Assembly (NCBI RefSeq): GCF_000219535.2
Contig: NZ_CP007806.1
Location: forward strand, 1,584,501 to 1,648,500
DNA: 64,000 nucleotides
Origin: Brevibacillus laterosporus LMG 15441
GTDB lineage: Bacteria; Bacillota; Bacilli; Brevibacillales; Brevibacillaceae
Direction: 5' to 3'
The position numbers were made by a program, and so were the translations under genes. The notes beneath the pieces are model-generated. The model did not search any database. It saw only the letters and a list, made by a program, of their open reading frames with translations, and had not been told where the DNA came from. Of the stretch, positions 1 to 64,000 are shown in pieces. Within the stretch, counting starts at the first letter, position 1, and the number at the start of each line of letters is the position of its first letter.

Positions 1-1
1 G

Positions 2-1711
2 GAACGCAAGCTGGCAGAGAACTTGTTATTTCATACAAACGATGAAACCTTAGCAACGTTTACTGATTTTTATCGACAGAAAAAGAAAGAGGTTGTAAAA
101 GAGGTATCCAATCTGACGTTAGAAGAACGTTTAGCTAATTATGTGGTGGAAGGCTCGAAGGACGGATTAATCCCAGATTTAACCCTCGCTTTGGAAAAAT
201 ATGTTCCGCTTGATATTATTAATGGTCCCCTTATGAAAGGGATGGAAGAGGTTGGTCGCCTGTTTAACGGGAACCAATTGATTGTAGCAGAAGTGCTACA
301 GAGTGCAGAGGTTATGAAGGCGTCAGTTGCCTTTTTGGAACCGCATATGGAAAAGTCTGAATCAACCGTAAAAGGAAAAATCTTGTTAGCTACGGTTAAA
401 GGGGATGTCCACGATATCGGTAAAAACCTAGTGGAGATCATTTTATCCAATAATGGCTATGAGGTAATTAATCTAGGGATTAAAGTTGCACCAGAGCAGT
501 TGATTGCTGCTTGTCATCAGGAAAAACCAGATGCCATTGGGCTTTCAGGTTTATTAGTAAAATCAGCGCAGCAGATGGTGATTACCGCGCAGGATTTGCG
601 AAGCTCTGGCATTGATGTACCGCTGATGGTTGGAGGAGCGGCGCTCACGCGTAAATTTACAACAAATCGAATTGCTCCTGAATATGAAGGCATCGTTTTA
701 TTCGCAAAAGATGCGATGGATGGCCTGAACCTAGCTAATAAATTGCATGATCCGCAAGCTCGACTGAAGCTGGTAGAGGAATTACAAGCGCAAGCGACAG
801 TCAATCAGGCTCAAATAGAAGAAAAAGCTAGCGAATCAGTTGTTATTCCACAGCCGGAAATGATTCGCTCTGCGACAAGCATTACAACACCGGTCTATGT
901 TGCACCTGATTTGGAGCGCCATGTCTTGCGCAACTATCCGATTAACCATCTGCGTCCTTACGTTAATTTACGTATGCTGCTTGGAAAGCATCTTGGTATC
1001 AAGGGCAACGTGGATAAATTAATCGAATCAGGCGACAAGAAAGCGACCGAATTATATGAAATCGTAGATGATTTGCTAAATGAAGCGATCCGTAGTCAGA
1101 TTTTGCAGGCGAATGGAATGTATCAATTCTTTCCGGCTCAATCTTTTGGCAATGACATCCTGATCTATGATCCAAACGATCATTCAAAGCTGTTAGAACG
1201 TTTTACTTTCCCGCGTCAACCGCAAGCTCCTCATCTTTGTCTTGCTGATTTTTTACGGCCTGTGGAAACGAATGAGATGGATTACGTAGCTTTCTTGACT
1301 GTTACAGCCGGAAGGGGAGTGAGAGATTTAGCGCAGGAATGGAAAGAAAAAGGGGACTATTTACGTTCTCATGTCCTGCAAGCAGTCGCCCTAGAGCTAG
1401 CAGAAGCGTTTGCCGAACGAATTCATCATGTTATTCGCGATTCATGGGGCTTTCCAGACCCAGCAGATATGACTATGCTAGAACGTTTTGGGGCGCGTTA
1501 TCAGGGAATCCGCGTATCGTTTGGATATCCTGCTTGCCCGGATTTAGAAGATCAAGAAAAACTCTTTAAGCTGTTGTCGCCACAAGACATCGGAATTCAA
1601 CTAACAGAAGGCTTCATGATGGACCCTGAAGCATCCGTGTCAGCCATGGTATTTGCTCATCCTGAAGCCCGTTATTTTAATGCGACTCCACCAGTTGGAG
1701 TGGAAGTGTGA
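2..1711 (+). CDS. metH: Methionine synthase (cobalamin-dependent), C-terminal part, cut by window start
   Basis: B12-dependent methionine synthase transfers methyl from methyltetrahydrofolate to homocysteine in the cytoplasm. The visible part holds the helical cap, the cobalamin-binding Rossmann domain with the His ligand motif DVHDIGKN (codons from about 404) and a GGAALT loop, then the SAM-binding reactivation domain with GYPACPD near the end. The frame is open to the first base of the window with no stop upstream of the TTG at 23, so the substrate domains lie outside. The stop TGA is at 1709-1711; the next gene starts 28 bases later, suggesting one operon for methionine synthesis. Confidence 0.93.
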   Translation, partial: ERKLAENLLFHTNDETLATFTDFYRQKKKEVVKEVSNLTLEERLANYVVEGSKDGLIPDLTLALEKYVPLDIINGPLMKGMEEVGRLFNGNQLIVAEVLQSAEVMKASVAFLEPHMEKSESTVKGKILLATVKGDVHDIGKNLVEIILSNNGYEVINLGIKVAPEQLIAACHQEKPDAIGLSGLLVKSAQQMVITAQDLRSSGIDVPLMVGGAALTRKFTTNRIAPEYEGIVLFAKDAMDGLNLANKLHDPQARLKLVEELQAQATVNQAQIEEKASESVVIPQPEMIRSATSITTPVYVAPDLERHVLRNYPINHLRPYVNLRMLLGKHLGIKGNVDKLIESGDKKATELYEIVDDLLNEAIRSQILQANGMYQFFPAQSFGNDILIYDPNDHSKLLERFTFPRQPQAPHLCLADFLRPVETNEMDYVAFLTVTAGRGVRDLAQEWKEKGDYLRSHVLQAVALELAEAFAERIHHVIRDSWGFPDPADMTMLERFGARYQGIRVSFGYPACPDLEDQEKLFKLLSPQDIGIQLTEGFMMDPEASVSAMVFAHPEARYFNATPPVGVEV

Positions 1712-1739
1712 TCATAAACGACGAAAAGGGGGAGTCTCA

Positions 1740-3605
1740 ATGGGAAAACGAGATTTGCGGGCTTATCTCACACAGCACGTACTAGTGGGTGACGGAGCGA
1801 TGGCTACTCAGCTATACGAGCAGGGAGTTCCGATTGGCGTTAGTTACGAAGAGTTATGTTTGAGTAATCCACAGATAATCCGCAACGTACATACCGCTTA
1901 TTATGAAGCGGGAGCACGGCTGATTGAGACGAATACATTTGGGGCTAATCGGGATAGCTTGTCCCGATATGGCCTAGAAAGTAAGGTTACGCGGATGAAT
2001 CGAGCCGCGGTGACCCTTGCGAGGGAAGCGGTCGGAGATGATGCTTTCGTAGTTGGAGCGATGGGTTCAATTATTGCTGGACGTGTCCGAACTAAGCAAA
2101 TCGACCAATTTAAAGACCAGTTCGAAGAGCAAGCTACTTCTCTTTTGCATGCAGGTGTAGACGGAATTTTGCTGGAAACGTTCTTGGATGTTGATGAATT
2201 ATTGCTAGCGCTGGAGGTGATACGTCCTCTTACAGAGCTACCCATCATAGCCCAGCTTGCTACATTGGAAGTAGGTACCACGCGTGATGGGCATTCGTTG
2301 ACGTATGCCTTCCAGCAGATTAAGGATGCAGGAGCGGACGTAATAGGACTCAATTGTCGCTTGGGACCGGCAGAGATCCTGCGTTCCTTCGAAGCTACAG
2401 TGTGTCCAGATGATGTTTTTCTCTCTGCATTCCCCAATGCAGGCCGTCTTGGCATGGCTGATGGAACCCTTTCTTACAAATCATCTCCAGACTACTTTGC
2501 GGAAAGTGCTTTGCGCTTACATGAACAGGGTGTAAGACTAATTGGGGGTTGTTGTGGTACAACGCCAGAACATACCAGAGCAATTGCAGAAAAATTGGCA
2601 GGGCGCAAACCGCTTCCACGGGTGAATCCACCCGCTCCTATTCACTCGGAGAGAATTGAGGTGCAGGCCGTCCAAAAACGTCTTCAGCCAAGTATTATCG
2701 AAGAAGTAAAGCACCATCCTACGATTATCGTTGAATTCGATCCGCCTAAGGATCTGCATACAGAAGATTTCTTACAGGGCTGTTGTGCTTTACATGATGC
2801 CGGTGCGAATGCAATAACGCTAGCAGATAACTCACTAGCAACAGTTCGTATGAGCAATATGGCTTTAGGAGCCATGATGAAGCGATTAGGAATCGAGCCG
2901 CTACTTCACATTGCCTGCCGCGACCGAAATCTGATTGGACAGCAATCACATTTAATGGGTCTTCACGCACTGGGTATTGACCAGGTACTAGTTATTACGG
3001 GCGATCCTTCACGCTTTGGAGATTTGCCGGGTGCTAGTTCAGTCTATGATGTGAGCTCATTTGATTTAATCCGTATGGTAAAACAGTTAAATCAAGGCTA
3101 TGCGTTTTCGGGCAAACAATTGAAGCAGCATGCTCAGTTTATTGTCGGGGCAGCATTTAATCCACATGTGCGCCACTTGGATGCAGCGGTGGCTCGTTTA
3201 GAAAAGAAGGTTGAGGCTGGAGCTGATTACATTATGACGCAGCCTGTTTATGATGCCGAGACCATTGTACAAATATATGAAGCCACGAAACATATTCGTG
3301 TACCTATCTTTATTGGCATCATGCCGTTAACGAGCTCGCGTAATGCAGAGTTTTTGCATAACGAGGTACCTGGTATCAAGCTGTCCCCATATGCATTAGA
3401 ACAAATGAAGCTATTTACAGGTGAAGCCGCTCGTCAGGAAGGGAATCGTATGGCAAAGGAACTAATCGATGCAACGCTTCAATACTTTAATGGAATATAC
3501 TTAATTACCCCGTTCAATTACTACCAGATGACTGTCGAGCTGACCCAATATATCAGGCAACAAGAGCAAGTAAAAGCAGGCCTTAAAGAAGTGTCCAGCT
3601 CATAA
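1740..3605 (+). CDS. yitJ: Bifunctional homocysteine S-methyltransferase / 5,10-methylenetetrahydrofolate reductase
   Basis: A 621-aa fusion. The N-terminal half is a homocysteine methyltransferase barrel (GDGAMATQL near residue 18; zinc cysteines in the GLNCR stretch and the later GGCCGTTPEH stretch). The C-terminal half is a MetF-like reductase (FDPPK, ITGDP, YIMTQPVYD). The order and length match B. subtilis YitJ (about 612 aa). I chose ATG 1740 because AAAGGGGGAG lies just upstream; the longer in-frame start at 1653 lies inside metH. It would supply methyl-THF and accept homocysteine, the same step served by metH. Confidence 0.93.
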   Translation: MGKRDLRAYLTQHVLVGDGAMATQLYEQGVPIGVSYEELCLSNPQIIRNVHTAYYEAGARLIETNTFGANRDSLSRYGLESKVTRMNRAAVTLAREAVGDDAFVVGAMGSIIAGRVRTKQIDQFKDQFEEQATSLLHAGVDGILLETFLDVDELLLALEVIRPLTELPIIAQLATLEVGTTRDGHSLTYAFQQIKDAGADVIGLNCRLGPAEILRSFEATVCPDDVFLSAFPNAGRLGMADGTLSYKSSPDYFAESALRLHEQGVRLIGGCCGTTPEHTRAIAEKLAGRKPLPRVNPPAPIHSERIEVQAVQKRLQPSIIEEVKHHPTIIVEFDPPKDLHTEDFLQGCCALHDAGANAITLADNSLATVRMSNMALGAMMKRLGIEPLLHIACRDRNLIGQQSHLMGLHALGIDQVLVITGDPSRFGDLPGASSVYDVSSFDLIRMVKQLNQGYAFSGKQLKQHAQFIVGAAFNPHVRHLDAAVARLEKKVEAGADYIMTQPVYDAETIVQIYEATKHIRVPIFIGIMPLTSSRNAEFLHNEVPGIKLSPYALEQMKLFTGEAARQEGNRMAKELIDATLQYFNGIYLITPFNYYQMTVELTQYIRQQEQVKAGLKEVSSS

Positions 3606-3639
3606 GGAGCAGAGAGTTAATCATACCGTTCAGATAAAG

Positions 3640-3675
3640 GAAGACCCTTACAAGAAAACGTAGGAGGTCTTCTTC
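3640..3675 (+). terminator. Weak candidate terminator after yitJ
   Basis: Arms GAAGACC (3640-3646) and GGTCTTC (3666-3672) surround a 19-base loop, followed by a short T-rich stretch. It lies between two converging genes and could serve either strand. The long loop makes it weak. Confidence 0.35.
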
Positions 3676-3676
3676 G

Positions 3677-3895
3677 TTATGTACCTTTTTTACGGTTTTG
3701 GACAACGGAATAAATAAGGTGAACCATAACCAAAAAAATCAGAATGCCAAGCAAAATATTTGTGGTCTGTATTGCTTTACTTATCTTACTTAATTCAGAA
3801 TGAATCCCGATTAGAGCATTTCCTGTCTTACTGCTGATATCACCAATACTGTGTGCAATATCGTTAAAATATTGACGTAACGAAGAAAAATCCAT
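3677..3895 (-). CDS. Small membrane protein, unknown function
   Basis: A 72-aa protein with an N-terminal amphipathic/coiled stretch (about residues 1-45) and one C-terminal membrane helix (about 46-66) ending in a basic tail (QNRKKGT). A good ribosome site (GGAGGGG) sits 5-6 bases before ATG 3895. It converges with yitJ. The shape resembles small holin-like or phage-derived membrane proteins, but I do not recognise a family. Confidence 0.7.
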   Translation of the reverse strand: MDFSSLRQYFNDIAHSIGDISSKTGNALIGIHSELSKISKAIQTTNILLGILIFLVMVHLIYSVVQNRKKGT

Positions 3896-4126
3896 TGTTT
3901 CCCCTCCAACTCAAAAAAGTAGATATTAATTGGTTAGTATTCTATATTTGAGTAGATAATCACCAATTTTTCTTCCCAAATGTGACAAAACAGAAAAGAA
4001 AGTGAAAAATTTCTCATAAAGTGACAGATATAACTTTTGCATTGAAGCCGAACCCGTTATACTACGAATGTAGAATGAAATAGAGATTTTTTTTTGTATG
4101 TCCAAAGGGAAGGAAGTGTTAGAAGC

Positions 4127-4486
4127 ATGCTGCATCCTGTTGCTGAACAGTTAGTTTGTTTCTATGAAATAGGGAATATTGATGATTTTCCAAAGAAAGT
4201 AGGCCGAGTGGTTTGTGTAGAAGAAACAGAGGTTGCTCTGTTTCGTTTAGATGATGATCAATTCTATGCAGTGGCTAATCGCAATCCACATCCTAGGGGA
4301 GGCACATTAGTAGACGGAATCGTTTCTGATCTATTTTTGTATGACCCTTTGTACGACTGGAAAATTTCGCTGGTTGACGGAACAGTACAAGCTCCTGATC
4401 GAGGCCAAGTAGAAGTATACCCTGTAGTGGTCGAAGGAAAAACGGTGAAACTAGGCTTGCCTGCTTGCGATAACTTTTTATCTTAA
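4127..4486 (+). CDS. NirD-like Rieske-fold protein (nitrite reductase small subunit family)
   Basis: A 119-aa protein with the NirD fold signature (GGTLVDGIVSDLF, DWKISLVDG, VQAPD). The cluster-ligand positions of true Rieske proteins read NPH and DPLYDW here, so both cysteines and one histidine are replaced; loss of the cluster is known for NirD small subunits. GGAAGGAAG precedes ATG 4127; an upstream TTG at 4094 is less likely. It lies 35 bases before a formate/nitrite channel gene. No large NirB subunit is in the window, so its partner is unknown. Confidence 0.8.
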   Translation: MLHPVAEQLVCFYEIGNIDDFPKKVGRVVCVEETEVALFRLDDDQFYAVANRNPHPRGGTLVDGIVSDLFLYDPLYDWKISLVDGTVQAPDRGQVEVYPVVVEGKTVKLGLPACDNFLS

Positions 4487-4521
4487 CATACACGTGCCTA
4501 ACACCTAAGGAGTTGGAGACC

Positions 4522-5379
4522 TTGTATACTGATACTCTGGAAATAATGGCTAAGAACGCAGTAAAGAAAAAAGAGATGCTGGATAAAAGCATAGCCCGCT
4601 ATTTACTACACGCAGCACTGGCAGGCTGTTATGTAGGGATTGGAATCGTATTAATCTTAACGGTAGGTGAGCCGTTGCTACAAGCGGGTTCCCCTCTTAC
4701 GATGACATTGATGGGCGTGTCGTTTGGGATTGCTTTAACCTTGGTCATTTTTGCTGGTTCTGATTTGTTTACTGGTAATAATATGTATTTCACCATAGGA
4801 GCCTTAAGCGGGGCGACTAAATGGAAGGATGCAGGGAAGAACTGGGTATGGTGCTGGATTGGTAACCTACTCGGTGCAACTGTTTTCTGTCTGATTATTG
4901 TAGGTTCGGGTGTGTTTAGTCATGCTTCAAGCGACCATATGCTCTTTTATCTAGCAGCCAAAAAAATGAACTTACCAACTGTGCAATTATTTTTCAGAGG
5001 AATTCTTTGTAACTGGTTAGTCTGCTTGTCTATTTGGACAGCGACCCGGGCAAAGGAGGATACAGCGAAACTAATTCTGATTTTCTGGATGTTGTTTGCC
5101 TTTATTACCTCTGGCTATGAGCATAGTGTAGCCAACATGACAGTGCTAACGCTGGCGCTAATGCTTCCTCACCCAGAAACGATTACCATTGCGGGCTGGG
5201 TTCATAATCTGAGCATTGTTACACTAGGTAATATTGTCGGAGGAGCATTATTTGTAGGCACCATGTACTGGTTGGTATCGCCTATCAAAACCAAGATTAC
5301 AAAAGGCAAACAACAGGAAGAATGTAAAGAAATGAAGCAGGTAGCCCCAACAGATAGCGCTACCCTGCAAGCGAAATAA
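4522..5379 (+). CDS. nirC: Formate/nitrite transporter family channel
   Basis: About 285 aa with six membrane helices and the FNT landmarks GSDLFTGNN (helix 2 region), RGILCNWLVC and GYEHSVANM. The family forms pentameric inner-membrane channels for formate or nitrite; pairing with a NirD-like gene favours nitrite. AAGGAG at 4507-4512 fits TTG 4522 (9-base spacing) better than the TTG at 4513, which has none. The tail beyond the last helix is rich in K and Q. Confidence 0.87.
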   Translation: MYTDTLEIMAKNAVKKKEMLDKSIARYLLHAALAGCYVGIGIVLILTVGEPLLQAGSPLTMTLMGVSFGIALTLVIFAGSDLFTGNNMYFTIGALSGATKWKDAGKNWVWCWIGNLLGATVFCLIIVGSGVFSHASSDHMLFYLAAKKMNLPTVQLFFRGILCNWLVCLSIWTATRAKEDTAKLILIFWMLFAFITSGYEHSVANMTVLTLALMLPHPETITIAGWVHNLSIVTLGNIVGGALFVGTMYWLVSPIKTKITKGKQQEECKEMKQVAPTDSATLQAK

Positions 5380-5400
5380 TATATACTTCATTCGGGTAAG

Positions 5401-5438
5401 AAAGGTCTGTTCCTCGGCACGTGGGAGCGGGCCTTTTA
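5401..5438 (+). terminator. Intrinsic terminator after the nitrite channel
   Basis: A 13-bp stem including wobbles (AAAGGTCTGTTCC paired with GGGAGCGGGCCTTT), an eight- to nine-base loop and a T-run. Confidence 0.75.
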
Positions 5439-5663
5439 TATGTTTAATAAGCATCCCGTCATAGTAAGAAGATATGTGAAGAGATGACAGAATAATGAGA
5501 TAACTGGCAGAACAATCTGAATTCAGCGAGTGCACTTTTTCCTACTAAAAAAAACCAACCAAATGGTGTATTGTGGTACTATTACTGTTGATGGTAAAGA
5601 CCATTTACATAAACAATAGAGAGAAAAAACGATTATTTTTATTAAAAAGTGGGAGAGATTTAC

Positions 5664-6596
5664 TTGTCTAATAGCACGATAGCGTATATCAAAGTATCCA
5701 TTGCCATGTCTATAATAGGGAGCTTTGTAGTAGTAAATAAATTTATTTTAGAGCAAATCCCTATTTTTTTAGCATCTGAATTAAGGCTATTGATTGCTAG
5801 CCTTATCTTACTGCCAATGTTTTGCCGAAAGGAAAGAAGACTTCCTACCTTATATAAAAAAGATGTTTTTGTTTTACTTATACAAAGCTTCGTAGGGATT
5901 TTTCTATTTAGCATTTGCTTGCTATATGGCTTGCAATATACGTCCGCTGTGGAGAGCGGGATTGTACTGAGTTGTACTCCAGCTGTAATGGGGGTCATTG
6001 CGTACGTTTTTCTTAAAGAGAAATTAGGCTTTGCCAAGATTTCAGGGATTTTGTTAACCATTTTAGGAACGGTTTCTATAAATGTATTCGGAATTATTGC
6101 TACGAATAGTATAAGCTTTAGCTCATTATTTGGGAACTTTCTCATTCTTTGTGCTGTTATAGGGGATGCTATCTTTTTTTCGTTTGGAAAACTATTATCG
6201 AAAGCTTGGTCTCCTTTAGCTATCTCAACGGCGTTAAGTATTGTAGGGGCGATTTTATTTTTACCACTAGCTATACATGATGCATTAAGCGTTGATCTTT
6301 CTGAAATATCCATAACGATTTGGCTGTTGGTTTTCTACACAGCAATTGTCGTAACAATTTTAGCTGTCATTTTAATGAATCAAGGATTAAAAGTGATACC
6401 TGCTAGTGTAGCATCCGTGTTTACTGCGTTAACACCCATTACTACGATTTTATTATCGAGTTTAGTGCTGAAGGAAGATATCTATTGGTACCATGTTTTA
6501 GGAATGGGGTTTGTAGTATTGGGAATTATTGTCCTGACCCGAACAAAAGAAAAACCAGTAGGGATGAATGTAGTCAAAACAGACGAAGCTAAATGA
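5664..6596 (+). CDS. EamA/DMT-family permease
   Basis: A 310-aa membrane protein with about ten predicted helices in two EamA repeats (repeat 1 ends around FLKEKLGFAKISGILLTILG; repeat 2 ends around LVLKEDIYWYHVLGMG). This family exports metabolites or drugs; the substrate is not predictable. GGGAGAG at 5651-5657 places the start at TTG 5664; the GTG at 5649 overlaps that site. It stands alone, with a terminator on each side. Confidence 0.85.
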   Translation: MSNSTIAYIKVSIAMSIIGSFVVVNKFILEQIPIFLASELRLLIASLILLPMFCRKERRLPTLYKKDVFVLLIQSFVGIFLFSICLLYGLQYTSAVESGIVLSCTPAVMGVIAYVFLKEKLGFAKISGILLTILGTVSINVFGIIATNSISFSSLFGNFLILCAVIGDAIFFSFGKLLSKAWSPLAISTALSIVGAILFLPLAIHDALSVDLSEISITIWLLVFYTAIVVTILAVILMNQGLKVIPASVASVFTALTPITTILLSSLVLKEDIYWYHVLGMGFVVLGIIVLTRTKEKPVGMNVVKTDEAK

Positions 6597-6643
6597 TAAA
6601 TACGTCAATTGAGTGAATGTGTCATTTGTTCAATACCATTATA

Positions 6644-6700
6644 AATAGCCCCCTTGTGCAGCATCTAAAACAGGATGAGCATGCAAGGAGGCTATTTTTT
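6644..6700 (+). terminator. Intrinsic terminator between converging genes
   Basis: Long hairpin with arms AATAGCCCCCTTG and CAAGGAGGCTATT closed further by GCATC/GATGAGC, followed by a T-run. It also gives a stem on the minus strand, so it may serve the carboxypeptidase gene too. Confidence 0.8.
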
Positions 6701-6732
6701 ATATGTCTATAAGGAAATACCTTGTCTTATTT

Positions 6733-8247
6733 CTATAGCTGATATAAATCCTTATACTTTGTTTCTAGATAATGAACTAGATAGCTTGCATTTACTTTTT
6801 CCCCGGTAACGTGCTGCAAAAGCTCCTGAGGAGATTTCATTTTTCCGAATTGGTGGATATTCTCGCGTAACCATTGGTTAATCGGTGCAAAATCACCTGC
6901 ACGTAAAAGATCGTCAAAATTAGGAAGCTGTTTTTTCATTGCATGCGTAAATTGCGCGGCATAAACATTTCCTAGGGAATATGTTGGGAAGTAGCCCATT
7001 AAGCCGCTTGACCAATGAACATCCTGTAGGACACCAAGATCATCGCTAGGTACATCGACGCCTAGGTATTCTTTCATTTTCTCGTTCCAAATTTGTGGTA
7101 GCTCTCCTACTTCAATGGTTTCATTGATTAAGCCCTTTTCGATTTCATAGCGGACCATGATATGCAAATTGTAGGTGAGTTCGTCTGATTCCGTACGGAT
7201 AAAGGAAGGTTCCACTAGGTTGGCTGCCCGATAGAAATCTTGTAAGGCTACATCGGCAAACTGCTCAGGGAAAGCTTGTTGCGCCGCTGGATAGAAATGC
7301 TCCCAGAAAGGTAAGCTTCGTCCTACCATGTTCTCCCAGAAACGAGACTGGGATTCATGAACGCCCATCGAAGTACCGTTACTTAGCAATAGACCATTGT
7401 AAGCCGCATTTACATTTTGCTCATACATACCATGACCTGCTTCATGTATACTGCTCCATAATGCATAACGGAAGTCCTGTTCATCGTATCGGGTGGTTAG
7501 ACGGACATCGGTGGAGCCGAAGTGAATGCAGAAAGGATGGGTACTCGTATCCAGGCGTCCAGCTTGGAAATCAAAGCCGATTTTTTGGAGCACGAGCTGA
7601 TTAAATGCCGCTTGATCTGCTTTGGCAAAATGCTTTTCCATAAAGCTAATATTGGGGCGACGATTTGATTCATTGATGGCATGAACCAAAGGAACCGTTT
7701 TATCACGCAATAAGGTGAAAATTTGATCTAATTGTTTTACTGTCATACCAGGTTCATATTGATCCAACAGAGTATCATATTTATCTGGCTTTGCTCCCCA
7801 GTAATCAATGAATTCCAATTTCATTTTTACGATTTTTTCTAGGTAGGGACGGAACAGGGAAAAATCATTTTTTTCGCGAGCCTCTTCCCAAAGATTTTCA
7901 GCTTGGCTTGTAACAAGCACATATTCCTGATAACGGTCGGTAGGAATCTTTTTGTTTAAGTCAAAATCCTTTTTGGATTCTTCCACTAATTTTTGAGTGA
8001 CCGCATCTAATTGCTTGTAGGCTTGCTCCTCAGTTAGACGTTGTAGGAAATCCTCCATTTGATCGGATGTGGAAAGCTTGAATGCTTCAGTGGATAAGGT
8101 CGAAATCACTTCAGAGCGAGCATCCATTCCTTTTTTCGGTGCTTTTGTGCGAAGGTCCCAGTATAAGACGGCAGTTGCATTGTTGTACGCCTGAATTTTT
8201 TTAGAGAAAGTAATAAAATCGGCAGCTAATTGATTAATCGTACTCAT
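6733..8247 (-). CDS. M32 family metallocarboxypeptidase (Taq-type)
   Basis: A 504-aa cytosolic zinc carboxypeptidase with HEAGH at residues 268-272, the family-specific HESQSR at 297-302, and DLR and HPF motifs. The length matches the family (about 500 aa). It removes C-terminal residues from peptides with broad specificity. AGGAGG lies 9 bases before ATG 8247. It is a single-gene unit. Confidence 0.95.
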   Translation of the reverse strand: MSTINQLAADFITFSKKIQAYNNATAVLYWDLRTKAPKKGMDARSEVISTLSTEAFKLSTSDQMEDFLQRLTEEQAYKQLDAVTQKLVEESKKDFDLNKKIPTDRYQEYVLVTSQAENLWEEAREKNDFSLFRPYLEKIVKMKLEFIDYWGAKPDKYDTLLDQYEPGMTVKQLDQIFTLLRDKTVPLVHAINESNRRPNISFMEKHFAKADQAAFNQLVLQKIGFDFQAGRLDTSTHPFCIHFGSTDVRLTTRYDEQDFRYALWSSIHEAGHGMYEQNVNAAYNGLLLSNGTSMGVHESQSRFWENMVGRSLPFWEHFYPAAQQAFPEQFADVALQDFYRAANLVEPSFIRTESDELTYNLHIMVRYEIEKGLINETIEVGELPQIWNEKMKEYLGVDVPSDDLGVLQDVHWSSGLMGYFPTYSLGNVYAAQFTHAMKKQLPNFDDLLRAGDFAPINQWLRENIHQFGKMKSPQELLQHVTGEKVNASYLVHYLETKYKDLYQL

Positions 8248-8417
8248 AGACAGAACGCCTCCTAAAGAAAATTTTCTGATAAAAAATTTTTGTTTGAAAA
8301 TTATGTATAATATTGCGCGCCTACGATATCTTCGCTACACACGCTAACTGTCTCATTATTATAGCGGATTTTTGCTCTAAGTACATCTATCTTCAACAAA
8401 AGAAAAGTAGTAATTTA

Positions 8418-8890
8418 TTATTTGTTCGCTCTACATTTTGAATAACGGATGATGATATAGCCAATAAAGAAAATAGCAAGGATAGGCGCCATGATGATAG
8501 TCCAGTTCATCTCACTATTATGGCTATCTTTAGCTTGTGCGATCTCTTTAAAGAGCCAGCGAAGACATACTTTTGTTTTGGCATCCACCCACTGAGTCCT
8601 GTTATCATTTCCCCATTCTTTATCTCTGCCGCTAAATAGATTTCAGCATGGTTTGGAATAACTTTGTAACTGATAGCTTTAGGGGGTAGAGAACCGACTG
8701 AGAGCTTTTGGTCTTTGTCAGTAATCTCATTGATAAACTCAGGTTTTACTGTGATTTCATTTAAAATCAAATCTTCTTTCATTACATAAACCTTGTCTAA
8801 AGCGATCGGCTTACCAGTAAAGCCAGTGTCAGCCGCAATAAATAGTTCATAACCGTCATTACGCCAGGTTTCATTTCTTCTTACTCTTGG
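8418..8890 (-). pseudogene. Decayed gene with a C-terminal membrane anchor
   Basis: One frame (8507-8782 and codons upstream to about 8890) encodes a soluble domain and then runs off frame at GGCTCTTTAAAG near 8555. The +1 frame continues directly with a polar linker, one strong membrane helix (APILAIFFIGYIIIRY) and a lysine-rich end, stopping at 8418-8420. No start codon with a ribosome site is visible at the upstream end, where the frame meets a stop. I read this as a frameshifted remnant. The family is not recognised. Confidence 0.6.
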
Positions 8891-8936
8891 TATGCTGGTT
8901 TAGAACAGCTTTGATCTGACAAAAGATGGACTCCAA

Positions 8937-9131
8937 ATGGTAAAAGGCACCTTGGAAGCAGACGCACTTGTTAGTGATCAGCTACTTCTAAAGAAATCCT
9001 ATGTTATTCTTCAAAACAAGTCCGATCATCATTTTTATACGACCGATGATGCACACCCCCTTTGTTGTGAAAATATAGAAACCTTTTACATGAATGACGG
9101 ATCATGTTGGATAAAGTTTCAGGAAAGATAG
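8937..9131 (+). CDS. Possible small protein, unknown
   Basis: A 64-aa frame open from 8904, with a weak AGATGGA ahead of ATG 8937. The composition is protein-like (Cys pair, aromatic residues) but no family is recognised. It lies next to the decayed gene on the other strand and may itself be a remnant. Confidence 0.3.
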   Translation: MVKGTLEADALVSDQLLLKKSYVILQNKSDHHFYTTDDAHPLCCENIETFYMNDGSCWIKFQER

Positions 9132-9255
9132 GACGTGGTTGAAGAGATTCGTGTTGATTGTAGACTTTTCTCTTTTATCGTGGCGAGTTTGTTTGTATAA
9201 TCGTACTGGTAGAGAAGCGTAAGGAAGAATTTGATTGCTATAGGAGAATGAATAA

Positions 9256-10860
9256 ATGACTCAATCACAAGCGAATTGGGAGAATGAAATTACGAGACGG
9301 CGTACATTCGCTATCATTTCCCACCCGGATGCCGGGAAAACGACAATGACTGAAAAATTATTGTATTATGGAGGCGCTATTCGAGAAGCCGGTGTGGTGA
9401 AAGGGCGTAAAAATTCGAAGCATGCTACTTCCGACTGGATGGAGATTGAGAAAAAACGTGGTATCTCAGTAACCTCCTCTGCGATGGACTTTGAATATAA
9501 AGGACACCATATTAACATTTTGGATACACCTGGTCATGAAGACTTTAGTGAAGATACGTACCGTACATTGACTGCTGCTGATGCCGCGGTCATGATCATT
9601 GACGTAGCAAAAGGGGTAGAGGCGCAGACCATTAAGCTGTTTAAGGTTTGTCGGATGCGTGGAATTCCTATTTTTACCTTTATCAACAAATTGGATCGTC
9701 ACGGAAAGGACCCGTTCTCTCTTTTAGAAGAACTAGAGAATGTTTTGGGAATCCGCTCTTATCCAATGAACTGGCCAATCGGTATGGGGAGCGATCTTTG
9801 TGGTGTATACGACCGAATGAAAAATCGCGTTGAGCTGTATCAGGATGGTAGCGATCACCAGGAGATATCCTCTGTTGAGGTAAGTGGACCTGATGATCCT
9901 AAAATTAAGAGCAGCGTAGGCGAGGTTTTGTACGATCAGCTTCAGGAAGAGGTTTCATTGTTAGATATCGCTGGCGATGAATACGATGAGTCGCTGATTG
10001 CTAAAGGGGAGCTAACTCCGGTATTTTTCGGTTCGGCGATCAATAACTTCGGCGTGCAAACTTTCCTAGAAAATTTCTTGCAGATGGCACCATCACCTTC
10101 ACCAAAGAAAAGTACGATCGGTGAGGTTGATCCATTAAATGGTAAATTCTCCGGTTTTATCTTTAAAATTCAGGCGAACATGAACCCAGCACATCGGGAC
10201 CGTGTAGCATTTATGCGTATTTGCTCAGGTAAATTCCAAAGAGGAATGAATGTTCGTCACGTGCGGTTAGGCAAGGATATTAAATTGGCTCAACCCATGC
10301 AATTTATGGCGCAGGATCGCGAAATCGTTGAGGAGTCATTTGCTGGTGACGTGATTGGATTATTTGACCCAGGAATTTTTCAAATTGGAGATACACTCTG
10401 TGTTGGGCCTGCATTTGAATATGAGGAAATGCCTCATTTCTCTCCAGAATTCTTTGCTAAGGTGACCGTTAAAGACGCGATGAAGCACAAGCAATTTCAA
10501 AAAGGCGTCATGCAACTGACAGAAGAAGGTACTGTGCAATTGTTTAAGACCCATCCATGGGAAGAACTCATCCTTGGAGTGGTTGGTGTCTTGCAATTTG
10601 AAGTACTGGAGTATCGCTTGAAGGCAGAGTACGGCGTTGATATTGAATTACAACGCATGTCCTATCAGATTGCTCGCTGGATCGAAGGGGATAAAGAGGC
10701 GATGGATGCGGTTAAATCACGTAGCCAATCTGTTACAGATCGTTATGGTCGTCTAGTCATGCTATTTGATAGTGAATACCAATTGCGCATGGCACAGGAA
10801 AAATATCCGAAGCTTACTTTCCATGAGAGTTCACTAGGATTACACCGTGTAACGGAATAA
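9256..10860 (+). CDS. prfC: Peptide chain release factor 3
   Basis: A 534-aa translational GTPase that recycles RF1/RF2 from the ribosome after termination. GTPase motifs: HPDAGKTT at 23-30, DTPGH at 90-94, NKLD at 144-147. The RF3-specific start (RRRTFAIISHPDAGKTT) and full length agree with the family. AGGAG lies 8 bases before ATG 9256, and a TATAAT at 9196-9201 is a plausible -10 box. It is a monocistronic unit. Confidence 0.97.
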   Translation: MTQSQANWENEITRRRTFAIISHPDAGKTTMTEKLLYYGGAIREAGVVKGRKNSKHATSDWMEIEKKRGISVTSSAMDFEYKGHHINILDTPGHEDFSEDTYRTLTAADAAVMIIDVAKGVEAQTIKLFKVCRMRGIPIFTFINKLDRHGKDPFSLLEELENVLGIRSYPMNWPIGMGSDLCGVYDRMKNRVELYQDGSDHQEISSVEVSGPDDPKIKSSVGEVLYDQLQEEVSLLDIAGDEYDESLIAKGELTPVFFGSAINNFGVQTFLENFLQMAPSPSPKKSTIGEVDPLNGKFSGFIFKIQANMNPAHRDRVAFMRICSGKFQRGMNVRHVRLGKDIKLAQPMQFMAQDREIVEESFAGDVIGLFDPGIFQIGDTLCVGPAFEYEEMPHFSPEFFAKVTVKDAMKHKQFQKGVMQLTEEGTVQLFKTHPWEELILGVVGVLQFEVLEYRLKAEYGVDIELQRMSYQIARWIEGDKEAMDAVKSRSQSVTDRYGRLVMLFDSEYQLRMAQEKYPKLTFHESSLGLHRVTE

Positions 10861-10880
10861 CATACGAAAGCAACTGCTAG

Positions 10881-10922
10881 AAGACGCAAAGGATGCAAAG
10901 ACATCTTTTGCGTCTTTCTTTG
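10881..10922 (+). terminator. Intrinsic terminator of prfC
   Basis: AAGACGCAAA pairs with TTTGCGTCTT around a loop, followed by a T-rich tail. Confidence 0.85.
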
Positions 10923-11008
10923 TATAAAAAGGTTTTTTCATTCATGAAGCGGACAGCCACTCTCATATAGTGAAAAGAGCAGTAGCAAAGGAAGGAGTGG
11001 AAATTGTT

Positions 11009-12244
11009 TTGCGGAGAAAGTATGCCCTTTGGTTGCTGTTTGTCATTTTGTTTTTGGCCTCGTTCGACATGCATGCACAAATGCCCCTCTTGTCACCCTT
11101 TATTGAAGAATTAGGAGCGCCTGCGTTGCTAATTGGACTTTTGTTAAGCGCGTATTCCTTCACTAACCTGATTGGCAATTTGACAGCAGGACCTATCATT
11201 GATCGTTATAGCAAAAAAGGATTTATTAGCGCAGGCTTGATGATCTCAGGAATTCTATTAATGCTGCATGGGATTATTGATAGCTCTACGCAATTGCTCG
11301 GTATTCGTTTGACCTATGGGTATGTTATGGCTTTTGTTTCTCCAGCTTGCTTTGCGGTACTCGCCTCATCTGCGGATACGATCGATGAGCAAAATAAAAT
11401 ATTTGTGCAAAAGGGGATTATTCTGACCTTTGCCTCTATTTTGTCACCAGCGGTCGGGGGATTTCTCGCAGGAAGGTTTGGATTTGCTAACTCCTTTGTC
11501 ATTCTGGGGTGGGTAATGCTCATCACAGGGCTGATTGCATTGCTCTTTTTACCCAAGCATAGTGGTGATGCAAGGAGGGTGAATCCTGAGGAATATGTAT
11601 TTAAGGAGGAGGTGCAGGAACAAAAGCAGGGCCACCAAAACAGCCTGAGTCAAAAGAAAACGGTAAAAGCAACGCTACAGGTGATATTCGGAAGCGTCGG
11701 GATGTATCCCGCTTTCTTTTCTGCCTTTGCTATCATGTATGCGCAAGGGACTATGATGTATGAAGTACCGCTATTAATTGCACGTCAGCATTTAGATCCT
11801 ACTGTCACTGGAATGGTTTTTAGCATGATGGGAATAGGCTCATTGCTTACATTGAGCATAGCGCAGATTCAACGTAAATCGCCTGTGGTTCGCTGCTTAA
11901 TTGGCCTATCTATGTTGAGTGCCATGTTTTATGCGACAGCAATGAATTGGAATGTCTCGATTTACTGGATGATGTTTATAGTGGGGGGAGCCTTTGGTCT
12001 GTTATTTCCTGCAATGACAACCATTTTAACCTCTTATGCTCCACGTCAGCTCTACGGAACCGCATTTAGCTTTTACTCTGCTATTATGTCTGCTGGAGCT
12101 ATATTAAGTCCGATAGTGGCGGGAATATTTGATAATATCAGTCGCTCATTTTTTACTGGATTTCTCGTGCTGATGACGGCTAGTGTGTGTTGCATCCTGT
12201 TTCAGGATAAAAAGTGGCAAGCAGTCTCTCCGGTGCGGCGCTAA
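11009..12244 (+). CDS. MFS transporter
   Basis: About 411 aa with twelve predicted helices and the MFS loop motif GPIIDRYSKKG between helices 2 and 3. A charged central loop (about residues 180-215, rich in E, Q and K) separates the two six-helix halves. GGAGTGG at 10994-11000 fits TTG 11009; the GTG at 10970 lacks a site. The substrate is unknown. No linked regulator. Confidence 0.85.
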   Translation: MRRKYALWLLFVILFLASFDMHAQMPLLSPFIEELGAPALLIGLLLSAYSFTNLIGNLTAGPIIDRYSKKGFISAGLMISGILLMLHGIIDSSTQLLGIRLTYGYVMAFVSPACFAVLASSADTIDEQNKIFVQKGIILTFASILSPAVGGFLAGRFGFANSFVILGWVMLITGLIALLFLPKHSGDARRVNPEEYVFKEEVQEQKQGHQNSLSQKKTVKATLQVIFGSVGMYPAFFSAFAIMYAQGTMMYEVPLLIARQHLDPTVTGMVFSMMGIGSLLTLSIAQIQRKSPVVRCLIGLSMLSAMFYATAMNWNVSIYWMMFIVGGAFGLLFPAMTTILTSYAPRQLYGTAFSFYSAIMSAGAILSPIVAGIFDNISRSFFTGFLVLMTASVCCILFQDKKWQAVSPVRR

Positions 12245-12367
12245 TATGGCGCCATGACGGGGAGAATTTTCATTTTTTGAGGAGTGAATTGTCAGTACAT
12301 GGTAAATCTATTAGAGAACGAGGACAAATTAAAAACTTCTTGTGCAAATTGTTACGAAACTATTGCT

Positions 12368-12391
12368 AGTATGGCTTTTAGCCTCCATACT
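12368..12391 (+). promoter_or_regulatory. Hairpin in the leader of the ECF transporter operon
   Basis: AGTATGG pairs with CCATACT around a 10-base loop, 16 bases before the AAGGAGG of the S-component gene. It lacks a true T-run, so it looks more like a translation or stability element than a terminator. I could not match the 12245-12414 leader to a known riboswitch. Confidence 0.4.
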
Positions 12392-12420
12392 AAAACTAAT
12401 TTTGTTAAGGAGGAATGTAC

Positions 12421-13023
12421 ATGTCTACAAAACGCAGCATGTGGTCATTATCAACTACTGCTCTCGTACTTATTCCAGTAGCAGTTGGTGTAAATTACAT
12501 CGGTAAGCTGTTTGCTGGACTCTTAAAATTACCTCTATGGCTGGATGCTATTGGAACAGTGCTGGCTAGTTTGCTTGCGGGTCCTATTATCGGGGGATTG
12601 TCTGGACTTATTAACAACATTATTTATGGTTTAACAGTGGACCCGATTTCGTTTGTATATGCTATAACGAGTTTGTGCATGGGCTTGGTTGCAGGGGTAA
12701 TGGCTTTTAAAGGCTGGATAAACAGTTGGGGTAAGGCGGCGGTTGTTGGATTAACTGTCGGGGTCACCGCTGTACTTATTTCTACACCGCTAAATGTATG
12801 GTTTTGGGGAGGACAGACAGGGAATTTATGGGGCGATATTGTGTTTGCATCTGTAATGAACAAGACACAATCCATCTGGCTTGCTTCTTTCTTAGATGAA
12901 CTAGTGGTGGACGTTCCGGATAAACTTTTAACGGTTTTGGTTGCCTATGGTATATATCGGGTATTGCCAAAGAGCCTTATTCATATGTACAAAAACAAGT
13001 CAGATATTGAGTCACTGGATTAA
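12421..13023 (+). CDS. ECF transporter substrate-binding (S) component
   Basis: A 200-aa very hydrophobic protein with about six helices. Motifs LWLDAIGTVLASLLAGP and GLSGLINNIIYGL are typical of ECF S components. It binds the substrate in the membrane and docks on the T/A/A' module encoded downstream, an arrangement (group I ECF) dedicated to one S subunit. AAGGAGG at 12407-12413 gives 7 bases to ATG 12421; ATG 12415 is too close. The substrate cannot be told: no riboswitch or metabolic gene is linked. Confidence 0.8.
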   Translation: MSTKRSMWSLSTTALVLIPVAVGVNYIGKLFAGLLKLPLWLDAIGTVLASLLAGPIIGGLSGLINNIIYGLTVDPISFVYAITSLCMGLVAGVMAFKGWINSWGKAAVVGLTVGVTAVLISTPLNVWFWGGQTGNLWGDIVFASVMNKTQSIWLASFLDELVVDVPDKLLTVLVAYGIYRVLPKSLIHMYKNKSDIESLD

Positions 13024-13048
13024 GTTATAGATAAGAGGTGTAGAAACC

Positions 13049-13816
13049 ATGAAAACATTAAGTCTATATGTTCAAAAGGATACGGTCATACACCAGATTG
13101 ATCCGATTACCAAGCTGTTCTATATTGTTTTTGCTATATTGGTACCTATTATTTTACCGACTCTGTACACTGCCTTATTTGGGATGCTGGTGAGCTTCTT
13201 TATTTTATGGATTGGCAAAGTGTTCAAACGTGCTTTGGCAGTCATTAGCTTTGTTGGATTTGTGCTGATAACCATTGTGCTGATCCAAGGTTTTTTTCAT
13301 GTGGAAAACCAAACAGTACTATTTCATATTGGCTCTTGGGCGTTTTATCAGGAAGGACTACTATATGCGCTAGGGATTTGTTTTCGCGCCCTTAATATTG
13401 TAGGAGCATTTCTCATTCTTGTCCTGACGACGAAACCGTCTGATTTAATTGACTCGCTTGTCCGAAAAGGATTGTCGCCTCGCTTCGGATATGTATTAAG
13501 CTCTGTATTTCAAATTATCCCACAAATGATGGCAACAATGGAAACGATTACAGATGCGCAGCGATCGCGAGGAATGGAGACACAAGGAGGCCTGCTGACC
13601 AGAATGAAAGCATTTGTTCCACTAATCGGTCCGGTTGTATTAAGCTCGCTTATTGATACGAAGGAACGAAGCCTAGCCATACAGGTTCGCGGATTTAATG
13701 TGGCCGGTCCCAAGACGTTCTTGCAGGAAGAAACAAAATATGCACATGGAAAAATGTTACGAGCACTTATGGGAGTATGCATAGGGATTGCGATTGTTTG
13801 GAGGGTTATCGGATGA
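13049..13816 (+). CDS. ecfT: ECF transporter transmembrane (T) component
   Basis: A 255-aa membrane protein that couples the S subunit to the two ATPases. The coupling motifs appear as QRSRGME and QVRGFN in the C-terminal third (family form: two Ala-Arg-Gly motifs; here the first has Ser and the second Val before Arg-Gly). A ribosome site GAGGTG precedes ATG 13049. Its stop overlaps the next start (ATGA at 13813-13816), implying translational coupling. Confidence 0.88.
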   Translation: MKTLSLYVQKDTVIHQIDPITKLFYIVFAILVPIILPTLYTALFGMLVSFFILWIGKVFKRALAVISFVGFVLITIVLIQGFFHVENQTVLFHIGSWAFYQEGLLYALGICFRALNIVGAFLILVLTTKPSDLIDSLVRKGLSPRFGYVLSSVFQIIPQMMATMETITDAQRSRGMETQGGLLTRMKAFVPLIGPVVLSSLIDTKERSLAIQVRGFNVAGPKTFLQEETKYAHGKMLRALMGVCIGIAIVWRVIG

Positions 13817-14778
13817 GTCACATTGAGATTAAACAGCTAAAATATCGGTACCCGATGAGCGAACAATTGGCGTTAGATGGTGTGAGCATGACAGTGCGAC
13901 GCGGTGAGTTCCTTGGTGTGATTGGACAAAATCGAGCGGGTAAATCAACATTTTGCCAAGCATTAACTGGCCTAGTCCCTCATTTTTATAAAGGAGCCTA
14001 TGGGGGCAGTGTGATGATTGATGGCACGGATGTGGGCAAAGCAGGAATTGACGAAACCATACGCAAGGTGGGCATTGTCTTTCAGAATCCTTTTACACAG
14101 GTGACAGGTGCTAAGCTAACGGTGTATGAAGAAATTGCGTTTGGCTTGGAACAATTGGGTGTGCCTCGTCAACAGATGATGGAGAGAATTGATCAAGTCC
14201 TCCATTTATTAGATATCGAGGAATGCAAGGACCGAGCCCCATTTGACTTGTCAGGTGGCCAGATGCAACGCATGGCAATTGCTAGTGTTATTGCTATGCG
14301 TCCTCAGGTGATCGTGCTGGATGAACCTACATCTCAGCTAGATCCCCAAGGCTCCGAGGAGGTTTTTCGTGCTATCCATAGTTTGAGTCAAGAAGGCATG
14401 ACTGTCATATTGGCTGAACACAAAATGGAAAAGCTGGCCGAATACGCTGACCGTATTGCTTTATTTCATCAGGGAAAATTGATTGATGTGGATACACCGT
14501 CCCGCCTGTTTTCACGCGATGATTTGGCTCAGTACGATATTCAACCACCTGTCTATACCAGAGTATGTCGTGAATTAGGGCTAAAGGTATCTGGTGCAAA
14601 TACATATCCTGTTACATTAGGGGAAGCACAGCGTTCGTATGAGGCATATCAGCAACCAAATAGGCAAGGGACGGCTGAAGGACAACAAATATCAGATTCC
14701 TTGAAAACAACAATAAAGCCTATCGAGCACCATGGGCAACAAAGATCGCAGTCTAATGAGGGTGACCAGCATGATTAA
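13813..14778 (+). CDS. ECF transporter ATPase (A component)
   Basis: A 322-aa ABC ATPase. Walker A GQNRAGKS at 38-45 carries Arg where Gly is usual, a Q-loop FQNP, signature LSGGQ, Walker B VIVLDEPT and the H-loop in LAEHKM. The C-terminal ~70 residues are polar and Q-rich, an extension beyond the ATPase core. It overlaps the T component by ATGA and the second ATPase by 8 bases. It powers the S/T complex from the cytoplasmic face. Confidence 0.9.
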   Translation: MSHIEIKQLKYRYPMSEQLALDGVSMTVRRGEFLGVIGQNRAGKSTFCQALTGLVPHFYKGAYGGSVMIDGTDVGKAGIDETIRKVGIVFQNPFTQVTGAKLTVYEEIAFGLEQLGVPRQQMMERIDQVLHLLDIEECKDRAPFDLSGGQMQRMAIASVIAMRPQVIVLDEPTSQLDPQGSEEVFRAIHSLSQEGMTVILAEHKMEKLAEYADRIALFHQGKLIDVDTPSRLFSRDDLAQYDIQPPVYTRVCRELGLKVSGANTYPVTLGEAQRSYEAYQQPNRQGTAEGQQISDSLKTTIKPIEHHGQQRSQSNEGDQHD

Positions 14779-15571
14779 ACTAATGGATGTTCGGTTTGGT
14801 TATCAAAATGGCCAAGAAGTACTAAAAGGAATATCGCTTGCCTTTGACCAACGCACAACAGCTATTATTGGTCAAAATGGTGCGGGGAAAACAACGTTCG
14901 TCAAGCTGTTAAAAGGTTTATTGCAGCCAACAGCGGGTGACATTCTCATTGGAGAGGTTGATACAAAAACAGCAACGGTAGCTCAGCTTGCTGGTTCAAT
15001 TGGACTCGTCTTTCAAAATCCACATGATCAGATTTTTAAAAGAACGGTAGTAGACGAAGTGATGTTTGGCCCCCTACAGCTCAAGGTAGACGTGCAAACG
15101 GCAAAGCAGCGTGCCAAGGAAGCATTGCAGCTAGTAGGCTTGTGGGATCGTCAAGCTGAGAATCCACATGATCTGGGACTATCGGAGAAAAAACTAATTA
15201 CCATCGCATCTGTGGTTGCTATGAATACGGAGGTTGTCATTTTAGACGAGCCAACAATAGCACAGGACGATGCTGGAAAACGGCGGATTGCTGAAATTAT
15301 TAGGCAGTTGAACCAGGAAGGCAAACTAGTGCTGGCTATTTTGCATGATATGGATTTTGTGGCTGCCCATTTTGAGAGAACCATTGTTTTGAACCAGGGG
15401 CAGGTACTCGTTGACGCTGACACTCGCGATGTCTTTTTCAATCGGGAGCTTTTGCAACGCGCAGGATTGGACACGCCCTATGTGACTCAACTAGGTGAAA
15501 AGTTAGGGGAAGCTGAAACCGTCCTGACAGCGGAGGAACTGATCAAAAGATGGTCAAGTAAGAGCAAGTAG
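14771..15571 (+). CDS. ECF transporter ATPase (A' component) with degenerate signature motif
   Basis: A 266-aa ABC ATPase. Walker A GQNGAGKTT (34-42), Q-loop FQNPHDQ, Walker B VVILDEPT and H-loop LHDMD are intact. The ABC signature reads LSEKK at 137-141 instead of LSGGQ, and the D-loop reads IAQD. The heterodimer with the upstream ATPase would thus have one normal and one degenerate nucleotide site. ATG 14771 is chosen; the frame is open to 14732 but that part overlaps the preceding gene. Confidence 0.88.
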   Translation: MIKLMDVRFGYQNGQEVLKGISLAFDQRTTAIIGQNGAGKTTFVKLLKGLLQPTAGDILIGEVDTKTATVAQLAGSIGLVFQNPHDQIFKRTVVDEVMFGPLQLKVDVQTAKQRAKEALQLVGLWDRQAENPHDLGLSEKKLITIASVVAMNTEVVILDEPTIAQDDAGKRRIAEIIRQLNQEGKLVLAILHDMDFVAAHFERTIVLNQGQVLVDADTRDVFFNRELLQRAGLDTPYVTQLGEKLGEAETVLTAEELIKRWSSKSK

Positions 15572-15610
15572 TCCACGTTAGCCTATTTTGTAACTGATTA
15601 ACATTTATCG

Positions 15611-15656
15611 AAAAAGCCCATGGTTTCCATCGCTGAAGAGAAATCATGGGCTTTTC
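15611..15656 (+). terminator. Terminator of the ECF operon
   Basis: AAAAGCCCATG pairs with CATGGGCTTTT; the T-run forms the end of the 3' arm. It probably also works for the converging acetyltransferase gene. Confidence 0.8.
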
Positions 15657-15714
15657 GTGTGTAAAGTCCAAAAATGAATTACAAGAAGGGATTTGAGAGA
15701 GGAACAATATAGGT

Positions 15715-16530
15715 TTATTCCTCAACTAAATGCCGATTTTCAAAAACCTTTATCTGACCGACGGATTGAAATCCTGATCTTTTATAGATATTGATTCCAT
15801 CAGGAGAGGCTTGGAGAACACAGAGAGGAATTTTTTGTTTTTGGACCTCCATGACAAGAAAATTAAACATTGCCGATCCCAAGCCTCTTCCCCTGTATTC
15901 TGATCTTGTAGCAATATCGTAGATACCAACACTCTCTTTGGTGAAAACCAGGGAACCAATTGATACAATCTCCTCTTTGTATGCACCAAGATAGAGCTTC
16001 ATTTTTTCACTAAATAATTGTGGATAGGAGGAGAGCTGTTCATAATAAGAGCGTACCGAGGATGATTCCTGTGACGTATGAAACAGAGAGGCAAGTACTT
16101 CGCCAAATACTCTGATATCTTCAGCAGTTGATACTTGCCTTATGACAAAGCCTTCGGGAGCCAACACAACAGGCTCTAATTGGTCTACATTTGCGAGCAT
16201 GGCCACATTCATTTCGGCTTCTGCTAATCCAGTACCCTCCAGTATAGGACTCAAATCTTGGCCATCCTCCCAGTACCAAAAGGCCATGGGGAACTTTTTA
16301 GTTTGAAAGTGGCGTATATCTTTTTTTAATTCTTTTTCTTCCGATTGGTTTAGTCGATTATTCTGTAATACAATGATATTAAACGTATCTGCGGGAAGAC
16401 CACAATCTACTTTGACGTAATTTTCTGCATTCTTTACCGTCATGCCAGCTACGTTATTTGCTAGAAATGAAACCTTGTCAATCAGATTAGTCAAAATTAC
16501 ACGCTGGTAATATGTTTGATTGATGTCCAT
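15715..16530 (-). CDS. GNAT family N-acetyltransferase
   Basis: About 271 aa. The C-terminal third carries the acetyl-CoA loop RGRGLGSAMFNFL and a following NIYKRSGF strand typical of GNAT. The N-terminal half is a divergent second GNAT-like domain. The ribosome site AAGGA sits 8 bases before ATG 16530; ATG 16536 is only 2 bases away. The substrate is unknown. Confidence 0.82.
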   Translation of the reverse strand: MDINQTYYQRVILTNLIDKVSFLANNVAGMTVKNAENYVKVDCGLPADTFNIIVLQNNRLNQSEEKELKKDIRHFQTKKFPMAFWYWEDGQDLSPILEGTGLAEAEMNVAMLANVDQLEPVVLAPEGFVIRQVSTAEDIRVFGEVLASLFHTSQESSSVRSYYEQLSSYPQLFSEKMKLYLGAYKEEIVSIGSLVFTKESVGIYDIATRSEYRGRGLGSAMFNFLVMEVQKQKIPLCVLQASPDGINIYKRSGFQSVGQIKVFENRHLVEE

Positions 16531-16815
16531 TTTCATGTTCCTTTCATCATTAATAAGGTAAGAGCGCTCTTAGATGTAAAAATGATACAATGACTGAGGA
16601 AAAATTGAAATTACTTTCACCATATCTACATCCTCCATAATATTCTGATAATGATTTGCTTTTACAAACTACAGCGTAGGTGGAGAATCATCATTCGTTG
16701 GTGGGGGATTTTACCCATTCTTCTGCTACTGTTCCAACGTTTATTTTATGCCTGACATTTATAGTAAGTTAGTCATTTTCTTACCTTTTGGATAAAAAAT
16801 AATCGTTATCTACAA

Positions 16816-16844
16816 TTGTTTGTATAAGTAGACTGTGGTATCAT
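16816..16844 (+). promoter_or_regulatory. Candidate sigma-A promoter for the YdcF-like gene leader
   Basis: TTGTTT at 16816-16821, a 17-base spacer, then TATCAT at 16839-16844. It lies at the right distance to start the leader ending at the hairpin at 16892-16950. Confidence 0.45.
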
Positions 16845-16851
16845 GTTTTTT

Positions 16852-16950
16852 GTAAGCGATACCATTCATACGGCGTGTTACTAGTTAGACTAGGCATAAG
16901 CCAAATGAACGGAGCAATTCTTCCGTTTTTTTGCCTTATGCCTTTTTTAT
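16852..16950 (+). ncRNA. Leader RNA or small RNA ending in an intrinsic terminator
   Basis: Downstream of the promoter, the leader ends in a 9-bp stem (AGGCATAAG at 16892-16900 with CTTATGCCT at 16935-16943) that encloses a smaller CGGA/TCCG hairpin and is followed by six Ts. The next gene starts 98 bases later with a second hairpin (ACCTATT/AATAGGT, 16992-17011) before its AGGAGG. This is the layout of an attenuator or a stand-alone small RNA. I do not recognise a riboswitch class. Confidence 0.45.
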
Positions 16951-17047
16951 TTTATTCGTTAATTTTTAATGCGCTTACATAACCTAGCTGTACCTATTTG
17001 ACTCAATAGGTAACGTACATCGCCAAGAACTATTAGGAGGAACTACC

Positions 17048-18115
17048 ATGATAAGACACAAAAACAAACTGATCCTTTCATTAGCGCTGGCACTCTCCGT
17101 CTCTCCTCTCACTAGCGCATTTGCTCAAGGAGAAACAACTCCTGTTGTAAAAAACGAAACAACAGCACAACGAATCCAGCATCTGGTTGATTCCACAATT
17201 GACCTGTTTCGCAATAGCTCTCAAAAAGATAAATTTGCATTAATGGAAAAAAATCTGAAGGAAGCAAGCTCCTTAGACCCATTTAACATGGAGTTAAAAT
17301 TCTATTTGGCCTCAACCTTGGTTTTTCAGAAGAAAGTAGAAGAGGCTGTGGGCATCTACAAGCAAATTGTTAATTTCCAGCCTAATCATTTTGAGGCAAA
17401 TCTATTGTATGGTGTTTATTCGAAGGTAAATGGCGACGAGGCTACCTATCAAAAATCCATGGCTGCATTACAAAAGATTGATCCACAGCGAGCAGCAGCT
17501 TTCCAAGCGAAGCTACAAGCGGCAGATGGATATTTAAAAACGGAACTGAATACCACAGTGCCTCAAAATCTGCCTCAAAAAAATCATGCGATTATTATTT
17601 TAGGCTTTGCACTTGAAGATAATGGCTCTATGAAACAACCATTAATTGAACGTTTGCAAGCTGGATTAGCTATTGCAAAAAAATATCCTCATTCCAAAAT
17701 TATCGTTACAGGTGGTTCGCCAAAAAATGGTAATACAGAAGCAGAAGCGATGAGCAAATGGTTGTTGGAAAAAGGAGTAGATCAGAATCGAATTGTTCTA
17801 GAAAAAAGTGCATCTGATACAGTTGAAAACGCATTATGCACAACGGCTATTTTAGAGACCATGGAGATTACTGATGCAACCTTAGTAACAAATGCAACAC
17901 ATATGCGTCGAGCTCTATCTGGCTTCCAAGCATCTAGTGATCACTATGCGCGCCTAATGGGAAAAGAAAATAAACGTACCTTTACAAACATGGTATATAT
18001 GGATTACGCATCTGCTGAAAAAGCAAAGCAAGTAACCAAGGATGAAAAGCTAGGGATTTACCGTGATTTATTACGCACTTCAGGAATCTGGGCATTCCCA
18101 GGCTATCAACGTTAA
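17048..18115 (+). CDS. Exported YdcF/DUF218-family protein with TPR-like N-terminal region
   Basis: A 355-aa protein. A signal peptide (residues 1-26, ending SAFAQ) is followed by a TPR-like helical region (about 45-150) and a DUF218 domain (about 180-340) with IVTGG, TEAEAM, SASDTVENA and VTNATHMRRA. DUF218 proteins are linked to cell-envelope processes; the catalytic role is unproven. AGGAGG lies 7-8 bases before ATG. Expression may be governed by the terminator-containing leader upstream. Confidence 0.85.
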   Translation: MIRHKNKLILSLALALSVSPLTSAFAQGETTPVVKNETTAQRIQHLVDSTIDLFRNSSQKDKFALMEKNLKEASSLDPFNMELKFYLASTLVFQKKVEEAVGIYKQIVNFQPNHFEANLLYGVYSKVNGDEATYQKSMAALQKIDPQRAAAFQAKLQAADGYLKTELNTTVPQNLPQKNHAIIILGFALEDNGSMKQPLIERLQAGLAIAKKYPHSKIIVTGGSPKNGNTEAEAMSKWLLEKGVDQNRIVLEKSASDTVENALCTTAILETMEITDATLVTNATHMRRALSGFQASSDHYARLMGKENKRTFTNMVYMDYASAEKAKQVTKDEKLGIYRDLLRTSGIWAFPGYQR

Positions 18116-18131
18116 TAGAACAAATAAAGAT

Positions 18132-18166
18132 GGAAAAGCCCCGTTGAATGGGGCTTTTCCTTTCTG
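18132..18166 (+). terminator. Intrinsic terminator of the YdcF-like gene
   Basis: GGAAAAGCCCC pairs with GGGGCTTTTCC around a 7-base loop, followed by a T-rich tail. Confidence 0.88.
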
Positions 18167-18298
18167 TTTAGAAGGGGCAATATTAAGATAATAGTATTAT
18201 CTATTACTTTAGAATTTATAGTAAAATTCCCGTTCTACACATCTGGATTGTGGTATATTGTTACAACAAGAAGAGAGAGAATAGAAGAGAGGTGCAAT

Positions 18299-18667
18299 AT
18301 GGAAATTAAGGTGGATGAAAAAGGCAATTCAAAGGTTGCCATGATATCAAGCGACAGCATCATCATTCAGAATGTAAACGATGCTTTGGATTTAATAGCA
18401 AACGTAGGATATAATGGATGCGAGAAAATGCTTTTGAGAAAAGAACACCTAACTGAGGAGTTCTTTGACTTAAAAACAGGTCTTGCAGGTGAAATTCTAC
18501 AAAAGTACACAAATTATAAAATGAAGCTTGCACTGGTTGGCGAATTTGACTTCTATAACAGCAAGAGTTTGAAAGACTTTATGTACGAATGCAACAAAGG
18601 AAAACAGGTGTTTTTCAAACGAACAGAAGAGGAAGCGTTAGAAGCGTTACATGGTTTAAATACGTAA
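18299..18667 (+). CDS. DUF4180 family protein
   Basis: A 122-aa soluble protein matching the DUF4180 pattern (NVNDALDLIANVGYNGC, DLKTGLAGEILQK, GKQVFF). The function is not known; the family has a STAS-like size and small-domain look. GAGAGGTG precedes ATG 18299. The longer frame from 18248 has no site. It stands alone between terminators. Confidence 0.85.
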   Translation: MEIKVDEKGNSKVAMISSDSIIIQNVNDALDLIANVGYNGCEKMLLRKEHLTEEFFDLKTGLAGEILQKYTNYKMKLALVGEFDFYNSKSLKDFMYECNKGKQVFFKRTEEEALEALHGLNT

Positions 18668-18749
18668 AAATAAGCGGTGTCAGATCAGTATTTTTCGTAG
18701 TCAATAATTCCATATAAATGCACAATCAAAATGTTGGTAAATCACTAGA

Positions 18750-18786
18750 AAAAGACCATCTAAACGTACTAGATGGTCTTTCTTTT
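18750..18786. terminator. Bidirectional terminator
   Basis: AAAGACCATCTA pairs with TAGATGGTCTTT, with A-rich and T-rich flanks on both sides. It lies between converging genes. Confidence 0.88.
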
Positions 18787-18788
18787 CA

Positions 18789-19643
18789 TTACTCATCTCC
18801 TGTCGCCACAGGGCTATCTGGATAGGAGGACCAATCGCTCCAGCTTCCTCCGTACAGCTTGGCATCGGGTCGACCGGCTCTCATAAGCGCTAGAAGATTA
18901 ACGCATGCTGTTACACCTGATCCACAGTACACGATAATTTGTTCTTGCTGTAATAACTCACCGAAATGATTTTGCAGTTGTTCTTTCGTTTGTAATGTGC
19001 CGTCTGCTTGCAGGGTATATTTGTAAAAGAAACACTTAGCTCCAGGAATGTGTCCCGCCTTAGGGTCCAATGGTTCCATTTCCCCACGATAGCGCTCCGG
19101 GGCACGAGAATCCAGAAGAGGTGTAGAAGACTCCCGCTGGACCACTTCATTCTTGGTAAGAAGCATATCTGATTGGACATTAGCTGTGAAGGAACGTGAC
19201 TTTCTATGCAGGATTTCTGTACTAGTCGGATAAGTAGCTCTGTTCCATGCGGCATAACCACCATCCAGTACATATACCCGCTCATGTCCAACGTAGCGTA
19301 ACATCCACCACAAGCGTGCTGCCATTGCCAAATCATCCCCGTCATAGGCGACAACGGTTGTATGTTGGTCAATACCAATTCGGGAAAATAAAGCTTCCAT
19401 AGTGGCAATGTTCGGCAATGGATGGCGTCCACCATGCCCCTGCTCTGTTTTTTGGCCGGATAGGTCTGACTCCAAGCTGATGTAGACGGCCCCTGGAATA
19501 TGCCCTGCATCGTATTCTGCACGCCCTAGATCTGGTTGTCCAAGTATAAAACGGCAGTCTAGTATTACAATTGAAGGATCATTCAGGTGTTCATAAAGCC
19601 AATCAGCTTGCACCATGGGATCTTGCAGCTTACTCTGTAACAT
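18789..19643 (-). CDS. sseA: Thiosulfate/3-mercaptopyruvate sulfurtransferase (tandem rhodanese)
   Basis: A 284-aa protein of two rhodanese domains. The catalytic loop CGSGVTA near residue 240 has the mercaptopyruvate-type sequence, and the N-terminal domain is the inactive copy (AYDGDD in its loop). It moves sulfane sulfur to thiol acceptors or cyanide in the cytoplasm. GGAAGGAAGGG precedes ATG 19643; the TTG at 19661 overlaps that site. Confidence 0.92.
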   Translation of the reverse strand: MLQSKLQDPMVQADWLYEHLNDPSIVILDCRFILGQPDLGRAEYDAGHIPGAVYISLESDLSGQKTEQGHGGRHPLPNIATMEALFSRIGIDQHTTVVAYDGDDLAMAARLWWMLRYVGHERVYVLDGGYAAWNRATYPTSTEILHRKSRSFTANVQSDMLLTKNEVVQRESSTPLLDSRAPERYRGEMEPLDPKAGHIPGAKCFFYKYTLQADGTLQTKEQLQNHFGELLQQEQIIVYCGSGVTACVNLLALMRAGRPDAKLYGGSWSDWSSYPDSPVATGDE

Positions 19644-19862
19644 TTCATCCCTTCCTTCCAAACAAGCTCGAAATTATTGCCTTTTTTCTACTATAGCAGA
19701 TTAAAAGTTGTTTCGTCTTTGAAAAGAATGATACATTGAGGATAGAGGGGCATACCTTTCCGTTTTCATGAAATACATATGATTTAGAGCAAGAAAACAT
19801 TTTTGTTTTTTTAGAGATTGTTACATTCATAGGTTAGATAGATTAACAGGTAGGAGGATACC

Positions 19863-20516
19863 ATGATAAAAGCGCTAGTGTTTGATTTTGACGGAACCAT
19901 CTTAGATACGGAATGGACATTATATCAATCATTTAAGGAAATCTATGATTCTTATGGTGTAATACTTCCTGTTGATCTATGGTCACAAGGGGTGGGAAGT
20001 GAGCTTGTATTTGATCCTTTTTCTCATTTAGAAGAGCTGATTCAAACTCCGATTGACCGAGTTGCAACAGAAGATAAATGGCTGAATCGTCACAGAGAAT
20101 TGTTGCAGACAACAGATTTGCGCCCAGGTGTACGGGATTATTTAGAAGCAGCGCGTAATCTAGGGTTAAAAATTGGTCTTGCCTCTAGCTCTCCCCGTTC
20201 CTGGGTCGACCCTCACCTAAAGAAATATGGTATACGGGATTATTTTTCTTGTGTCTTAACCAAGGATGATGTGCTGCAGGTCAAACCTGACCCAGAGCTT
20301 TACACAAAAACGCTTGAGTGCCTAGGAGTAAGACCGTATGAAGCAATTGCCGTGGAGGATTCAGTCACCGGAGCGAAAGCTGCCAAAGCGGCTGGAATGT
20401 ACTGTATGATTACACCGCATGAGCTATCTCGTAAGCATATTTTTGCAGAGTATGATGTGCGGATGGAATCTCTTGCGGAGAGACAGTTGGAGCAGGTGTT
20501 AGAAGATTTTAAATAA
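19863..20516 (+). CDS. HAD-superfamily phosphatase (YhcW-like)
   Basis: A 217-aa HAD hydrolase of the beta-phosphoglucomutase/phosphoglycolate phosphatase type. Motif I DFDGT at 8-12, motif II LASSS, motif III KPDPE and motif IV VEDSVTG are all present, with a helical cap between I and II. It acts on a small phosphorylated metabolite, not identifiable. TAGGAGG precedes ATG 19863. Confidence 0.9.
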   Translation: MIKALVFDFDGTILDTEWTLYQSFKEIYDSYGVILPVDLWSQGVGSELVFDPFSHLEELIQTPIDRVATEDKWLNRHRELLQTTDLRPGVRDYLEAARNLGLKIGLASSSPRSWVDPHLKKYGIRDYFSCVLTKDDVLQVKPDPELYTKTLECLGVRPYEAIAVEDSVTGAKAAKAAGMYCMITPHELSRKHIFAEYDVRMESLAERQLEQVLEDFK

Positions 20517-20571
20517 CGTTCTTGTAAAGAATTGATTTTTCATATAACATACGCTATTAAAATTCCATACG

Positions 20572-20626
20572 AAAACCCTTCTGATGCCCAGCCATTTTTA
20601 AGACGGGATAAGCAGAAGGGTTTTAA
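20572..20626 (+). terminator. Intrinsic terminator after the HAD phosphatase gene
   Basis: AAAACCCTTCTG pairs with CAGAAGGGTTTT across a 28-base inner region, ending in a T-run. Confidence 0.7.
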
Positions 20627-20654
20627 TTTGTTATCTATAACGGTGTTCATTCTG

Positions 20655-20891
20655 TTATTGACGTTTACCAAGGAAGACGACATCGTCATCATCTGAAATG
20701 GAATGTTCGCGAGGCTTGTTCTGAAAAGGCCCGTTTTTATGCGACACAGTACTGGAATAAACATGAGAGCTATTGCCATTTTTTAGTCCTTGGATAAACC
20801 GACTCGCTTTCCCTGCTATAACAAGTGCCACTACGGCAATCAATACAATTGGAATCAAAGCTAACATCGCTAAAATGAGTAAAAATTTCAT
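20655..20891 (-). CDS. Small single-span membrane protein
   Basis: 78 aa. One N-terminal helix (about residues 3-25) and a polar cytosolic tail that ends in an acidic cluster DDDDVVFLGKRQ. A ribosome site GGGGAG precedes ATG 20891. It follows the DUF2621 gene in the same direction 56 bases later. No family recognised. Confidence 0.65.
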   Translation of the reverse strand: MKFLLILAMLALIPIVLIAVVALVIAGKASRFIQGLKNGNSSHVYSSTVSHKNGPFQNKPREHSISDDDDVVFLGKRQ

Positions 20892-20947
20892 CTTGGTCTC
20901 CCCTTTAAGTCGGTTAGTAATATATACGAAATAGGAGCAGGGAAGTT

Positions 20948-21376
20948 TCAGGCTTGTAAATATTTTTGAAAAGGTGTAAAGTCAATTTCTTTTTCTTTTA
21001 AATGGGCAATCAAAAATTTATGATCACGTTTTGGCGTTGCGATGATATATCCGCGAATGATTAGCTCTGTTGTCATATGCTCAGCTTTTTCATCTAGTGC
21101 CAACTGTCCAATTTTAGCAGCAATGGTACGTCTCGCAACGGGACGGAACAACTCAGGCACAGGGCTAACTAGTTCGTTTAAAAGCTGAAGGCTATCGTCA
21201 TCCCACATATGACTAGTCTGATCAATAAAGTGATCTTGCCAATCTAATTCCGATTTGCCATCCTGCTTAGGCATTGATTTTAGAAATTTTCGGAACATAA
21301 AATAGCCACCAATGGCAAACAGACCAACTAGCACAATAGTCCAACCGACAATAAACCAGGAAAACAATCCGTTCAC
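20948..21376 (-). CDS. DUF2621 family membrane protein (YneK-like)
   Basis: A 142-aa protein with one N-terminal helix (FSWFIVGWTIVLVGLFAIGG) and a soluble domain carrying LVSPVPELFRPVARR and IIATPKRDHKFL, which I recognise from B. subtilis YneK (DUF2621). The function is unknown. Start GTG 21376 is preceded by GAGGTG. Confidence 0.85.
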   Translation of the reverse strand: MNGLFSWFIVGWTIVLVGLFAIGGYFMFRKFLKSMPKQDGKSELDWQDHFIDQTSHMWDDDSLQLLNELVSPVPELFRPVARRTIAAKIGQLALDEKAEHMTTELIIRGYIIATPKRDHKFLIAHLKEKEIDFTPFQKYLQA

Positions 21377-21612
21377 AAGCTACACCTCGTTATCGTTATG
21401 CTTCTTACTATCCGTAATTTAACTATCGATCTAATATTTTCATTGTACAACAAATATTCCGTTTTTTTAAGAGGAGGAATAGGCCGAAGCTACCCAAACT
21501 CGCACCAATTACCTATACTGAATTGCCTAATCAAGGATTTTCTCTTTCCAATTCTACACGAAATGAGTAAGATAGATAGTACAATAGCTGTTGGAAAAGG
21601 GGGCTCGTGTCT

Positions 21613-21984
21613 ATGTTTACACTTGGACAACGGGTAATTATCACAGCAGATTCCTTTGAACAATCGTTGCCAATCGGAGAACATGCCTATCTTATTGGCC
21701 GCGATCGCAACCCGGATTCGGCTTTTGACTGGTTGATTCGTGTCCCAAAATATGATCGGCATTTTCCTGTAACGGATAAAGATATTGCTTTAGAAGAGAC
21801 CATTTGGGCGGAAGCAGCTGAGCGAGCGCAGCAAGAAGCTTTGCTTGACTTTGCCTTGGCTACCAAAAATGAAGCTTTGTTTCGAAAAGTAGTAGGTCTT
21901 GCTGATGAAGAGCCTGAACAAGGTGCGACAAAGGAATCACCTGAGGAATTTATTCGTAAGGTAAATATGAAAGCTTGGATATAG
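21613..21984 (+). CDS. Small protein with an IDEAL-like C-terminal segment
   Basis: A 123-aa soluble protein. The N-terminal half is beta-rich (FTLGQRVIITADSF). The segment around residues 70-105 (QEALLDFALATKNEALFRKVV) resembles the IDEAL domain of Bacillota, and the tail is acidic. AAGGGGG lies 9 bases before ATG 21613; a GTG two codons upstream is the alternative. The IDEAL assignment is tentative. Confidence 0.65.
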   Translation: MFTLGQRVIITADSFEQSLPIGEHAYLIGRDRNPDSAFDWLIRVPKYDRHFPVTDKDIALEETIWAEAAERAQQEALLDFALATKNEALFRKVVGLADEEPEQGATKESPEEFIRKVNMKAWI

Positions 21985-22172
21985 GTAACGATCAGAATGA
22001 TTTCCCTGTAGGGCCTAATGAAAAGGCGGCTTGGGGAGGTCATTTTGTATTTTCTCTGCCTTCATTGCAGGAATTGCAGGGTGATAACAAGAAATCTGTT
22101 AGAGAAGAGATCGATTTTTTAAAAACTAGGTGACGAAGCTCATATCGCCATGGAAAGAGAGGCCTTTTAGCC

Positions 22173-23123
22173 ATGTCAGATTTTATCGAATTTCAAAATG
22201 AAGATGGACAGAGTATGCAGTTATCCCGTGAGGATTTTCAAAATACAATAATTCCGAAGTATATGGAGCTTTACTGGAATGAGAATGAAAAATTACGAGA
22301 GTTCGCGATGGAGCTGGTGCGTCAGGAGTTTCCTGAGCAGGCTTCTAAAGCAGCGGATCGCTTATTGGAGTTATACGGTCCAATTGAACCAGCAATGATA
22401 TTCCGTTCCATTGTACATATGCAAATAGGGGAATTTCCACAGGCTCAGAAGCTATTGCACGAAACGATTGATCAATACCCAGAATCAGCTACCGCTCATC
22501 TTAATCTAGCTCGCCTGTATGCTCATGGAGGCGAGGAGCATACGGCAGGATTACTTTTGCAAAAGTCATTGCTTATTGATCCAAACCAAGACAATGCATT
22601 AGAATGGCTGACTACCTCCTTTATGGAAGCAGGTAAGAAAGAGGAGCTATATCAATATTTAACCGAGCTTGGTAATCGCGAAGGTGCATGGCGTCCGCAT
22701 TATGTGTTAGCCCTAGTCGCTTTAAAGGAAGGCGACCTGTTGACGGCTATGAATATGTTTAAAGAGACGCTAGAGAAAGTAAACGGTCATGAAGAAATTG
22801 TCATGAACGTGACAGGGGAACTTGGACAGGCAGGGTACGTTTATCAGCTTATCCAGATTAGCGAGCAATATTGGAAACCAAGCTTTGAACGTCCATATGC
22901 AGGCTTTAACTATATCAATGCGCTGTTACAAACAGATGAGACAAAAAAAGCGATTGATGTCTTAAAAGAATTAGTAGAACATACGCGTGAAGAATTTAAG
23001 CCAGCGGTACAAGAATATGTGGACAAATTGCCACAGGAACTTCTGGAAGCACACCAAGCCGAAGAGAAAAATCCAGTAGCCACCAATGGAGAAACGAAGA
23101 AGTCTTGGTGGAAAATTTGGTAA
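22173..23123 (+). CDS. TPR-repeat protein
   Basis: A 316-aa cytosolic protein with tetratricopeptide-type repeats (for example PAMIFRSIVHMQIGEFPQAQ, TAHLNLARLYAHGGEEHTA, PHYVLALVALKEGDLLTAM). Such repeats mediate protein contacts; the partner is unknown. The C-terminus ends in a positively charged KKSWWKIW. The GAGAGG site lies about 10 bases before ATG. Confidence 0.82.
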   Translation: MSDFIEFQNEDGQSMQLSREDFQNTIIPKYMELYWNENEKLREFAMELVRQEFPEQASKAADRLLELYGPIEPAMIFRSIVHMQIGEFPQAQKLLHETIDQYPESATAHLNLARLYAHGGEEHTAGLLLQKSLLIDPNQDNALEWLTTSFMEAGKKEELYQYLTELGNREGAWRPHYVLALVALKEGDLLTAMNMFKETLEKVNGHEEIVMNVTGELGQAGYVYQLIQISEQYWKPSFERPYAGFNYINALLQTDETKKAIDVLKELVEHTREEFKPAVQEYVDKLPQELLEAHQAEEKNPVATNGETKKSWWKIW

Positions 23124-23150
23124 TTAGCAAAAGACACGTATAAAATAGAC

Positions 23151-23194
23151 ACAAGGCGCTATTTTCCTTTTCGGAAGATGGGGTCTTGTTTTTT
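23151..23194 (+). terminator. Intrinsic terminator of the TPR gene
   Basis: A 17-bp stem with one mismatch and wobbles (23151-23167 with 23172-23188), a 4-base loop and six Ts. Confidence 0.85.
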
Positions 23195-23283
23195 GTTTGT
23201 AACGGTGTTCGGAGTATAAACAGTTTATTGACAATATCCTCTAGTAACTAGAACAAAAAGGTGATAAAATGCAAGTAAATATT

Positions 23284-23298
23284 TGATAATGATTATCA
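23284..23298 (+). promoter_or_regulatory. Fur box, perfect 7-1-7
   Basis: TGATAATGATTATCA matches the B. subtilis Fur core TGATAAT-N-ATTATCA at every position. It lies about 150 bases before the nitroreductase start, implying iron-dependent repression. A TACA-AA-TGTA dyad (23335-23344) lies further downstream. Confidence 0.8.
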
Positions 23299-23449
23299 TT
23301 TTTAATGATGGGCATATCTTTCGTGAAATGAATCTACAAATGTAGACATAAATGCTAACGAAAAGGCTACCTGTTACAACGTATAAAGATAAAAAACGGC
23401 ACAATACCATCAGATCCAGATCAATAAACTATCGAGGAGGAACATACTC

Positions 23450-24052
23450 ATGACAGAAGCAATGCAGACGTTGGCAACACTCATTACGTCCAGAAGAACT
23501 GTACGCCAAACCGAAAACACTCCCATTCCGCTGGAGACGATCTATAAAATTTTAGAGCAGGCAGCATATGCTCCTTTTCATAGCGAAGTAGAGCCTTGGG
23601 CAGTCAAAATTGCTTCCACTGAGCAAGAAAAAAAGTTTTTTTTCCAATGTGTCTTTAATAGCTACGAACGAATTGGGATTTTTGAATCTCATACGGATGA
23701 GAAAAAGGAAAAGGTGAGAGAGTCATATCGAGAATACTTTGAAGGTACACCGATTTCCATGCTGATAGCAACAGATGTATTTGATCATGAGAAAAAGGAT
23801 TTTGAAGCAGTTGGGGCTACGTGTGCCTTTATTCAAAACATCCAATTGCTATGCTGGGAGCAGAACATTGGGGCTGTATGGCGGACCAATCCTTATATTT
23901 TTGACGCAGAATTTACAAAGGAAATCGGTTTTCGTTCTAACCAAAAAATTGTAGGTTCTCTTCATTTAGGCTATCCACAGCAGGTACCGAAAGCTAAAGA
24001 ACGCCGAGCATTAGATCAATGGGTATCGAGTATTCAAGTAGGGGCGAAATAA
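23450..24052 (+). CDS. Nitroreductase family flavoprotein
   Basis: A 200-aa FMN-dependent oxidoreductase fold: N-terminal TSRRTVRQ phosphate-binding segment, AAYAPFHSEVEPW, GATCAFIQNIQLLCWEQNIGAVWRT (dimer helix) and LHLGYPQ. The substrate is not predictable. AGGAGG precedes ATG 23450. The perfect Fur box in its 5' region suggests expression under iron starvation, possibly in iron or flavin metabolism. Confidence 0.87.
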   Translation: MTEAMQTLATLITSRRTVRQTENTPIPLETIYKILEQAAYAPFHSEVEPWAVKIASTEQEKKFFFQCVFNSYERIGIFESHTDEKKEKVRESYREYFEGTPISMLIATDVFDHEKKDFEAVGATCAFIQNIQLLCWEQNIGAVWRTNPYIFDAEFTKEIGFRSNQKIVGSLHLGYPQQVPKAKERRALDQWVSSIQVGAK

Positions 24053-24081
24053 GAGGCCAGACGATAGCGATAGCAATATCA

Positions 24082-24126
24082 ACATTCCATGTACCACCAG
24101 CGTGTGGCGATGGAATGTTTTTTTGT
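24082..24126 (+). terminator. Intrinsic terminator of the nitroreductase gene
   Basis: ACATTCCAT pairs with ATGGAATGT, extended by TACCAC/GTGGCG, followed by seven Ts. Confidence 0.85.
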
Positions 24127-24173
24127 AATTTGTAAAGGGAAGGTAAAAGTTTATAAGTAGATTTGCATAAGCT

Positions 24174-24224
24174 TGTGATTTGAAATAGGGCAGGATATAC
24201 TTAATTTGTTTCCTAGGAAACAAA
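24174..24224 (+). promoter_or_regulatory. Promoter with a perfect 20-bp palindromic operator (MarR site)
   Basis: TTGTGA (24174-24179), 16-base spacer, TATACT (24196-24201). Directly downstream, covering the expected start of transcription, is the perfect palindrome TTTGTTTCCTAGGAAACAAA (24205-24224). The following gene is a MarR regulator, so autorepression is the natural reading. Confidence 0.75.
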
Positions 24225-24245
24225 AAAGAAAGGAGAAGTGGATAC

Positions 24246-24722
24246 ATGATTACACAACAAATTGTTGGGAAGCTGCAAAAGCTACTGCATCAACATGAAG
24301 AAAACCTGAAGCAAAGTCGTACTGGCTTATTGAACTCGATTCGAGATTTAGACAGGCTGACAGGAGAGCTGACTTTATCTGAACTGCATGTAATCGCTTG
24401 TATAGGAAAACAGGGTCAAGTAAATGTAACAGCTATTTCACAAGAGATGGATATGACTCGTGGAGCGATTTCTAAGATTAGTACGAAGCTTTTGCAAAGA
24501 GGTTATCTAGTAAAAAAACAAAGAGCTGATAATCAAAAAGAGGTACATTTTCAGTTAACACCGATGGGTGATGAAATTTTTCGTTTACATGAGGAGTTAC
24601 ATGAACAGGCAGAGAGGCGAATCGAGAGGTTTTTACAAAAATACTCCAGCTCTGAACTTGCTTTTATTGATCGTTTGCTCAGCGATGCCATTGCTGAACA
24701 TAAAAACAAGCAGACAGAATAG
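24246..24722 (+). CDS. MarR-family transcriptional regulator
   Basis: 158 aa with a winged helix (VNVTAISQEMDMTRGAISKISTKLLQRGYL) and a wing strand (RADNQKEVHFQLTPMG). MarR proteins bind short palindromes as dimers and are released by ligands. AAAGGAG lies about 10 bases before ATG 24246. It forms an operon with the MFS gene 32 bases downstream, which it probably controls. Confidence 0.92.
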   Translation: MITQQIVGKLQKLLHQHEENLKQSRTGLLNSIRDLDRLTGELTLSELHVIACIGKQGQVNVTAISQEMDMTRGAISKISTKLLQRGYLVKKQRADNQKEVHFQLTPMGDEIFRLHEELHEQAERRIERFLQKYSSSELAFIDRLLSDAIAEHKNKQTE

Positions 24723-24754
24723 GGAATTGTGAATTGGTTAGGAGGAAAGAGAGA

Positions 24755-25936
24755 ATGAAGACAAAAGTGATTTTGTATACATTAGCCATCAGCGCGTTAG
24801 TAGGATCGCTGTCTCAAAACATCTACACGCCGATCTTACAGCAAATGCAGGAGCAATTACATACATCACCGTACTTAATCAATCTAAGCATTTCTGTGTT
24901 CACCATCGCTCTAGCTGTCATGCAAATCGTGTATGGCCCCCTTATTGATAGTATCGGACGCAGGGCTGTGTTGCTCCCTAGTCTGCTTCTCTATGTGATA
25001 GCTTCTGTGGGATGCGCCTATGCCGAAAGCATATTTGGGTTTTTATTCTATCGTGTATTACAGGGAATCGGAGTAGCCGCAATTCCTGTGATAGCGGCTA
25101 CGGTCATTGGGGATATATTTGAAGGATCGCATAGAGCTAAAGCTATGAGCAGCTATCAGATGCTTCTGTCCCTAGCATCGGTAATCGGGCCGTTATTAGG
25201 CGGATTTATTGGAGGACAGGGTGGATTTACGGGTATTTTCACCTTTTTAAGTGTAACGGGTTTCGTTATGTTTCTCGCTAGCTTAGTCTTTGTACCAGAA
25301 ACGAAGCCAACAAAAGGAATCGTACGAACATTTCAACTACAGGCTTATGGAAAAGTACTTGTTCACCCGATTGGGCGGCTAGTACTGTTGCTTGGCTTTG
25401 CTCAGTTTTATTTGTTTTACAGTGTATTGGTGTTTTTACCACATGTGCTCCAGAACACATATGGGTTATCTGCTCAGCAAACAGGGCTTGCTTTTTTACC
25501 ATTGTCCCTATGCTTGATGGCAGGGAGCTTTGTAAGTGGGAGATTGAAAAAGAAACAGCAGGAAAGAACTGAAAAAAGATTGGTGTTCACTTGCTTTTTA
25601 CATCTGATAGCGGTCGTCATTTTTACACTAACCGCAAATATTTCTATAGGATGGCTCTTGTTTAGCTTATCTTTATACGGTTTTAGCGGCGGTTATGCCA
25701 TGCCAATCCAAAGTACGCTGCTAACGGAGCTCTTTGTAGCAGAGCGAGCAACAGCGATTGGCTTCTACAATTTTATTCGTTATGTCGGCATGGCGGTAGG
25801 GCCGATTATCGGTAGCTTCTTGTATCAAGGGGAACAATTTGTTTTGACATTTGGAGTAGGAGCTACAGGATTTGCGATTGTCATTTTATTTGCAAGGAAC
25901 ATGATTAGAATACGTGAAAAACAGCTTTTGCAATAG
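24755..25936 (+). CDS. MFS drug-efflux-type transporter
   Basis: 393 aa, twelve helices, with the DHA1-type loop GPLIDSIGRRAVLLPSLLLY and RVLQGIG / GPLLGGFIGG motifs found in bicyclomycin and multidrug exporters. AGGAGG lies just upstream of ATG 24755; the frame is open to 24734. Coupling to a MarR gene and its operator supports a ligand-induced efflux role. Confidence 0.88.
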   Translation: MKTKVILYTLAISALVGSLSQNIYTPILQQMQEQLHTSPYLINLSISVFTIALAVMQIVYGPLIDSIGRRAVLLPSLLLYVIASVGCAYAESIFGFLFYRVLQGIGVAAIPVIAATVIGDIFEGSHRAKAMSSYQMLLSLASVIGPLLGGFIGGQGGFTGIFTFLSVTGFVMFLASLVFVPETKPTKGIVRTFQLQAYGKVLVHPIGRLVLLLGFAQFYLFYSVLVFLPHVLQNTYGLSAQQTGLAFLPLSLCLMAGSFVSGRLKKKQQERTEKRLVFTCFLHLIAVVIFTLTANISIGWLLFSLSLYGFSGGYAMPIQSTLLTELFVAERATAIGFYNFIRYVGMAVGPIIGSFLYQGEQFVLTFGVGATGFAIVILFARNMIRIREKQLLQ

Positions 25937-25990
25937 CTAGTGCCGTTTAAAAGCTTTCTTACGTAAAAACAACATCATTACTTAGGAAGG

Positions 25991-26020
25991 GTCATCCAAG
26001 GGACGAGGGTGACTTTTTTT
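25991..26020 (+). terminator. Intrinsic terminator of the MarR-MFS operon
   Basis: GTCATCC pairs with GGGTGAC around a 9-base loop, followed by a run of seven Ts. Confidence 0.8.
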
Positions 26021-26024
26021 GTGA

Positions 26025-26252
26025 TCTAACATCACTAAAAAACAAGAGACAGTAAGAAACAACCAATCTAGTATTACTACGAACGAACTCTGGATCGATA
26101 AGGAAACCGGTCTAAAGCTAAAGTCTATTACCAATGCAAATAACAAACAAATTTCCGAGTATATCGTAACTAAGGTTGATTTTCATCCACAATTTCATGA
26201 AAAAGACTCTACTCTTGATTTACCTAAGGATGTTAAAATAATAGAAAACTAG
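26025..26252 (+). pseudogene. 3' fragment of a lost gene
   Basis: An open frame of 75 codons with no start codon, beginning right after a stop and ending TAG at 26250-26252. It reads as the C-terminus of an exported protein (ELWIDKETGLKLKS, EYIVTKVDFHPQF, LDLPKDVKII) resembling LolA-like/sigma-regulator domains. The rest of the gene is absent; the fragment begins just behind the terminator of the MFS gene. Confidence 0.5.
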
Positions 26253-26316
26253 GCCGAAAGAAGCCAGTGAGTTATTTCCTCAAAGAAATACATGAAAACA
26301 TACCCATCTAACAAAA

Positions 26317-26350
26317 AATGACTCTGACGTTCATTCAGGGTTATTTTTTT
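26317..26350 (+). terminator. Intrinsic terminator, orphaned
   Basis: An 11-bp stem (AATGACTCTGA with TCAGGGTTATT) followed by seven Ts. It probably belonged to the gene whose 3' fragment lies upstream. Confidence 0.7.
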
Positions 26351-26417
26351 ATGCTCTAGCACTTGTGAACGTTACAGGTAGAGATGCAAAAGTAAACGAT
26401 TTGATGCATTTTGATCA

Positions 26418-26446
26418 TTGTCGTATATTGACGGAATTTGTATAAT
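26418..26446 (+). promoter_or_regulatory. Sigma-A promoter for the PAS chemoreceptor leader
   Basis: TTGTCG (26418-26423), 17-base spacer, perfect TATAAT (26441-26446). Confidence 0.6.
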
Positions 26447-26452
26447 AAGCGT

Positions 26453-26587
26453 ACCTTTTCAAACCTGTTATCTTTCAATCCCATGGTGGAAAGGGTAACG
26501 TTATCAATCTAGCAATTGATTGATTAACCTGAAGATGAATTATAAATGATCAGAAAAAGCTCTTGCCAAAGCATAAGAGCTTTTTAC
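26453..26587 (+). ncRNA. Leader or small RNA ending in a strong terminator
   Basis: From the promoter, transcription would run about 135 bases into an 11-bp terminator stem (AAAAAGCTCTT at 26554-26564 with AAGAGCTTTTT at 26575-26585) ahead of the chemoreceptor gene. Upstream of the stem is GGTGGAAAGGGTAACG, which I cannot place in a known riboswitch. It could be an attenuator or an independent small RNA. Confidence 0.45.
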
Positions 26588-26703
26588 GCCTTGTTCGCCA
26601 TAATGAGCCAAATGAATCATGTAGAAAAGATTCATAGAGTGGACAGGTTTGGTTAGGTTTGAGTACTGAGGATTCTATATAACTGGAAAAGGGGAGATGA
26701 TCT

Positions 26704-28215
26704 ATGTTTTTTAAGTCAGTACAAGCTAACGAGCTTACTGCATTCGTAGAGGAAAGCCGGAAATTACGCAAAATGGTTGAAATGAATGACTTTTCCACTG
26801 AGTTTCATCCGTCTACAGATAACCCAGAAGCAAAGGAATTTGCTGAAAATCTGAATGCGATTCTAAGAACGATGCAAAGCTTTAGAGAAAATGTAGCCGT
26901 TCGACTTGAATTAGTAACGGAAGCCATTGAAGTGGGCTTATGGGATATGAATGTGGTAGCCGGTGATCCTGTAAATCCTCAGAATACGTTTACCTGGACG
27001 AATGAATTCCGCAAAATGCTGGGCTATCGGGATGAAACTGATTTTCCTAACGTGCTTCATAGCTGGGCATCAAAACTGCATCCAGATGATCATGATGAGG
27101 TTCTAGAAGCTTTTGAAAAGCATCTATTGGATCACTCAGGAAAGACTCCTTATGATGTGGAGTATCGTTTATTATTAAAAAACGGTGAATATCGCTGGTT
27201 CCGAGCTACTGGGGCAACGGTTCGAGATGCTAATGGCGTTCCTTTACGGGTCGCAGGTGCCTTATTCGATATACACGATAAGAAAATGAAAGAACAAGAA
27301 TTAGAATCCTTGGTAGAACGGTATGATCTTATCAATCGTGTTCTAGTGGAAGCTCCTTGGGATATGACCGTTGTTGAGGGCGATGTCATTAATCCCAATA
27401 ATGAATTTTGGTGGTCGCCTCAATTTCGAAGAGCTCTTGGATTTAAAGATGAAACAGATTTCCCAAATGTGATGAGTAGCTGGAGCAGCAGACTTCACCC
27501 AGAGGATGAAAAACGAACATTAGAAGCCTTTGCTAATCACTTGAATGATTATAGCGGGAAAACTCCATTTGATATTGATTATCGACTACGCTTAAAAAAT
27601 GGTGAATATCGTTGGTATCATGCTAGTGGTGAAACGATTCGAAGTCGCACTGGTATTCCATTGCGAGTAGCTGGGACCATACGGGATATTACCCTTGAGA
27701 AAAATAAAGAGCAGGTCGTACGTGAAATGACCTCTCAAATGAAGCATCTGTCAGACTCGATTAGCGATATGGTGAAAGGTGTTAATTCAATAACGAATCA
27801 AGCTCAGGAGCTTGCTATTGCGCAGGATCAATCAACTGAAGCGGCCAATCAAGCGAAGGGCAGTGCAGATGAAACCAAAAATATTTCAAATTTTATTAAA
27901 GAAATTGCCGAGCAGACGAATTTGTTAGGCTTAAATGCAGCCATCGAAGCAGCACGTGCAGGTGAGCAGGGGCGAGGTTTTGGGATTGTCGCAGACGAGG
28001 TAAGAAAGCTAGCTGTACATAGCGCAAATGCTACTGTAAACATTGAAAGCAGTTTGAATGAAATGAAGGAACTCATTGAAACCATTCTATTGCATATTGG
28101 AAAAATGAGTACTCTTACACAGACACAGGCGGCCTTGACAGAGCAAGTAAACTCATCAATGGATGAGATTAATAAAATGTCGCAGTCCCTAGTAGATTTT
28201 ACGAAAACATTATAA
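26704..28215 (+). CDS. Soluble methyl-accepting chemotaxis-type protein with two PAS domains
   Basis: 503 aa with no membrane helix. Two near-copy PAS domains (about residues 75-200 and 210-335), each with [14 protein letters not shown] or [18 protein letters not shown]-like and [10 protein letters not shown]-like blocks, are followed by a short signalling domain with [20 protein letters not shown] and [13 protein letters not shown]. The hairpin tip contacts CheA/CheW. The PAS pair would sense a soluble ligand or redox state. GGGGAG precedes ATG 26704. Confidence 0.92.
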
Positions 28216-28257
28216 GCTACTTATATCGTATTATGAAGCTTACTAGAATCTATACCG

Positions 28258-28306
28258 GCAAGCAGCCGGGCATCCATTAACACGGTTGTGCCCGGTTGCT
28301 TATTTT
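28258..28306 (+). terminator. Intrinsic terminator of the chemoreceptor gene
   Basis: GCAAGCAGCCGGGCA pairs with TGCCCGGTTGCTT around a loop, followed by a T-run. Confidence 0.85.
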
Positions 28307-28339
28307 TATGCAGGTAGGATGTACGATGAACAAAGTTTT

Positions 28340-28483
28340 TTAATTCCGTTGCTTTAGGTATTCCTCAAGTTGAATAGATATGTACATCAACACTCCCACA
28401 AGTGCCCCAACCATCACACCGTCCAAGAAAAAGCCGATACTTCCCCCAACTAAAGCAAACGTCATTACCTTTGTACCCATCAT
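28340..28483 (-). CDS. 47-aa small membrane protein
   Basis: A short frame with a strong ribosome site (AAAGGAGA, 7 bases before ATG 28483). It encodes a hydrophobic glycine-rich span (FALVGGSIGFFLDGVMVGAL) and an amphipathic tail ending YLKQRN. The glycine pattern resembles small channel or holin-like proteins. The terminator of the preceding plus-strand gene lies just beyond its 3' end. Confidence 0.6.
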   Translation of the reverse strand: MMGTKVMTFALVGGSIGFFLDGVMVGALVGVLMYISIQLEEYLKQRN

Positions 28484-28559
28484 AGTAGTATCTCCTTTTT
28501 TACTAGAGTTGAAGTTTTTATTATATCAATAGTTACAATGTTTTTTGTATACCAAAAAA

Positions 28560-29759
28560 TCAGTTTTTCATTGGGTGAGGTGGGCTTGCCACATCTATTT
28601 CCTCTGTAGCAGAACTCAATATCTTTATTTTTATCATGATGAAGAAGAAAGCAAGCAAGGCAAATGTAATTCCGCTCCAAATGAGCTGATGTATGCCCAG
28701 TTGAGAGATAAACCAGCCACCAATAGAAGTTCCCAACGTAATTCCAAGATTGGAGAATGAGACAAATAAACTGTTGCCAAATTCAGGAGATTCTTTTGCC
28801 TCAGTCATGAGCCATGTTTGGCTGACGATTAGCCCTCCAGAATGTATGATTCCCCAAAAGAATACGACAGCCGCCATTGGAATGAAAGAAGAACCAAAAT
28901 AGTAAGCAAGTACGTAAATTACTATATAGAGAAGAGGAAACGATATCACTGTCTTCCTCATGTTTTTTTGTAAGGAAGACCCGAATAAAAAATTGCCAAA
29001 AATCATAATGAGGCCAAACAGCATCAACATGAAACTAATCCATGAGCCGTTCATGTGTGTTACCTGCCCCAGATATTCAGCAAAATAGCTATATACAGTA
29101 AACATAGCTGCAAAGATGCATATAACTGTGGCGATATTTACCCATAGTCCTGGTTTACGTAATATGCTAATCTGCTTTCCATAAGACATCTTTTCTTTAA
29201 CAGGCATGGAGGGGAGCCAAAAAAAAATTCCTGCAAAAGCAATCGCGCTTACAATAGCCCCAAGCAGAAAAGCGGCCTCTAACGAGAACTGCTCGGCGAG
29301 AAAAGAAGTTAAAGGTATACCAAAGGCAAATCCGACAGTTATCCCAGCAAAAACCTTTGTAATTGCATGCCCGCTTTTTTCTAAAGGGACAAGTTTGGCA
29401 GCAGTTACGAGAGCCACTGAAAAAAAGATGGGATGAAAAATAGCAGGCAGAATACGGAAAGCTAGCATCATCTTGAAACTAGTTGTATAAGCGTAAACCA
29501 TATTTGAAATCATGAACATAAGGACTGCGGTTAACAGAATTACTTTTCGATTGATGCCAGAAGCAAGCAATGTCAGAAATGGACCTGAAATAGCAACGAC
29601 TAAAGCAAAGATACTTACAAGTAGTCCAGCTTGTGAAGTTGTTATGTTAAATTTTTGTGTGATCTGAGGGAGAACCCCTACAATCCCCATTTCAGTGGTA
29701 ATAATACCAAATACACCTAAAGCTAGCATCATGATAAGAAGAGGGTTAAGCTTTTTCAT
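28560..29759 (-). CDS. MFS transporter (arabinose-efflux/NepI-like DHA1 group)
   Basis: 399 aa, twelve helices, start MKKLNPLLIMMLALGVFGIIT and TTEMGIVGVLPQI typical of the AraJ/NepI/YdhP group of sugar, nucleoside or drug exporters. GGAG precedes ATG 29759. Its promoter carries the same dyad as the promoter of the ArsR-type gene upstream, so the two form a regulator/efflux unit. Confidence 0.87.
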   Translation of the reverse strand: MKKLNPLLIMMLALGVFGIITTEMGIVGVLPQITQKFNITTSQAGLLVSIFALVVAISGPFLTLLASGINRKVILLTAVLMFMISNMVYAYTTSFKMMLAFRILPAIFHPIFFSVALVTAAKLVPLEKSGHAITKVFAGITVGFAFGIPLTSFLAEQFSLEAAFLLGAIVSAIAFAGIFFWLPSMPVKEKMSYGKQISILRKPGLWVNIATVICIFAAMFTVYSYFAEYLGQVTHMNGSWISFMLMLFGLIMIFGNFLFGSSLQKNMRKTVISFPLLYIVIYVLAYYFGSSFIPMAAVVFFWGIIHSGGLIVSQTWLMTEAKESPEFGNSLFVSFSNLGITLGTSIGGWFISQLGIHQLIWSGITFALLAFFFIMIKIKILSSATEEIDVASPPHPMKN

Positions 29760-29808
29760 GTAAATAAATCTCCATTCTTATTTGTATCGGTCATTTTACA
29801 TACAAAAA

Positions 29809-29836
29809 ACTATATATCTATATATATAGATGTTAA
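29809..29836 (-). promoter_or_regulatory. MFS promoter whose spacer is a palindromic operator
   Basis: On the minus strand: TTAACA, a 16-base spacer, TATAGT. The palindrome ATCTATATATATAGAT (29816-29831) fills the spacer. The same architecture occurs at the promoter of the adjacent regulator gene (30184-30211). Confidence 0.7.
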
Positions 29837-29864
29837 AGGTAAAAAAGAAAAGCCTCCTTTCCTT

Positions 29865-30176
29865 TTATAGTTCTTGTTGGACATACTCGGCAAATTCCCG
29901 AATGGTCTTTTCGTTTCGTCGATAATACGTCCATTTTCCGATTCGTTCTGATTCCAACAACCCAGCTTTTTGCATGGTTAACAAGTAACTAGAAATGACT
30001 GATTGGGCTAAACCAGATTTTGTTTGGATATCGCCCACACATACACCAATTTGAAAACTCAGTCCTTGTTGTAAATAAGGTCTTTCATCAAAGAATTCCC
30101 CTGGATTTTTTAACCATAGTAAGATTTGTCGACGAGTCTCGTTAGTCAGTGCTTTATAAATCAATGAAGGTTCCAT
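29865..30176 (-). CDS. ArsR-type winged-helix regulator
   Basis: About 103 aa from ATG 30176. ArsR-like start (SLIYKALTNETRRQILLWL), recognition helix region KSGLAQSVISSYLLTMQKAGLL and wing RIGKWTYYRRN. No metal-binding CxC motif, so a non-metal signal is likely. The start has no ribosome site; the -10 TATAAT ends 7 bases before it, so the mRNA is probably leaderless. A longer frame to 30227 would run through the promoter. Confidence 0.85.
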   Translation of the reverse strand: MEPSLIYKALTNETRRQILLWLKNPGEFFDERPYLQQGLSFQIGVCVGDIQTKSGLAQSVISSYLLTMQKAGLLESERIGKWTYYRRNEKTIREFAEYVQQEL

Positions 30177-30183
30177 AGAGATC

Positions 30184-30211
30184 ATTATATCTATTTTTAT
30201 AGATTTGTAAA
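30184..30211 (-). promoter_or_regulatory. Promoter of the ArsR-type gene with operator in the spacer
   Basis: Minus strand: TTTACA (30206-30211), 16-base spacer, TATAAT (30184-30189). ATCTATTTTTATAGAT on the plus strand (30189-30204) has the same ATCTAT/ATAGAT arms as the MFS operator. Repressor binding here would block RNA polymerase. Confidence 0.7.
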
Positions 30212-30295
30212 TATAAGAAGTGTGCATTGTAATTTTTTAAGATGGCTGAAAGGAAAAAGCCGCCCCGAATAGGAGCAACTTTTTGGCATTGCTAT

Positions 30296-31102
30296 CTATT
30301 TAAACTGGCTGGTAAGCCTCTTCTCTAGGTAACTGACACCTTGGTACATCAAAGCCGCGACGAGAGCAATGACAAAGAGAGACACCATGACCAGGGAAAA
30401 ATTAAATACCTGAAAGCCATAAATAATGAGATAGCCTAAGCCTTTTTGAGCAACTAGAAATTCTCCAACAACAACACCTATCCAAGAAAGTCCGACATTT
30501 ACCTTTAAGGATGAAATAATCGTTGGCATTGTGGCAGGAAATATCACCTTGGCAAACATCTGACTTTTGCTTGCACCAAAGGTCTGCATGACCTTCAGAT
30601 AGTTAGGATTAACCTCACGGAAGCCGGAATAGATCGTGATGGCGGTAATAATAATCGAAACGGAGAGGGTCGTGGCAATTATGGAGATGACTCCGGGACC
30701 TAAACCTACAATGAACAGAGGACCCAATGCTACTTTAGGCATGCTATTTGCGATAATTAAATAGGGCTCTAGCACGCGCGATAAAAATGGGGACCACCAA
30801 ATCATAATAGCCAGTAAGGTACCAAGGAGAGTTCCGAGTAAGAAGCCAATGATCGTTTCAAGGACGGTTACGCTGGTATGCATCAACAAGCTCATATCAG
30901 CCATCTTTTCGATAAACAAACTCCAGATTCGGCTAGGTGAGCTAAACAATAGGACATCAATCCATTTGAAGAAAGCAGCCAATTCCCATGTGCCTAAAAA
31001 AACAAATAAGATGAGAAGCTGGGTGAGAAAAACTAACCATTTTGTACGTGTGACGCCATGTTTATACTGCTGATGAATATGATCAATGTTAATTTGCTCC
31101 AT
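30296..31102 (-). CDS. ABC transporter permease (SsuC/TauC/ThiX-like)
   Basis: 268 aa, about six helices, with the EAA-type loop (GASKSQMFAKVIFPATMPTIISSLKV region) that contacts the ATPase. The family imports sulfonates, taurine, nitrate or thiamine precursors. GGAGGGA precedes ATG 31102, which lies inside the 3' end of the ATPase gene (14-base overlap). It is last in the operon binding protein, ATPase, permease. Confidence 0.88.
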   Translation of the reverse strand: MEQINIDHIHQQYKHGVTRTKWLVFLTQLLILFVFLGTWELAAFFKWIDVLLFSSPSRIWSLFIEKMADMSLLMHTSVTVLETIIGFLLGTLLGTLLAIMIWWSPFLSRVLEPYLIIANSMPKVALGPLFIVGLGPGVISIIATTLSVSIIITAITIYSGFREVNPNYLKVMQTFGASKSQMFAKVIFPATMPTIISSLKVNVGLSWIGVVVGEFLVAQKGLGYLIIYGFQVFNFSLVMVSLFVIALVAALMYQGVSYLEKRLTSQFK

Positions 31103-31880
31103 CAGAACTTCCCTCCATCTCTCTCCACACGTGGTTATACAGATCGGAGAAGCCAGTCAATTGTCGAGCTTGGAACGGCAACGCCTGACGGATTAACTCT
31201 GGTATCTTCATTTCTGAACGAATGCGTCCCGGATTTCGATCTAATATGTAGATTCGGTCCCCCATAGCTACAGCTTCTTGTAAATCATGGGTGACTAAAA
31301 TAGCAGTTTTTTTGTGACGACGCAAGGTTTTGATAATAAGGTCTTCCAGCTTAAGCTTCGTCTGATGATCCAGAGCGGAGAAGGGTTCATCGAGAAGTAG
31401 GATTTCTGGTTGACAGGCAAGCGTTCGGACCAAGGCTACACGCTGTCTCATTCCGCCAGACAATTGCTGTGGAGAAGCTTTGCGAAAATGAATCAGCTCC
31501 ATTTCTTCCAGTAAATGCAATGCGTATTCTTCATTTGCTTTGCTGCGGATTCCCTGCACTTCTAATCCCAGAAACACATTCTCTTCTATGGTGCGCCAGT
31601 TAAATAAGTAATCCTGCTGAAGCATATAGCCAACCTTACGAGTCGTTCCTGTTAGCTGACTCCCGTCTACGTATATTTGACCTGCTGTAGGCTTTTCGAG
31701 TCCTGCTATGAGTGAAAGCAAGGTGGTTTTTCCGCAACCACTAGGGCCTACTAAACAGACGAACTCACCTTCCTCCACATGCAAGGAAATGTTGTTTACT
31801 GCCATAAATGCATTGCGTGGTGTTACGTATAGATGGGTGACATTATTTACCTCAATTTTTGCCTGAGGAGAAGGGGGCAT
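31089..31880 (-). CDS. ABC transporter ATPase (SsuB/TauB-like)
   Basis: 263 aa. Walker A GPSGCGKTT, Q-loop LQQDYL, signature LSGGM, Walker B ILLLDEPFSALD, H-loop VTHD. AGGAGG lies about 10 bases before ATG 31880. The gene follows the disrupted binding-protein gene by 3 bases and overlaps the permease by 14. Without the binding protein the importer should not work in this state of the chromosome. Confidence 0.92.
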   Translation of the reverse strand: MPPSPQAKIEVNNVTHLYVTPRNAFMAVNNISLHVEEGEFVCLVGPSGCGKTTLLSLIAGLEKPTAGQIYVDGSQLTGTTRKVGYMLQQDYLFNWRTIEENVFLGLEVQGIRSKANEEYALHLLEEMELIHFRKASPQQLSGGMRQRVALVRTLACQPEILLLDEPFSALDHQTKLKLEDLIIKTLRRHKKTAILVTHDLQEAVAMGDRIYILDRNPGRIRSEMKIPELIRQALPFQARQLTGFSDLYNHVWREMEGSSDGAN

Positions 31881-31883
31881 AGG

Positions 31884-32559
31884 CTATTTACCTCCTATCG
31901 CCTGATTGGCAAATGTTTCATTCACTAGTTTTTCATAGGGGATTGACTGTTTCAGCTCTCCAGCAGTCTTCATAATTTCTAATAATAATTCCCAGTCAGC
32001 TTTTTTTAATAAGGGAGTGGCTGAATAGGAACCCTGCTCCTGATAACGCTGAATAGAACGAGTGAGAATATCTGCTTTTACATCAGAAAAATAGGGAGTA
32101 ATCACTTTTGCCACTTCCTCGGCAGAATGAGAGTTTACCCATTGTTGCCCTTTATATATGGCGTTAGTGAATTTCTGAATATTCTTCTTGTTTTTCTGGA
32201 TATAGCTTTGTTTCGTCATATAGCTGGTATAAGGAACATTACCACTTTCCTTACCAAAGGAGGCTACTACATGACCTATGCCTTCTTGTTCGAATTGAGA
32301 TGCTGTTGGTTCAAAGAGTTGTACAAAATCTCCAGTACCTGAAGCGAAGGCGGAAGGGATATTTTTAAATTCAATGTTTTGAAGAACGGTAGCATCCGTT
32401 TGGGGCTCAATTTTATTTTTTTTAAGGACAAACTCGCCGACCATTTGAGGCATTCCACCCTTTCGTTGACCGAGGAATACCTTGCCTTTTACCTGATCCC
32501 ACGAAAAGTGCTTTGATTTGGACCGGGCGACTAAGAATGTGCCGTCAGTTTGGGTAAGC
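31884..32559 (-). pseudogene. ABC substrate-binding lipoprotein, 3' part (split by the element)
   Basis: The C-terminal two-thirds of an SsuA/NMT1-like binding protein, starting within QLTQTDGTFLVARSK. The start of the open frame at 32576 is element DNA. Joined to 39307-39626 at the TG dinucleotide it gives 996 bases, 332 codons with the stop, in frame, and restores NFAQLTQTDG across the joint. Ends TAA at 31884. Confidence 0.85.
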
Positions 32560-32590
32560 TGGGGGAAATTACACATATAACAGGGTTAAC
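32540..32590. other. Left attachment junction (attL)
   Basis: Host gene sequence ends at TG 32560-32561. The element side has a 17-base arm and then AACAGGGT (32579-32586), overlapping the integrase stop codon. This arm mirrors ACCTGTT at the right end. Confidence 0.75.
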
Positions 32591-33995
32591 GCATAGAATA
32601 TTCAATGCGAATTTTCTTGTTTCTCCCGCGTTCTCGGTAAATAATAACTTTTTCAAATAAACTATGAAGCAGCTCTTTTTTGCGAAATACGTCTGCTAAA
32701 CGATACTGTTCTCTGATATTGATCATTTTTTTAATTTTGTGACATTTTTCCTCTGGGGTTTCCTCTTCCACATCATAAGCATTGATGAGTTCTTGCAGTT
32801 CATTTTCCTTATGGTTCAAAGTGTTGATCTTTTCAAAAAGTGTTTCCTTTGGAATAGGATTGCTGTCGTTCATGAACACATCGTACCACTTTTCTTTTTG
32901 TGTTTGGATTTTTGCTATCTCATTCCTGATTTTATCTAAATCTAATTCGACTTCTCTTTGATTTTCGACCTTTTCTACGAAATACTCTTTTGATGTAATC
33001 AATCTATCGATCTCGCCGAGGAGAGGGTCTAATATTCTCTGATCATGGGTCATGCGGTTACAGCCCAGACAACGATAATACGTCTTTTGATCGCGATGAT
33101 CGTAGAACCCTTGCATATTGTGTTCCTCACAGTGCCCGCAACGTAGTATCCCTGTCAAAGGGAACTTTCCTTTCCTTGGCGATTGACCGGACTTTTCCTC
33201 CATTGTCTTTTTGGCCTTGGCGAACAATTGTTTTGAGATGATGGGAGGATGGTTATCCAGCACAATTTTATTACCCCATCGATATACGCCTATGTACATG
33301 TCGTTCAACAGAATATCCCGAACGGAAATATGGTTCCAACGTTTAGCGATACGTGGACGAACATCCATTTCATTAAGGTGTTTAGCAATCGACCGATACC
33401 CAAAACCTTCCACGTACCATTGGTATATCTTTTCTACTGTCTTTGCTTCCTGCTCAATGATTGTACATGTAAAATCCTTATCGAAGTGATAACCAAATGG
33501 GGAGTGCCCTCCAGGTTTCTTGCCCTCATCAATCATCTGTTCAATGCCGAATTTCACACGCTCTGCTAAGTTCTCCCTTTCCCACTGTGCCAGAGCCGCA
33601 ACAAGTGTAATGAATAGGCGCCCCATAGCTGTTGAGGTGTCATATATTTCAGTAGCTGATCTGAAAGCGACATCATGTTTTTCAAATAGCTGCAGCAGTA
33701 AGTAAAGATCGAGAACAGAACGAGTAAGTCGATCCAAACGGTACACTAGAACCATATCAAGGGTTCCTTTTTTGATATCCTTTAAAAGGCGTTGCATTTG
33801 TGGCCTTTGAATATCTTTTGCTGACCATCCTTCTTCGATATATTCCTCTACGATTTCCCAGCCTTGGCTTTTGCAAAATGCTCGGAGTCGTTCACGTTGA
33901 GCTGGGATGGAGAAGCCTTCTTTTGCTTGTTCATCTGTTGAAACACGTACATAAATCGCTACTCTTGTGATTATGACTTTTTTCATTAAACTCAC
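32586..33995 (-). CDS. Large serine recombinase (integrase)
   Basis: 469 aa. Resolvase-type catalytic domain with nucleophile Ser in YVRVSTDEQ (residue 19 from GTG 33995), RLDRLTRS and ERENLAERVKFG. Then a recombinase domain, a zinc ribbon (CGHC...CLGC) and a coiled-coil stretch (about 340-410) typical of large serine integrases. It catalyses attP x attB insertion through a 2-bp crossover. The start is GTG 33995 (GGAGAG 4-5 bases away) or ATG 33986. The 3' end touches attL. Confidence 0.93.
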   Translation of the reverse strand: MSLMKKVIITRVAIYVRVSTDEQAKEGFSIPAQRERLRAFCKSQGWEIVEEYIEEGWSAKDIQRPQMQRLLKDIKKGTLDMVLVYRLDRLTRSVLDLYLLLQLFEKHDVAFRSATEIYDTSTAMGRLFITLVAALAQWERENLAERVKFGIEQMIDEGKKPGGHSPFGYHFDKDFTCTIIEQEAKTVEKIYQWYVEGFGYRSIAKHLNEMDVRPRIAKRWNHISVRDILLNDMYIGVYRWGNKIVLDNHPPIISKQLFAKAKKTMEEKSGQSPRKGKFPLTGILRCGHCEEHNMQGFYDHRDQKTYYRCLGCNRMTHDQRILDPLLGEIDRLITSKEYFVEKVENQREVELDLDKIRNEIAKIQTQKEKWYDVFMNDSNPIPKETLFEKINTLNHKENELQELINAYDVEEETPEEKCHKIKKMINIREQYRLADVFRKKELLHSLFEKVIIYRERGRNKKIRIEYSMR

Positions 33996-34218
33996 TTTCT
34001 CTCCATTTTATATACTTACCCATCTCAGTTGGGTTACCGTTACGTAGACAAATCTCATCTGAGGCTTCTTCGCATTGAATTTTATCTTCGTGAATGAGCA
34101 ATTTTACTGCAAATGCATTTACCTGTCTTTCAAATTTATCTGGATTAAGAGTTGGTTTTGCCCTAGGCAGTAAAAACGAATATGATTCCCAAGTACACGA
34201 GAGATTGTAAAAGGGCAA
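33931..34218 (-). pseudogene. ImmA/IrrE-type peptidase, C-terminal remnant
   Basis: A 95-codon frame with FERQVNAFAVKLLI and NGNPTEMGKYIKW, the C-terminal pattern of ImmA/IrrE metallopeptidases that cleave phage/ICE repressors. The N-terminal HExxH zinc site is absent from this frame and I do not find it upstream. The frame runs 65 bases into the integrase gene. Position between integrase and repressor matches int-immA-immR order. Confidence 0.6.
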
Positions 34219-34311
34219 TTAGTTTTGGTAACGTTTGACCAAGTTGTTTCTTGTTTCCTCTATTATTTACTTTTAATTGATGTTGCTCTTGATGTCATGT
34301 TCCTAATTCTT

Positions 34312-34686
34312 TTAATGCTTATTCATTTTCTTTGCTTCCCAGAATAATCCTGTCAAACCTTCCATGATACGCTACGAGCATTTTCATCTAATGGAATACC
34401 ATCAAACATCAGATCACCATCTTCTTGAAGCATTTTTCTAAAATCGCGATTATCTTTGAAAGTGGCCCAAAACGGAATTGATTCGCTCATTCCAGCATTG
34501 CCAAGCAAAAAGTCTACAGATTCATTGTGGATATCTGCTATTTTTTATCATTGTAAGATCTGGTTGTAAGATGTCATTTTCCTAAGCGTTATATCTAGGA
34601 CATTTTACTCCTAACAAATCTGTCATTTGAGCTTGGGGTACATGTCGTTTGTTCCTTAGTTTTGTTATGGGTTCTCCGATTTTCAT
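34312..34686 (-). pseudogene. XRE-family (ImmR-like) repressor, inactivated
   Basis: Starts MKIGEPITKLRNKRHVPQAQ with an HTH (MTDLLGVKCPRYNA), then hits TAG at 34582-34584 where related proteins have Trp. Reading on gives ENDILQPDLTMI, a frameshift, then ADIHNESVDFLLGNAGMSES and FKDNRDFRKMLQEDGDL, another shift near 34358, and finally MEGLTGLFWEAKKMNKH with stop at 34312-34314. Three lesions in about 125 codons: the immunity repressor is dead. Confidence 0.8.
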
Positions 34687-34699
34687 AAGTGTTGTCCTC

Positions 34700-34710
34700 A
34701 ACGAATCGTT
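34700..34710. promoter_or_regulatory. Candidate operator between divergent repressor and early genes
   Basis: AACGA-A-TCGTT is a perfect 5-1-5 dyad in the 55-base gap between the dead repressor gene and the small gene at 34742. This is the usual place for an ImmR/Cro-type operator. Confidence 0.4.
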
Positions 34711-34741
34711 GCATACATCTTCTACAAGGGAGATGGTGCTT

Positions 34742-34915
34742 ATGGAAGGTGGAAGAACGAGACCGGAAATTTGGGCAATCGGTAGACGGGAACCATCAAA
34801 AGAGGCTCTTGACCGATTCATTGAGATTTACCTTGATATTCTTACAGAGAACGAGCGAAAAGGAAGAGAACTGGCCATGAAAGCTGAGAAGGATAGTAAA
34901 TCAAGCGACTCCTAA
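34742..34915 (+). CDS. 57-aa small element protein
   Basis: AAGGGAG lies 9 bases before ATG 34742. The protein is soluble and highly charged (EALDRFIEIYLDILTENERKGRELAMKAEKD), probably helical. It is the first gene rightward from the divergent control region, the place of early genes in phage-like elements. No family recognised. Confidence 0.5.
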   Translation: MEGGRTRPEIWAIGRREPSKEALDRFIEIYLDILTENERKGRELAMKAEKDSKSSDS

Positions 34916-34937
34916 GGGGTCGTAAACATGGACAAGT

Positions 34938-35270
34938 TATGATAAGGAAGATAGCTGAAGACGATGATAAAAAAACGTACTCTATGGATGGCTGTAAACT
35001 CCGTATACAGAGAACGTCAATTACAGATCGCACAGGAACATTCTCGGCAGTCGATTTACACATTCCATACGAAAGAACTCCGTAAAGAACGCAAGATGAT
35101 CATAAAGCAGTTTGATAGTGAGAAAAAGCATAATGTTTTACTCGCACTTATGTTAAAAGCGGAGGACATATCGGAAGAGGCTTCATGAGCGGAGCGGCGG
35201 CTACATGGCGGAATATTGACGGTAGAATTGCGCTCCAATTAGAGAATAAGGTCATAGATGGTAACAGATA
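34938..35270 (+). other. Cluster of overlapping very small open frames
   Basis: Three candidates: 34938-35083 (48 aa, ending AVDLHIPYERTP), 34964-35188 in another frame (74 aa, with the possible internal start MIIKQFDSEKKHNVLLALML), and 35185-35271, whose ATG overlaps the previous stop as ATGA. All look protein-like but lack clear ribosome sites, and the first two exclude each other over most of their length. I cannot decide which are real. Confidence 0.3.
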
Positions 35271-35497
35271 AATAAAAGAAGGATACGATCAGTCGTGTAG
35301 CTTTTTTGTAGTAAATTTATATCATGAATGTTAAAGGTTAGTCACCTACGAGTGTCTATTTTTATGTCAATAACGAATATTCTTATCATAAGTATATTGA
35401 AAAGGCAGAATTAACGGAGTATTATATATTCATAATCTTTTATGTAATTTTTTTACAATAAAGGTTAATTGTTGAAATTAGGAGGAGGATGGTCAAA

Positions 35498-35941
35498 ATG
35501 AAAGTTGGACGTAAGTTTTTAATTTCATTAATGGGATTGTCTCTGATGTTATCAACAGGAGCGACAGGAGCATTAGCGAGTGAAAATGTAACCAACACCC
35601 CAAACCAATTTCCACCAAGTATTCATAAGTCTGAAAAAAGCGTTCTTCCAGTAGATGTTGCCCGTGAGAATTTTGTTAAAGACACACTTTACCATGCATT
35701 TTACCAAGTGGGTCAAGGAAAAAAGAATGTGGTGGTTTATAATTTAAATCAAAGATATTCTCATAATCTACAAGGCATTCAAACATCTTATACAGTGCGT
35801 TATGGTAACATTCTTTATGGAGTGTGGGTTTTCACAGATGGTGAATTCTGGAATAATGGGGATGGCGGATGGATTAACGGGGGGTATCAAGGTAGTTTTG
35901 ACAGATATGCAGGATATGTACGATTCCATAGAATAAGTTAA
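35498..35941 (+). CDS. Secreted protein of unknown function in the element
   Basis: 147 aa from ATG 35498 (GGAGGAGG 9 bases upstream; ATG 35489 overlaps it). Signal peptide residues 1-30 ending ALA, then a spacer and a C-terminal domain of about 70 residues rich in Trp, Tyr, Gly and Asn (YGVWVFTDGEFWNNGDGGWI, GSFDRYAGYVRFHRIS). No cysteine in the mature part. The small beta-rich secreted form could be an antimicrobial or toxin domain, but I recognise no family. Confidence 0.7.
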   Translation: MKVGRKFLISLMGLSLMLSTGATGALASENVTNTPNQFPPSIHKSEKSVLPVDVARENFVKDTLYHAFYQVGQGKKNVVVYNLNQRYSHNLQGIQTSYTVRYGNILYGVWVFTDGEFWNNGDGGWINGGYQGSFDRYAGYVRFHRIS

Positions 35942-36003
35942 AATCCCGTTTGAGGGGATGGCTAAATCAAGGCAATCAGTTGACTTAATGTAAAAAGATT
36001 GCA

Positions 36004-36066
36004 AGCGAGCTACTGCAAATTAGCATCATGATTAATCTTGATGTAGATGCACTGGCTCGCTTTTTA
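36004..36066 (+). terminator. Long-hairpin terminator after the secreted protein gene
   Basis: AGCGAGC (36004-36010) pairs with GCTCGCT (36055-36061), continued inward by TGCA/TGCA and CATCA/TGATG, and followed by Ts. Confidence 0.6.
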
Positions 36067-36210
36067 TATGCTCGAAAGATGTATATAAAAGTTACAGATG
36101 CCTTGTTACAAACGAAATTGGCAGATGAGTTGAGGGTTGCTAGTGGTCAAAAAGCACAAAATAATGGTGTCTAGTGACATAAATATGGTCACTATTATGT
36201 AAGGTTATAT

Positions 36211-36256
36211 TTGAAATTCCTTCGCATAATGATAATATAGCCATATAGCTATATGG
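36211..36256 (+). promoter_or_regulatory. ars operon promoter and ArsR operator
   Basis: TTGAAA (36211-36216), 16-base spacer, TAATAT (36233-36238), then the perfect palindrome CCATATAGCTATATGG (36241-36256) over the transcription start region. ArsR would sit here and leave on binding arsenite. Confidence 0.7.
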
Positions 36257-36281
36257 TAATTATAAAGGAGGCATTATTCAC

Positions 36282-36605
36282 ATGGATTTAATCCAACTTT
36301 CTTCGGCCTTAAAAGCATTAGGTGATCCAACCCGGCTTAAAATCATTGCCTTATTAAATCAAAGGGATTGTTGCGTATGTGAATTAGTCCCGATCTTCGG
36401 TATTTCTCAACCTTCGATATCTAGGCACATGAGTCGTCTAAAGAACGAGAATTTAGTAAATGAAACACGGAAAGGGCAATGGGTCTTTTACTCTTTGAAT
36501 CGTTCAACTATGGAGGAGATTGGTTTGTCTCTTGCACAGCTACCAGATTGCACCTCAGATTTTGAGAAATTGAAAGAAGCTAACTTACAGATTACTTGCG
36601 AATAA
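36282..36605 (+). CDS. arsR: Arsenical resistance operon repressor
   Basis: 107 aa, ArsR/SmtB winged helix with the arsenite-binding segment DCCVCEL in the recognition-helix lead (two adjacent Cys and a third two residues on), [18 protein letters not shown] and wing [10 protein letters not shown]. It represses the operon until As(III)/Sb(III) binds. A ribosome site AAAGGAGG precedes ATG 36282. It lies 37 bases upstream of acr3. Confidence 0.93.
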
Positions 36606-36642
36606 ACCCTCTACTAAAAAGGAAGGTAAGGGAGATGTAACA

Positions 36643-37698
36643 ATGAGTAATATGGGGAAAAAACGTCTTTCGTTTTTAGATCGCTACCTAACACTTTGGA
36701 TTTTTTTGGCTATGGGCATTGGAGTTGGTTTTGGGTTTATCTATCCACAGCTTGTAAATGAGTTAAATAGCTTACAGGTGGGAACCACATCCATTCCCCT
36801 TGCAATGGGTCTTATCTTAATGATGTACCCACCACTTGCAAAGGTACGTTATGAAGAAATGGGAAGAGTTTTTAAGGATACTAAGGTTTTAATCCTTTCT
36901 CTTGTTCAAAACTGGATTATCGGCCCAATTTTAATGTTTGGTCTTGCCATCTTATTCCTATCAGATAAACCAGAGTACATGGTCGGCTTAATTATGATTG
37001 GCTTGGCACGGTGTATTGCTATGGTAATTGTTTGGAATGATCTTGCCAAAGGAGATACAGAATATGCCGCTGGATTAGTGGCATTTAATTCAGTTTTCCA
37101 AATGCTTTTCTTTTCAGTGTATGCCTATTTATTTGTAACTGTCATTCCAGAATGGTTGGGGTTAGAAGGTGCAGTTGTTTCGGTCACTATGGTGGAAGTA
37201 GCGAAGTCTGTCATGGTTTACCTAGGAGTTCCATTTCTTGCAGGGATGCTGACACGTTTTACTCTTGTAAAAGTAAAAGGGCGTCACTGGTATGAAAACG
37301 AGTTTATTCCTAAAATTAGTCCCATCACCCTAATTGCTTTACTCTTCACCATTATCGTGATGTTTTCCTTAAAAGGCGATACCATTATCAGCTTACCACT
37401 CGATGTAGTTCGTATTGCAATCCCATTACTAATTTATTTTGTACTCATGTTTTTTATTTCTTTCTTTATGGGAAAGAAAATGGGAGCAAGCTACCCAGTT
37501 ACAACAACACTTGCTTTTACGGCAGGTAGTAATAACTTTGAACTTGCGATCGCTGTTGCAGTAGGAGTGTTTGGTATTCACTCCGGTGCTGCCTTTGCAG
37601 CAGTTATTGGCCCATTAGTAGAAGTACCAGTCATGATTGCACTAGTCAATGTAGCTTTCTGGTTTAAACGAATGTATTTTACTGAACAGAAAACGTAA
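36643..37698 (+). CDS. acr3: ACR3-family arsenite efflux permease
   Basis: 351 aa with ten helices. Conserved [16 protein letters not shown] contains the essential Cys of Acr3, and [19 protein letters not shown] is the family signature. It expels arsenite by proton exchange. GGGAG precedes ATG 36643. No arsenate reductase (arsC) follows, so the operon gives arsenite resistance only, unless a reductase lies elsewhere. Confidence 0.95.
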
Positions 37699-37782
37699 AT
37701 TATAGGAGCCTGTCGATTCGGGTAAGGGTTGCAAGTGGACAGGAGCCAGAGAATCAAAAGTAAACAGTTACTAGAAACGAGA

Positions 37783-37816
37783 AAACGTCCGAATACGAGG
37801 GAGATTCGGACGTTTC
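37783..37816. terminator. Hairpin terminator after acr3
   Basis: AAACGTCCGAAT pairs with ATTCGGACGTTT around a 9-base loop. The T-run is short, but the stem is perfect and lies between converging genes. Confidence 0.65.
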
Positions 37817-37853
37817 ACATAATAATTTTTTAGTTAAGATGAAAAGAGGACGG

Positions 37854-38042
37854 CTATTCCTCTTTATCCTTGTATATTTTATCCAAAAGGATAGAAACAA
37901 CGAAGAATACTACTACAAAAATTAAGAAACGAACAAACGCTGTAATAAGCCAACTATCAGCTATATTCATTTCTTTTGTAACTTGCATAGTACCATATAC
38001 AGAAAAAATAGTTAGAATGAACTTTAAAGTTTTTGAGTTCAT
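37854..38042 (-). CDS. 62-aa membrane protein, possible immunity partner
   Basis: AAGGAGATAAA precedes ATG 38042. Two membrane helices (about residues 5-20 and 33-53) and a charged end DKIYKDKEE. It starts 20 bases after the secreted-protein gene at 38063-38575, in the same direction. A short two-span protein right after a secreted hydrophobic-tailed protein is a bacteriocin/immunity layout; this is inference only. Confidence 0.6.
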   Translation of the reverse strand: MNSKTLKFILTIFSVYGTMQVTKEMNIADSWLITAFVRFLIFVVVFFVVSILLDKIYKDKEE

Positions 38043-38062
38043 TTTATCTCCTTTCTGTTTTA

Positions 38063-38575
38063 TTAAATCAGAGCATACACGATACCTTGTGCAATAATTC
38101 CGCAAGATTTTGCAACCCAACCCCAGACATATGGCTCCAAAGCTTTAGTTACAGTATCTTTCACTTCATCCAACGGCCCCATTAAAATATAGGTGTTCCA
38201 AGCGAAAATCCATTTTTCCTCTGTAAGTTTTTCTTTTACTATGTCTGGGAATTTAGCATATATTTTTTTCGGTAACTCCCTTTTCACATACCCTTTCCCA
38301 AAATATTTCATTAGCTTTGTTCCAAGAGAAACAAAACCCTGTGCTTCAAGTTGTGCAGGCTCTTTTACTACTACCCTTGGTGCAGTTTCTAAAATGTCCT
38401 TAGCAGTTTCTTCGATAATCTTATCCATTTCTTGTTGTGACATTGGAGTTTGGTAAGAAACTGATTGTGACACTTTTTCTTGAGCAAACGCGCTGGTCGC
38501 CGGAGCTATAGCAGTCCCTAGAAAACCAACCGTAGATAAAATTGCAATTCCTTTAATAAACTTTTTGTTCATCAT
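38063..38575 (-). CDS. Secreted protein with hydrophobic C-terminus, unknown
   Basis: 170 aa. Signal peptide 1-31 (ending SAFAQ), a helical charged middle (SQQEMDKIIEETAKDILETAP), and an end rich in Trp and hydrophobic residues (EPYVWGWVAKSCGIIAQGIVYALI pattern at 147-170) with the only mature Cys. The C-terminal segment could be a membrane-active peptide. The ATG pair at 38570-38575 has only a weak site. No family recognised. Confidence 0.65.
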   Translation of the reverse strand: MMNKKFIKGIAILSTVGFLGTAIAPATSAFAQEKVSQSVSYQTPMSQQEMDKIIEETAKDILETAPRVVVKEPAQLEAQGFVSLGTKLMKYFGKGYVKRELPKKIYAKFPDIVKEKLTEEKWIFAWNTYILMGPLDEVKDTVTKALEPYVWGWVAKSCGIIAQGIVYALI

Positions 38576-39075
38576 AAAGTGTAGCCTATTTTCCTAATGT
38601 TTTCAATAAAGTGATATTTTTACATTAGCGATTTCATTTTCAACTAAAGGATTGTCTCATATTAACATGTTGTAAACCTCCTAGAAGGTCTTTAGTGAAT
38701 AGCTGAAAAGCGGCTTTTTAATTATGCCCCCTACTGGGTTTCGTAACGTTTTCCGTACAGCTTATTCATATCGACCAACTAGCGTCTAAGCTTCTGTAAA
38801 TCATCTTTCGATTGGGTGTTTTCCATTTCACATTCCTTTATTTGAGTGATACAATTAATCCGAATAACAATTTTTGTTATTCACGACAGGGGCGTTCCAA
38901 TTAGTTTGATGGCTAGGGGAACGTCCTTTTGAAGTGTAAACAAACCTAATTCTAATCCTCCTTTCTTCCTCTTGTGCAATATTTTACCAACCGTATTGTT
39001 TTTTCTACAAAATAGAAAAAAGGCGAAACACTCAACAAAATTTGACAAACTATTACATAATTCGCACTTTGGTAT
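38576..39075. other. Gene-poor right part of the element
   Basis: No convincing gene. Minus-strand frames are short and lack sites. A strong AGGAGG is followed only by ATG-TTA-ATA-TGA (38667-38678 region). Another hairpin (GGCGTTCC with GGAACGTCC, about 38889-38926) has a short T-run on the plus strand. Confidence 0.4.
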
Positions 39076-39112
39076 AAATAAAAAGAACACCACTCTGTAA
39101 AAAGTGTGGTGT
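39076..39112 (-). terminator. Minus-strand terminator just inside the element
   Basis: On the minus strand ACACCAC pairs with GTGGTGT around a loop and is followed by TTTTTATTTAT. It would stop transcripts that enter the element from the truncated binding-protein gene. Confidence 0.6.
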
Positions 39113-39282
39113 CCACTGGAAAAATTTCCAAATGATTAATGTCCAGGGTCTTCGTTATAACCTTTTGAGCTGAATACGTTTCTGGATATGATTCCGTAAA
39201 TTTATAGTACATACCGAACTAGTCCGCCTTCCCGCCAAACCCAAATTAACTATAATTCAAAGTAAAATGATGAGGTTCATTT

Positions 39283-39325
39283 ACCTGTTGTAAAGTTAAC
39301 TTCAGATGAGCAAAATTAATGATCG
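39283..39325. other. Right attachment junction (attR)
   Basis: Element arm ACCTGTT (39283-39289), 17 bases, then TG (39307-39308) and host gene sequence. Mirror image of the left arm about TG. Confidence 0.75.
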
Positions 39326-39626
39326 GATCTTGCCCACCCTGTTGATCGACATAAATGCTGGTCTCGGACCCCACCAATGCGACATCAATGCCATTAGATA
39401 GCAGGGAGGTCATTGTTTTGTCGCCACCCCAAGTAGTTATGACTTCGACCTCCAAGCCCTCTTCTTTGAAAAATCCCTTTTCTAAAGCAACGTATTGTGG
39501 AGCGTAGAAAAGAGAGCGTGTAACCTCTCCTACTCGGAGCTTATTGGTATCGCTACTGGAACAGCCGGTCAAAAAGCTGAAAAGCCCTAGGCAAAGAATA
39601 ATGCCTAGGATAAGGAATTGTTTCAT
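39309..39626 (-). pseudogene. ABC substrate-binding lipoprotein, 5' part (split by the element)
   Basis: Starts ATG 39626 behind AGGAGG. Lipoprotein signal with lipobox LTGC (Cys 22), then the binding-protein start KLRVGEVTRSLFYAPQYVA and VALVGSETSIYVDQQGG. The frame runs 63 bases beyond the junction into the element, ending at 39246 with unrelated residues. See the entry at 31884-32559 for the other half. Confidence 0.87.
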
Positions 39627-39832
39627 GATAAAACCTCCTAGGCGTTTCGTTTTACTCTAACCTATGCCAGATTGCGGTGAATGGTGAAAGTGTAAAAAAT
39701 AGTAAGAGGTATGAATCATGATGCCTTTCGGAACTGTAATGGTAGAAGGTTAGATGAAATTTTGCTCCAAATATGATAAGATTGGTAAAATATGCACGTG
39801 GATTTTACATAAAGGATGGAGGTGGATAGGGC

Positions 39833-40777
39833 ATGCAGATTGTTTTTCTTGGAACTAGCTCAGGCGCCCCTACCACTAAGCGGAATGTATCGGGTATCGG
39901 ACTTCGTCTCATGGATCGAGGCGCGTGGTGGCTCATTGACTGTGGGGAAGGTACGCAACACCAAATCATGCGTTCTGTGCTGAATATTTCGCAGTTGGAA
40001 AAGATCTTTATTACGCATTTGCATGGCGATCATTTATACGGATTAATTGGCATGCTTGCCAGTCGTTCTCTACGCGGGGCTGAAACAGGCGGAATTACGC
40101 TATATGGTCCAAAAGGCATTGATGAGTATGTACAAGCCATCATGCGCATTAGTCCCGTTCATTTACAGTATCCCCTAATCATTAAAGTGGTGGAGGAAGG
40201 AATTATTTACGAGGATGATACCATTGTCGTGGAAGCGGCAAAGGTGAAGCATCGCGTTCCAGCCTTTGCCTATTCGATGACAGAGAAGCCACGTCCTGGT
40301 GCGTTTAAGATTGAATTAGCAAAAGAGGCGGGTATTCCTAAAGGGCCCATGTATGCTCAGCTTAAAGCGGGGGGGACTGTTCAATTAGAAGATGGCAGGG
40401 TTTTTCATGGTAAAGACTTTGTTCACCCACCTCAGCCAGGCCTTAAGGTTGCATTTAGTGGCGATACAATACCTTGTCAGAATATGGTGCGTTTAGCCCA
40501 AGGAGCAGATATGCTTGTGCACGAATCTACCTATGTTCATCAGCATCTGGAATTAGCTGAACGAAGTGGGCATTCCACAGCAAAACAAGCGGCAGAAATC
40601 GCTGTTGCAGCAGAAGCAAAAGGCTTATTGCTTACCCATTTGAGCCCACGTTATGATATTGAAGACGGACCGATTACTCTTGATGATATGCTACAGGAAG
40701 CGCAGGAGGTTTTTCTGAACAGCCAGATCGCTCAGGATTTGTGTGTCTATGAGGTAAAAAGAACGCGTTTGCTGTAA
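39833..40777 (+). CDS. rnz: Ribonuclease Z
   Basis: 314 aa metallo-beta-lactamase-fold endonuclease that trims tRNA 3' ends. Zinc motif HLHGDH at 62-67, the exosite loop RPGAFKIELAKEAGIPKGP, and later FSGDT, HESTY and HLSPRY. GGAGGTGG precedes ATG 39833. It lies right beside the disrupted ABC operon but is divergently placed and intact. Confidence 0.96.
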   Translation: MQIVFLGTSSGAPTTKRNVSGIGLRLMDRGAWWLIDCGEGTQHQIMRSVLNISQLEKIFITHLHGDHLYGLIGMLASRSLRGAETGGITLYGPKGIDEYVQAIMRISPVHLQYPLIIKVVEEGIIYEDDTIVVEAAKVKHRVPAFAYSMTEKPRPGAFKIELAKEAGIPKGPMYAQLKAGGTVQLEDGRVFHGKDFVHPPQPGLKVAFSGDTIPCQNMVRLAQGADMLVHESTYVHQHLELAERSGHSTAKQAAEIAVAAEAKGLLLTHLSPRYDIEDGPITLDDMLQEAQEVFLNSQIAQDLCVYEVKRTRLL

Positions 40778-40803
40778 CGTAAATGCTTGATAAGAATTAG
40801 GTA

Positions 40804-40843
40804 AACCCTTGTAGCATAAATAATAGTGCTGCAAGGGTTTTTC
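40804..40843 (+). terminator. Intrinsic terminator of rnz
   Basis: AACCCTTGTAGCA pairs with TGCTGCAAGGGTT, followed by a T-run. Confidence 0.88.
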
Positions 40844-40886
40844 CATTTGAAAGAAGAAATAATTGAATTAAATAAATATTTTTAAT

Positions 40887-40901
40887 TGGTAATGATTATC
40901 A
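40887..40901 (+). promoter_or_regulatory. Fur box, one mismatch
   Basis: TGGTAATGATTATCA matches the 7-1-7 Fur core except for one G. It lies 63 bases before the following gene start. Confidence 0.65.
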
Positions 40902-40963
40902 TTTCAGGTATAATTATCTTAGTTAAATCCTTTCAATGCATGCTGTAACAGGAGGGAGTAAAG

Positions 40964-42079
40964 ATGAATCTACCTATAGATTTCACGGTACAAACAAAAG
41001 CGCAGTTGCGAGAGGTAGTCGGCTCGCCGTCTGAGGCTTTACTAGAAAAAATATTACCTAGCTTAGAGGAACAAAGCCGCTACTTTATTCAGCATTCGTC
41101 CATTGTATGCGCTACAACTAAGCAAAGGAATCATTTCTTGCATGGGTCTATGTTTGGCGGGGAAAAGGGCTTTGTCCGTTTTATTGCTGAGAATAGTTTG
41201 CTTATCCCCATAAAAGAAGCTGGCGACTACTTGCGTTTGATTGAAAATATCAATGCGAATCCATTCATCGGGCTGCTATTTTTTATCCAAGGAGTAAGCG
41301 AAACCCTACGAGTTAATGGCAGGGCCAGCATTGTTAAAGAGAAAGCACTTCTAACCGCCCATTTTCCAGCAGATCAGCAGCTCACAGCAGCGATCCGGGT
41401 AGATGTCGAGGAATGCTTTTTTCATTGTGCCAAAGCCTTTATTCGCTCCAAGCTGTGGGATTCTACAACCTATCTACCTAGCTATCATACAGAGATGTCT
41501 TCAGCAAGTGACTTCTTCTACCAGCACACGATTCTAAGCGAACAAATGCAATCCTTTATTACACACGCTCCTTTCATTTGTGTCGGCACCAGTCAAAGGC
41601 AAGGAGGAGCTGATATATCGCCCAAGGGTGATCCGGCGGGCTTTGTACAAATACTAGATGAACGTACCATTTTGATTCCCGATCGTCCTGGTAACAAAAT
41701 TTGCGATAATTTTGAGAATATACTTGTTAATCCATCTATATGTGTTCTCTTTTTTGTTCCAGGTGTAGATCATATCCTCCATGTTCAAGGCAAAGCTTCT
41801 ATTGTAAAGGAAGCCAAAATATTAGAACCTCTCTCAATAGCAGGAAAACGCCCGGCGCTAGGAATATGGATAGAACTTCAACAAGTGACCTTAGCTTACT
41901 CGCAAGCAATGGTGGATGCGGGATTATGGAATCCGGCTAATCAAATAGATCGAAAGACGTTCCCAACGATGGGAGAGATGGTGATGAAACAACTAGCTCA
42001 TTCAAAATTAACAAAGGGAATGAGTGCCAAGGCCTTTGATGACATGGTCAGCCAAGAGTACAAGCAGCATTTATATTAA
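40964..42079 (+). CDS. Duplicated pyridoxamine-5'-phosphate-oxidase-like flavin-binding protein
   Basis: 371 aa of two copies of one split-barrel domain. Copy 2 (about 190-340) has the full pattern ISPKGDPAGFVQILDERTILIPDRPGNKICDNFENIL of the MSMEG_1061-type family. Copy 1 (about 40-185) keeps FIAENSLLIP, IGLLFFIQGVSETLRVNGRA but lost SPKGD. The Fur box upstream suggests a role under iron limitation, for example flavin or heme chemistry. AGGAGGGAG precedes ATG 40964. Confidence 0.8.
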   Translation: MNLPIDFTVQTKAQLREVVGSPSEALLEKILPSLEEQSRYFIQHSSIVCATTKQRNHFLHGSMFGGEKGFVRFIAENSLLIPIKEAGDYLRLIENINANPFIGLLFFIQGVSETLRVNGRASIVKEKALLTAHFPADQQLTAAIRVDVEECFFHCAKAFIRSKLWDSTTYLPSYHTEMSSASDFFYQHTILSEQMQSFITHAPFICVGTSQRQGGADISPKGDPAGFVQILDERTILIPDRPGNKICDNFENILVNPSICVLFFVPGVDHILHVQGKASIVKEAKILEPLSIAGKRPALGIWIELQQVTLAYSQAMVDAGLWNPANQIDRKTFPTMGEMVMKQLAHSKLTKGMSAKAFDDMVSQEYKQHLY

Positions 42080-42145
42080 GTGGGGATGAATCGGATCGGT
42101 GCTACTGACCGACTTTTACAATTAGGCAGCAGGAAACGAAGATTT

Positions 42146-42295
42146 TTAAAAGAGATGAGCTGCTACTGCCTCGGCATCATCAGCTTCCAACACACGTAAG
42201 GACTTTGCAGGTGGGGCAGGGAGAGTTGAGGGTGGACGTTTTTGGCTAATCCCGAAAGGAGGAGCGATCCCTTCTAGGAGAAATCCTGATAACAT
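42146..42295 (-). CDS. Possible 49-aa proline-rich small protein
   Basis: An open frame with biased, protein-like composition: hydrophobic start MLSGFLLEGIAPPFG, proline-rich middle RPPSTLPAPPA and acidic/alanine helix EADDAEAVAAHLF. No clear ribosome site, so it may be a fragment. No cysteine. No family recognised. Confidence 0.3.
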   Translation of the reverse strand: MLSGFLLEGIAPPFGISQKRPPSTLPAPPAKSLRVLEADDAEAVAAHLF

Positions 42296-42463
42296 CCACT
42301 ACTAATATGACAAGTCTAAAGACAGAAGATAGAGTTATCGTTGATGGCGGACAGGTGGGTGTTCGCCTTCTATATTTTAGGGCATTATTGCTTCGACGTT
42401 AAAAGTAAAATGTTTAACCCGGAGAAAAATTTATGAAATGCTACTAACACGTGCTAAAGCACG

Positions 42464-42595
42464 ATCTATCCTAAACATTACAGAACGGATGCTACTGCTT
42501 TGAAGTAATACTAATGGCGTCATTGTTCGTTCCGGTTGGCGTTCGGCGTTGTAATCATATCGGTATGACGCGCATTCTGTAAATTTAGGATAGAT
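42464..42595. repeat. 132-bp structured inverted-repeat element
   Basis: Outer arms ATCTATCCTAAA (42464-42475) and TTTAGGATAGAT (42584-42595), then TACAGAA (42479-42485) and TTCTGTA (42575-42581), then inner GCGTCAT (42517-42523) and ATGACGC (42565-42571), all nested. A direct repeat ATGCTACT occurs at 42438 and 42489. No terminator-type T-run follows. It could be a structured RNA or a small palindromic mobile repeat. Confidence 0.6.
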
Positions 42596-42758
42596 ACATA
42601 CTTTATAAGCCAGGGGTAGCATAGAGCTTACTTACATACCTCTCCCTTTATATGCTGGCTACTTTTTTGTAAAATAATGATTTTTTTCACGGATATACAA
42701 TATATTTACTTTTTTAAAAATATTTAGTGAAACAGTACAGTAGAAAGAGCAAGCTAGC

Positions 42759-43667
42759 TTATCGATGCATCGCAAATTTTGACGTTTTGCCAATACGTTT
42801 CGGCTTAAAATTAACCAAAACGATGCTTCCAGTAATCAATAAAAGTCCAACAATCAGCTTATATGTCACCTGTTCATGTAAGAAAAGCACGCTGAACATG
42901 ACGGAGATGAGTGGAATGAGAAAGGTAAAAGCGCCCACCTTACTGGCTTCGATTGTTGCGAGCAGTTGAAAATAAACTAGCCAGCCCAATGCAATGACGA
43001 AAATTGAGATAAAAAGAGTAACAATGATAAACGAGGTATTCCAAGCAATATCAGACCAGCTCTCAATGGCTGAACCTGAACCCAGCATGACGATGCCGCC
43101 AATTGTAATTTGTAGGGCCGTCATCCAAACAGAGTCGACCTGAGCTGCTGTTTTTTTCGTATAAACCGTCCCACAGGCCCAGCTAATGGCAGAGGCGATA
43201 GCGAATAGAATCCCCCATGCTGACATATTCCCACTAAACCCATCTGTAGTTAATGAGGCAACGCCGAAAAATCCGAGTAAAAGACCGAGAATTTTTAATC
43301 CGTACATGGATTCTCCAAGCCAAATCCAGGAAAAAACCCCGAGTAGCACAGGCTGAAGGAATACGATAGCCGAGAACAATCCGGCAGGCATGTACTGTAA
43401 GCCAATGGTTTGAAAGCCATAGTAGAGTATGATGTTCAAAGCTGAGGAAATGAGATAGATATGCCACGTTCCTTTTAAATGAAGCTGTTTTCGTTTCCAT
43501 ACAGCAAAGGAAATGAGAAGAAGGCCGCCGATAAATGTCCTCAAGCCAGCGAACAGCAGTGGCGGGGTATAGGTTAATGCGTATTTGGAAAGCGGCCAAT
43601 TAACGCCCCACATAAGAACCAAAAATGCGAGATATAGACCTGCCTTTATACGAGATTGTTGAAGCAT
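42759..43667 (-). CDS. EamA/DMT-family permease
   Basis: 302 aa, ten helices, two EamA repeats (WGVNWPLSKYALTYTPP at the start; LGESMYGLKILGLLLGFFGV and LHEQVTYKLIVGLLLITGSI at repeat ends). AAGGAG about 10 bases before ATG 43667; the frame is open to 43781 but without a site. It is divergent from a LysR regulator with 99 bases between the starts, so LysR control is likely. Confidence 0.87.
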   Translation of the reverse strand: MLQQSRIKAGLYLAFLVLMWGVNWPLSKYALTYTPPLLFAGLRTFIGGLLLISFAVWKRKQLHLKGTWHIYLISSALNIILYYGFQTIGLQYMPAGLFSAIVFLQPVLLGVFSWIWLGESMYGLKILGLLLGFFGVASLTTDGFSGNMSAWGILFAIASAISWACGTVYTKKTAAQVDSVWMTALQITIGGIVMLGSGSAIESWSDIAWNTSFIIVTLFISIFVIALGWLVYFQLLATIEASKVGAFTFLIPLISVMFSVLFLHEQVTYKLIVGLLLITGSIVLVNFKPKRIGKTSKFAMHR

Positions 43668-43766
43668 GTATATGTCACTCCTTGTCTTGGTGTCATTGTA
43701 CATGATAAAATGATTTCTCATATAAATAAAATGAATGTTTTTTATAGGGGGCATATCATTTTTGTT

Positions 43767-44633
43767 ATGACACATGCACAAATAGAGTTATTCGTCAAAA
43801 TTGCTGATACTGGGAGCTTCACCAAAGCAGGTCTAGAACTAAATATGACGCAGCCTGCCGTCAGTCGTTCCATCTCTACACTTGAAGCGGAGCTGGATGT
43901 AACTCTTCTGATTCGGGATCGGAAAAACGGTATTATGCTTACCGATGTAGGAAAACGCATTTTAGTTTTATTTCGGGATATTTTACAGTCCTTCGAAAAA
44001 GTACACCAAGAAATTGCAAGTGAAAAAGGTCTTGAAATCGGCACGATACGTGTTGGTGCATTTCCAGTGGCGTCTGCTCACTTTTTACCCAAAATAATTA
44101 AGGTCATGGCTGAACAATATCCTCAGTTGGAGTTTGTGATCTATGAAGGAACCATCGATGAAATTAAAGAGTGGCTAGAAACCCGGGTAATCGATGTTGG
44201 TTTAATTATCCCGCCGGACGATGAATTTGAAACGATACCGTTATTTCGAGAGAGAATGTATGCGGTGATAAGAGATGACCATCCCCTGCAAAATCGCCCA
44301 GTTATCTCTGTCAAAGATCTGAGCAACGAGCCGTTGATTAGCTGTAAATCAGGTTACGAGCCGCCTATTGTTGACTTGTTTAATCGAGCACGAGTAGACC
44401 TGAGGATTCGATTTGTGGTCAGAAACGTCAACTCAGCGCTAAGCATGGTACAGGAGGGACTTGGAATTGCGGTGCTGTCGGAATTATCGCTTTGGGCGCT
44501 TCCGCCTAATGTTCTCAAAAAAGAACTGGAGCCAGAAGCATTTAGAGACATTCGTTTGGCAGTTCCTTCATTGAAGGAGTCTTCCAATGCCGTTCAAACG
44601 TTTATCCAAACGGCACGTAAGCTCTTTGCCTAA
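43767..44633 (+). CDS. LysR-family transcriptional regulator
   Basis: 288 aa: N-terminal winged HTH (MTHAQIELFVKIADTGSFTKA, MTQPAVSRSISTLE) and a periplasmic-binding-like effector domain (IGTIRVGAFPVASAHFLP, GYEPPIVDLF). ATG 43767 is chosen from the family start; the frame is open to 43656. LysR genes usually control the divergent neighbour, here the EamA permease. Confidence 0.9.
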   Translation: MTHAQIELFVKIADTGSFTKAGLELNMTQPAVSRSISTLEAELDVTLLIRDRKNGIMLTDVGKRILVLFRDILQSFEKVHQEIASEKGLEIGTIRVGAFPVASAHFLPKIIKVMAEQYPQLEFVIYEGTIDEIKEWLETRVIDVGLIIPPDDEFETIPLFRERMYAVIRDDHPLQNRPVISVKDLSNEPLISCKSGYEPPIVDLFNRARVDLRIRFVVRNVNSALSMVQEGLGIAVLSELSLWALPPNVLKKELEPEAFRDIRLAVPSLKESSNAVQTFIQTARKLFA

Positions 44634-44671
44634 AGCTTTTAAAAGGGGGCTTATTGCTGTACAGATAAAGC

Positions 44672-44706
44672 AAAGGAGTGAGGAATACCAGCCTCACTCC
44701 TTTTAT
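44672..44706 (+). terminator. Intrinsic terminator of the LysR gene
   Basis: AAAGGAGTGAGG pairs with CCTCACTCCTTT, followed by T-rich sequence. Confidence 0.83.
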
Positions 44707-44922
44707 TATGCAAGATAGGGTTTAAATAAGGATTATCCATTAATGTTCAGTTTTTTTGTCGCAATAGAATCGGGTATCTTTCGCGAAATAGTTCAAATTA
44801 TAATGTTTTGAAAAATTTTTTGAAAAGTTTAAGAGGGGTCTCCTTTATTTTTCGTTATATATAAATGAACAGACAAAAAGGTAAGAGCTGCGCAGCCCCT
44901 TTTTGGAATGGGAGGATAGTCA

Positions 44923-45519
44923 ATGCAGGAAGATGAGGAGATTATAGAGCAAATCTTACAGGGCAACAAAGAAATCTATGCTCAAATTATTCATAAATAT
45001 AAGGGTAAAGTGGCTTCCATCCTTACGAAAATGCTAGGTCATTCATCAAATATACAAGACATTGTTCAAGAGATTTTTATTAAGGCATACTACCATTTGC
45101 CAGAATATCAATCACAACAAAAATTTTCGGCATGGCTATATCGTATCTCCATTAATCGTGGACTAGATGAGGTACGCATGCGAAAAAGAACCCCGTTAGT
45201 TAGTGACCTAACCTTTGAAATAATGGATAGCTATACACCTGAAAAAGCCTATCTGGACAAGGAGCAAAAAGAGTTTTTGCAGCATCTTTTATTACGTGTT
45301 GACGACGAGTATCAAACCATTCTTGAGATGCACTATATTCAGGATTTAAGCTACAAAGAAATTAGTGAAAAATTATGTGTATCGATGAGTACGGTAAGAA
45401 TGCGGCTTTCTTATGCTAGAAAAAAGGTAAAGGATGAATTTATTCGGATGAACAAAAGGGGGGAGTTTATTTATGAAGTGCCTGAGCCAAAAGCATCTGA
45501 TAGCATACATGCACGATAA
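44923..45519 (+). CDS. ECF-type RNA polymerase sigma factor
   Basis: 198 aa. Region 2 (IIHKYKGKVASILTKMLG, IQDIVQEIFIKAYYHL, FSAWLYRISINRGLDEVR) and region 4 (YIQDLSYKEISEKLCVSMSTVRMRLSYARKKV). GGGAGG precedes ATG 44923. It overlaps its anti-sigma gene by 47 bases, the usual arrangement for a membrane-held stress sigma factor. The promoter may be self-recognised, but I cannot define it. Confidence 0.93.
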   Translation: MQEDEEIIEQILQGNKEIYAQIIHKYKGKVASILTKMLGHSSNIQDIVQEIFIKAYYHLPEYQSQQKFSAWLYRISINRGLDEVRMRKRTPLVSDLTFEIMDSYTPEKAYLDKEQKEFLQHLLLRVDDEYQTILEMHYIQDLSYKEISEKLCVSMSTVRMRLSYARKKVKDEFIRMNKRGEFIYEVPEPKASDSIHAR

Positions 45520-47167
45520 GCTTCCTGCAACGAAGAGAGAGCAACTAGAAAAACATCTGGATTATTGTAGCGATTGTCAAAAACAGCTAGAGCAATTTGT
45601 TAATGAATTGGATAGCATTGGTGATGACGGATGGATAGTCGATTCGTTTTCAGAAACGTTTGAACAAGACATCATAAATAAAATCCACCCTTATCCGGTA
45701 AGTGTGTTGAAACAATCAGTCCCACATAAGTTGTCTCCAAAAATGAATTGGAAAAAAAGGAGTATAGACATAATGAAAAAAATGACGATTACGGTAGCTG
45801 GATTGGCATTGGTTGTATCTTTAGGAACGCTTGTTTCTCCTACTTTTGCTACCTATGTAAGTGGATTGTATACCGGTCAGACAGATGCTGGTATACATGT
45901 TGTTTCGACGAAAAACAGCTTATTTTCTGACTACAAGAAAGCTGATAAAGGTCTTATACATGCTATACAAAAAGGATATTCAAAACCTTTGGATTTGTCT
46001 GTTACAGATCAAGGGCTTACTTTTGAAGTAAAAGAGGTTCTAGCCGATCCCTTGCGAATTGCCATGGTTATTGGTGTGAAGGATAGCAAGGGAAATCGTT
46101 TAGATGCAAGCGAGTTGTATGATGAAGAGGAAATTAGCTTGAAGGATAAAAAGGGAAATGTATTGAAGCCGAATCAGGAGCTTGCTAATGATCCTCTTTA
46201 TAAGCAGGAATCAGATTTTTGGGCTTACAATATACATGGTGATTATATCGTGCTAGAGCGGACACTATTCGATTTTTATGGGAAAGAAAATGCTTTACCA
46301 GATGAAATGAACGTTGAACTTACTGTGAAAAAATTAGGTGAAACGAATGGGAATTGGAAAATACAGGTTCCGATTGAGATGGAAAAGGCCAAAGAGGCAA
46401 CAAAAATGAAAAAGATTAACCAGGAATATACCAGTCCTCAGGGATTAAAGATTAGTTTGAAAGAGGTCGTTTTTGCTCCAAGTGGTACTCAACTTATTAT
46501 GGAGACAACAGCTAAGGGGGCAGATAAAGAGTTTACCTATGAGCTTGTTGATGAACAAGGAAAGAATATGGCTGCATGGGAAAGTCCTTACTTAAGAGGA
46601 ACGCCTCCTGTTGATGAGCCTCTTTCTGAAAAGAATGGAAGCAGTAATAAAAATGTATTAGATTCTCTCACAGAGCGTATTAGATTAGCAGAAGGATCAG
46701 ATAGATGGTTCCATACGTTTACCCCTACTTCAGAGAAAATGTCCTTTAGGCTTACCTCACTCTTTCTACGTGAGACAGCCAATTTTCAGGCGAAATTGAA
46801 CATAGAGAAGCTACAAAAAGAACCTATAAAAGTTGAGGGGCAAGGGAATCTCTTCCGTTTTACAAAGTATAATCAAGACGAAAAAGCAGTGAAGGGGGGA
46901 AGTAGTATTGATTTTGAAGCGGTTTTCCCAAAAGATTTCATAAACGTGAGTGGATGGAAAATCAAGGATGAAACTGGGGAACGAATAAATAAGGTTTTCC
47001 ACTCTGAGAAGACAACGATCACCCCAAATGGAAATATCCAATTACAAGGGAAGCTGATATTTGATAATAAAGGCAAGCTTCCAAAAGAGCTTACCATTTC
47101 CTATGATAAAGTATTAAAACAAAACCACAATGTACAGTGGGAAGTGCCTTTTCATCTAGAGAAATAA
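45473..47167 (+). CDS. Membrane anti-sigma factor (zinc-finger + DUF4179/DUF5643 type)
   Basis: 564 aa. Cytosolic anti-sigma zinc motif HLDYCSDC (His 28, Cys 32, Cys 35), one membrane helix (about 102-120), then a large extracellular part with DUF4179-like (about 125-250) and DUF5643-like (about 310-420) domains. It would sequester the sigma factor encoded just upstream and release it on an envelope signal. GGGGGGAG precedes ATG 45473. Confidence 0.9.
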   Translation: MKCLSQKHLIAYMHDKLPATKREQLEKHLDYCSDCQKQLEQFVNELDSIGDDGWIVDSFSETFEQDIINKIHPYPVSVLKQSVPHKLSPKMNWKKRSIDIMKKMTITVAGLALVVSLGTLVSPTFATYVSGLYTGQTDAGIHVVSTKNSLFSDYKKADKGLIHAIQKGYSKPLDLSVTDQGLTFEVKEVLADPLRIAMVIGVKDSKGNRLDASELYDEEEISLKDKKGNVLKPNQELANDPLYKQESDFWAYNIHGDYIVLERTLFDFYGKENALPDEMNVELTVKKLGETNGNWKIQVPIEMEKAKEATKMKKINQEYTSPQGLKISLKEVVFAPSGTQLIMETTAKGADKEFTYELVDEQGKNMAAWESPYLRGTPPVDEPLSEKNGSSNKNVLDSLTERIRLAEGSDRWFHTFTPTSEKMSFRLTSLFLRETANFQAKLNIEKLQKEPIKVEGQGNLFRFTKYNQDEKAVKGGSSIDFEAVFPKDFINVSGWKIKDETGERINKVFHSEKTTITPNGNIQLQGKLIFDNKGKLPKELTISYDKVLKQNHNVQWEVPFHLEK

Positions 47168-47204
47168 TGCTAATCGCTACAATAAGTCATATTACCGTTA
47201 TGTC

Positions 47205-47233
47205 AAGCTGTCCAATTTGGACGGCTTTTTTTC
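47205..47233 (+). terminator. Terminator of the sigma/anti-sigma operon
   Basis: AGCTGTCC pairs with GGACGGCT (one wobble) around 5 bases, followed by seven Ts. Confidence 0.87.
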
Positions 47234-47344
47234 TTGAAGAAGCAATCTTTAGTAACCGGGTAACATTTTTTCTAAGTTCCCACTTTCGTACACTAGGCAT
47301 ATGGTATAGGCAAAAGCAACAAAACAAGAAGCAGGTGACCAAAA

Positions 47345-48199
47345 ATGTACGAAGGTCTAAGAGAAAACCCGTTTTATCCTGAAGGCGATCTTGGAAAAAT
47401 GTCATGGCAGCTGTATCCTCACCAGCATTTCAATTATCCTTATCCAGATAATTATCCTGACTCTTCGCCTATTACCTTTGTTTTAGTTCACGGTTCTTGG
47501 GGGGATTGTAGCTATTGGCATAATACAGTCGAGGAACTGTATCAGATGGGTAACTCAGTATATACTCCAAATTTACCGGGACATGGTAGCGATACAAATA
47601 AAGCGGTAACTCACGAAGATTATGTTAGGTCCGTCGTTGATTTTATAGAGAAGAGAAATTTATGTAATATTGTTCTTGTCGGGCATAGCTTCGGGGGAAC
47701 GGTTATTTCTAAAGTGGCAGAAAAGATTCTCAAGCGAATTAGACGGCTGGTGTTTATGGACGCGTTCGTTGTACAGAATGGCTATAGTGTCGCGGACGAG
47801 ATACCACCCGAGGGAAAGGCTCTCTGGGAGGAGCTTGCCCAAAAATCACCTGACAATACAATTATGCTACCTTTTCTAAATTGGCGGGAAACGTTTATGA
47901 ATACAGCCGATCTTGAACTGGCTACAGAGATTTATCAAACCGTCACACCAGAACCAGCGGGGCCATTATTTCAAAAGCTGGATCTATCGGTATTCGATAG
48001 CTTGGATATTCCCAAAAGCTACTACTACCTCACAGAGGATATAGCGGTTCCACAAGGGGAGCAGTATGGATGGCATCCACACATGTCCAACCGACTTGGA
48101 TTGTTTCGGTTAATTAAATCAAAAGGGGATCATATGACATCCTTTTATACCATGCCGTCCATGATTGCAAAAAATCTGGTCAGAGCAGGTAGAGATTAA
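47345..48199 (+). CDS. Alpha/beta hydrolase
   Basis: 284 aa. Oxyanion HG (VLVHGSWGD), nucleophile elbow GHSFGGT, and catalytic His in KGDHMTSF near the C-terminus. The N-terminal ~40 residues are aromatic and proline-rich (HFNYPYPDNYPDSSP). Esterase or related small-molecule hydrolase; the substrate is unknown. Only a weak site AGGTGA before ATG 47345. Confidence 0.87.
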   Translation: MYEGLRENPFYPEGDLGKMSWQLYPHQHFNYPYPDNYPDSSPITFVLVHGSWGDCSYWHNTVEELYQMGNSVYTPNLPGHGSDTNKAVTHEDYVRSVVDFIEKRNLCNIVLVGHSFGGTVISKVAEKILKRIRRLVFMDAFVVQNGYSVADEIPPEGKALWEELAQKSPDNTIMLPFLNWRETFMNTADLELATEIYQTVTPEPAGPLFQKLDLSVFDSLDIPKSYYYLTEDIAVPQGEQYGWHPHMSNRLGLFRLIKSKGDHMTSFYTMPSMIAKNLVRAGRD

Positions 48200-48246
48200 T
48201 GAAAATGTAAGGTATTTTTGCTCATTACTTGATCTATTTTGCTTGG

Positions 48247-48281
48247 CTTATTCCAAATTGTTTTGGAGTAAGTCTTTTCTT
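48247..48281 (+). terminator. Terminator of the hydrolase gene
   Basis: CTTATTCCAAA pairs with TTTTGGAGTAAG (one wobble), followed by TCTTTTCTTG. Confidence 0.7.
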
Positions 48282-48436
48282 GTAAAAAAAATTTATTTTC
48301 CCTATAAGATTTTTGCTTCATTTTGAATAGCAAGGATAGAAGGATTTTACGTAAAGATTTTCTCTTTACCAACGCTCCATTTAATGCCATAATGTCGCCA
48401 TACAGTGTCAATAATAGACAGGAGTGAAATGAAAGA

Positions 48437-48667
48437 ATGAAACGCATTACTTTTCAAACCCCGAATGAGCTTGCCGATTATGGACGTGAGCGCGATGTAG
48501 CAATTACTGTGGAATATCGCGATGAAAATGGAAAGCAACGTCAAGTGATCCTATCTGATGAACGTTTAGCCGAAATTGGAGAGTATTTGGCAAAACCAAA
48601 TGCTATGGCGTATTTTAAAGAGGAGAAAATCTTCTATGAAGTAAATGCTGCATGGCTTCGAGCCTGA
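48437..48667 (+). CDS. 76-aa conserved-looking small protein
   Basis: A soluble mixed alpha/beta protein (FQTPNELADYGRERDVAITV, YRDENGKQRQVILSDERLAEI). AGGAGTG lies about 12 bases before ATG 48437. No family recognised. It stands alone. Confidence 0.7.
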   Translation: MKRITFQTPNELADYGRERDVAITVEYRDENGKQRQVILSDERLAEIGEYLAKPNAMAYFKEEKIFYEVNAAWLRA

Positions 48668-49074
48668 TAAAAGTAGCACGTTGTATCTGAATACATACTC
48701 GATATGGCGTTTTTGTGGGTTTATAGCGCTGTTTATTTGGTTGGATGTACGTCCAACCTCAGCTTTATATTACCTGAATATTCTGTTGATAATAGGGGCC
48801 GGGATTTAGCATTACAAGTCTGAATACATGAAGCGGAAACCCTTTGAAAGCGAACAGAAAAAAATTAGTTTGAAAATCGGAGCGATTCTTCTCTTGCTTT
48901 CGTGAAAAAGTAGTCATAAAACCCATTTTCCCTTTGATAGAAAGGTTCAATGGGTATTCTTGTTTTTATTAGGTATTAGTGATCATGTCGTATAAAAAAC
49001 GGACGAAACACATAGCTTCATACATATTTTCATACACAAAACGCCGATCTGCTTACACCCCAAGCATAGAAATA
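48668..49074. other. Intergenic stretch with two hairpins
   Basis: Holds GGTTGGATGTACGTCCAACC (48739-48758, arms of 7) and a candidate terminator ACCCATT (48921-48927) with AATGGGT (48949-48955) followed by TTCTTGTTTTTATT. No believable gene. Confidence 0.5.
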
Positions 49075-49395
49075 TCACCCGTGTATTTCAGTCGGTTCAA
49101 AATCCTGCTGAATACGAAACCAAATGTTTAGATCATTGATTGCACTCGCTAACTCAGTAATTTCAGAATTAAGCTCACACGAACGTTCAAAATCCTCTTC
49201 CTGATAGAGCTCCGCTTGTTTTTGGTTAATAACAGCTTCAAGAGCGATCACGCGATCTGGTATTCTAGAACGAATTTCTTCCCATTTCAACAAGATATCG
49301 GCCCTCTCAGCAGGATCGTATTCTTCCCATTCCAAATAGAGAAAGGGAAGGAGAATGCCAAGCCGCTCCTCATGTTTGAATTCATAACGTACCAC
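49075..49395 (-). CDS. Conserved hypothetical protein, helical
   Basis: 106 aa from GTG 49395, which has AAGGGAG 8 bases upstream; the longer TTG start at 49416 has none. Predicted all-helical with a possible coiled coil (RVIALEAVINQKQAELYQEEDF). Strongly acidic. Function unknown. Confidence 0.68.
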   Translation of the reverse strand: MVRYEFKHEERLGILLPFLYLEWEEYDPAERADILLKWEEIRSRIPDRVIALEAVINQKQAELYQEEDFERSCELNSEITELASAINDLNIWFRIQQDFEPTEIHG

Positions 49396-49534
49396 GTATC
49401 TGACTCCCTTCAGCAAAGCATGCTATAATTATCGTATACGAAAAAGAGCAAATAATATAGAGCTATGCTACATAAAACTGCATATATAGAAAAGCTGATG
49501 TATGCAGGATACAGTTATATGAAAGGAATATAAT

Positions 49535-49987
49535 ATGAATCAAAAATCTAGAGTCTTAATAGATGCAGATGCTTGTCCCAAAAAGGCTCTCCAGATAGCA
49601 GTCGAGCTATGTCAACTATACGGCTATGAGCTGATCACCTTCGCTAGCTATAACCATCAATTTCAGCATGATAATCATGTGGTTGTAGATGCAGGCTCAC
49701 AAGCAGTGGATATTCGTTTAACGAATGAAGCGAAAGCAGGCGATATCGTGGTGACGCAGGATATTGGTTTGGGCGCTATGGTAATGGGGAAGGGGGCCAG
49801 AGCCCTGACACCACATGGTAAAATTTTCACTTCAGATAACATTACATTTGATTTAGAAGTACGTAATGAAAAGGCGAGATTCCGACGTGGCGGTGGACGA
49901 ACAAAAGGACCGCACGCTAGAACTCCAATGGACGACCAACATTTCCGGGAAGCACTGACGCACCTGATACAGGGGGGAGGCGAGTAG
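49535..49987 (+). CDS. yqxD: UPF0178 (YaiI/YqxD) family protein
   Basis: 150 aa with the family motifs VLIDADACPKKAL, VDIRLTNEAKAGDIVVTQDIGLG and RRGGGRTKGP. The PIN-like acidic motif suggests a nuclease fold, but the role is not established. AAAGGA precedes ATG 49535. The stop lies 2 bases before the PAP2 gene, so the two are translated together. Confidence 0.93.
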   Translation: MNQKSRVLIDADACPKKALQIAVELCQLYGYELITFASYNHQFQHDNHVVVDAGSQAVDIRLTNEAKAGDIVVTQDIGLGAMVMGKGARALTPHGKIFTSDNITFDLEVRNEKARFRRGGGRTKGPHARTPMDDQHFREALTHLIQGGGE

Positions 49988-49989
49988 TG

Positions 49990-50649
49990 ATGAAAAAAGA
50001 CAGGATGCAAGACGCCTCACCCTTTCATAGCAGGTTTTCTCTATTGATAGCAGCTATTTTATTTATCGCTTTCTTTTGGATAACCTATCTGGTCATTGGG
50101 CTCGGTTCTCATGTGATGGATGAATGGGGTATCATGATAAGTAAGGAAGTACGCAAGCCCTACTTAACGATTATTATGCATGCTATTACCCAATTGGGAG
50201 ATGTGTACATTTTAGTGATTGTGGTAGTCCTGTTTGTCACAGGCTGGTGGAAAAAGCATCGGATAGAGTCCTGGTTTTTTCTGGGGACGCTAGCTTTTGG
50301 GTTTTTAGGAAAAGAAATTCTAAAAAGAACGATTATGCGCGAGCGGCCTTTTGATGTAAATTTGATTGATCTTCCTTCCTCATGGTCCTTCCCTAGTGGG
50401 CATACGACCTTTAGTACCTTATTTTTTGGAATGGGAGCCTATTTGCTATGGAAGCATCAGCGTGGGCGTACAAACGCATGGATTTGGCCGATGATAGGCA
50501 TTGCCATTCCTTTATTGGTTGGATGCAGCCGAATTTATTTAGGAGTGCATTTCTTCAGTGATGTTGTGGCAGCTTGGTTATATTCTGCTGGATGTATCCT
50601 TGTATCAGCCTATTTGTATGAAAGAAGACAGGTACGAGCTCTAAATTAG
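49990..50649 (+). CDS. PAP2-family membrane phosphatase
   Basis: 219 aa, about six helices with the three phosphatase signatures KEILKRTIMRERP, PSGH and SRIYLGVHFFSD. It probably dephosphorylates undecaprenyl diphosphate or another lipid phosphate on the outer face of the membrane. GGGGGGAGG lies upstream; ATG 49990 or GTG 49987. Confidence 0.9.
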   Translation: MKKDRMQDASPFHSRFSLLIAAILFIAFFWITYLVIGLGSHVMDEWGIMISKEVRKPYLTIIMHAITQLGDVYILVIVVVLFVTGWWKKHRIESWFFLGTLAFGFLGKEILKRTIMRERPFDVNLIDLPSSWSFPSGHTTFSTLFFGMGAYLLWKHQRGRTNAWIWPMIGIAIPLLVGCSRIYLGVHFFSDVVAAWLYSAGCILVSAYLYERRQVRALN

Positions 50650-50746
50650 GTAAGGATGAAAAAAAGAAGTGGCCAAACGAACTCTGTTGACATATAAATG
50701 GGAAGTATGGCAGGGTAAATATTAATTGTTGCATTTATCTGGCTAT

Positions 50747-50820
50747 TACTCGGTAGCTCAATGGTGGAGCAACCGGCTGTTAACCGGTAGGCTGACGGTC
50801 CGAGTCCTGCTGAGGAGCCA
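50747..50820 (+). tRNA. tRNA-Asn (GTT), damaged; probably a pseudo-tRNA
   Basis: D-arm GCTC/GAGC, anticodon stem ACCGG/CCGGT with loop CTGTTAA (anticodon GTT) and encoded CCA are intact. The 5' acceptor strand TACTCGG pairs badly with CTGAGGA (A-G mismatch at pair 2, G-T at 6). The T arm reads GACGG-TCCGAGT-CCTG: the TTC is TCC and the 3' strand is one base short. The acceptor 3' half is normal. Confidence 0.7.
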
Positions 50821-50821
50821 T

Positions 50822-50894
50822 GCTCCTGTAGCTCAGTCGGTAGAGCGTTTCCATGGTAAGGAAGAGGTCGCAGGTTCGATTCCTGTCGGGAGCA
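50822..50894 (+). tRNA. tRNA-Thr (GGT)
   Basis: 73 bases. Acceptor GCTCCTG/CGGGAGC, D-arm GCTC/GAGC, anticodon stem TTTCC/GGAAG with loop ATGGTAA (anticodon GGT), T arm GCAGG-TTCGATT-CCTGT. CCA is not encoded. Starts 1 base after the tRNA-Asn. Confidence 0.93.
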
Positions 50895-50918
50895 TTCCTT
50901 TCTCCGTTATAGATTGAT

Positions 50919-50952
50919 GAGGCGTGACCTAGCAGGGTAGCGTCTCTTTTTA
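50919..50952 (+). terminator. Terminator of the tRNA pair
   Basis: GAGGCGTGACC pairs with GGGTAGCGTCTC (wobbles, one mismatch), followed by five Ts. Confidence 0.72.
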
Positions 50953-51206
50953 TTGAGAAAATTATTTTTTACAGTTTTACTGTTGCTTTTTTCTGGAAAA
51001 AAGCGAAATCTGTGTTACAATGATATGCATAAACACTTATATTGTGTTGGTATGCATCAGCCTGCAAAAGAGTTGTTACTTTTGAAAACGATACACGGCT
51101 GGAAGAGTCATTCTTCTTCAAAAAACTTCTTACATGGTGAAACCTTTTACCTGTCTGATCGTATACCTTACTTATCAGTCGAAAAGAGAGGGGAATATAT
51201 CTTATT

Positions 51207-51659
51207 ATGAAAAGAAACAAGCTATTGATGGTCTTCATGGCATTAGCATTAATGTTTACGACCGTTGGAATAAACGCTCATGAAGTAGACGCAAAGCGCG
51301 GTGGTGGATACAAGTCTGGTTCGAAATCATTCCAACCTACACAAAGTACAACTACTCCAAAATCTAATGCAAAGCAAGATCAAAACGTAAACAGCAAAAC
51401 AAACACTACTGCACCAGCAGCAAATACTGCTAGCAAAAGCGGCGGTTTCATGAAAGGCTTATTGTTTGGTGGATTGGCAGGTATGTTGTTTGGTGGTCTG
51501 TTAGGTCACCTAGGTGGTTTTGGAGCGTTTGCTGCCGCATTATTGAATATCCTGATGCTAGTAGGGATTGTCTTGCTGGTGGTTCGTCTCTTCCAGATGG
51601 TGCGAAATAATAAAAACAATAATAAATATAAGGAACAGGAAAACCGATGGAAACAATAA
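51207..51659 (+). CDS. Exported glycine-rich membrane protein
   Basis: 150 aa. Signal peptide 1-24 (ending INAHEVDA), a low-complexity Ser/Thr/Asn/Lys linker (about 28-75), then a glycine-rich hydrophobic part (GGFMKGLLFGGLAGMLFGGLLG and LLNILMLVGIVLLVVRL) and a basic, Asn-rich tail. The pattern recalls Tim44-like predicted membrane proteins without the Tim44 domain. GAGAGGGG lies unusually far (about 15 bases) before ATG 51207. Its end overlaps the next gene. Confidence 0.75.
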   Translation: MKRNKLLMVFMALALMFTTVGINAHEVDAKRGGGYKSGSKSFQPTQSTTTPKSNAKQDQNVNSKTNTTAPAANTASKSGGFMKGLLFGGLAGMLFGGLLGHLGGFGAFAAALLNILMLVGIVLLVVRLFQMVRNNKNNNKYKEQENRWKQ

Positions 51660-51946
51660 GACTATTAGAACAGGATCTTATTAACGCAATTTGTCTTTAC
51701 ATTGCCGAGAAAAGAGAGATCGAACCTTATCAGGTAAATGTCGAACTGATGTGGGATGAGGAATATGGTTATTCTGCAGAAGTGAATGCGAACGAGCGAG
51801 AGCAGGTTCTGATTGAGGCCAATATGCTAGAGGCCCTGCGCAAGTACTTGCGTGATCAGATGGAGCTAGATCCATTTTCAGCCCGCATTCAGCTAGATAT
51901 TGATGATGAAGAGGGCATGATCGCTCTTGTTTCCTACAACGAATGA
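51647..51946 (+). CDS. DUF2653 family protein (YxcD-like)
   Basis: 99 aa acidic soluble protein with RLLEQDLINAICLYIAEK, ANMLEALRKYLRDQMELDPFS and RIQLDIDDEEGMIALV, which I recognise as the DUF2653 (YxcD) pattern. AAGGAACAGG precedes ATG 51647. It overlaps the preceding gene by 13 bases. Function unknown. Confidence 0.82.
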   Translation: METIRLLEQDLINAICLYIAEKREIEPYQVNVELMWDEEYGYSAEVNANEREQVLIEANMLEALRKYLRDQMELDPFSARIQLDIDDEEGMIALVSYNE

Positions 51947-51947
51947 T

Positions 51948-51988
51948 AAAAAGCCACGTGGAGTATCTACACTCTGCGTGGCTTTTTG
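51948..51988. terminator. Bidirectional terminator between DUF2653 gene and cydB
   Basis: AAAAAGCCACG pairs with CGTGGCTTTTT; A- and T-runs on either side serve both strands. Confidence 0.9.
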
Positions 51989-52017
51989 CGTGTGTAACTA
52001 CATTTTTAGGTAGCCTA

Positions 52018-53046
52018 TTACGACTTTTTGGCTTCTCTTGTATCATTCATAAATAAACGCCAGAAGTATAGAAAGCCCGGAGTAAGAATAGCAAATCCTA
52101 CGATATAGACAACAAACATAGCCCGAAAATTATTCGGATGTGTGAAGCCTGATTCGATCGTAACATTTGGATAAACCAAATAAGGAAGATGAGCTACACC
52201 ATAGGCGTAGCTGGCTAACAGGTACTGAATGATAGCAGCAATGGTAGCGAAGCGTGGGAAGCTAAGCCAGCCTTTTCGTCTAGATGTAGCATATAACAAT
52301 GCGTAAGAGAGTAGGAAAAAGCCAGCAGAAGCGACGAGCCAGCCAGTCTGAGAACGCAAATTGGCATAAATCCAAGAGGCCTCGCTGGACATGGTAATTA
52401 CGACCGCAATGGCCAGCACAATTGTGATAGGGCCTACAATCCGAGCATCTCTGCGATAAATTTGAAATGCTTCCCGTTCGCCAAGAACATTGGAAAAATC
52501 GGCTAGCAAAAGTGAGGAAAGAAAAAGAGTACTAGTAATCGCCAGCCCAATATACATATATTCATGTGGACTAGAAAACAGTCTGAGTAGCTGAAGCTGT
52601 TCGTAGCCGTTTTCAAGGGTAATATAACCGCCCTGTGTGATTGGCAATACACTGATTAATAGGGCAGGAATCAAGATACCCGTAATGCCTGAGATTATCG
52701 ACATCATTTTACGATAATCCTCTACTACATGAGAAAAAACCAAGAAGGCACTTCGCAACAACAGCAAGAGCAATATTAAACTGCCAGGTATAATCAATAC
52801 AGTGCCTAACGTATAGGTAGCTCCTGGGAAAAAGGTAACAAGTGCTATGACGATCAGTACGATAAAGACATTCGTTACTTCCCAAGAGGGAGAGAGATAA
52901 CGATTAGCGATTTGGGTTGCTTTGGTCTGATCGCGATCCCGATAAATCATAGACCAAAAGCCCGCACCAAAGTCGATGGAAGCAGCGACCGAATAGATAA
53001 AGACGAACCCCCACAGCATGGTAACTGCAATAATGGTATCACTCAT
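52018..53046 (-). CDS. cydB: Cytochrome bd-type quinol oxidase subunit II
   Basis: 342 aa, eight to nine helices, with the subunit II pattern (WGFVFIYSVAASIDFGAGFW near the start, RYLSPSWEVTNVFIVLIVI, SSEASWIYANL). GGAGGG precedes ATG 53046, which overlaps the cydA stop (ATGA); the frame's longer start at 53232 lies inside cydA. It forms the oxidase with CydA in the membrane. Confidence 0.9.
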   Translation of the reverse strand: MSDTIIAVTMLWGFVFIYSVAASIDFGAGFWSMIYRDRDQTKATQIANRYLSPSWEVTNVFIVLIVIALVTFFPGATYTLGTVLIIPGSLILLLLLLRSAFLVFSHVVEDYRKMMSIISGITGILIPALLISVLPITQGGYITLENGYEQLQLLRLFSSPHEYMYIGLAITSTLFLSSLLLADFSNVLGEREAFQIYRRDARIVGPITIVLAIAVVITMSSEASWIYANLRSQTGWLVASAGFFLLSYALLYATSRRKGWLSFPRFATIAAIIQYLLASYAYGVAHLPYLVYPNVTIESGFTHPNNFRAMFVVYIVGFAILTPGFLYFWRLFMNDTREAKKS

Positions 53047-54365
53047 GCTTCTCCCTCCAAGCTGATGGGATGTCGGCGGAAATAATAGCGGAAGACTAGG
53101 ATTGTTGCGATAGCCATGAACAGATAGATTCCTAAGAATAACAGAAATAGCGCACCTAAGCCCTGTGACTGGGTAGTAGCATCTGCTGTTTTCATCACAC
53201 GATATAAAATCCAAGGCTGACGGCCGGTACATGCGAAAATCCAGCCAGCCTCAATACCTAGCATAGATAAAGGTCCACTTAGGACAAAAATCCACAATAC
53301 CCATCGAGGATAATGAGAATGCTTGAGCCATTTTTTCCAAGCAAAACCGATAAAACCAACAAAAATGAGTGCACCACCAACCAACACCATAAAATTAAAG
53401 AGGGTATGGACAAAGAGTGGAGGCCATTCGTCCCGCGGGAAATCATTTAGCCCTACGACCATCTCATTTGGTGTATTTCCCGCTAGCACACTTAGCAGCC
53501 AAGGAATTTCAAGTCCATATTTTACTTGCTGTGTCGCCTCATCCGTGATTCCACCAATAACAAGAGGAGCATGGGTCTGTGTCTCAAATAAACCCTCTGC
53601 CGCGGCCAATTTTTCTGGTTGATATTGATGTAAATGCTGAGCAGAATCATGTCCATTGATCCCTGTCAGTAAGGAAAATGTACCACCGATGACCAGCCCC
53701 ACTAATAAAGCTTTTTGATGAAAGGCATATTCACGAGACGTTTTATTGACCTTCAGCATTTTATAGGCCGCGATCGATGCAATGACAAACGCACCTGTCA
53801 TATAAGCGGAAACAACGACATGCCCGGCTGTAACAAAAAAGCTAGGGTTAAAAAATGCTTTCCAAGGGTCGACGTCAACCACTTCTCCATTGACTAAATG
53901 AAAGCCGGTCGGAGTCCCTTCAAAGGCGTGAACATTGGTAATGAGCACAGCGGAAGCAGTGGCCCCAATTAAAACAAGTAGTACACTTACAATTCGCATT
54001 TGGGGAGAGAGACGATGTGCTGCATATACATAAATAGATAAAAACAAGGCTTCTAAAAAAAAAGCAAAGATTTCAATTTGGAAGGGGAGAGAGATAACCT
54101 TGCCGACGACTTCCATAAAACCGGGCCATAGTAAGGATAATTGCACACCTGAGATCGTTCCAGAGGGAATAGCGATTCCAAGTAAAATGGCCTGTCCCTT
54201 GGTCCAGCGCTTTGCCATTAGGGAATAGTCGGCGTCCTTTGTGCGCTGATACAACAGCTCTGCGATTAAAATCATTAACGGCAAGCCAACGCCAAGCGAA
54301 GCAAAGATAATATGAAAGCCCATCGTCATACCAAAGGTGCTTCTGGCGATCAGAATTTGATCCAT
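53043..54365 (-). CDS. cydA: Cytochrome bd-type quinol oxidase subunit I
   Basis: 440 aa. Heme ligand His 18 (GFHIIF), quinol-loop/heme region GWIFACTGRQPW and the short Q-loop form typical of Bacillota and cyanide-insensitive-type oxidases. It reduces O2 to water using menaquinol. GGAGAAAGG precedes ATG 54365. The cydC/cydD assembly genes are not next to it. Confidence 0.95.
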   Translation of the reverse strand: MDQILIARSTFGMTMGFHIIFASLGVGLPLMILIAELLYQRTKDADYSLMAKRWTKGQAILLGIAIPSGTISGVQLSLLWPGFMEVVGKVISLPFQIEIFAFFLEALFLSIYVYAAHRLSPQMRIVSVLLVLIGATASAVLITNVHAFEGTPTGFHLVNGEVVDVDPWKAFFNPSFFVTAGHVVVSAYMTGAFVIASIAAYKMLKVNKTSREYAFHQKALLVGLVIGGTFSLLTGINGHDSAQHLHQYQPEKLAAAEGLFETQTHAPLVIGGITDEATQQVKYGLEIPWLLSVLAGNTPNEMVVGLNDFPRDEWPPLFVHTLFNFMVLVGGALIFVGFIGFAWKKWLKHSHYPRWVLWIFVLSGPLSMLGIEAGWIFACTGRQPWILYRVMKTADATTQSQGLGALFLLFLGIYLFMAIATILVFRYYFRRHPISLEGEA

Positions 54366-54473
54366 ATCCCAACAACCTTTCTCCGTAACAAGTTCCTCCT
54401 TACCTTTGCATTTTTTTCCTGTTATTATGCATGAAGGTTGGAAAAAGGCTCCATTTGGCTTTGGGTTAGTTAC

Positions 54474-54502
54474 TTGATTTCTAAAGAAAATCGTGCTACA
54501 AT
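54474..54502 (+). promoter_or_regulatory. Promoter of the tRNA-Leu/tRNA-Gly unit
   Basis: TTGATT (54474-54479), 17-base spacer, TACAAT (54497-54502), 23 bases before tRNA-Leu. Confidence 0.7.
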
Positions 54503-54525
54503 ATTTTTACACAAATCCTAATTTT

Positions 54526-54612
54526 GCGGTCATGGCGGAATTGGCAGACGCGCTAGATTCAGGTTCTAGTGGTGGCAACACCGTGGAGGTTCAAGTCCTC
54601 TTGTCCGCACCA
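54526..54612 (+). tRNA. tRNA-Leu (CAG)
   Basis: 87 bases with a long variable arm. Anticodon stem CTAGA/TCTAG with loop TTCAGGT (anticodon CAG), T arm GGAGG-TTCAAGT-CCTCT-like, encoded CCA. Acceptor GCGGTCA/TGTCCGC has one T-T mismatch. Confidence 0.94.
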
Positions 54613-54621
54613 ATCATATAT

Positions 54622-54695
54622 GCGGGTGTAGTTCAATGGTAGAACTCCAGCCTTCCAAGCTGGTCGCGTGGGTTCGATTCCCATCACCCGCTCCA
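54622..54695 (+). tRNA. tRNA-Gly (TCC)
   Basis: 74 bases with encoded CCA. Acceptor GCGGGTG/CACCCGC, D-arm GTTC/GAAC, loop CTTCCAA (anticodon TCC), T arm GTGGG-TTCGATT-CCCAT. Confidence 0.95.
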
Positions 54696-54710
54696 TAGAT
54701 TTAATTTGTT

Positions 54711-54738
54711 AAAAGTCTTGTATATCAAGGCTTTTTTA
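54711..54738 (+). terminator. Terminator of the tRNA-Leu/Gly unit
   Basis: AAAGTCTTG pairs with CAAGGCTTT (one wobble), followed by Ts. Confidence 0.75.
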
Positions 54739-55060
54739 TTTTTATCTCTCTAGAGTTTCATTTCAATGGTCAAAAAAAGAAAAAATAATTGATTCTTATC
54801 AAAGAGATTAAACAATGCACTAAGGTTTGATTATGAAGTCACCTGCAAAAAGCAAGGTGGCTTTGTCATTTATCAAGATCTAAGATTTTCTGAAAATAAA
54901 TAATGAATCAATCAAATAATTTTTATTATTATTTACAATATTATACATTTAAGGTATTATTATATGAGTCTAATTCTATATTATGTGATTTTTGATATGA
55001 TATTTGGACTATACCGTTATTTTAAAAGGTTAATCTAAATAGTTGAAGGCAGGGGTATAA
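54739..55060. other. AT-rich intergenic stretch before the HTH-TPR gene
   Basis: About 320 bases, markedly AT-rich. I see no gene, clear promoter or terminator. It holds the boundary of the downstream island. Confidence 0.4.
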
Positions 55061-56362
55061 ATGGAAAGAAATAAAACTTTAGTTTATACAACTTTGGGTG
55101 ACCTAATTAAAGAGAAACGTGAAGAATTTGGTTTAACCATTTCAGAACTTGCTAGATTAACAAGTATTAATAAGGGTGTAATCTCTAAATTAGAAAGTGG
55201 GGAAACCAAACGACCCGAATTAAAAACAATCAGGTCTATAACTGAAGTTTTGAAACTACCCTATACAGACATTGTTCAGGAGTATGCTAAGATTGAAAAA
55301 CGTGTTGAAGTTTTATTTGATCTTATGATTGAATCAATCGAAATCTCGCAATTTCAATTGATTCCTCATGTAGCTCAAAAAATTCTTGAGTCTCCTTCTG
55401 AAGAAACATATAAAGCATTGGAACGTCTTTATAATCTTACTTCCACAATCAAGAATAATGATGAAGTAAAACGGTTACTTTACTGTGTTATTATAAAATA
55501 TGCTAGACAGCATGGCGTACCAATGTATATAGCTAGAGGGCTATTTCAACAATACATAATTGAGAGAGAAGATTTAAAAAGACTTGAAAAAACATTTCAA
55601 ACCGGAGAAGAAATTTTACACTATGTTGACTTTTTATCCGATGAGGAACAAATTATTTTTTATTATCGAATGGCTCTTCATGCACATAATATAAAAAAAT
55701 ACGAAAAATGTATTGAATTGGGTCAAACAGGGATGAAAATGGACCTAACAATCAATACTCTTAAAGAGAGTGTTGCATTAGCAATGTGTAACTCTTACGC
55801 AATCCTCGAAGACTACGAAAGTTTTAATGCACATCTAGATGTGTGCGAAAAAAAGGGTTATCGTTTTATAATTGAATGTATAAAATATTACAGAGCGATC
55901 ATTCTTTATAAAACAGGACAACATCATGAAGCTATTCCATTGCTTACAGAATGTGTAGAAGAGGTTGAAGGTAACAGACGATTGCACCGCCTTAATATGC
56001 TTTTAGAAGCATTATTTGAGATAAAAAATTCCCAATTAATTGGGGAACTGATAAAGTCTCAAGAAAAGCACTTCCCACTACATGTAGTTACACCTTATCA
56101 ACATGCTCAATTAGGTAAGTATTATAGGTTTAAAGGTACTTATCTTATTGAAAATGGGCAGTTTGACGTCGGTATTGAATCATATTTAAAAAGCATATCC
56201 TTTTATGCTAGGATTGGATCATATCAAGACATAATTGAATGTTCTAAGGATATTTTTTATTATCATGCTTTTTTTCAGAAAAAAACGGAAATTGAAATTG
56301 CGGAAAGATTAAATGAATTGTATAGTACTGTTACATTAAAAGAAAGGAGAGGGGTTTTATGA
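55061..56362 (+). CDS. RRNPP-type regulator: XRE HTH plus TPR-like peptide-sensing domain
   Basis: 433 aa. N-terminal XRE helix-turn-helix (about 12-70: GDLIKEKREEFGLTISELAR, INKGVISKLESGETKRPELK) followed by about 350 residues of helical TPR-like repeats (for example KALERLYNLTSTIK, MALHAHNIKKYEKCIELGQT, YYRAIILYKTGQHHEAIPLL). This is the layout of PlcR/AimR/Rgg-type receptors that bind a re-imported signal peptide. A small exported peptide gene overlaps its stop. AT-rich compared with neighbours. Only a modest site before ATG 55061. Confidence 0.85.
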   Translation: MERNKTLVYTTLGDLIKEKREEFGLTISELARLTSINKGVISKLESGETKRPELKTIRSITEVLKLPYTDIVQEYAKIEKRVEVLFDLMIESIEISQFQLIPHVAQKILESPSEETYKALERLYNLTSTIKNNDEVKRLLYCVIIKYARQHGVPMYIARGLFQQYIIEREDLKRLEKTFQTGEEILHYVDFLSDEEQIIFYYRMALHAHNIKKYEKCIELGQTGMKMDLTINTLKESVALAMCNSYAILEDYESFNAHLDVCEKKGYRFIIECIKYYRAIILYKTGQHHEAIPLLTECVEEVEGNRRLHRLNMLLEALFEIKNSQLIGELIKSQEKHFPLHVVTPYQHAQLGKYYRFKGTYLIENGQFDVGIESYLKSISFYARIGSYQDIIECSKDIFYYHAFFQKKTEIEIAERLNELYSTVTLKERRGVL

Positions 56363-56499
56363 AAAAACTTGTGATAGTCTCTGTAGTCTTTTCCAGTATT
56401 CTATCTTCATTTGTATTTATTGATATGGATAATTGTTCAGAAAAGGAATATGCGTCCTATCAAAGTATTCAAGTGTTTTTTGAAGACCCTGGGCATTAA
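56359..56499 (+). CDS. 46-aa exported peptide, probable signal precursor (Phr-like)
   Basis: ATG 56359 overlaps the stop of the HTH-TPR gene (ATGA) and has AAGGAGAGGGG upstream. Lys-Lys start, hydrophobic signal segment (LVIVSVVFSSILSSFVFI), then a short polar tail ending SYQSIQVFFEDPGH. Size, layout and position match pro-signalling peptides of the RRNPP systems, whose mature 5-8-residue peptide comes from the C-terminal end. A terminator follows. Confidence 0.8.
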   Translation: MKKLVIVSVVFSSILSSFVFIDMDNCSEKEYASYQSIQVFFEDPGH

Positions 56500-56516
56500 T
56501 CATGTGAAGTTTCTCC

Positions 56517-56556
56517 AAAGGGTACCACACTTTTTAAAGAGTGGTACCCTTTTTAT
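56517..56556 (+). terminator. Terminator of the regulator/peptide operon
   Basis: AAAGGGTACCAC pairs with GTGGTACCCTTT around a loop, followed by Ts. Confidence 0.9.
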
Positions 56557-56673
56557 TATAGTAATGTGCGAATTATGTAATAATTTGTCTGATGTTTCTT
56601 AATTACAAAAAATACAATCCGAAGAAACGATTGGTAAGATTCAGATAACAAAGAATAGGAGGTGCTTGTATTA

Positions 56674-56742
56674 GTGTTTATAGAACTAATTAGGGACATA
56701 TTTTTTCACCTGTTTGAAGAAATAATGTCCCTTCCCCCTTAA
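56674..56742 (+). CDS. Possible 22-aa amphipathic peptide
   Basis: AGGAGG lies about 10 bases before GTG 56674. The peptide MFIELIRDIFFHLFEEIMSL(PP) would form an amphipathic helix. The same DNA forms a hairpin (AGGGACAT at 56693-56700 with ATGTCCCT), so it may be an RNA structure instead. It is the only frame between the regulator operon and the peptidase gene. Confidence 0.35.
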   Translation: MFIELIRDIFFHLFEEIMSLPP

Positions 56743-56825
56743 TATTGAAAAACTTTTTTCCTACTATTTAATATTAATAGAGATCTAACTAAACTATTTT
56801 CAAATGTCGAGGAAGGATGGGAATT

Positions 56826-57608
56826 GTGGCTATTAAAAAGAAATTAGCAGTTAAACTATTATTGACAACCTCACTTGCGAGTCTACTAATTACTCCACCA
56901 GTATTTGCAGAAGGAACTGGAGATAACCAAACGCCTACCGATGATATTAAAACACAAGAACAAATCGATGCTCTTGAAGAAAAGGAAGGAGATTTGGAAG
57001 AATTTTTTCGAAATAAGTATAAAGAAATCAGTCGTGAGGACATTCACGAACTATCAACATCAGAAATCCAACGAATTTTTAGAGAGGATGAAAAAGTAAG
57101 GGATATTATTGGCATTAAAGGATTTGAACAAGAAACTAGTTACTGGTGCGGTCCTGCTACAGTTAAACAAGTTCTTCATTATATCAATGGAAGTTCAAAA
57201 AGTCAGAAGTCTTATGCAAAGGAGCTTGGGACTACAACTGACGGTACGGACTTTTCGTTAATTGATGATGTTCTTAACGACAATCAGAGTAAAAATAAGT
57301 ATGTTTACACAACTCATGATTCTGATCAAAAATATAAGTTTTTAGATAAGATTGAATACGGAATAGAACATGATTATCCAGTAGTATTGGATCTTTCTAT
57401 TAAACCTGAGTATATGCCCCTCTATAAAAAGGCTGTAAAAGGTCATATATTAAATGCCTCTGGATATGATTGGAGAGATTGGGAGCTAAGATTGACTGAC
57501 CCTTTTGACCAAGGTGGGAGGGGTGTAACATTAGGTAATACATGGCATCCTGCTGATGGGGTTTGGAAAGCAAATCAAAATCATTTTAGAAGTGCAGTCA
57601 TTTGGTAA
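56826..57608 (+). CDS. Secreted C39-like cysteine peptidase
   Basis: About 260 aa. Signal peptide ending PPVFAEG, an acidic helical pro-region (about 30-95), then a papain-like C39 domain: catalytic Cys in SYWCGPATVKQVLHY, His in KGHILNASGYD and Asp in LTDPFD. GAGGAAGG favours GTG 56826 (8-base gap); ATG 56817 is closer. It lies downstream of the signalling pair and might process an exported peptide or act on the cell surface. Confidence 0.83.
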   Translation: MAIKKKLAVKLLLTTSLASLLITPPVFAEGTGDNQTPTDDIKTQEQIDALEEKEGDLEEFFRNKYKEISREDIHELSTSEIQRIFREDEKVRDIIGIKGFEQETSYWCGPATVKQVLHYINGSSKSQKSYAKELGTTTDGTDFSLIDDVLNDNQSKNKYVYTTHDSDQKYKFLDKIEYGIEHDYPVVLDLSIKPEYMPLYKKAVKGHILNASGYDWRDWELRLTDPFDQGGRGVTLGNTWHPADGVWKANQNHFRSAVIW

Positions 57609-57610
57609 TA

Positions 57611-57643
57611 GACATCCTTGGGGCTTATTAGCCTCAAGGATGT
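57611..57643 (+). terminator. Hairpin between peptidase and lipoprotein genes
   Basis: ACATCCTTG pairs with CAAGGATGT, with GGC/GCC inside. No T-run, so it may attenuate or protect RNA ends rather than terminate fully. Confidence 0.5.
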
Positions 57644-57667
57644 AAACTTATTTAACAGAGGTGAAAG

Positions 57668-58870
57668 ATGAATAAATTTATTAAAATATGCCTGCTGTTG
57701 ACCGTAATGTTAGTTTCTGCTTGTAGTGAACGTACTATCAATACAAAAGACAATATTGAACAGAAACAATCATCTATATCACTCCCAGAAAACAAGTCTG
57801 AGTTCATGAAGAAGTCCGACGTAATGTTCTCAGATGATAAAGCCACTCTTTCTTCACAAGAAAATGATAAATTGATTCTACCTTTTAAAATTAGAACTTA
57901 TGATTTAAGAAGAGACTCGGTTGAAGGTGTTTCAGTTGCCCCAGAATATGTGAACGAAGACATAATTGCTTTTGACACATTAGATGCAAAAGAGGAGTAT
58001 TCTTTTGTAGGAACTTATAATAAAAAAAGCAAGGTTTATAAAAAAATTTATGTAGCCCCAAAAGGGAAGATTACTAATTCTCTAACTGGTATTAATAAAT
58101 CATTATATTGGGTCGAATATGATAGTGGCTTAAATAATGAACTTCATTGGAGTATCATTGCATATAATTTGTCAAGTACAACTAAAAAAATAATAAAATC
58201 AGGAATAACTAAGAATGAAACCGACCCTCCTATTTTAGGGGTATCAAATGGGCACATTACTTGGATAGAATACGACTTTCTGAACGAGAAAGTCATAAGT
58301 AAAATCGTTTCCTATAATCCGACAACAGGAAAAGAAGAGGTTATTGCAGCAGTTGAATTAGATGAATCGAATGGAAGAAATGGAGTATTTTTTGCTTCAA
58401 TGAATGCTGTAGATGAAGGCTTTATTGTACATCAGTCAATTTTTGATAAGATCAATAGCACAAAAAAATACCGAGTTTCTTTTTACCCTAATCAAAATAA
58501 TACTCACCCTTTGCATTTGTTAGAGAAGGATAGGGTTATTGATTATACGGTAGGGGGGAATTGGTTTGTATGGACAGAGGAAGGTGCGATATTTATTGCT
58601 TCATTGAAAGATGGCAGAATTAAGTACAGATTCGATAGTGAGAGTAGAAAATTGACAAATGATACACCTGTAATTAAAAATAATTTTCTTTTCTATAGAT
58701 ATGCAATAAATCAAATATTTGTGGTTGATTTAAACACTGGTCAACGAATGCCTATTTCTTCTAATCAGACTCTTACAAGTAAGTTGTATAAATCAGGCAG
58801 GTTTATTTCTTTCGCTCTTGATGACGACGAAAAAAATAAAGATGTGATAAAGATGTATGTTCTTGAGTGA
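57668..58870 (+). CDS. Lipoprotein, probable beta-propeller, unknown
   Basis: 400 aa with lipobox LVSAC (Cys 19), a polar linker (about 20-70), then repeated strands such as SLYWVEYDSG, GHITWIEYDF, GNWFVWTEEGAIFIASL and NNFLFYRYAINQIFVVDLNTG, a propeller-like pattern. It would sit on the outer face of the membrane. AGAGGTG precedes ATG 57668. It is probably in an operon with the C39 peptidase (60 bases apart). Confidence 0.75.
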   Translation: MNKFIKICLLLTVMLVSACSERTINTKDNIEQKQSSISLPENKSEFMKKSDVMFSDDKATLSSQENDKLILPFKIRTYDLRRDSVEGVSVAPEYVNEDIIAFDTLDAKEEYSFVGTYNKKSKVYKKIYVAPKGKITNSLTGINKSLYWVEYDSGLNNELHWSIIAYNLSSTTKKIIKSGITKNETDPPILGVSNGHITWIEYDFLNEKVISKIVSYNPTTGKEEVIAAVELDESNGRNGVFFASMNAVDEGFIVHQSIFDKINSTKKYRVSFYPNQNNTHPLHLLEKDRVIDYTVGGNWFVWTEEGAIFIASLKDGRIKYRFDSESRKLTNDTPVIKNNFLFYRYAINQIFVVDLNTGQRMPISSNQTLTSKLYKSGRFISFALDDDEKNKDVIKMYVLE

Positions 58871-59017
58871 TGTTTATTAATTTAGCCAAAATATTTCTAA
58901 CTGGGAAAACTGAGATGACAGGGCGGTCAAGGTAAAATATTTGTAATAAGGCAAATGGAGGCATCTATTGGTGTCTCCTTTTCGGGTAGTTTATTCAAAA
59001 TAACAGGAAGGTAAAGA

Positions 59018-59353
59018 ATGATGCGGTAATTCATATTAATAATAAACATGTTCATACTGACTTCTTGCGGAAATCAGGCGGTATAAACTAACCATGCAAC
59101 AAATACGACATTAGTACATCTTTTTAACTATGGGTACTCTGTTTCTTTATTTAACTTTGGCGAGTAAACAAGCTTTTCTAAGATTAAAAATAAGGATGAT
59201 ATTCCATATATTAATGGAATGGTTGAAACTTATTTGATCAATAATTCGCAGTTTATGGTGTCAATGGTTGTTTCGAGCGATAAAAGAGATGATAGTAAAG
59301 TGATTGAACGTATTTTCAAGGAGTCTTTTCTTGTCAGCATCCTCATTAATTAA
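59018..59353 (+). pseudogene. Small lipoprotein gene with three in-frame TAA codons
   Basis: AGGAAGG precedes ATG 59018. The frame stays in phase for 111 codons to TAA 59351-59353 but has TAA at codons 4, 23 and 51. Reading through gives a lipoprotein signal (ILIINMFILTSC) and a plausible C-terminus (YINGMVETYLINNSQFMVSM, SKVIERIFKESFLVSIL). I count this as nonsense-inactivated. It overlaps the XRE pseudogene at its end. Confidence 0.6.
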
Positions 59354-59698
59354 TGCCATGATTTTTTGGGTAATAAATATCGTTCAGCTTTGATACAACA
59401 TATGTAAAATTCAGCCGTTTTAATAGGGGACATTTTTCCCGATTCATTAAAACAATCCCCTAAAAACTCCTCAAAAAAAGTATCTTCTTGCAAATCTAAA
59501 GCTTGAGTAACAGCGAGTAATTGAGCAAGGGTTATTTTTTTTTGCCTATTGTTAAGGATTTGACTGATGGTGACTGAATCAATTTCAGTTGCTAAAACAA
59601 GATCTTTTTGTTTCCATCCCTTGCGATCAAGTGCCTTCTTGTAAACGTTGGCGCAATTCTATTTGGGCAATCTGATAGTTGTATTCCAAGACGTGCAT
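59350..59698 (-). pseudogene. XRE-family regulator with a frameshift
   Basis: AGGAGG then ATG 59698 (MHVLEYNYQIAQIELRQ), then a one-base shift near GCGCC (about 59653). The other frame continues YKKALDRKGWKQKDLVLATE, DSVTISQILNNRQKKITLAQ and LLAVTQALDLQEDTFFEEFL to the stop at 59350-59352. The HTH is complete across the shift. Without the shift it would be about 115 aa. Confidence 0.7.
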
Positions 59699-59798
59699 TA
59701 AACCTATCCTCCTTCTATTTTTTGTGAAAATAAGGAGATTAATTTACCACATCATACTTTAAATAGATTGGGTATATAAAAATTAAGACAAATAATGG

Positions 59799-59814
59799 AT
59801 ATTTTTAAAAATAT
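59799..59814. promoter_or_regulatory. 16-bp perfect palindrome
   Basis: ATATTTTTAAAAATAT lies between the two XRE genes. It could be an operator; AT-rich palindromes also arise by chance. Confidence 0.35.
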
Positions 59815-59873
59815 TAAGTACCTATAGATTCTTAAATACCGCAGGAGAGAGTAGAAAATCTACTCATCAATGC

Positions 59874-60116
59874 CTATTGTTCCCATTCCCATTCGTAGAG
59901 GTGTTCCATTCGGAAGTTTGGCATGTACATCTGAATGATGGAAGTAATGGAATACATAGCTTCTGGAGACATCAGTTTGGTATTAGTCGCATAATGCGAG
60001 ATCATTCTAGCTGAATAACCTGTTCGTCTCGCTAACTCTGCTTGTTTCATACCAATAAGATTCAGAACGGGTTGTAATAGGCATTTTCCACGTATGTAAG
60101 ATGCCATTACATTCAT
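59874..60116 (-). CDS. Small XRE-family HTH protein
   Basis: 80 aa with a Cro-like HTH (LNLIGMKQAELARRTGYSARMISHYATNTKLMSPEAM) and an acidic, Trp-rich end YEWEWEQ. AGGGA precedes ATG 60116; ATG 60107 is the alternative. It lies at the end of the AT-rich island and looks phage-derived. Confidence 0.7.
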   Translation of the reverse strand: MNVMASYIRGKCLLQPVLNLIGMKQAELARRTGYSARMISHYATNTKLMSPEAMYSITSIIQMYMPNFRMEHLYEWEWEQ

Positions 60117-60845
60117 TCCCTATAGGTTTATATTTTGGCTTTTGTTTGAATCAGGGTGTTTACCATTTCATCTAGTGATAAACTTCTGTTTTCAGAAAAC
60201 TAGATAAGAGGTCTTTGGAAGTCACACTGCAATCTATTCCTGACTAGAAAGGAATGTATTAGAGAATAGATGGTTTAAGAAAGATCATTATTCTATTGAG
60301 ATTAGTATATTACGTAATTTGTCATTACGAAACTGACATTTTACAATTTGTGCAAATGTTTATTGTGATGACGATCTCTGAAGCAAATCACCCGCTTGTT
60401 ACACTAGTCAATCGGGGCACGCAGTTGCTGATGGGCAATCTTTTAAAAATATAAGAATGGGGGATTAGAGTTAAAGAGAAAGCAATCATTTAGGGATAGA
60501 GAAGGGATTGCACTAGCATTTTTATAAAAGAGAAGGGAGATAAACGAATGGTAGGGGGGATGGTAGTTTGGCGGATTTTAACTATAACTTATGAGGTGGA
60601 GCATTGGCTTTTTATTGGAGTATCTGTTTAGGGATTAGATTTATAAAGAAGACCAAAAATGAATGGTGGTGAAAAACAGAAAATGATCGAGATATCCATA
60701 GAACAAAAAACTCAAATGAATAGAGCTTTGATTTGAATGGCAATACAAACAAAGAGAGTAGCTATCAATGCTTGCTGATTTTTTCCGCTGATGTCGATTT
60801 AACTCAGAAATTCGGGGTAAAAAGAGATAGAAGAGTAAACAAAAA
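60117..60845. other. Long intergenic stretch, no gene seen
   Basis: About 730 bases without a believable gene. Frames on either strand are short or lack ribosome sites. The composition resembles decayed DNA at the edge of the island. Confidence 0.45.
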
Positions 60846-60929
60846 TTGAAACGAAATGGGCTCCTCATACGTATGGATATATATAATACTACCGGAGTAG
60901 GAATTCTGGTTGAAAGCGAGGGACATAAG

Positions 60930-61040
60930 GTGGAAGATAAAAAGAAAATTCGCCACATGTTATTCTTCACTGGTTCATTCGGGTTTGCTGTCTTCGCTAT
61001 GGTTGTTGTCACCGAGATTATTCGTGTCTCCATGCACTAG
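60930..61040 (+). CDS. Short single-span membrane protein
   Basis: GTG 60930 has GAGGGA 6-7 bases upstream and gives 36 aa: a basic start (EDKKKIRHM) and one helix (LFFTGSFGFAVFAMVVVTEI). The frame is open to TTG 60846 (64 aa). A strong terminator follows, which supports a transcribed gene. No family recognised. Confidence 0.5.
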   Translation: MEDKKKIRHMLFFTGSFGFAVFAMVVVTEIIRVSMH

Positions 61041-61091
61041 TCTCATACTCAAAAAGCGGATATCGAACGTAAAAGTGACTCGGATAGAAAG

Positions 61092-61120
61092 AGAGGCGGC
61101 CATTACGGCCGTCTTTTTTT
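61092..61120 (+). terminator. Intrinsic terminator
   Basis: AGGCGGCC pairs with GGCCGTCT (one wobble), followed by eight Ts. Confidence 0.88.
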
Positions 61121-61158
61121 TATATGAAATCTATATTTTTCGACAATATGTAATTATT

Positions 61159-61266
61159 TGTGGATAATTCAAAAAAGAAATCCACAAGAGTATATATACA
61201 TTTATACATCTTTTGCACAATTACCCCACAGGCTATCAACAGGATTTCCACAGCACTTGTGGATAT
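61159..61266. promoter_or_regulatory. DnaA-box cluster upstream of sda
   Basis: TGTGGATAA at 61159-61167 is a perfect DnaA box on the minus strand. TGTGGATAT at 61258-61266 has one mismatch; AAATCCACA (61178-61186) and ATTTCCACA (61244-61252) have two each. The last two lie just before the sda -35 box. Confidence 0.75.
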
Positions 61267-61274
61267 CGGAACGA

Positions 61275-61303
61275 TTGTTCGTTGTTTTATTAGCTGATAC
61301 AAT
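61275..61303 (+). promoter_or_regulatory. sda promoter
   Basis: TTGTTC (61275-61280), 17-base spacer, TACAAT (61298-61303). DnaA boxes end 9 bases before the -35 box. Confidence 0.65.
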
Positions 61304-61333
61304 ACGGTATAGAATAAAAGGGAGGTGACAAGC

Positions 61334-61465
61334 GTGAGATACTTAAGTGATACGATGTTGATAGAAGTATATCAACGTGCAGTCGCCCTTCATCTCGATG
61401 CCGATTTTATTTTCTTGGTAGAAGCTGAAATGGCGCGTAGGAAACTCTCTTTTCAAAGTGCTTAA
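61334..61465 (+). CDS. sda: Sporulation inhibitor Sda
   Basis: 43 aa from GTG 61334, with GGGAGGTG 7-8 bases upstream. The sequence LSDTMLIEVYQRAVALHLDA and FIFLVEAEMARRKL follows the two-helix hairpin of B. subtilis Sda (46 aa), which blocks autophosphorylation of the sporulation kinase KinA. In B. subtilis, sda is switched on by DnaA when replication is disturbed; the DnaA boxes here fit that control. Confidence 0.9.
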   Translation: MRYLSDTMLIEVYQRAVALHLDADFIFLVEAEMARRKLSFQSA

Positions 61466-61517
61466 GTCATGTAGGTATTAGACTTACAAACATAAACTAG
61501 AAAACGGGCAAATCGAG

Positions 61518-61553
61518 ATAGCCACCCTATGGAAGGGTGGCACTTATTTTTTG
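61518..61553 (+). terminator. Terminator of sda
   Basis: GCCACCCT pairs with AGGGTGGC around 5 bases, followed by ACTTATTTTTT. Confidence 0.82.
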
Positions 61554-61554
61554 C

Positions 61555-62055
61555 TTATAGCAGGACTTCAAACATTGTAATGTTATGTAGGGGTTGCTTG
61601 TTTTCTTGTAGATCTTCTGGGAAATATAAAAAGACCGGTCCTTTGTCTCGAATTGGTTTACCGTCTTTTGAGAATTGAAGAATGATTTGCTTGGATTTTT
61701 CCAGAGAAACATCTACATAATCTTGTTGCTCACGGTGAATACGTAGAGTCGTGGCGTTCGGATAAGGCTTGGCATTTTCCAAAAAAGGTGCAAATTTGAT
61801 TGCATAATCGCCCTCAAGCACTTTTCGTTCTTCAACCAAGCTTTTGCGTTGACTAGGAGGAGTGGCGCCTTCCTTCATTTCTTTTTCCCAATGCAGGGAT
61901 GCACTACGGATATATCTATTTGTCTCTTGTAATTCCAGATGCTCCTGCTCCTTATAAGAAGACAGTTCGAATTTTCGGTCATCAAACACCCACACGCTTG
62001 GATCAATGGTGATAGGGAATTCTACAGCTCCCTTTACTACAATCACGTCTGCCAT
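61555..62055 (-). CDS. Conserved hypothetical protein, often labelled peptidyl-prolyl isomerase
   Basis: 166 aa soluble protein. Features: VVKGAVEFPITIDPSVWVFDDRK region at the start, HWEKEMKEGATPP in the middle, and GPVFLYFPEDLQENKQP near the end. I recall close relatives in Bacillaceae with the doubtful label peptidyl-prolyl isomerase, but no isomerase motif is visible. GAGGAAG precedes ATG 62055. Confidence 0.75.
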   Translation of the reverse strand: MADVIVVKGAVEFPITIDPSVWVFDDRKFELSSYKEQEHLELQETNRYIRSASLHWEKEMKEGATPPSQRKSLVEERKVLEGDYAIKFAPFLENAKPYPNATTLRIHREQQDYVDVSLEKSKQIILQFSKDGKPIRDKGPVFLYFPEDLQENKQPLHNITMFEVLL

Positions 62056-62275
62056 TTTGGTCTTCCTCTCTGTTAGCCTTTTCCTACTTCATTATTGTAT
62101 CGCAGGATGTAGAGTGCCGCAATGAATGTGTTGGTTAGAAGAGTTTATTGGCAGCGTTTTCACAGCCGTTTAACATATTATGCACTATGAATAAAAGGTT
62201 ATCCCCTTTTCAAATGACTCGTTATGACGTACTATGTATGTATGGTAAGGACGTGTCCAAACGGAGGGATAGGTT

Positions 62276-62563
62276 TTGACAGACGTAAAAATTCATAACG
62301 ATATGGCCAATAAAGCTTTAGCGTTATTAAGAGCAGATGCGGATAAAATATATAAATTAATTGATGTTCAGATGGAGAACTTGAACATGCCACAGTGTCC
62401 TTTATACGAAGAGGTGCTTGATACACAGATGTTCGGTTTGTCGCGTGAAATCGAGTTCGCTGTTCGCCTAGGTGTAGTAGAGGAAGATGAAGGCAGGTCT
62501 ATTCTGGAAAATCTTGAACACAAATTAGCCGATTTACACGAGCTCTTTAACGAAAAAAAATAA
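62276..62563 (+). CDS. ylaN: YlaN family protein (DUF1507)
   Basis: 95 aa with the invariant stretch [20 protein letters not shown], as in B. subtilis YlaN. YlaN has been linked to iron homeostasis in Bacillota. TTG start 62276 with GGAGGG 8 bases upstream. All-helical small protein. Confidence 0.95.
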
Positions 62564-62603
62564 AAACTCGCTAGGAAAGCTTTCTTTCCTTAGCGAGTTT
62601 TTG
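62563..62603 (+). terminator. Terminator of ylaN
   Basis: AACTCGCTA pairs with TAGCGAGTT, extended by GAAAG/CTTTC, with T-run. It begins at the stop codon and also serves the converging gene. Confidence 0.9.
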
Positions 62604-62618
62604 TTACGTGTGGACGAT

Positions 62619-63665
62619 CTAATCGAAGAAGAAGGCTGTACCAAGAATTACATACACAATTAACAGCAATACTCCTTCGAACCAATTGGTTTTACCGTCT
62701 CGACAGATCGAAATCGTGATAATGGTTGATACGGCAATTGCTGTGAGCTCTGGTACAGTAAAAACGATGTTCATAGGAGACCCGAATAAGAGACTGATTA
62801 AGACCAGTGTAGGAGCTACGAACAAAGCTACTTGTAAACTAGAACCCACAGCAATTTCCACAGCTGCGCCGATACGCCCTTTCAAAGCTAGTAGGACTGC
62901 GGCACTGTGCTCCGCGGCATTTCCAATAATAGCAATGACAAAAGCACCCACAAACAGCTCTGACCAGCCAAAGGTATGTGAGACTGCTTCCACACTATGT
63001 ACTAACCACTCGGATACCACAGCGACAAAGAATGTTGATAGTACCAGCATGACGATGGACACTGGCTTTGACCAAATAGCCTCGCTCTCGTATTGTTCCA
63101 CATCAGTGAGAAATGATTTATGTGTGACCATCGAGAAGATCAGCCACAGTACATACGCAATAATTAATAAGATCGCAATCACAATCGACAGAGTGTTAAT
63201 CTTATTAAGGGATAGCTCAGACATAAAGACAGCAGGGATAAATAACGAAACCAAAGCTAACGTCATCATGGAAGCATTGTGCCCGGCTAGTTGGCTATTA
63301 AAGATTTGTTCTTTAAATTTTAAACCACCAAGCAATACGCTTAAGCCTAAAACCAATAAAAGATTTCCGATAACAGAGCCTGTGATAGACGCTTTTACCA
63401 TCTCAAACAAACCTTCTCTAACTAAAAAGAACGCAATAATTAATTCCGCGGCATTGCCAAAGGTTGCGTTTAAGAATCCACCAATGCGATCCCCTGCATA
63501 ATGAGCGACATTCTCCGTAGCTTTTCCTAACCAAGATGCGAGAAAGATAATGGCTAAGGAAGCTGTGATAAACCGTAATACTTCATTTTCTGTGAAATAG
63601 TGAAACCCAGCCGCCAGCGCGAAGCTTCCCCCTACCAGCAAATAAAATAGCCGCATGCTTTTCAT
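62619..63665 (-). CDS. chaA: Ca2+/H+ antiporter (CaCA family, YfkE/ChaA-like)
   Basis: 348 aa, eleven helices with the two repeat signatures GNAAELI (about residue 70) and GNAAEHS (about residue 250), whose Glu residues bind the cation. A short acidic loop divides the halves. It exports Ca2+ in exchange for protons. GAGGGG lies about 11 bases before ATG 63665; GTG 63704 is an upstream alternative. Confidence 0.93.
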   Translation of the reverse strand: MKSMRLFYLLVGGSFALAAGFHYFTENEVLRFITASLAIIFLASWLGKATENVAHYAGDRIGGFLNATFGNAAELIIAFFLVREGLFEMVKASITGSVIGNLLLVLGLSVLLGGLKFKEQIFNSQLAGHNASMMTLALVSLFIPAVFMSELSLNKINTLSIVIAILLIIAYVLWLIFSMVTHKSFLTDVEQYESEAIWSKPVSIVMLVLSTFFVAVVSEWLVHSVEAVSHTFGWSELFVGAFVIAIIGNAAEHSAAVLLALKGRIGAAVEIAVGSSLQVALFVAPTLVLISLLFGSPMNIVFTVPELTAIAVSTIITISICRDGKTNWFEGVLLLIVYVILGTAFFFD

Positions 63666-63790
63666 ACCATATAACCCCTCATTTCTTACCGGTTTATTTC
63701 CCACTGTTTGTTGCAGAGATGATCAAGATTCATGAGTGCATATTCCCTTTATGTTAAAGGAAAACTAAGGAAAACGTAAGGAGGTGCTTT

Positions 63791-64000
63791 ATGTCTGCTC
63801 CCTATTGCTGTCCGGTATGCCGCACTAATCGTATGAGATTTACCATCATACGTCAACAACCCCAATATGTTCGCTTACATCCGCAAACCGGTGAGACCGT
63901 AGAAGAATTGACGCAAACGGAATTAGATGCTTTTCATCAGCCGTATAAAGGGGATGACTATCTTGTTCAATGTGGCATCTGTGGTACCATTGAAAGCGAA
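63791..64000 (+). CDS. Zinc-ribbon protein, 5' part (cut by window end)
   Basis: ATG 63791 with AAGGAGG 5-7 bases upstream; 70 codons visible. A split zinc ribbon, CCPVC near residue 6 and CGIC near residue 63, encloses a polar region (QTGETVEELTQTELDAF). Function unknown. Confidence 0.7.
   Translation, partial: MSAPYCCPVCRTNRMRFTIIRQQPQYVRLHPQTGETVEELTQTELDAFHQPYKGDDYLVQCGICGTIESE

Follow-up and report, generated by a model that had tools for sequence, protein, structure and literature searches.

Introduction

Several elements are known to interrupt sporulation genes, and in the accessible portions of the literature the described targets are sigK, spsM, spoVFB, gerE and yabG. For SPbeta, the factor, and not the recombinase, is under sporulation control (PMC5595907), and defective versions of SPbeta retain the recombination genes (PMC4191935). 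The gene ytlA is not among the element loci named in the accessible text of PMC4191935, PMC5595907 and PMC10747680, and a search of the open-access literature, with subscription papers outside its scope, found no paper connecting an inserted element with this operon. Here, a stretch of 64,000 nucleotides of Brevibacillus laterosporus LMG 15441 (contig NZ_CP007806.1; hereafter the window) was analyzed, in which an element lies within a gene for an NMT1-type binding lipoprotein. We give a probability of roughly 60% to the reading that this gene-intervening element descends from a prophage, has decayed and belongs to the skin/SPbeta/gin class, with non-heritable excision in the mother cell during sporulation.

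Results

A transporter gene is split within codon 107

The original prediction held that a binding-lipoprotein gene on the minus strand is split by a 6,747-bp element, and this was confirmed, with both halves lying where they had been placed (Table 1). The halves add up (320 + 676 = 996 bases) to exactly the length of the intact gene (331 aa) of a congener lacking the element (G003; L018:5204-6199), which is the intact relative that had been proposed as a check, and the residues predicted to span the joint, NFAQLTQTDG, occur in that relative as INFAQLTQTDG. The counterpart of the split gene is likewise uninterrupted in two further genomes (G001 and G002), and the ATPase and permease genes downstream are intact, as had been claimed. 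The crossover bases common to both ends are TG on the plus strand, and the joint is thus fixed to within 2 bp. In-frame rejoining is expected from any conservative site-specific integration, and is therefore no evidence of a switch by itself. That the two parts act as separate proteins, or that translation is limited to the 3' ORF and starts at an ATG of its own within the element, is very improbable; the 3' part does have an open frame from an element ATG (32576) both here and in B. laterosporus MSSRFCCT15 (G004), but no ribosome-binding site was seen by eye before this ATG, the signal sequence and lipoprotein cysteine are confined to the 5' part, and a protein cut inside its binding domain would be unlikely to work.

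Table 1. Features of the split operon and of the intervening element (positions in the window).
Feature	Position	Strand	Remarks
Permease of operon (ytlD-like), intact	30296..31102	-	PF00528; dN/dS 0.062 vs G004
ATPase of operon (ytlC-like), intact	31089..31880	-	PF00005; dN/dS 0.105 vs G004
3' part of split ytlA-like gene, within codon 107 to stop	31884..32559	-	PF13379 + PF09084; 11 N / 20 S changes vs G004
Junction beside LSR (approximate limits), TG core 32560-32561	32540..32590		Arm on the element side similar to attP arms of related phages
Gene-intervening element, 6,747 bp, decayed serine-integrase prophage derivative with cargo	32560..39306		Ends from comparison with empty site in G003
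Large serine recombinase (LSR), 469 aa	32586..33995	-	PF00239, PF07508, PF13408; phrog_95 integrase 8e-129; dN/dS 0.136 vs G004
ImmA-type metalloprotease gene remnant, internally deleted (approximate limits)	33998..34250	-	phrog_87 2e-5; alignment with phage G435 and G004
cI-type repressor gene remnant (approximate limits)	34319..34699	-	Alignment with phage G435; mostly deleted in G004
Conserved stretch of phage-origin small ORF (34649-34915)	34685..34915	+	Retained in G004 and phage G435
150-aa protein (orf150), signal-peptide-like start, common to G004	35489..35941	+	dN/dS 0.030; no family match
Cargo: ArsR/SmtB metalloregulator	36282..36605	+	NF033788, PF01022
Cargo: ACR3 arsenite efflux transporter	36643..37698	+	TIGR00832, 472 bits
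Cargo: 63-aa hydrophobic small protein	37854..38045	-	No family match
Cargo: 170-aa protein, signal-peptide-like start	38063..38575	-	No family match
Far-end junction (approximate limits), TG core 39307-39308	39275..39330		Comparison with empty site
5' part of split ytlA-like gene, from the start into codon 107	39307..39626	-	PF13379 + PF09084; 2 N / 13 S changes vs G004
Sigma-K-type promoter CACC-N16-CATAGGTTA, upstream of split gene	39658..39686	-	Pattern in 74/80 loci

The split gene probably belongs to a sigma-K operon

The split gene is probably ytlA, with which the sigma-K operon ytlACD begins; this orthology is based on gene order, neighbors and promoter, with the B. subtilis protein itself outside the comparison. 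In the accessible parts of the sources, ytlA, ytlC and ytlD are listed among sigma-K genes (PMC3416734), and ytlC is among the sporulation genes sought in phages (PMC10294663). The promoter pattern stands ahead of the gene in 74 loci and is missing in six, compared to a mean of 0.46 under a random model; these 80 loci, which are related and not independent, comprise the best 80 of 282 confirmed loci, without L111 (unusable, as its 5' part is on a separate contig) and with that of G003 added; the duplicates L017, L019 and L020 were dropped. When the duplicates and spacers of 15-17 were included, the count was 76 of 83. Promoter and listing together support, by proxy, sporulation expression of the interrupted gene, and the transporter gene is probably switched on only late in spore formation.

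The element retains a recombinase, phage remnants and cargo

The element encodes its own intact site-specific recombinase, an open frame with both main domains (resolvase and recombinase) and a weak zinc-ribbon domain for which the PF13408 match is below its cut-off. The far-end arm terminates in AACAGG (minus strand), an inverted match to the CCTGTT of the other arm. Recognizable phage traits were limited to the LSR, the remnants of the repressor and ImmA genes and some short phage-like stretches; genes for phage replication and structure were not recognized in the 6.7 kb. For the element's LSR, promoter matches of the sigma-E or sigma-K type did not exceed chance, and no directionality factor was recognized within the element. 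A perfect sigma-K-like string at 32572 (+), with a counterpart in G004, is directed into the LSR in antisense and was treated as chance, and an imperfect site with one mismatch lies at 35413, near orf150, in both genomes. An Rfam search of positions 24000-44000 returned nothing at the gathering threshold. DNA similar to the gene for the 170-aa cargo protein occurs on Brevibacillus plasmids (90.7% and 83.3%).

The cargo with family matches is for arsenite efflux and its regulation. The B. subtilis skin element also has arsenic genes. This cargo, and the original prediction of a reversible switch, would suit a switch that works in vegetative cells, set for example by arsenic stress or by another phage, and that keeps the importer heritably on or off; however, we regard such a switch as improbable, because the cargo is not shared (the element of G004 is without arsR-acr3, which there lie outside the element), because vegetative restoration of a gene with a sigma-K-type promoter would have no obvious effect, and because phage serine recombinases require a directionality factor to excise (PMC5595907), so that free reversal is unexpected.

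Related prophages occupy the same site

Temperate phages with an LSR that lies in ytlA are relatives of the element, which itself is decayed. The same LSR clade sits at the same ytlA codon in seven genomes (the one analyzed here, G004 and five of family f37), which argues that the split arrangement is not chance, and no stop occurs within any part of the seven split genes. In a class-wide sample, 183 of 398 genomes held a match, and the gene was split in at least seven of them (G004, G135, G059, G091, G105, G257 and G000, which is the genome analyzed here); G343 was left uncounted, as its two matches overlap at their ends and probably reflect a frameshift. Geobacillus virus E2 and related temperate phages have an integrase 68% identical to that of the element and, beside it, an apparently uncut attP (CCTGT...GCA...ACAGG). 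Geobacillus virus E2 is a whole phage whose record matched the element over the integrase only. A relation of the element to serine-integrase prophages akin to this phage is supported by integrase, attP arms and attachment site. A search of viral contigs for split-gene relatives gave 19 pattern stretches, none of which was confirmed.

The f37 insertions are prophage-sized (39-40 kb in the three lying on one contig), and these prophages may use the ytlA site for their own sake. Together with the uninterrupted state of the gene in 78 of 80 loci and the lack of a recognizable sporulation promoter on the element's LSR, the f37 insertions speak for another possibility, namely an ordinary defective prophage in a dispensable gene, without regulated excision, whose split parts look constrained through polymorphism or through mostly pre-insertion branch time. 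We consider this possible but the less probable explanation, for reasons that come from the comparison with G004 and from other recombinases in the same operon.

The gene parts and recombinase are constrained while phage regulators decayed

MSSRFCCT15 carries this LSR at the identical site, together with different cargo, and relative to that genome the LSR and both ytlA parts are under purifying selection. The gene parts differ by 13 nonsynonymous (N) and 33 synonymous (S) changes (P ~7e-9 versus a neutral N fraction of 0.70), the 3' part on the G004 branch being the least constrained (6 N, 9 S). The cI and ImmA genes are broken differently in the two genomes, whereas the LSR is intact in both; shared cI/ImmA lesions as proof of one defective ancestor were rejected, since the lesions differ. 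This preservation of gene parts and LSR amid decayed phage regulators argues against an ordinary defective prophage. The dS of the LSR (0.246, at the top end of the values for the flanks) and of orf150 (0.188) are similar to those of flanking genes (mostly 0.10-0.23), which suggests that element and flanks are of about the same age; since the LSR, the small ORF and orf150 are also common to both genomes at the same place, a single insertion before the species split is favored, and this too weighs against that explanation. On its side, one genome per species was compared, and the element could thus be polymorphic, in which case selection would act in strains that lack it. In G004, the neighboring MFS gene has lost 557 bp.

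Other recombinases have entered the same operon

In eight of 84 matching genomes, all of one family, ytlA is split at about residue 178 by LSRs of a second family (27% identical). In all eight, the parts of the gene remain open and a sigma-K-type promoter is retained, and the LSR follows a sigma-E-like promoter and a 67-aa ORF; this count leaves out G584 (3' fragment only) and G466 (intact copy plus fragment). A candidate sigma-E-like promoter of this kind stood in 9 of 9 loci of the second family. Furthermore, an LSR element splits ytlD near its end in one genome (G013). A search of viral contigs for relatives of the second LSR gave one stretch, which was not confirmed. That further LSR lineages have struck this sigma-K operon, and leave all eight split genes of the second family open, is a further point against an unregulated prophage remnant. 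We see about an even chance that at least three serine-integrase lineages have converged on ytlACD as a docking site (at ytlA codon 107, at about residue 178 and at the ytlD end) in three bacterial families, harmless if the element leaves in time. On this view, since the second family has its sigma-E-like promoter ahead of both the recombinase and a 67-aa candidate directionality factor, excision would come just before sigma-K expression, and timed excision would be a recurrent control layer of the transporter.

Discussion

Related genomes suggest that this transporter gene has been cut repeatedly in the same manner and is probably rejoined when the element is removed. In the favored reading of mother-cell excision, an LSR from a temperate-phage integrase clade, with ytlA codon 107 as its attachment site, would have entered an operon probably dispensable in vegetative cells, and the split would be tolerated because the operon is probably unneeded in vegetative growth. 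During sporulation, the recombinase and a postulated directionality factor would excise the element in the mother cell, and sigma-K would next transcribe ytlA, by then rejoined, together with ytlC and ytlD. The element would stay in the forespore and thereby in the lineage; a change confined to the sporulating mother cell would therefore not be heritable. The basis in the DNA itself is the site, the ends, the empty-site gene, the clade-wide site specificity, the conserved sigma-K-type promoter, the selection on parts and recombinase and the decay of phage regulators, from which we infer dispensability in growth, excision, its timing and a benefit to the spore. The switch first proposed thus survives in its analogy to skin and SPbeta, which the promoter, the constrained parts and LSR and the decayed regulators fit; its reversibility probably does not, as one-way excision in the terminal mother cell is likely, rather than a reversible, heritable switch. 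If true, the repeated cutting of a transporter operon by different recombinases would show mother-cell operons to be a general refuge for serine-integrase elements. The system allows a direct test of whether elements are tolerated because of their scheduled exit, with sites and a candidate factor named.

Among described elements, vfbin (spoVFB), yin (yabG) and vrin are also elements in sporulation genes, with other targets (PMC4191935, PMC5595907, PMC10747680). Like the locus described here, gin in gerE of Bacillus cereus ATCC10987 is a serine-recombinase element in a late mother-cell gene with a pair of putative regulator and metalloproteinase; however, gin is 28.6 kb long, has three recombinase genes and no phage genes, and its excision and the factor GirX were shown (PMC5595907). 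skin in sigK of Bacillus subtilis and Clostridioides difficile is, as here, a decayed prophage with a serine recombinase in a split mother-cell gene, but its target is a sigma-factor gene and not a transporter gene, and its sporulation control is established (PMC5595907, PMC10747680). SPbeta in spsM of B. subtilis likewise combines a serine integrase and phage derivation with a split, sigma-K-transcribed mother-cell gene; it differs in its target, spsM, and in that sporulation excision and the factor SprB were shown there (PMC4191935), whereas at the ytlA-like locus excision and a factor are postulated.

A probable ytlA gene split by the element

Both parts of the binding-lipoprotein gene were confirmed on the window sequence at the coordinates of the original prediction, and both junctions share the crossover bases TG (plus strand). 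Domain searching showed that the split gene encodes an NMT1/THI5-like lipoprotein, and intact ATPase and then permease genes follow downstream. The intact 331-aa gene that the original prediction had proposed to look for in relatives was found in G003 (996 bases, 331 aa, reading INFAQLTQTDG). Among five genomes of the genus, the gene is uninterrupted in G003, G001 (B. daliensis) and G002 (B. dissolubilis), and it is split at the same codon in the window's genome and in G004 (B. laterosporus MSSRFCCT15). Searching the complete genome of the window for PF13379 returned two matches, which are the two parts of the split gene; of the best 80 of 282 loci, 78 showed a single match running along the whole protein and the other 2 (L032 and L111) had the gene split.

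Promoter scans used the sigma-K and sigma-E consensus letters. The pattern [A/C]AC-N-N15/16-CATANNNTA was present upstream of the gene in 74 of 80 unique loci, which are related, so that the counts are not independent, and was absent in L037, L039, L077, L079, L085 and L097. Under a first-order Markov model built from these sequences, the pattern was expected in a mean of 0.46 loci (maximum of 4 in 200 trials). Of 1,450 ORF upstream regions in the same loci, 77 carried it, and 10 of those belong to other genes. In passages of PMC3416734, ytlA, ytlC and ytlD are listed as sigma-K sporulation genes, and YtlC2D2A is described in part of PMC11466899 as an importer of unknown function. Because of its gene order, neighbours and promoter, the split gene is probably ytlA.

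Features of the split operon, the element and related loci (window positions unless a locus is named)
Feature	Position	Strand	Remark
Element	32560-39306		6,747 bp
Large serine recombinase	32586-33995	-	
Split gene, 5' part	39307-39626	-	
Split gene, 3' part	31884-32559	-	
ATPase gene	31089-31880		
Permease gene	30296-31102		
Sigma-K-type promoter	39686-39658		CACC-N16-CATAGGTTA, upstream of split gene; pattern scan
orf150	35489-35941	+	150-aa ORF
arsR-acr3, window	36282-37698		inside element
arsR-acr3, G004	L130:8733-10146		outside element
MFS transporter gene	28560-29759		557-bp deletion in G004, L017 near 4187
Split permease gene, G013	L145:1094-7376		

Selection and age

Between the window's genome and G004, the 5' part differed by 2 nonsynonymous and 13 synonymous changes (dN/dS 0.04) and the 3' part by 11 and 20 (dN/dS 0.14); dN/dS was 0.105 for the ATPase, 0.062 for the permease and 0.136 for the recombinase. 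With both parts pooled, P was about 7e-9 under a neutral nonsynonymous fraction of 0.70. When changes were assigned to branches with G003 as outgroup, the nonsynonymous and synonymous counts in the 5' part were 1 and 9 in the window's genome and 1 and 3 in G004 (1 ambiguous site), and those in the 3' part were 3 and 8, and 6 and 9, respectively (5 ambiguous sites). On the simplest reading of these sequences, with one genome per species, the gene parts would have stayed under selection while split. Synonymous divergence was 0.246 for the recombinase, 0.188 for orf150 and mostly 0.10-0.23 for flanking genes, which places the recombinase at the high end. Since the element thus resembles its flanks, and values close to zero would be expected after a recent exchange, the simplest reading, again from one genome per species, is one insertion before the two species parted.

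Phage ancestry and cargo

The recombinase (469 aa) shares 68% identity with its counterpart in Geobacillus virus E2 and 78% with that in G435, a 55.5-kb virus record. Beside the G435 recombinase stand two genes, one of HTH repressor type and one of ImmA type (Peptidase_M78), with SSB, RecT and antirepressor-type genes further in. Most of the element's first 2.3 kb aligns with the recombinase end of G435 at 71-73%, but the repressor and ImmA genes are broken in the window element. Their lesions are not common to the window and G004 elements; therefore, the decay followed the parting of the elements.

Cargo makes up the remainder of the element: ArsR and an ACR3 arsenite pump, together with small ORFs and proteins of the signal-peptide type. 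The G004 element shares the recombinase (93%), the small ORF and orf150 with the window element, and beyond these its cargo differs from the window's. orf150 has a signal-peptide-like start and no family match, and it is strongly conserved between the two elements (dN/dS 0.03). The G004 arsR-acr3 pair (94%) lies in DNA that corresponds to the gap between window positions 54751 and 60735; because the pair is inside one element and outside the other at flank-like divergence (acr3 dS 0.211), it has apparently been relocated within the genome.

Recombinases at the same operon

Five of the 41 f37-family genomes (G135, G402, G407, G412 and G429) have the recombinase immediately in front of the stretch of the lipoprotein gene from residues 103-104 onward, and residues up to 111 are found at another place. 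No part of these five genes has an internal stop, and in the three genomes with both parts on one contig a prophage-sized distance of 39-40 kb separates them. Coordinates for G412 are those of A. voinovskiensis DSM 17075 (L111) and those for G407 of A. amylolyticus record L117 (NZ_CP015439.1). In L117, ytkD comes after the operon, followed by ytzI and an S-ribosylhomocysteine lyase gene; the record holding the split operon and the lyase gene is named a 258-kb plasmid.

An apparent uncut attP, CCTGT...ACAGG around GCA, was present just after the recombinase in L023, L025, L030 and L031. A recombinase match was found in 30 of 59 genomes, the window's own included, and in sister genomes (L011, L012, L014 and L015, and also L010 and L016) related recombinases end beside a GSPLGLENSVTAG-type site. 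In four of eight loci examined, the sequence runs on from this site into the 3' part of a trypsin-like (HtrA-type) protease gene (PF13365 match for L014), and the short site alone was seen in two more; the protease gene is possibly another split gene.

Within family f3, the lipoprotein gene was matched in 84 of 250 genomes and split near residue 178 in eight, with 6.9 to 23.1 kb between the parts in the seven that have both on one contig. In all eight (G581 included), the parts are open as far as the joint, no flagged stop lying before it, and a sigma-K-type promoter is retained at every 5' part. A different, second-family recombinase is present in all eight, with 75-79% identity to the G059 protein and 27% to the window's; G584 has only a 3' gene fragment with a piece of such a recombinase. 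TAATATT-N14-AATACA[A/C]T stands upstream of a 66-68-aa ORF and the recombinase in 9/9 second-family loci. It departs from the sigma-E consensus at one base, the first of the -10 element in every case, and at a second base in L139 and L144. In G013, which belongs to the same family as the window's genome, ytlA is whole, unlike the permease gene. An element of about 5.4 kb with a serine recombinase 40% identical to the window's and 27% to the second family's interrupts that gene close to its end.

Comparison with known sporulation elements

Sporulation gene-intervening elements form an established class, and ytlA is not among the element-bearing loci named in the portions consulted of the papers describing them (PMC5595907, PMC4191935, PMC10747680, PMC8987985). 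Among the open-access papers searched for ytlA or ytlC, none was found that ties the operon to an inserted element. Taken together, the mother-cell gene with its intact parts, the selected recombinase, the decay of the phage genes and the use of one operon by several recombinases fit a developmentally excised element, with excision itself proposed; its timing for the window's element we infer from the target gene and the second family. A scan of the window element revealed no sporulation promoter above chance for the recombinase and no recognisable directionality factor. This result is not decisive, because in SPbeta the recombinase is expressed constitutively and sporulation controls its factor alone, as described in PMC5595907.
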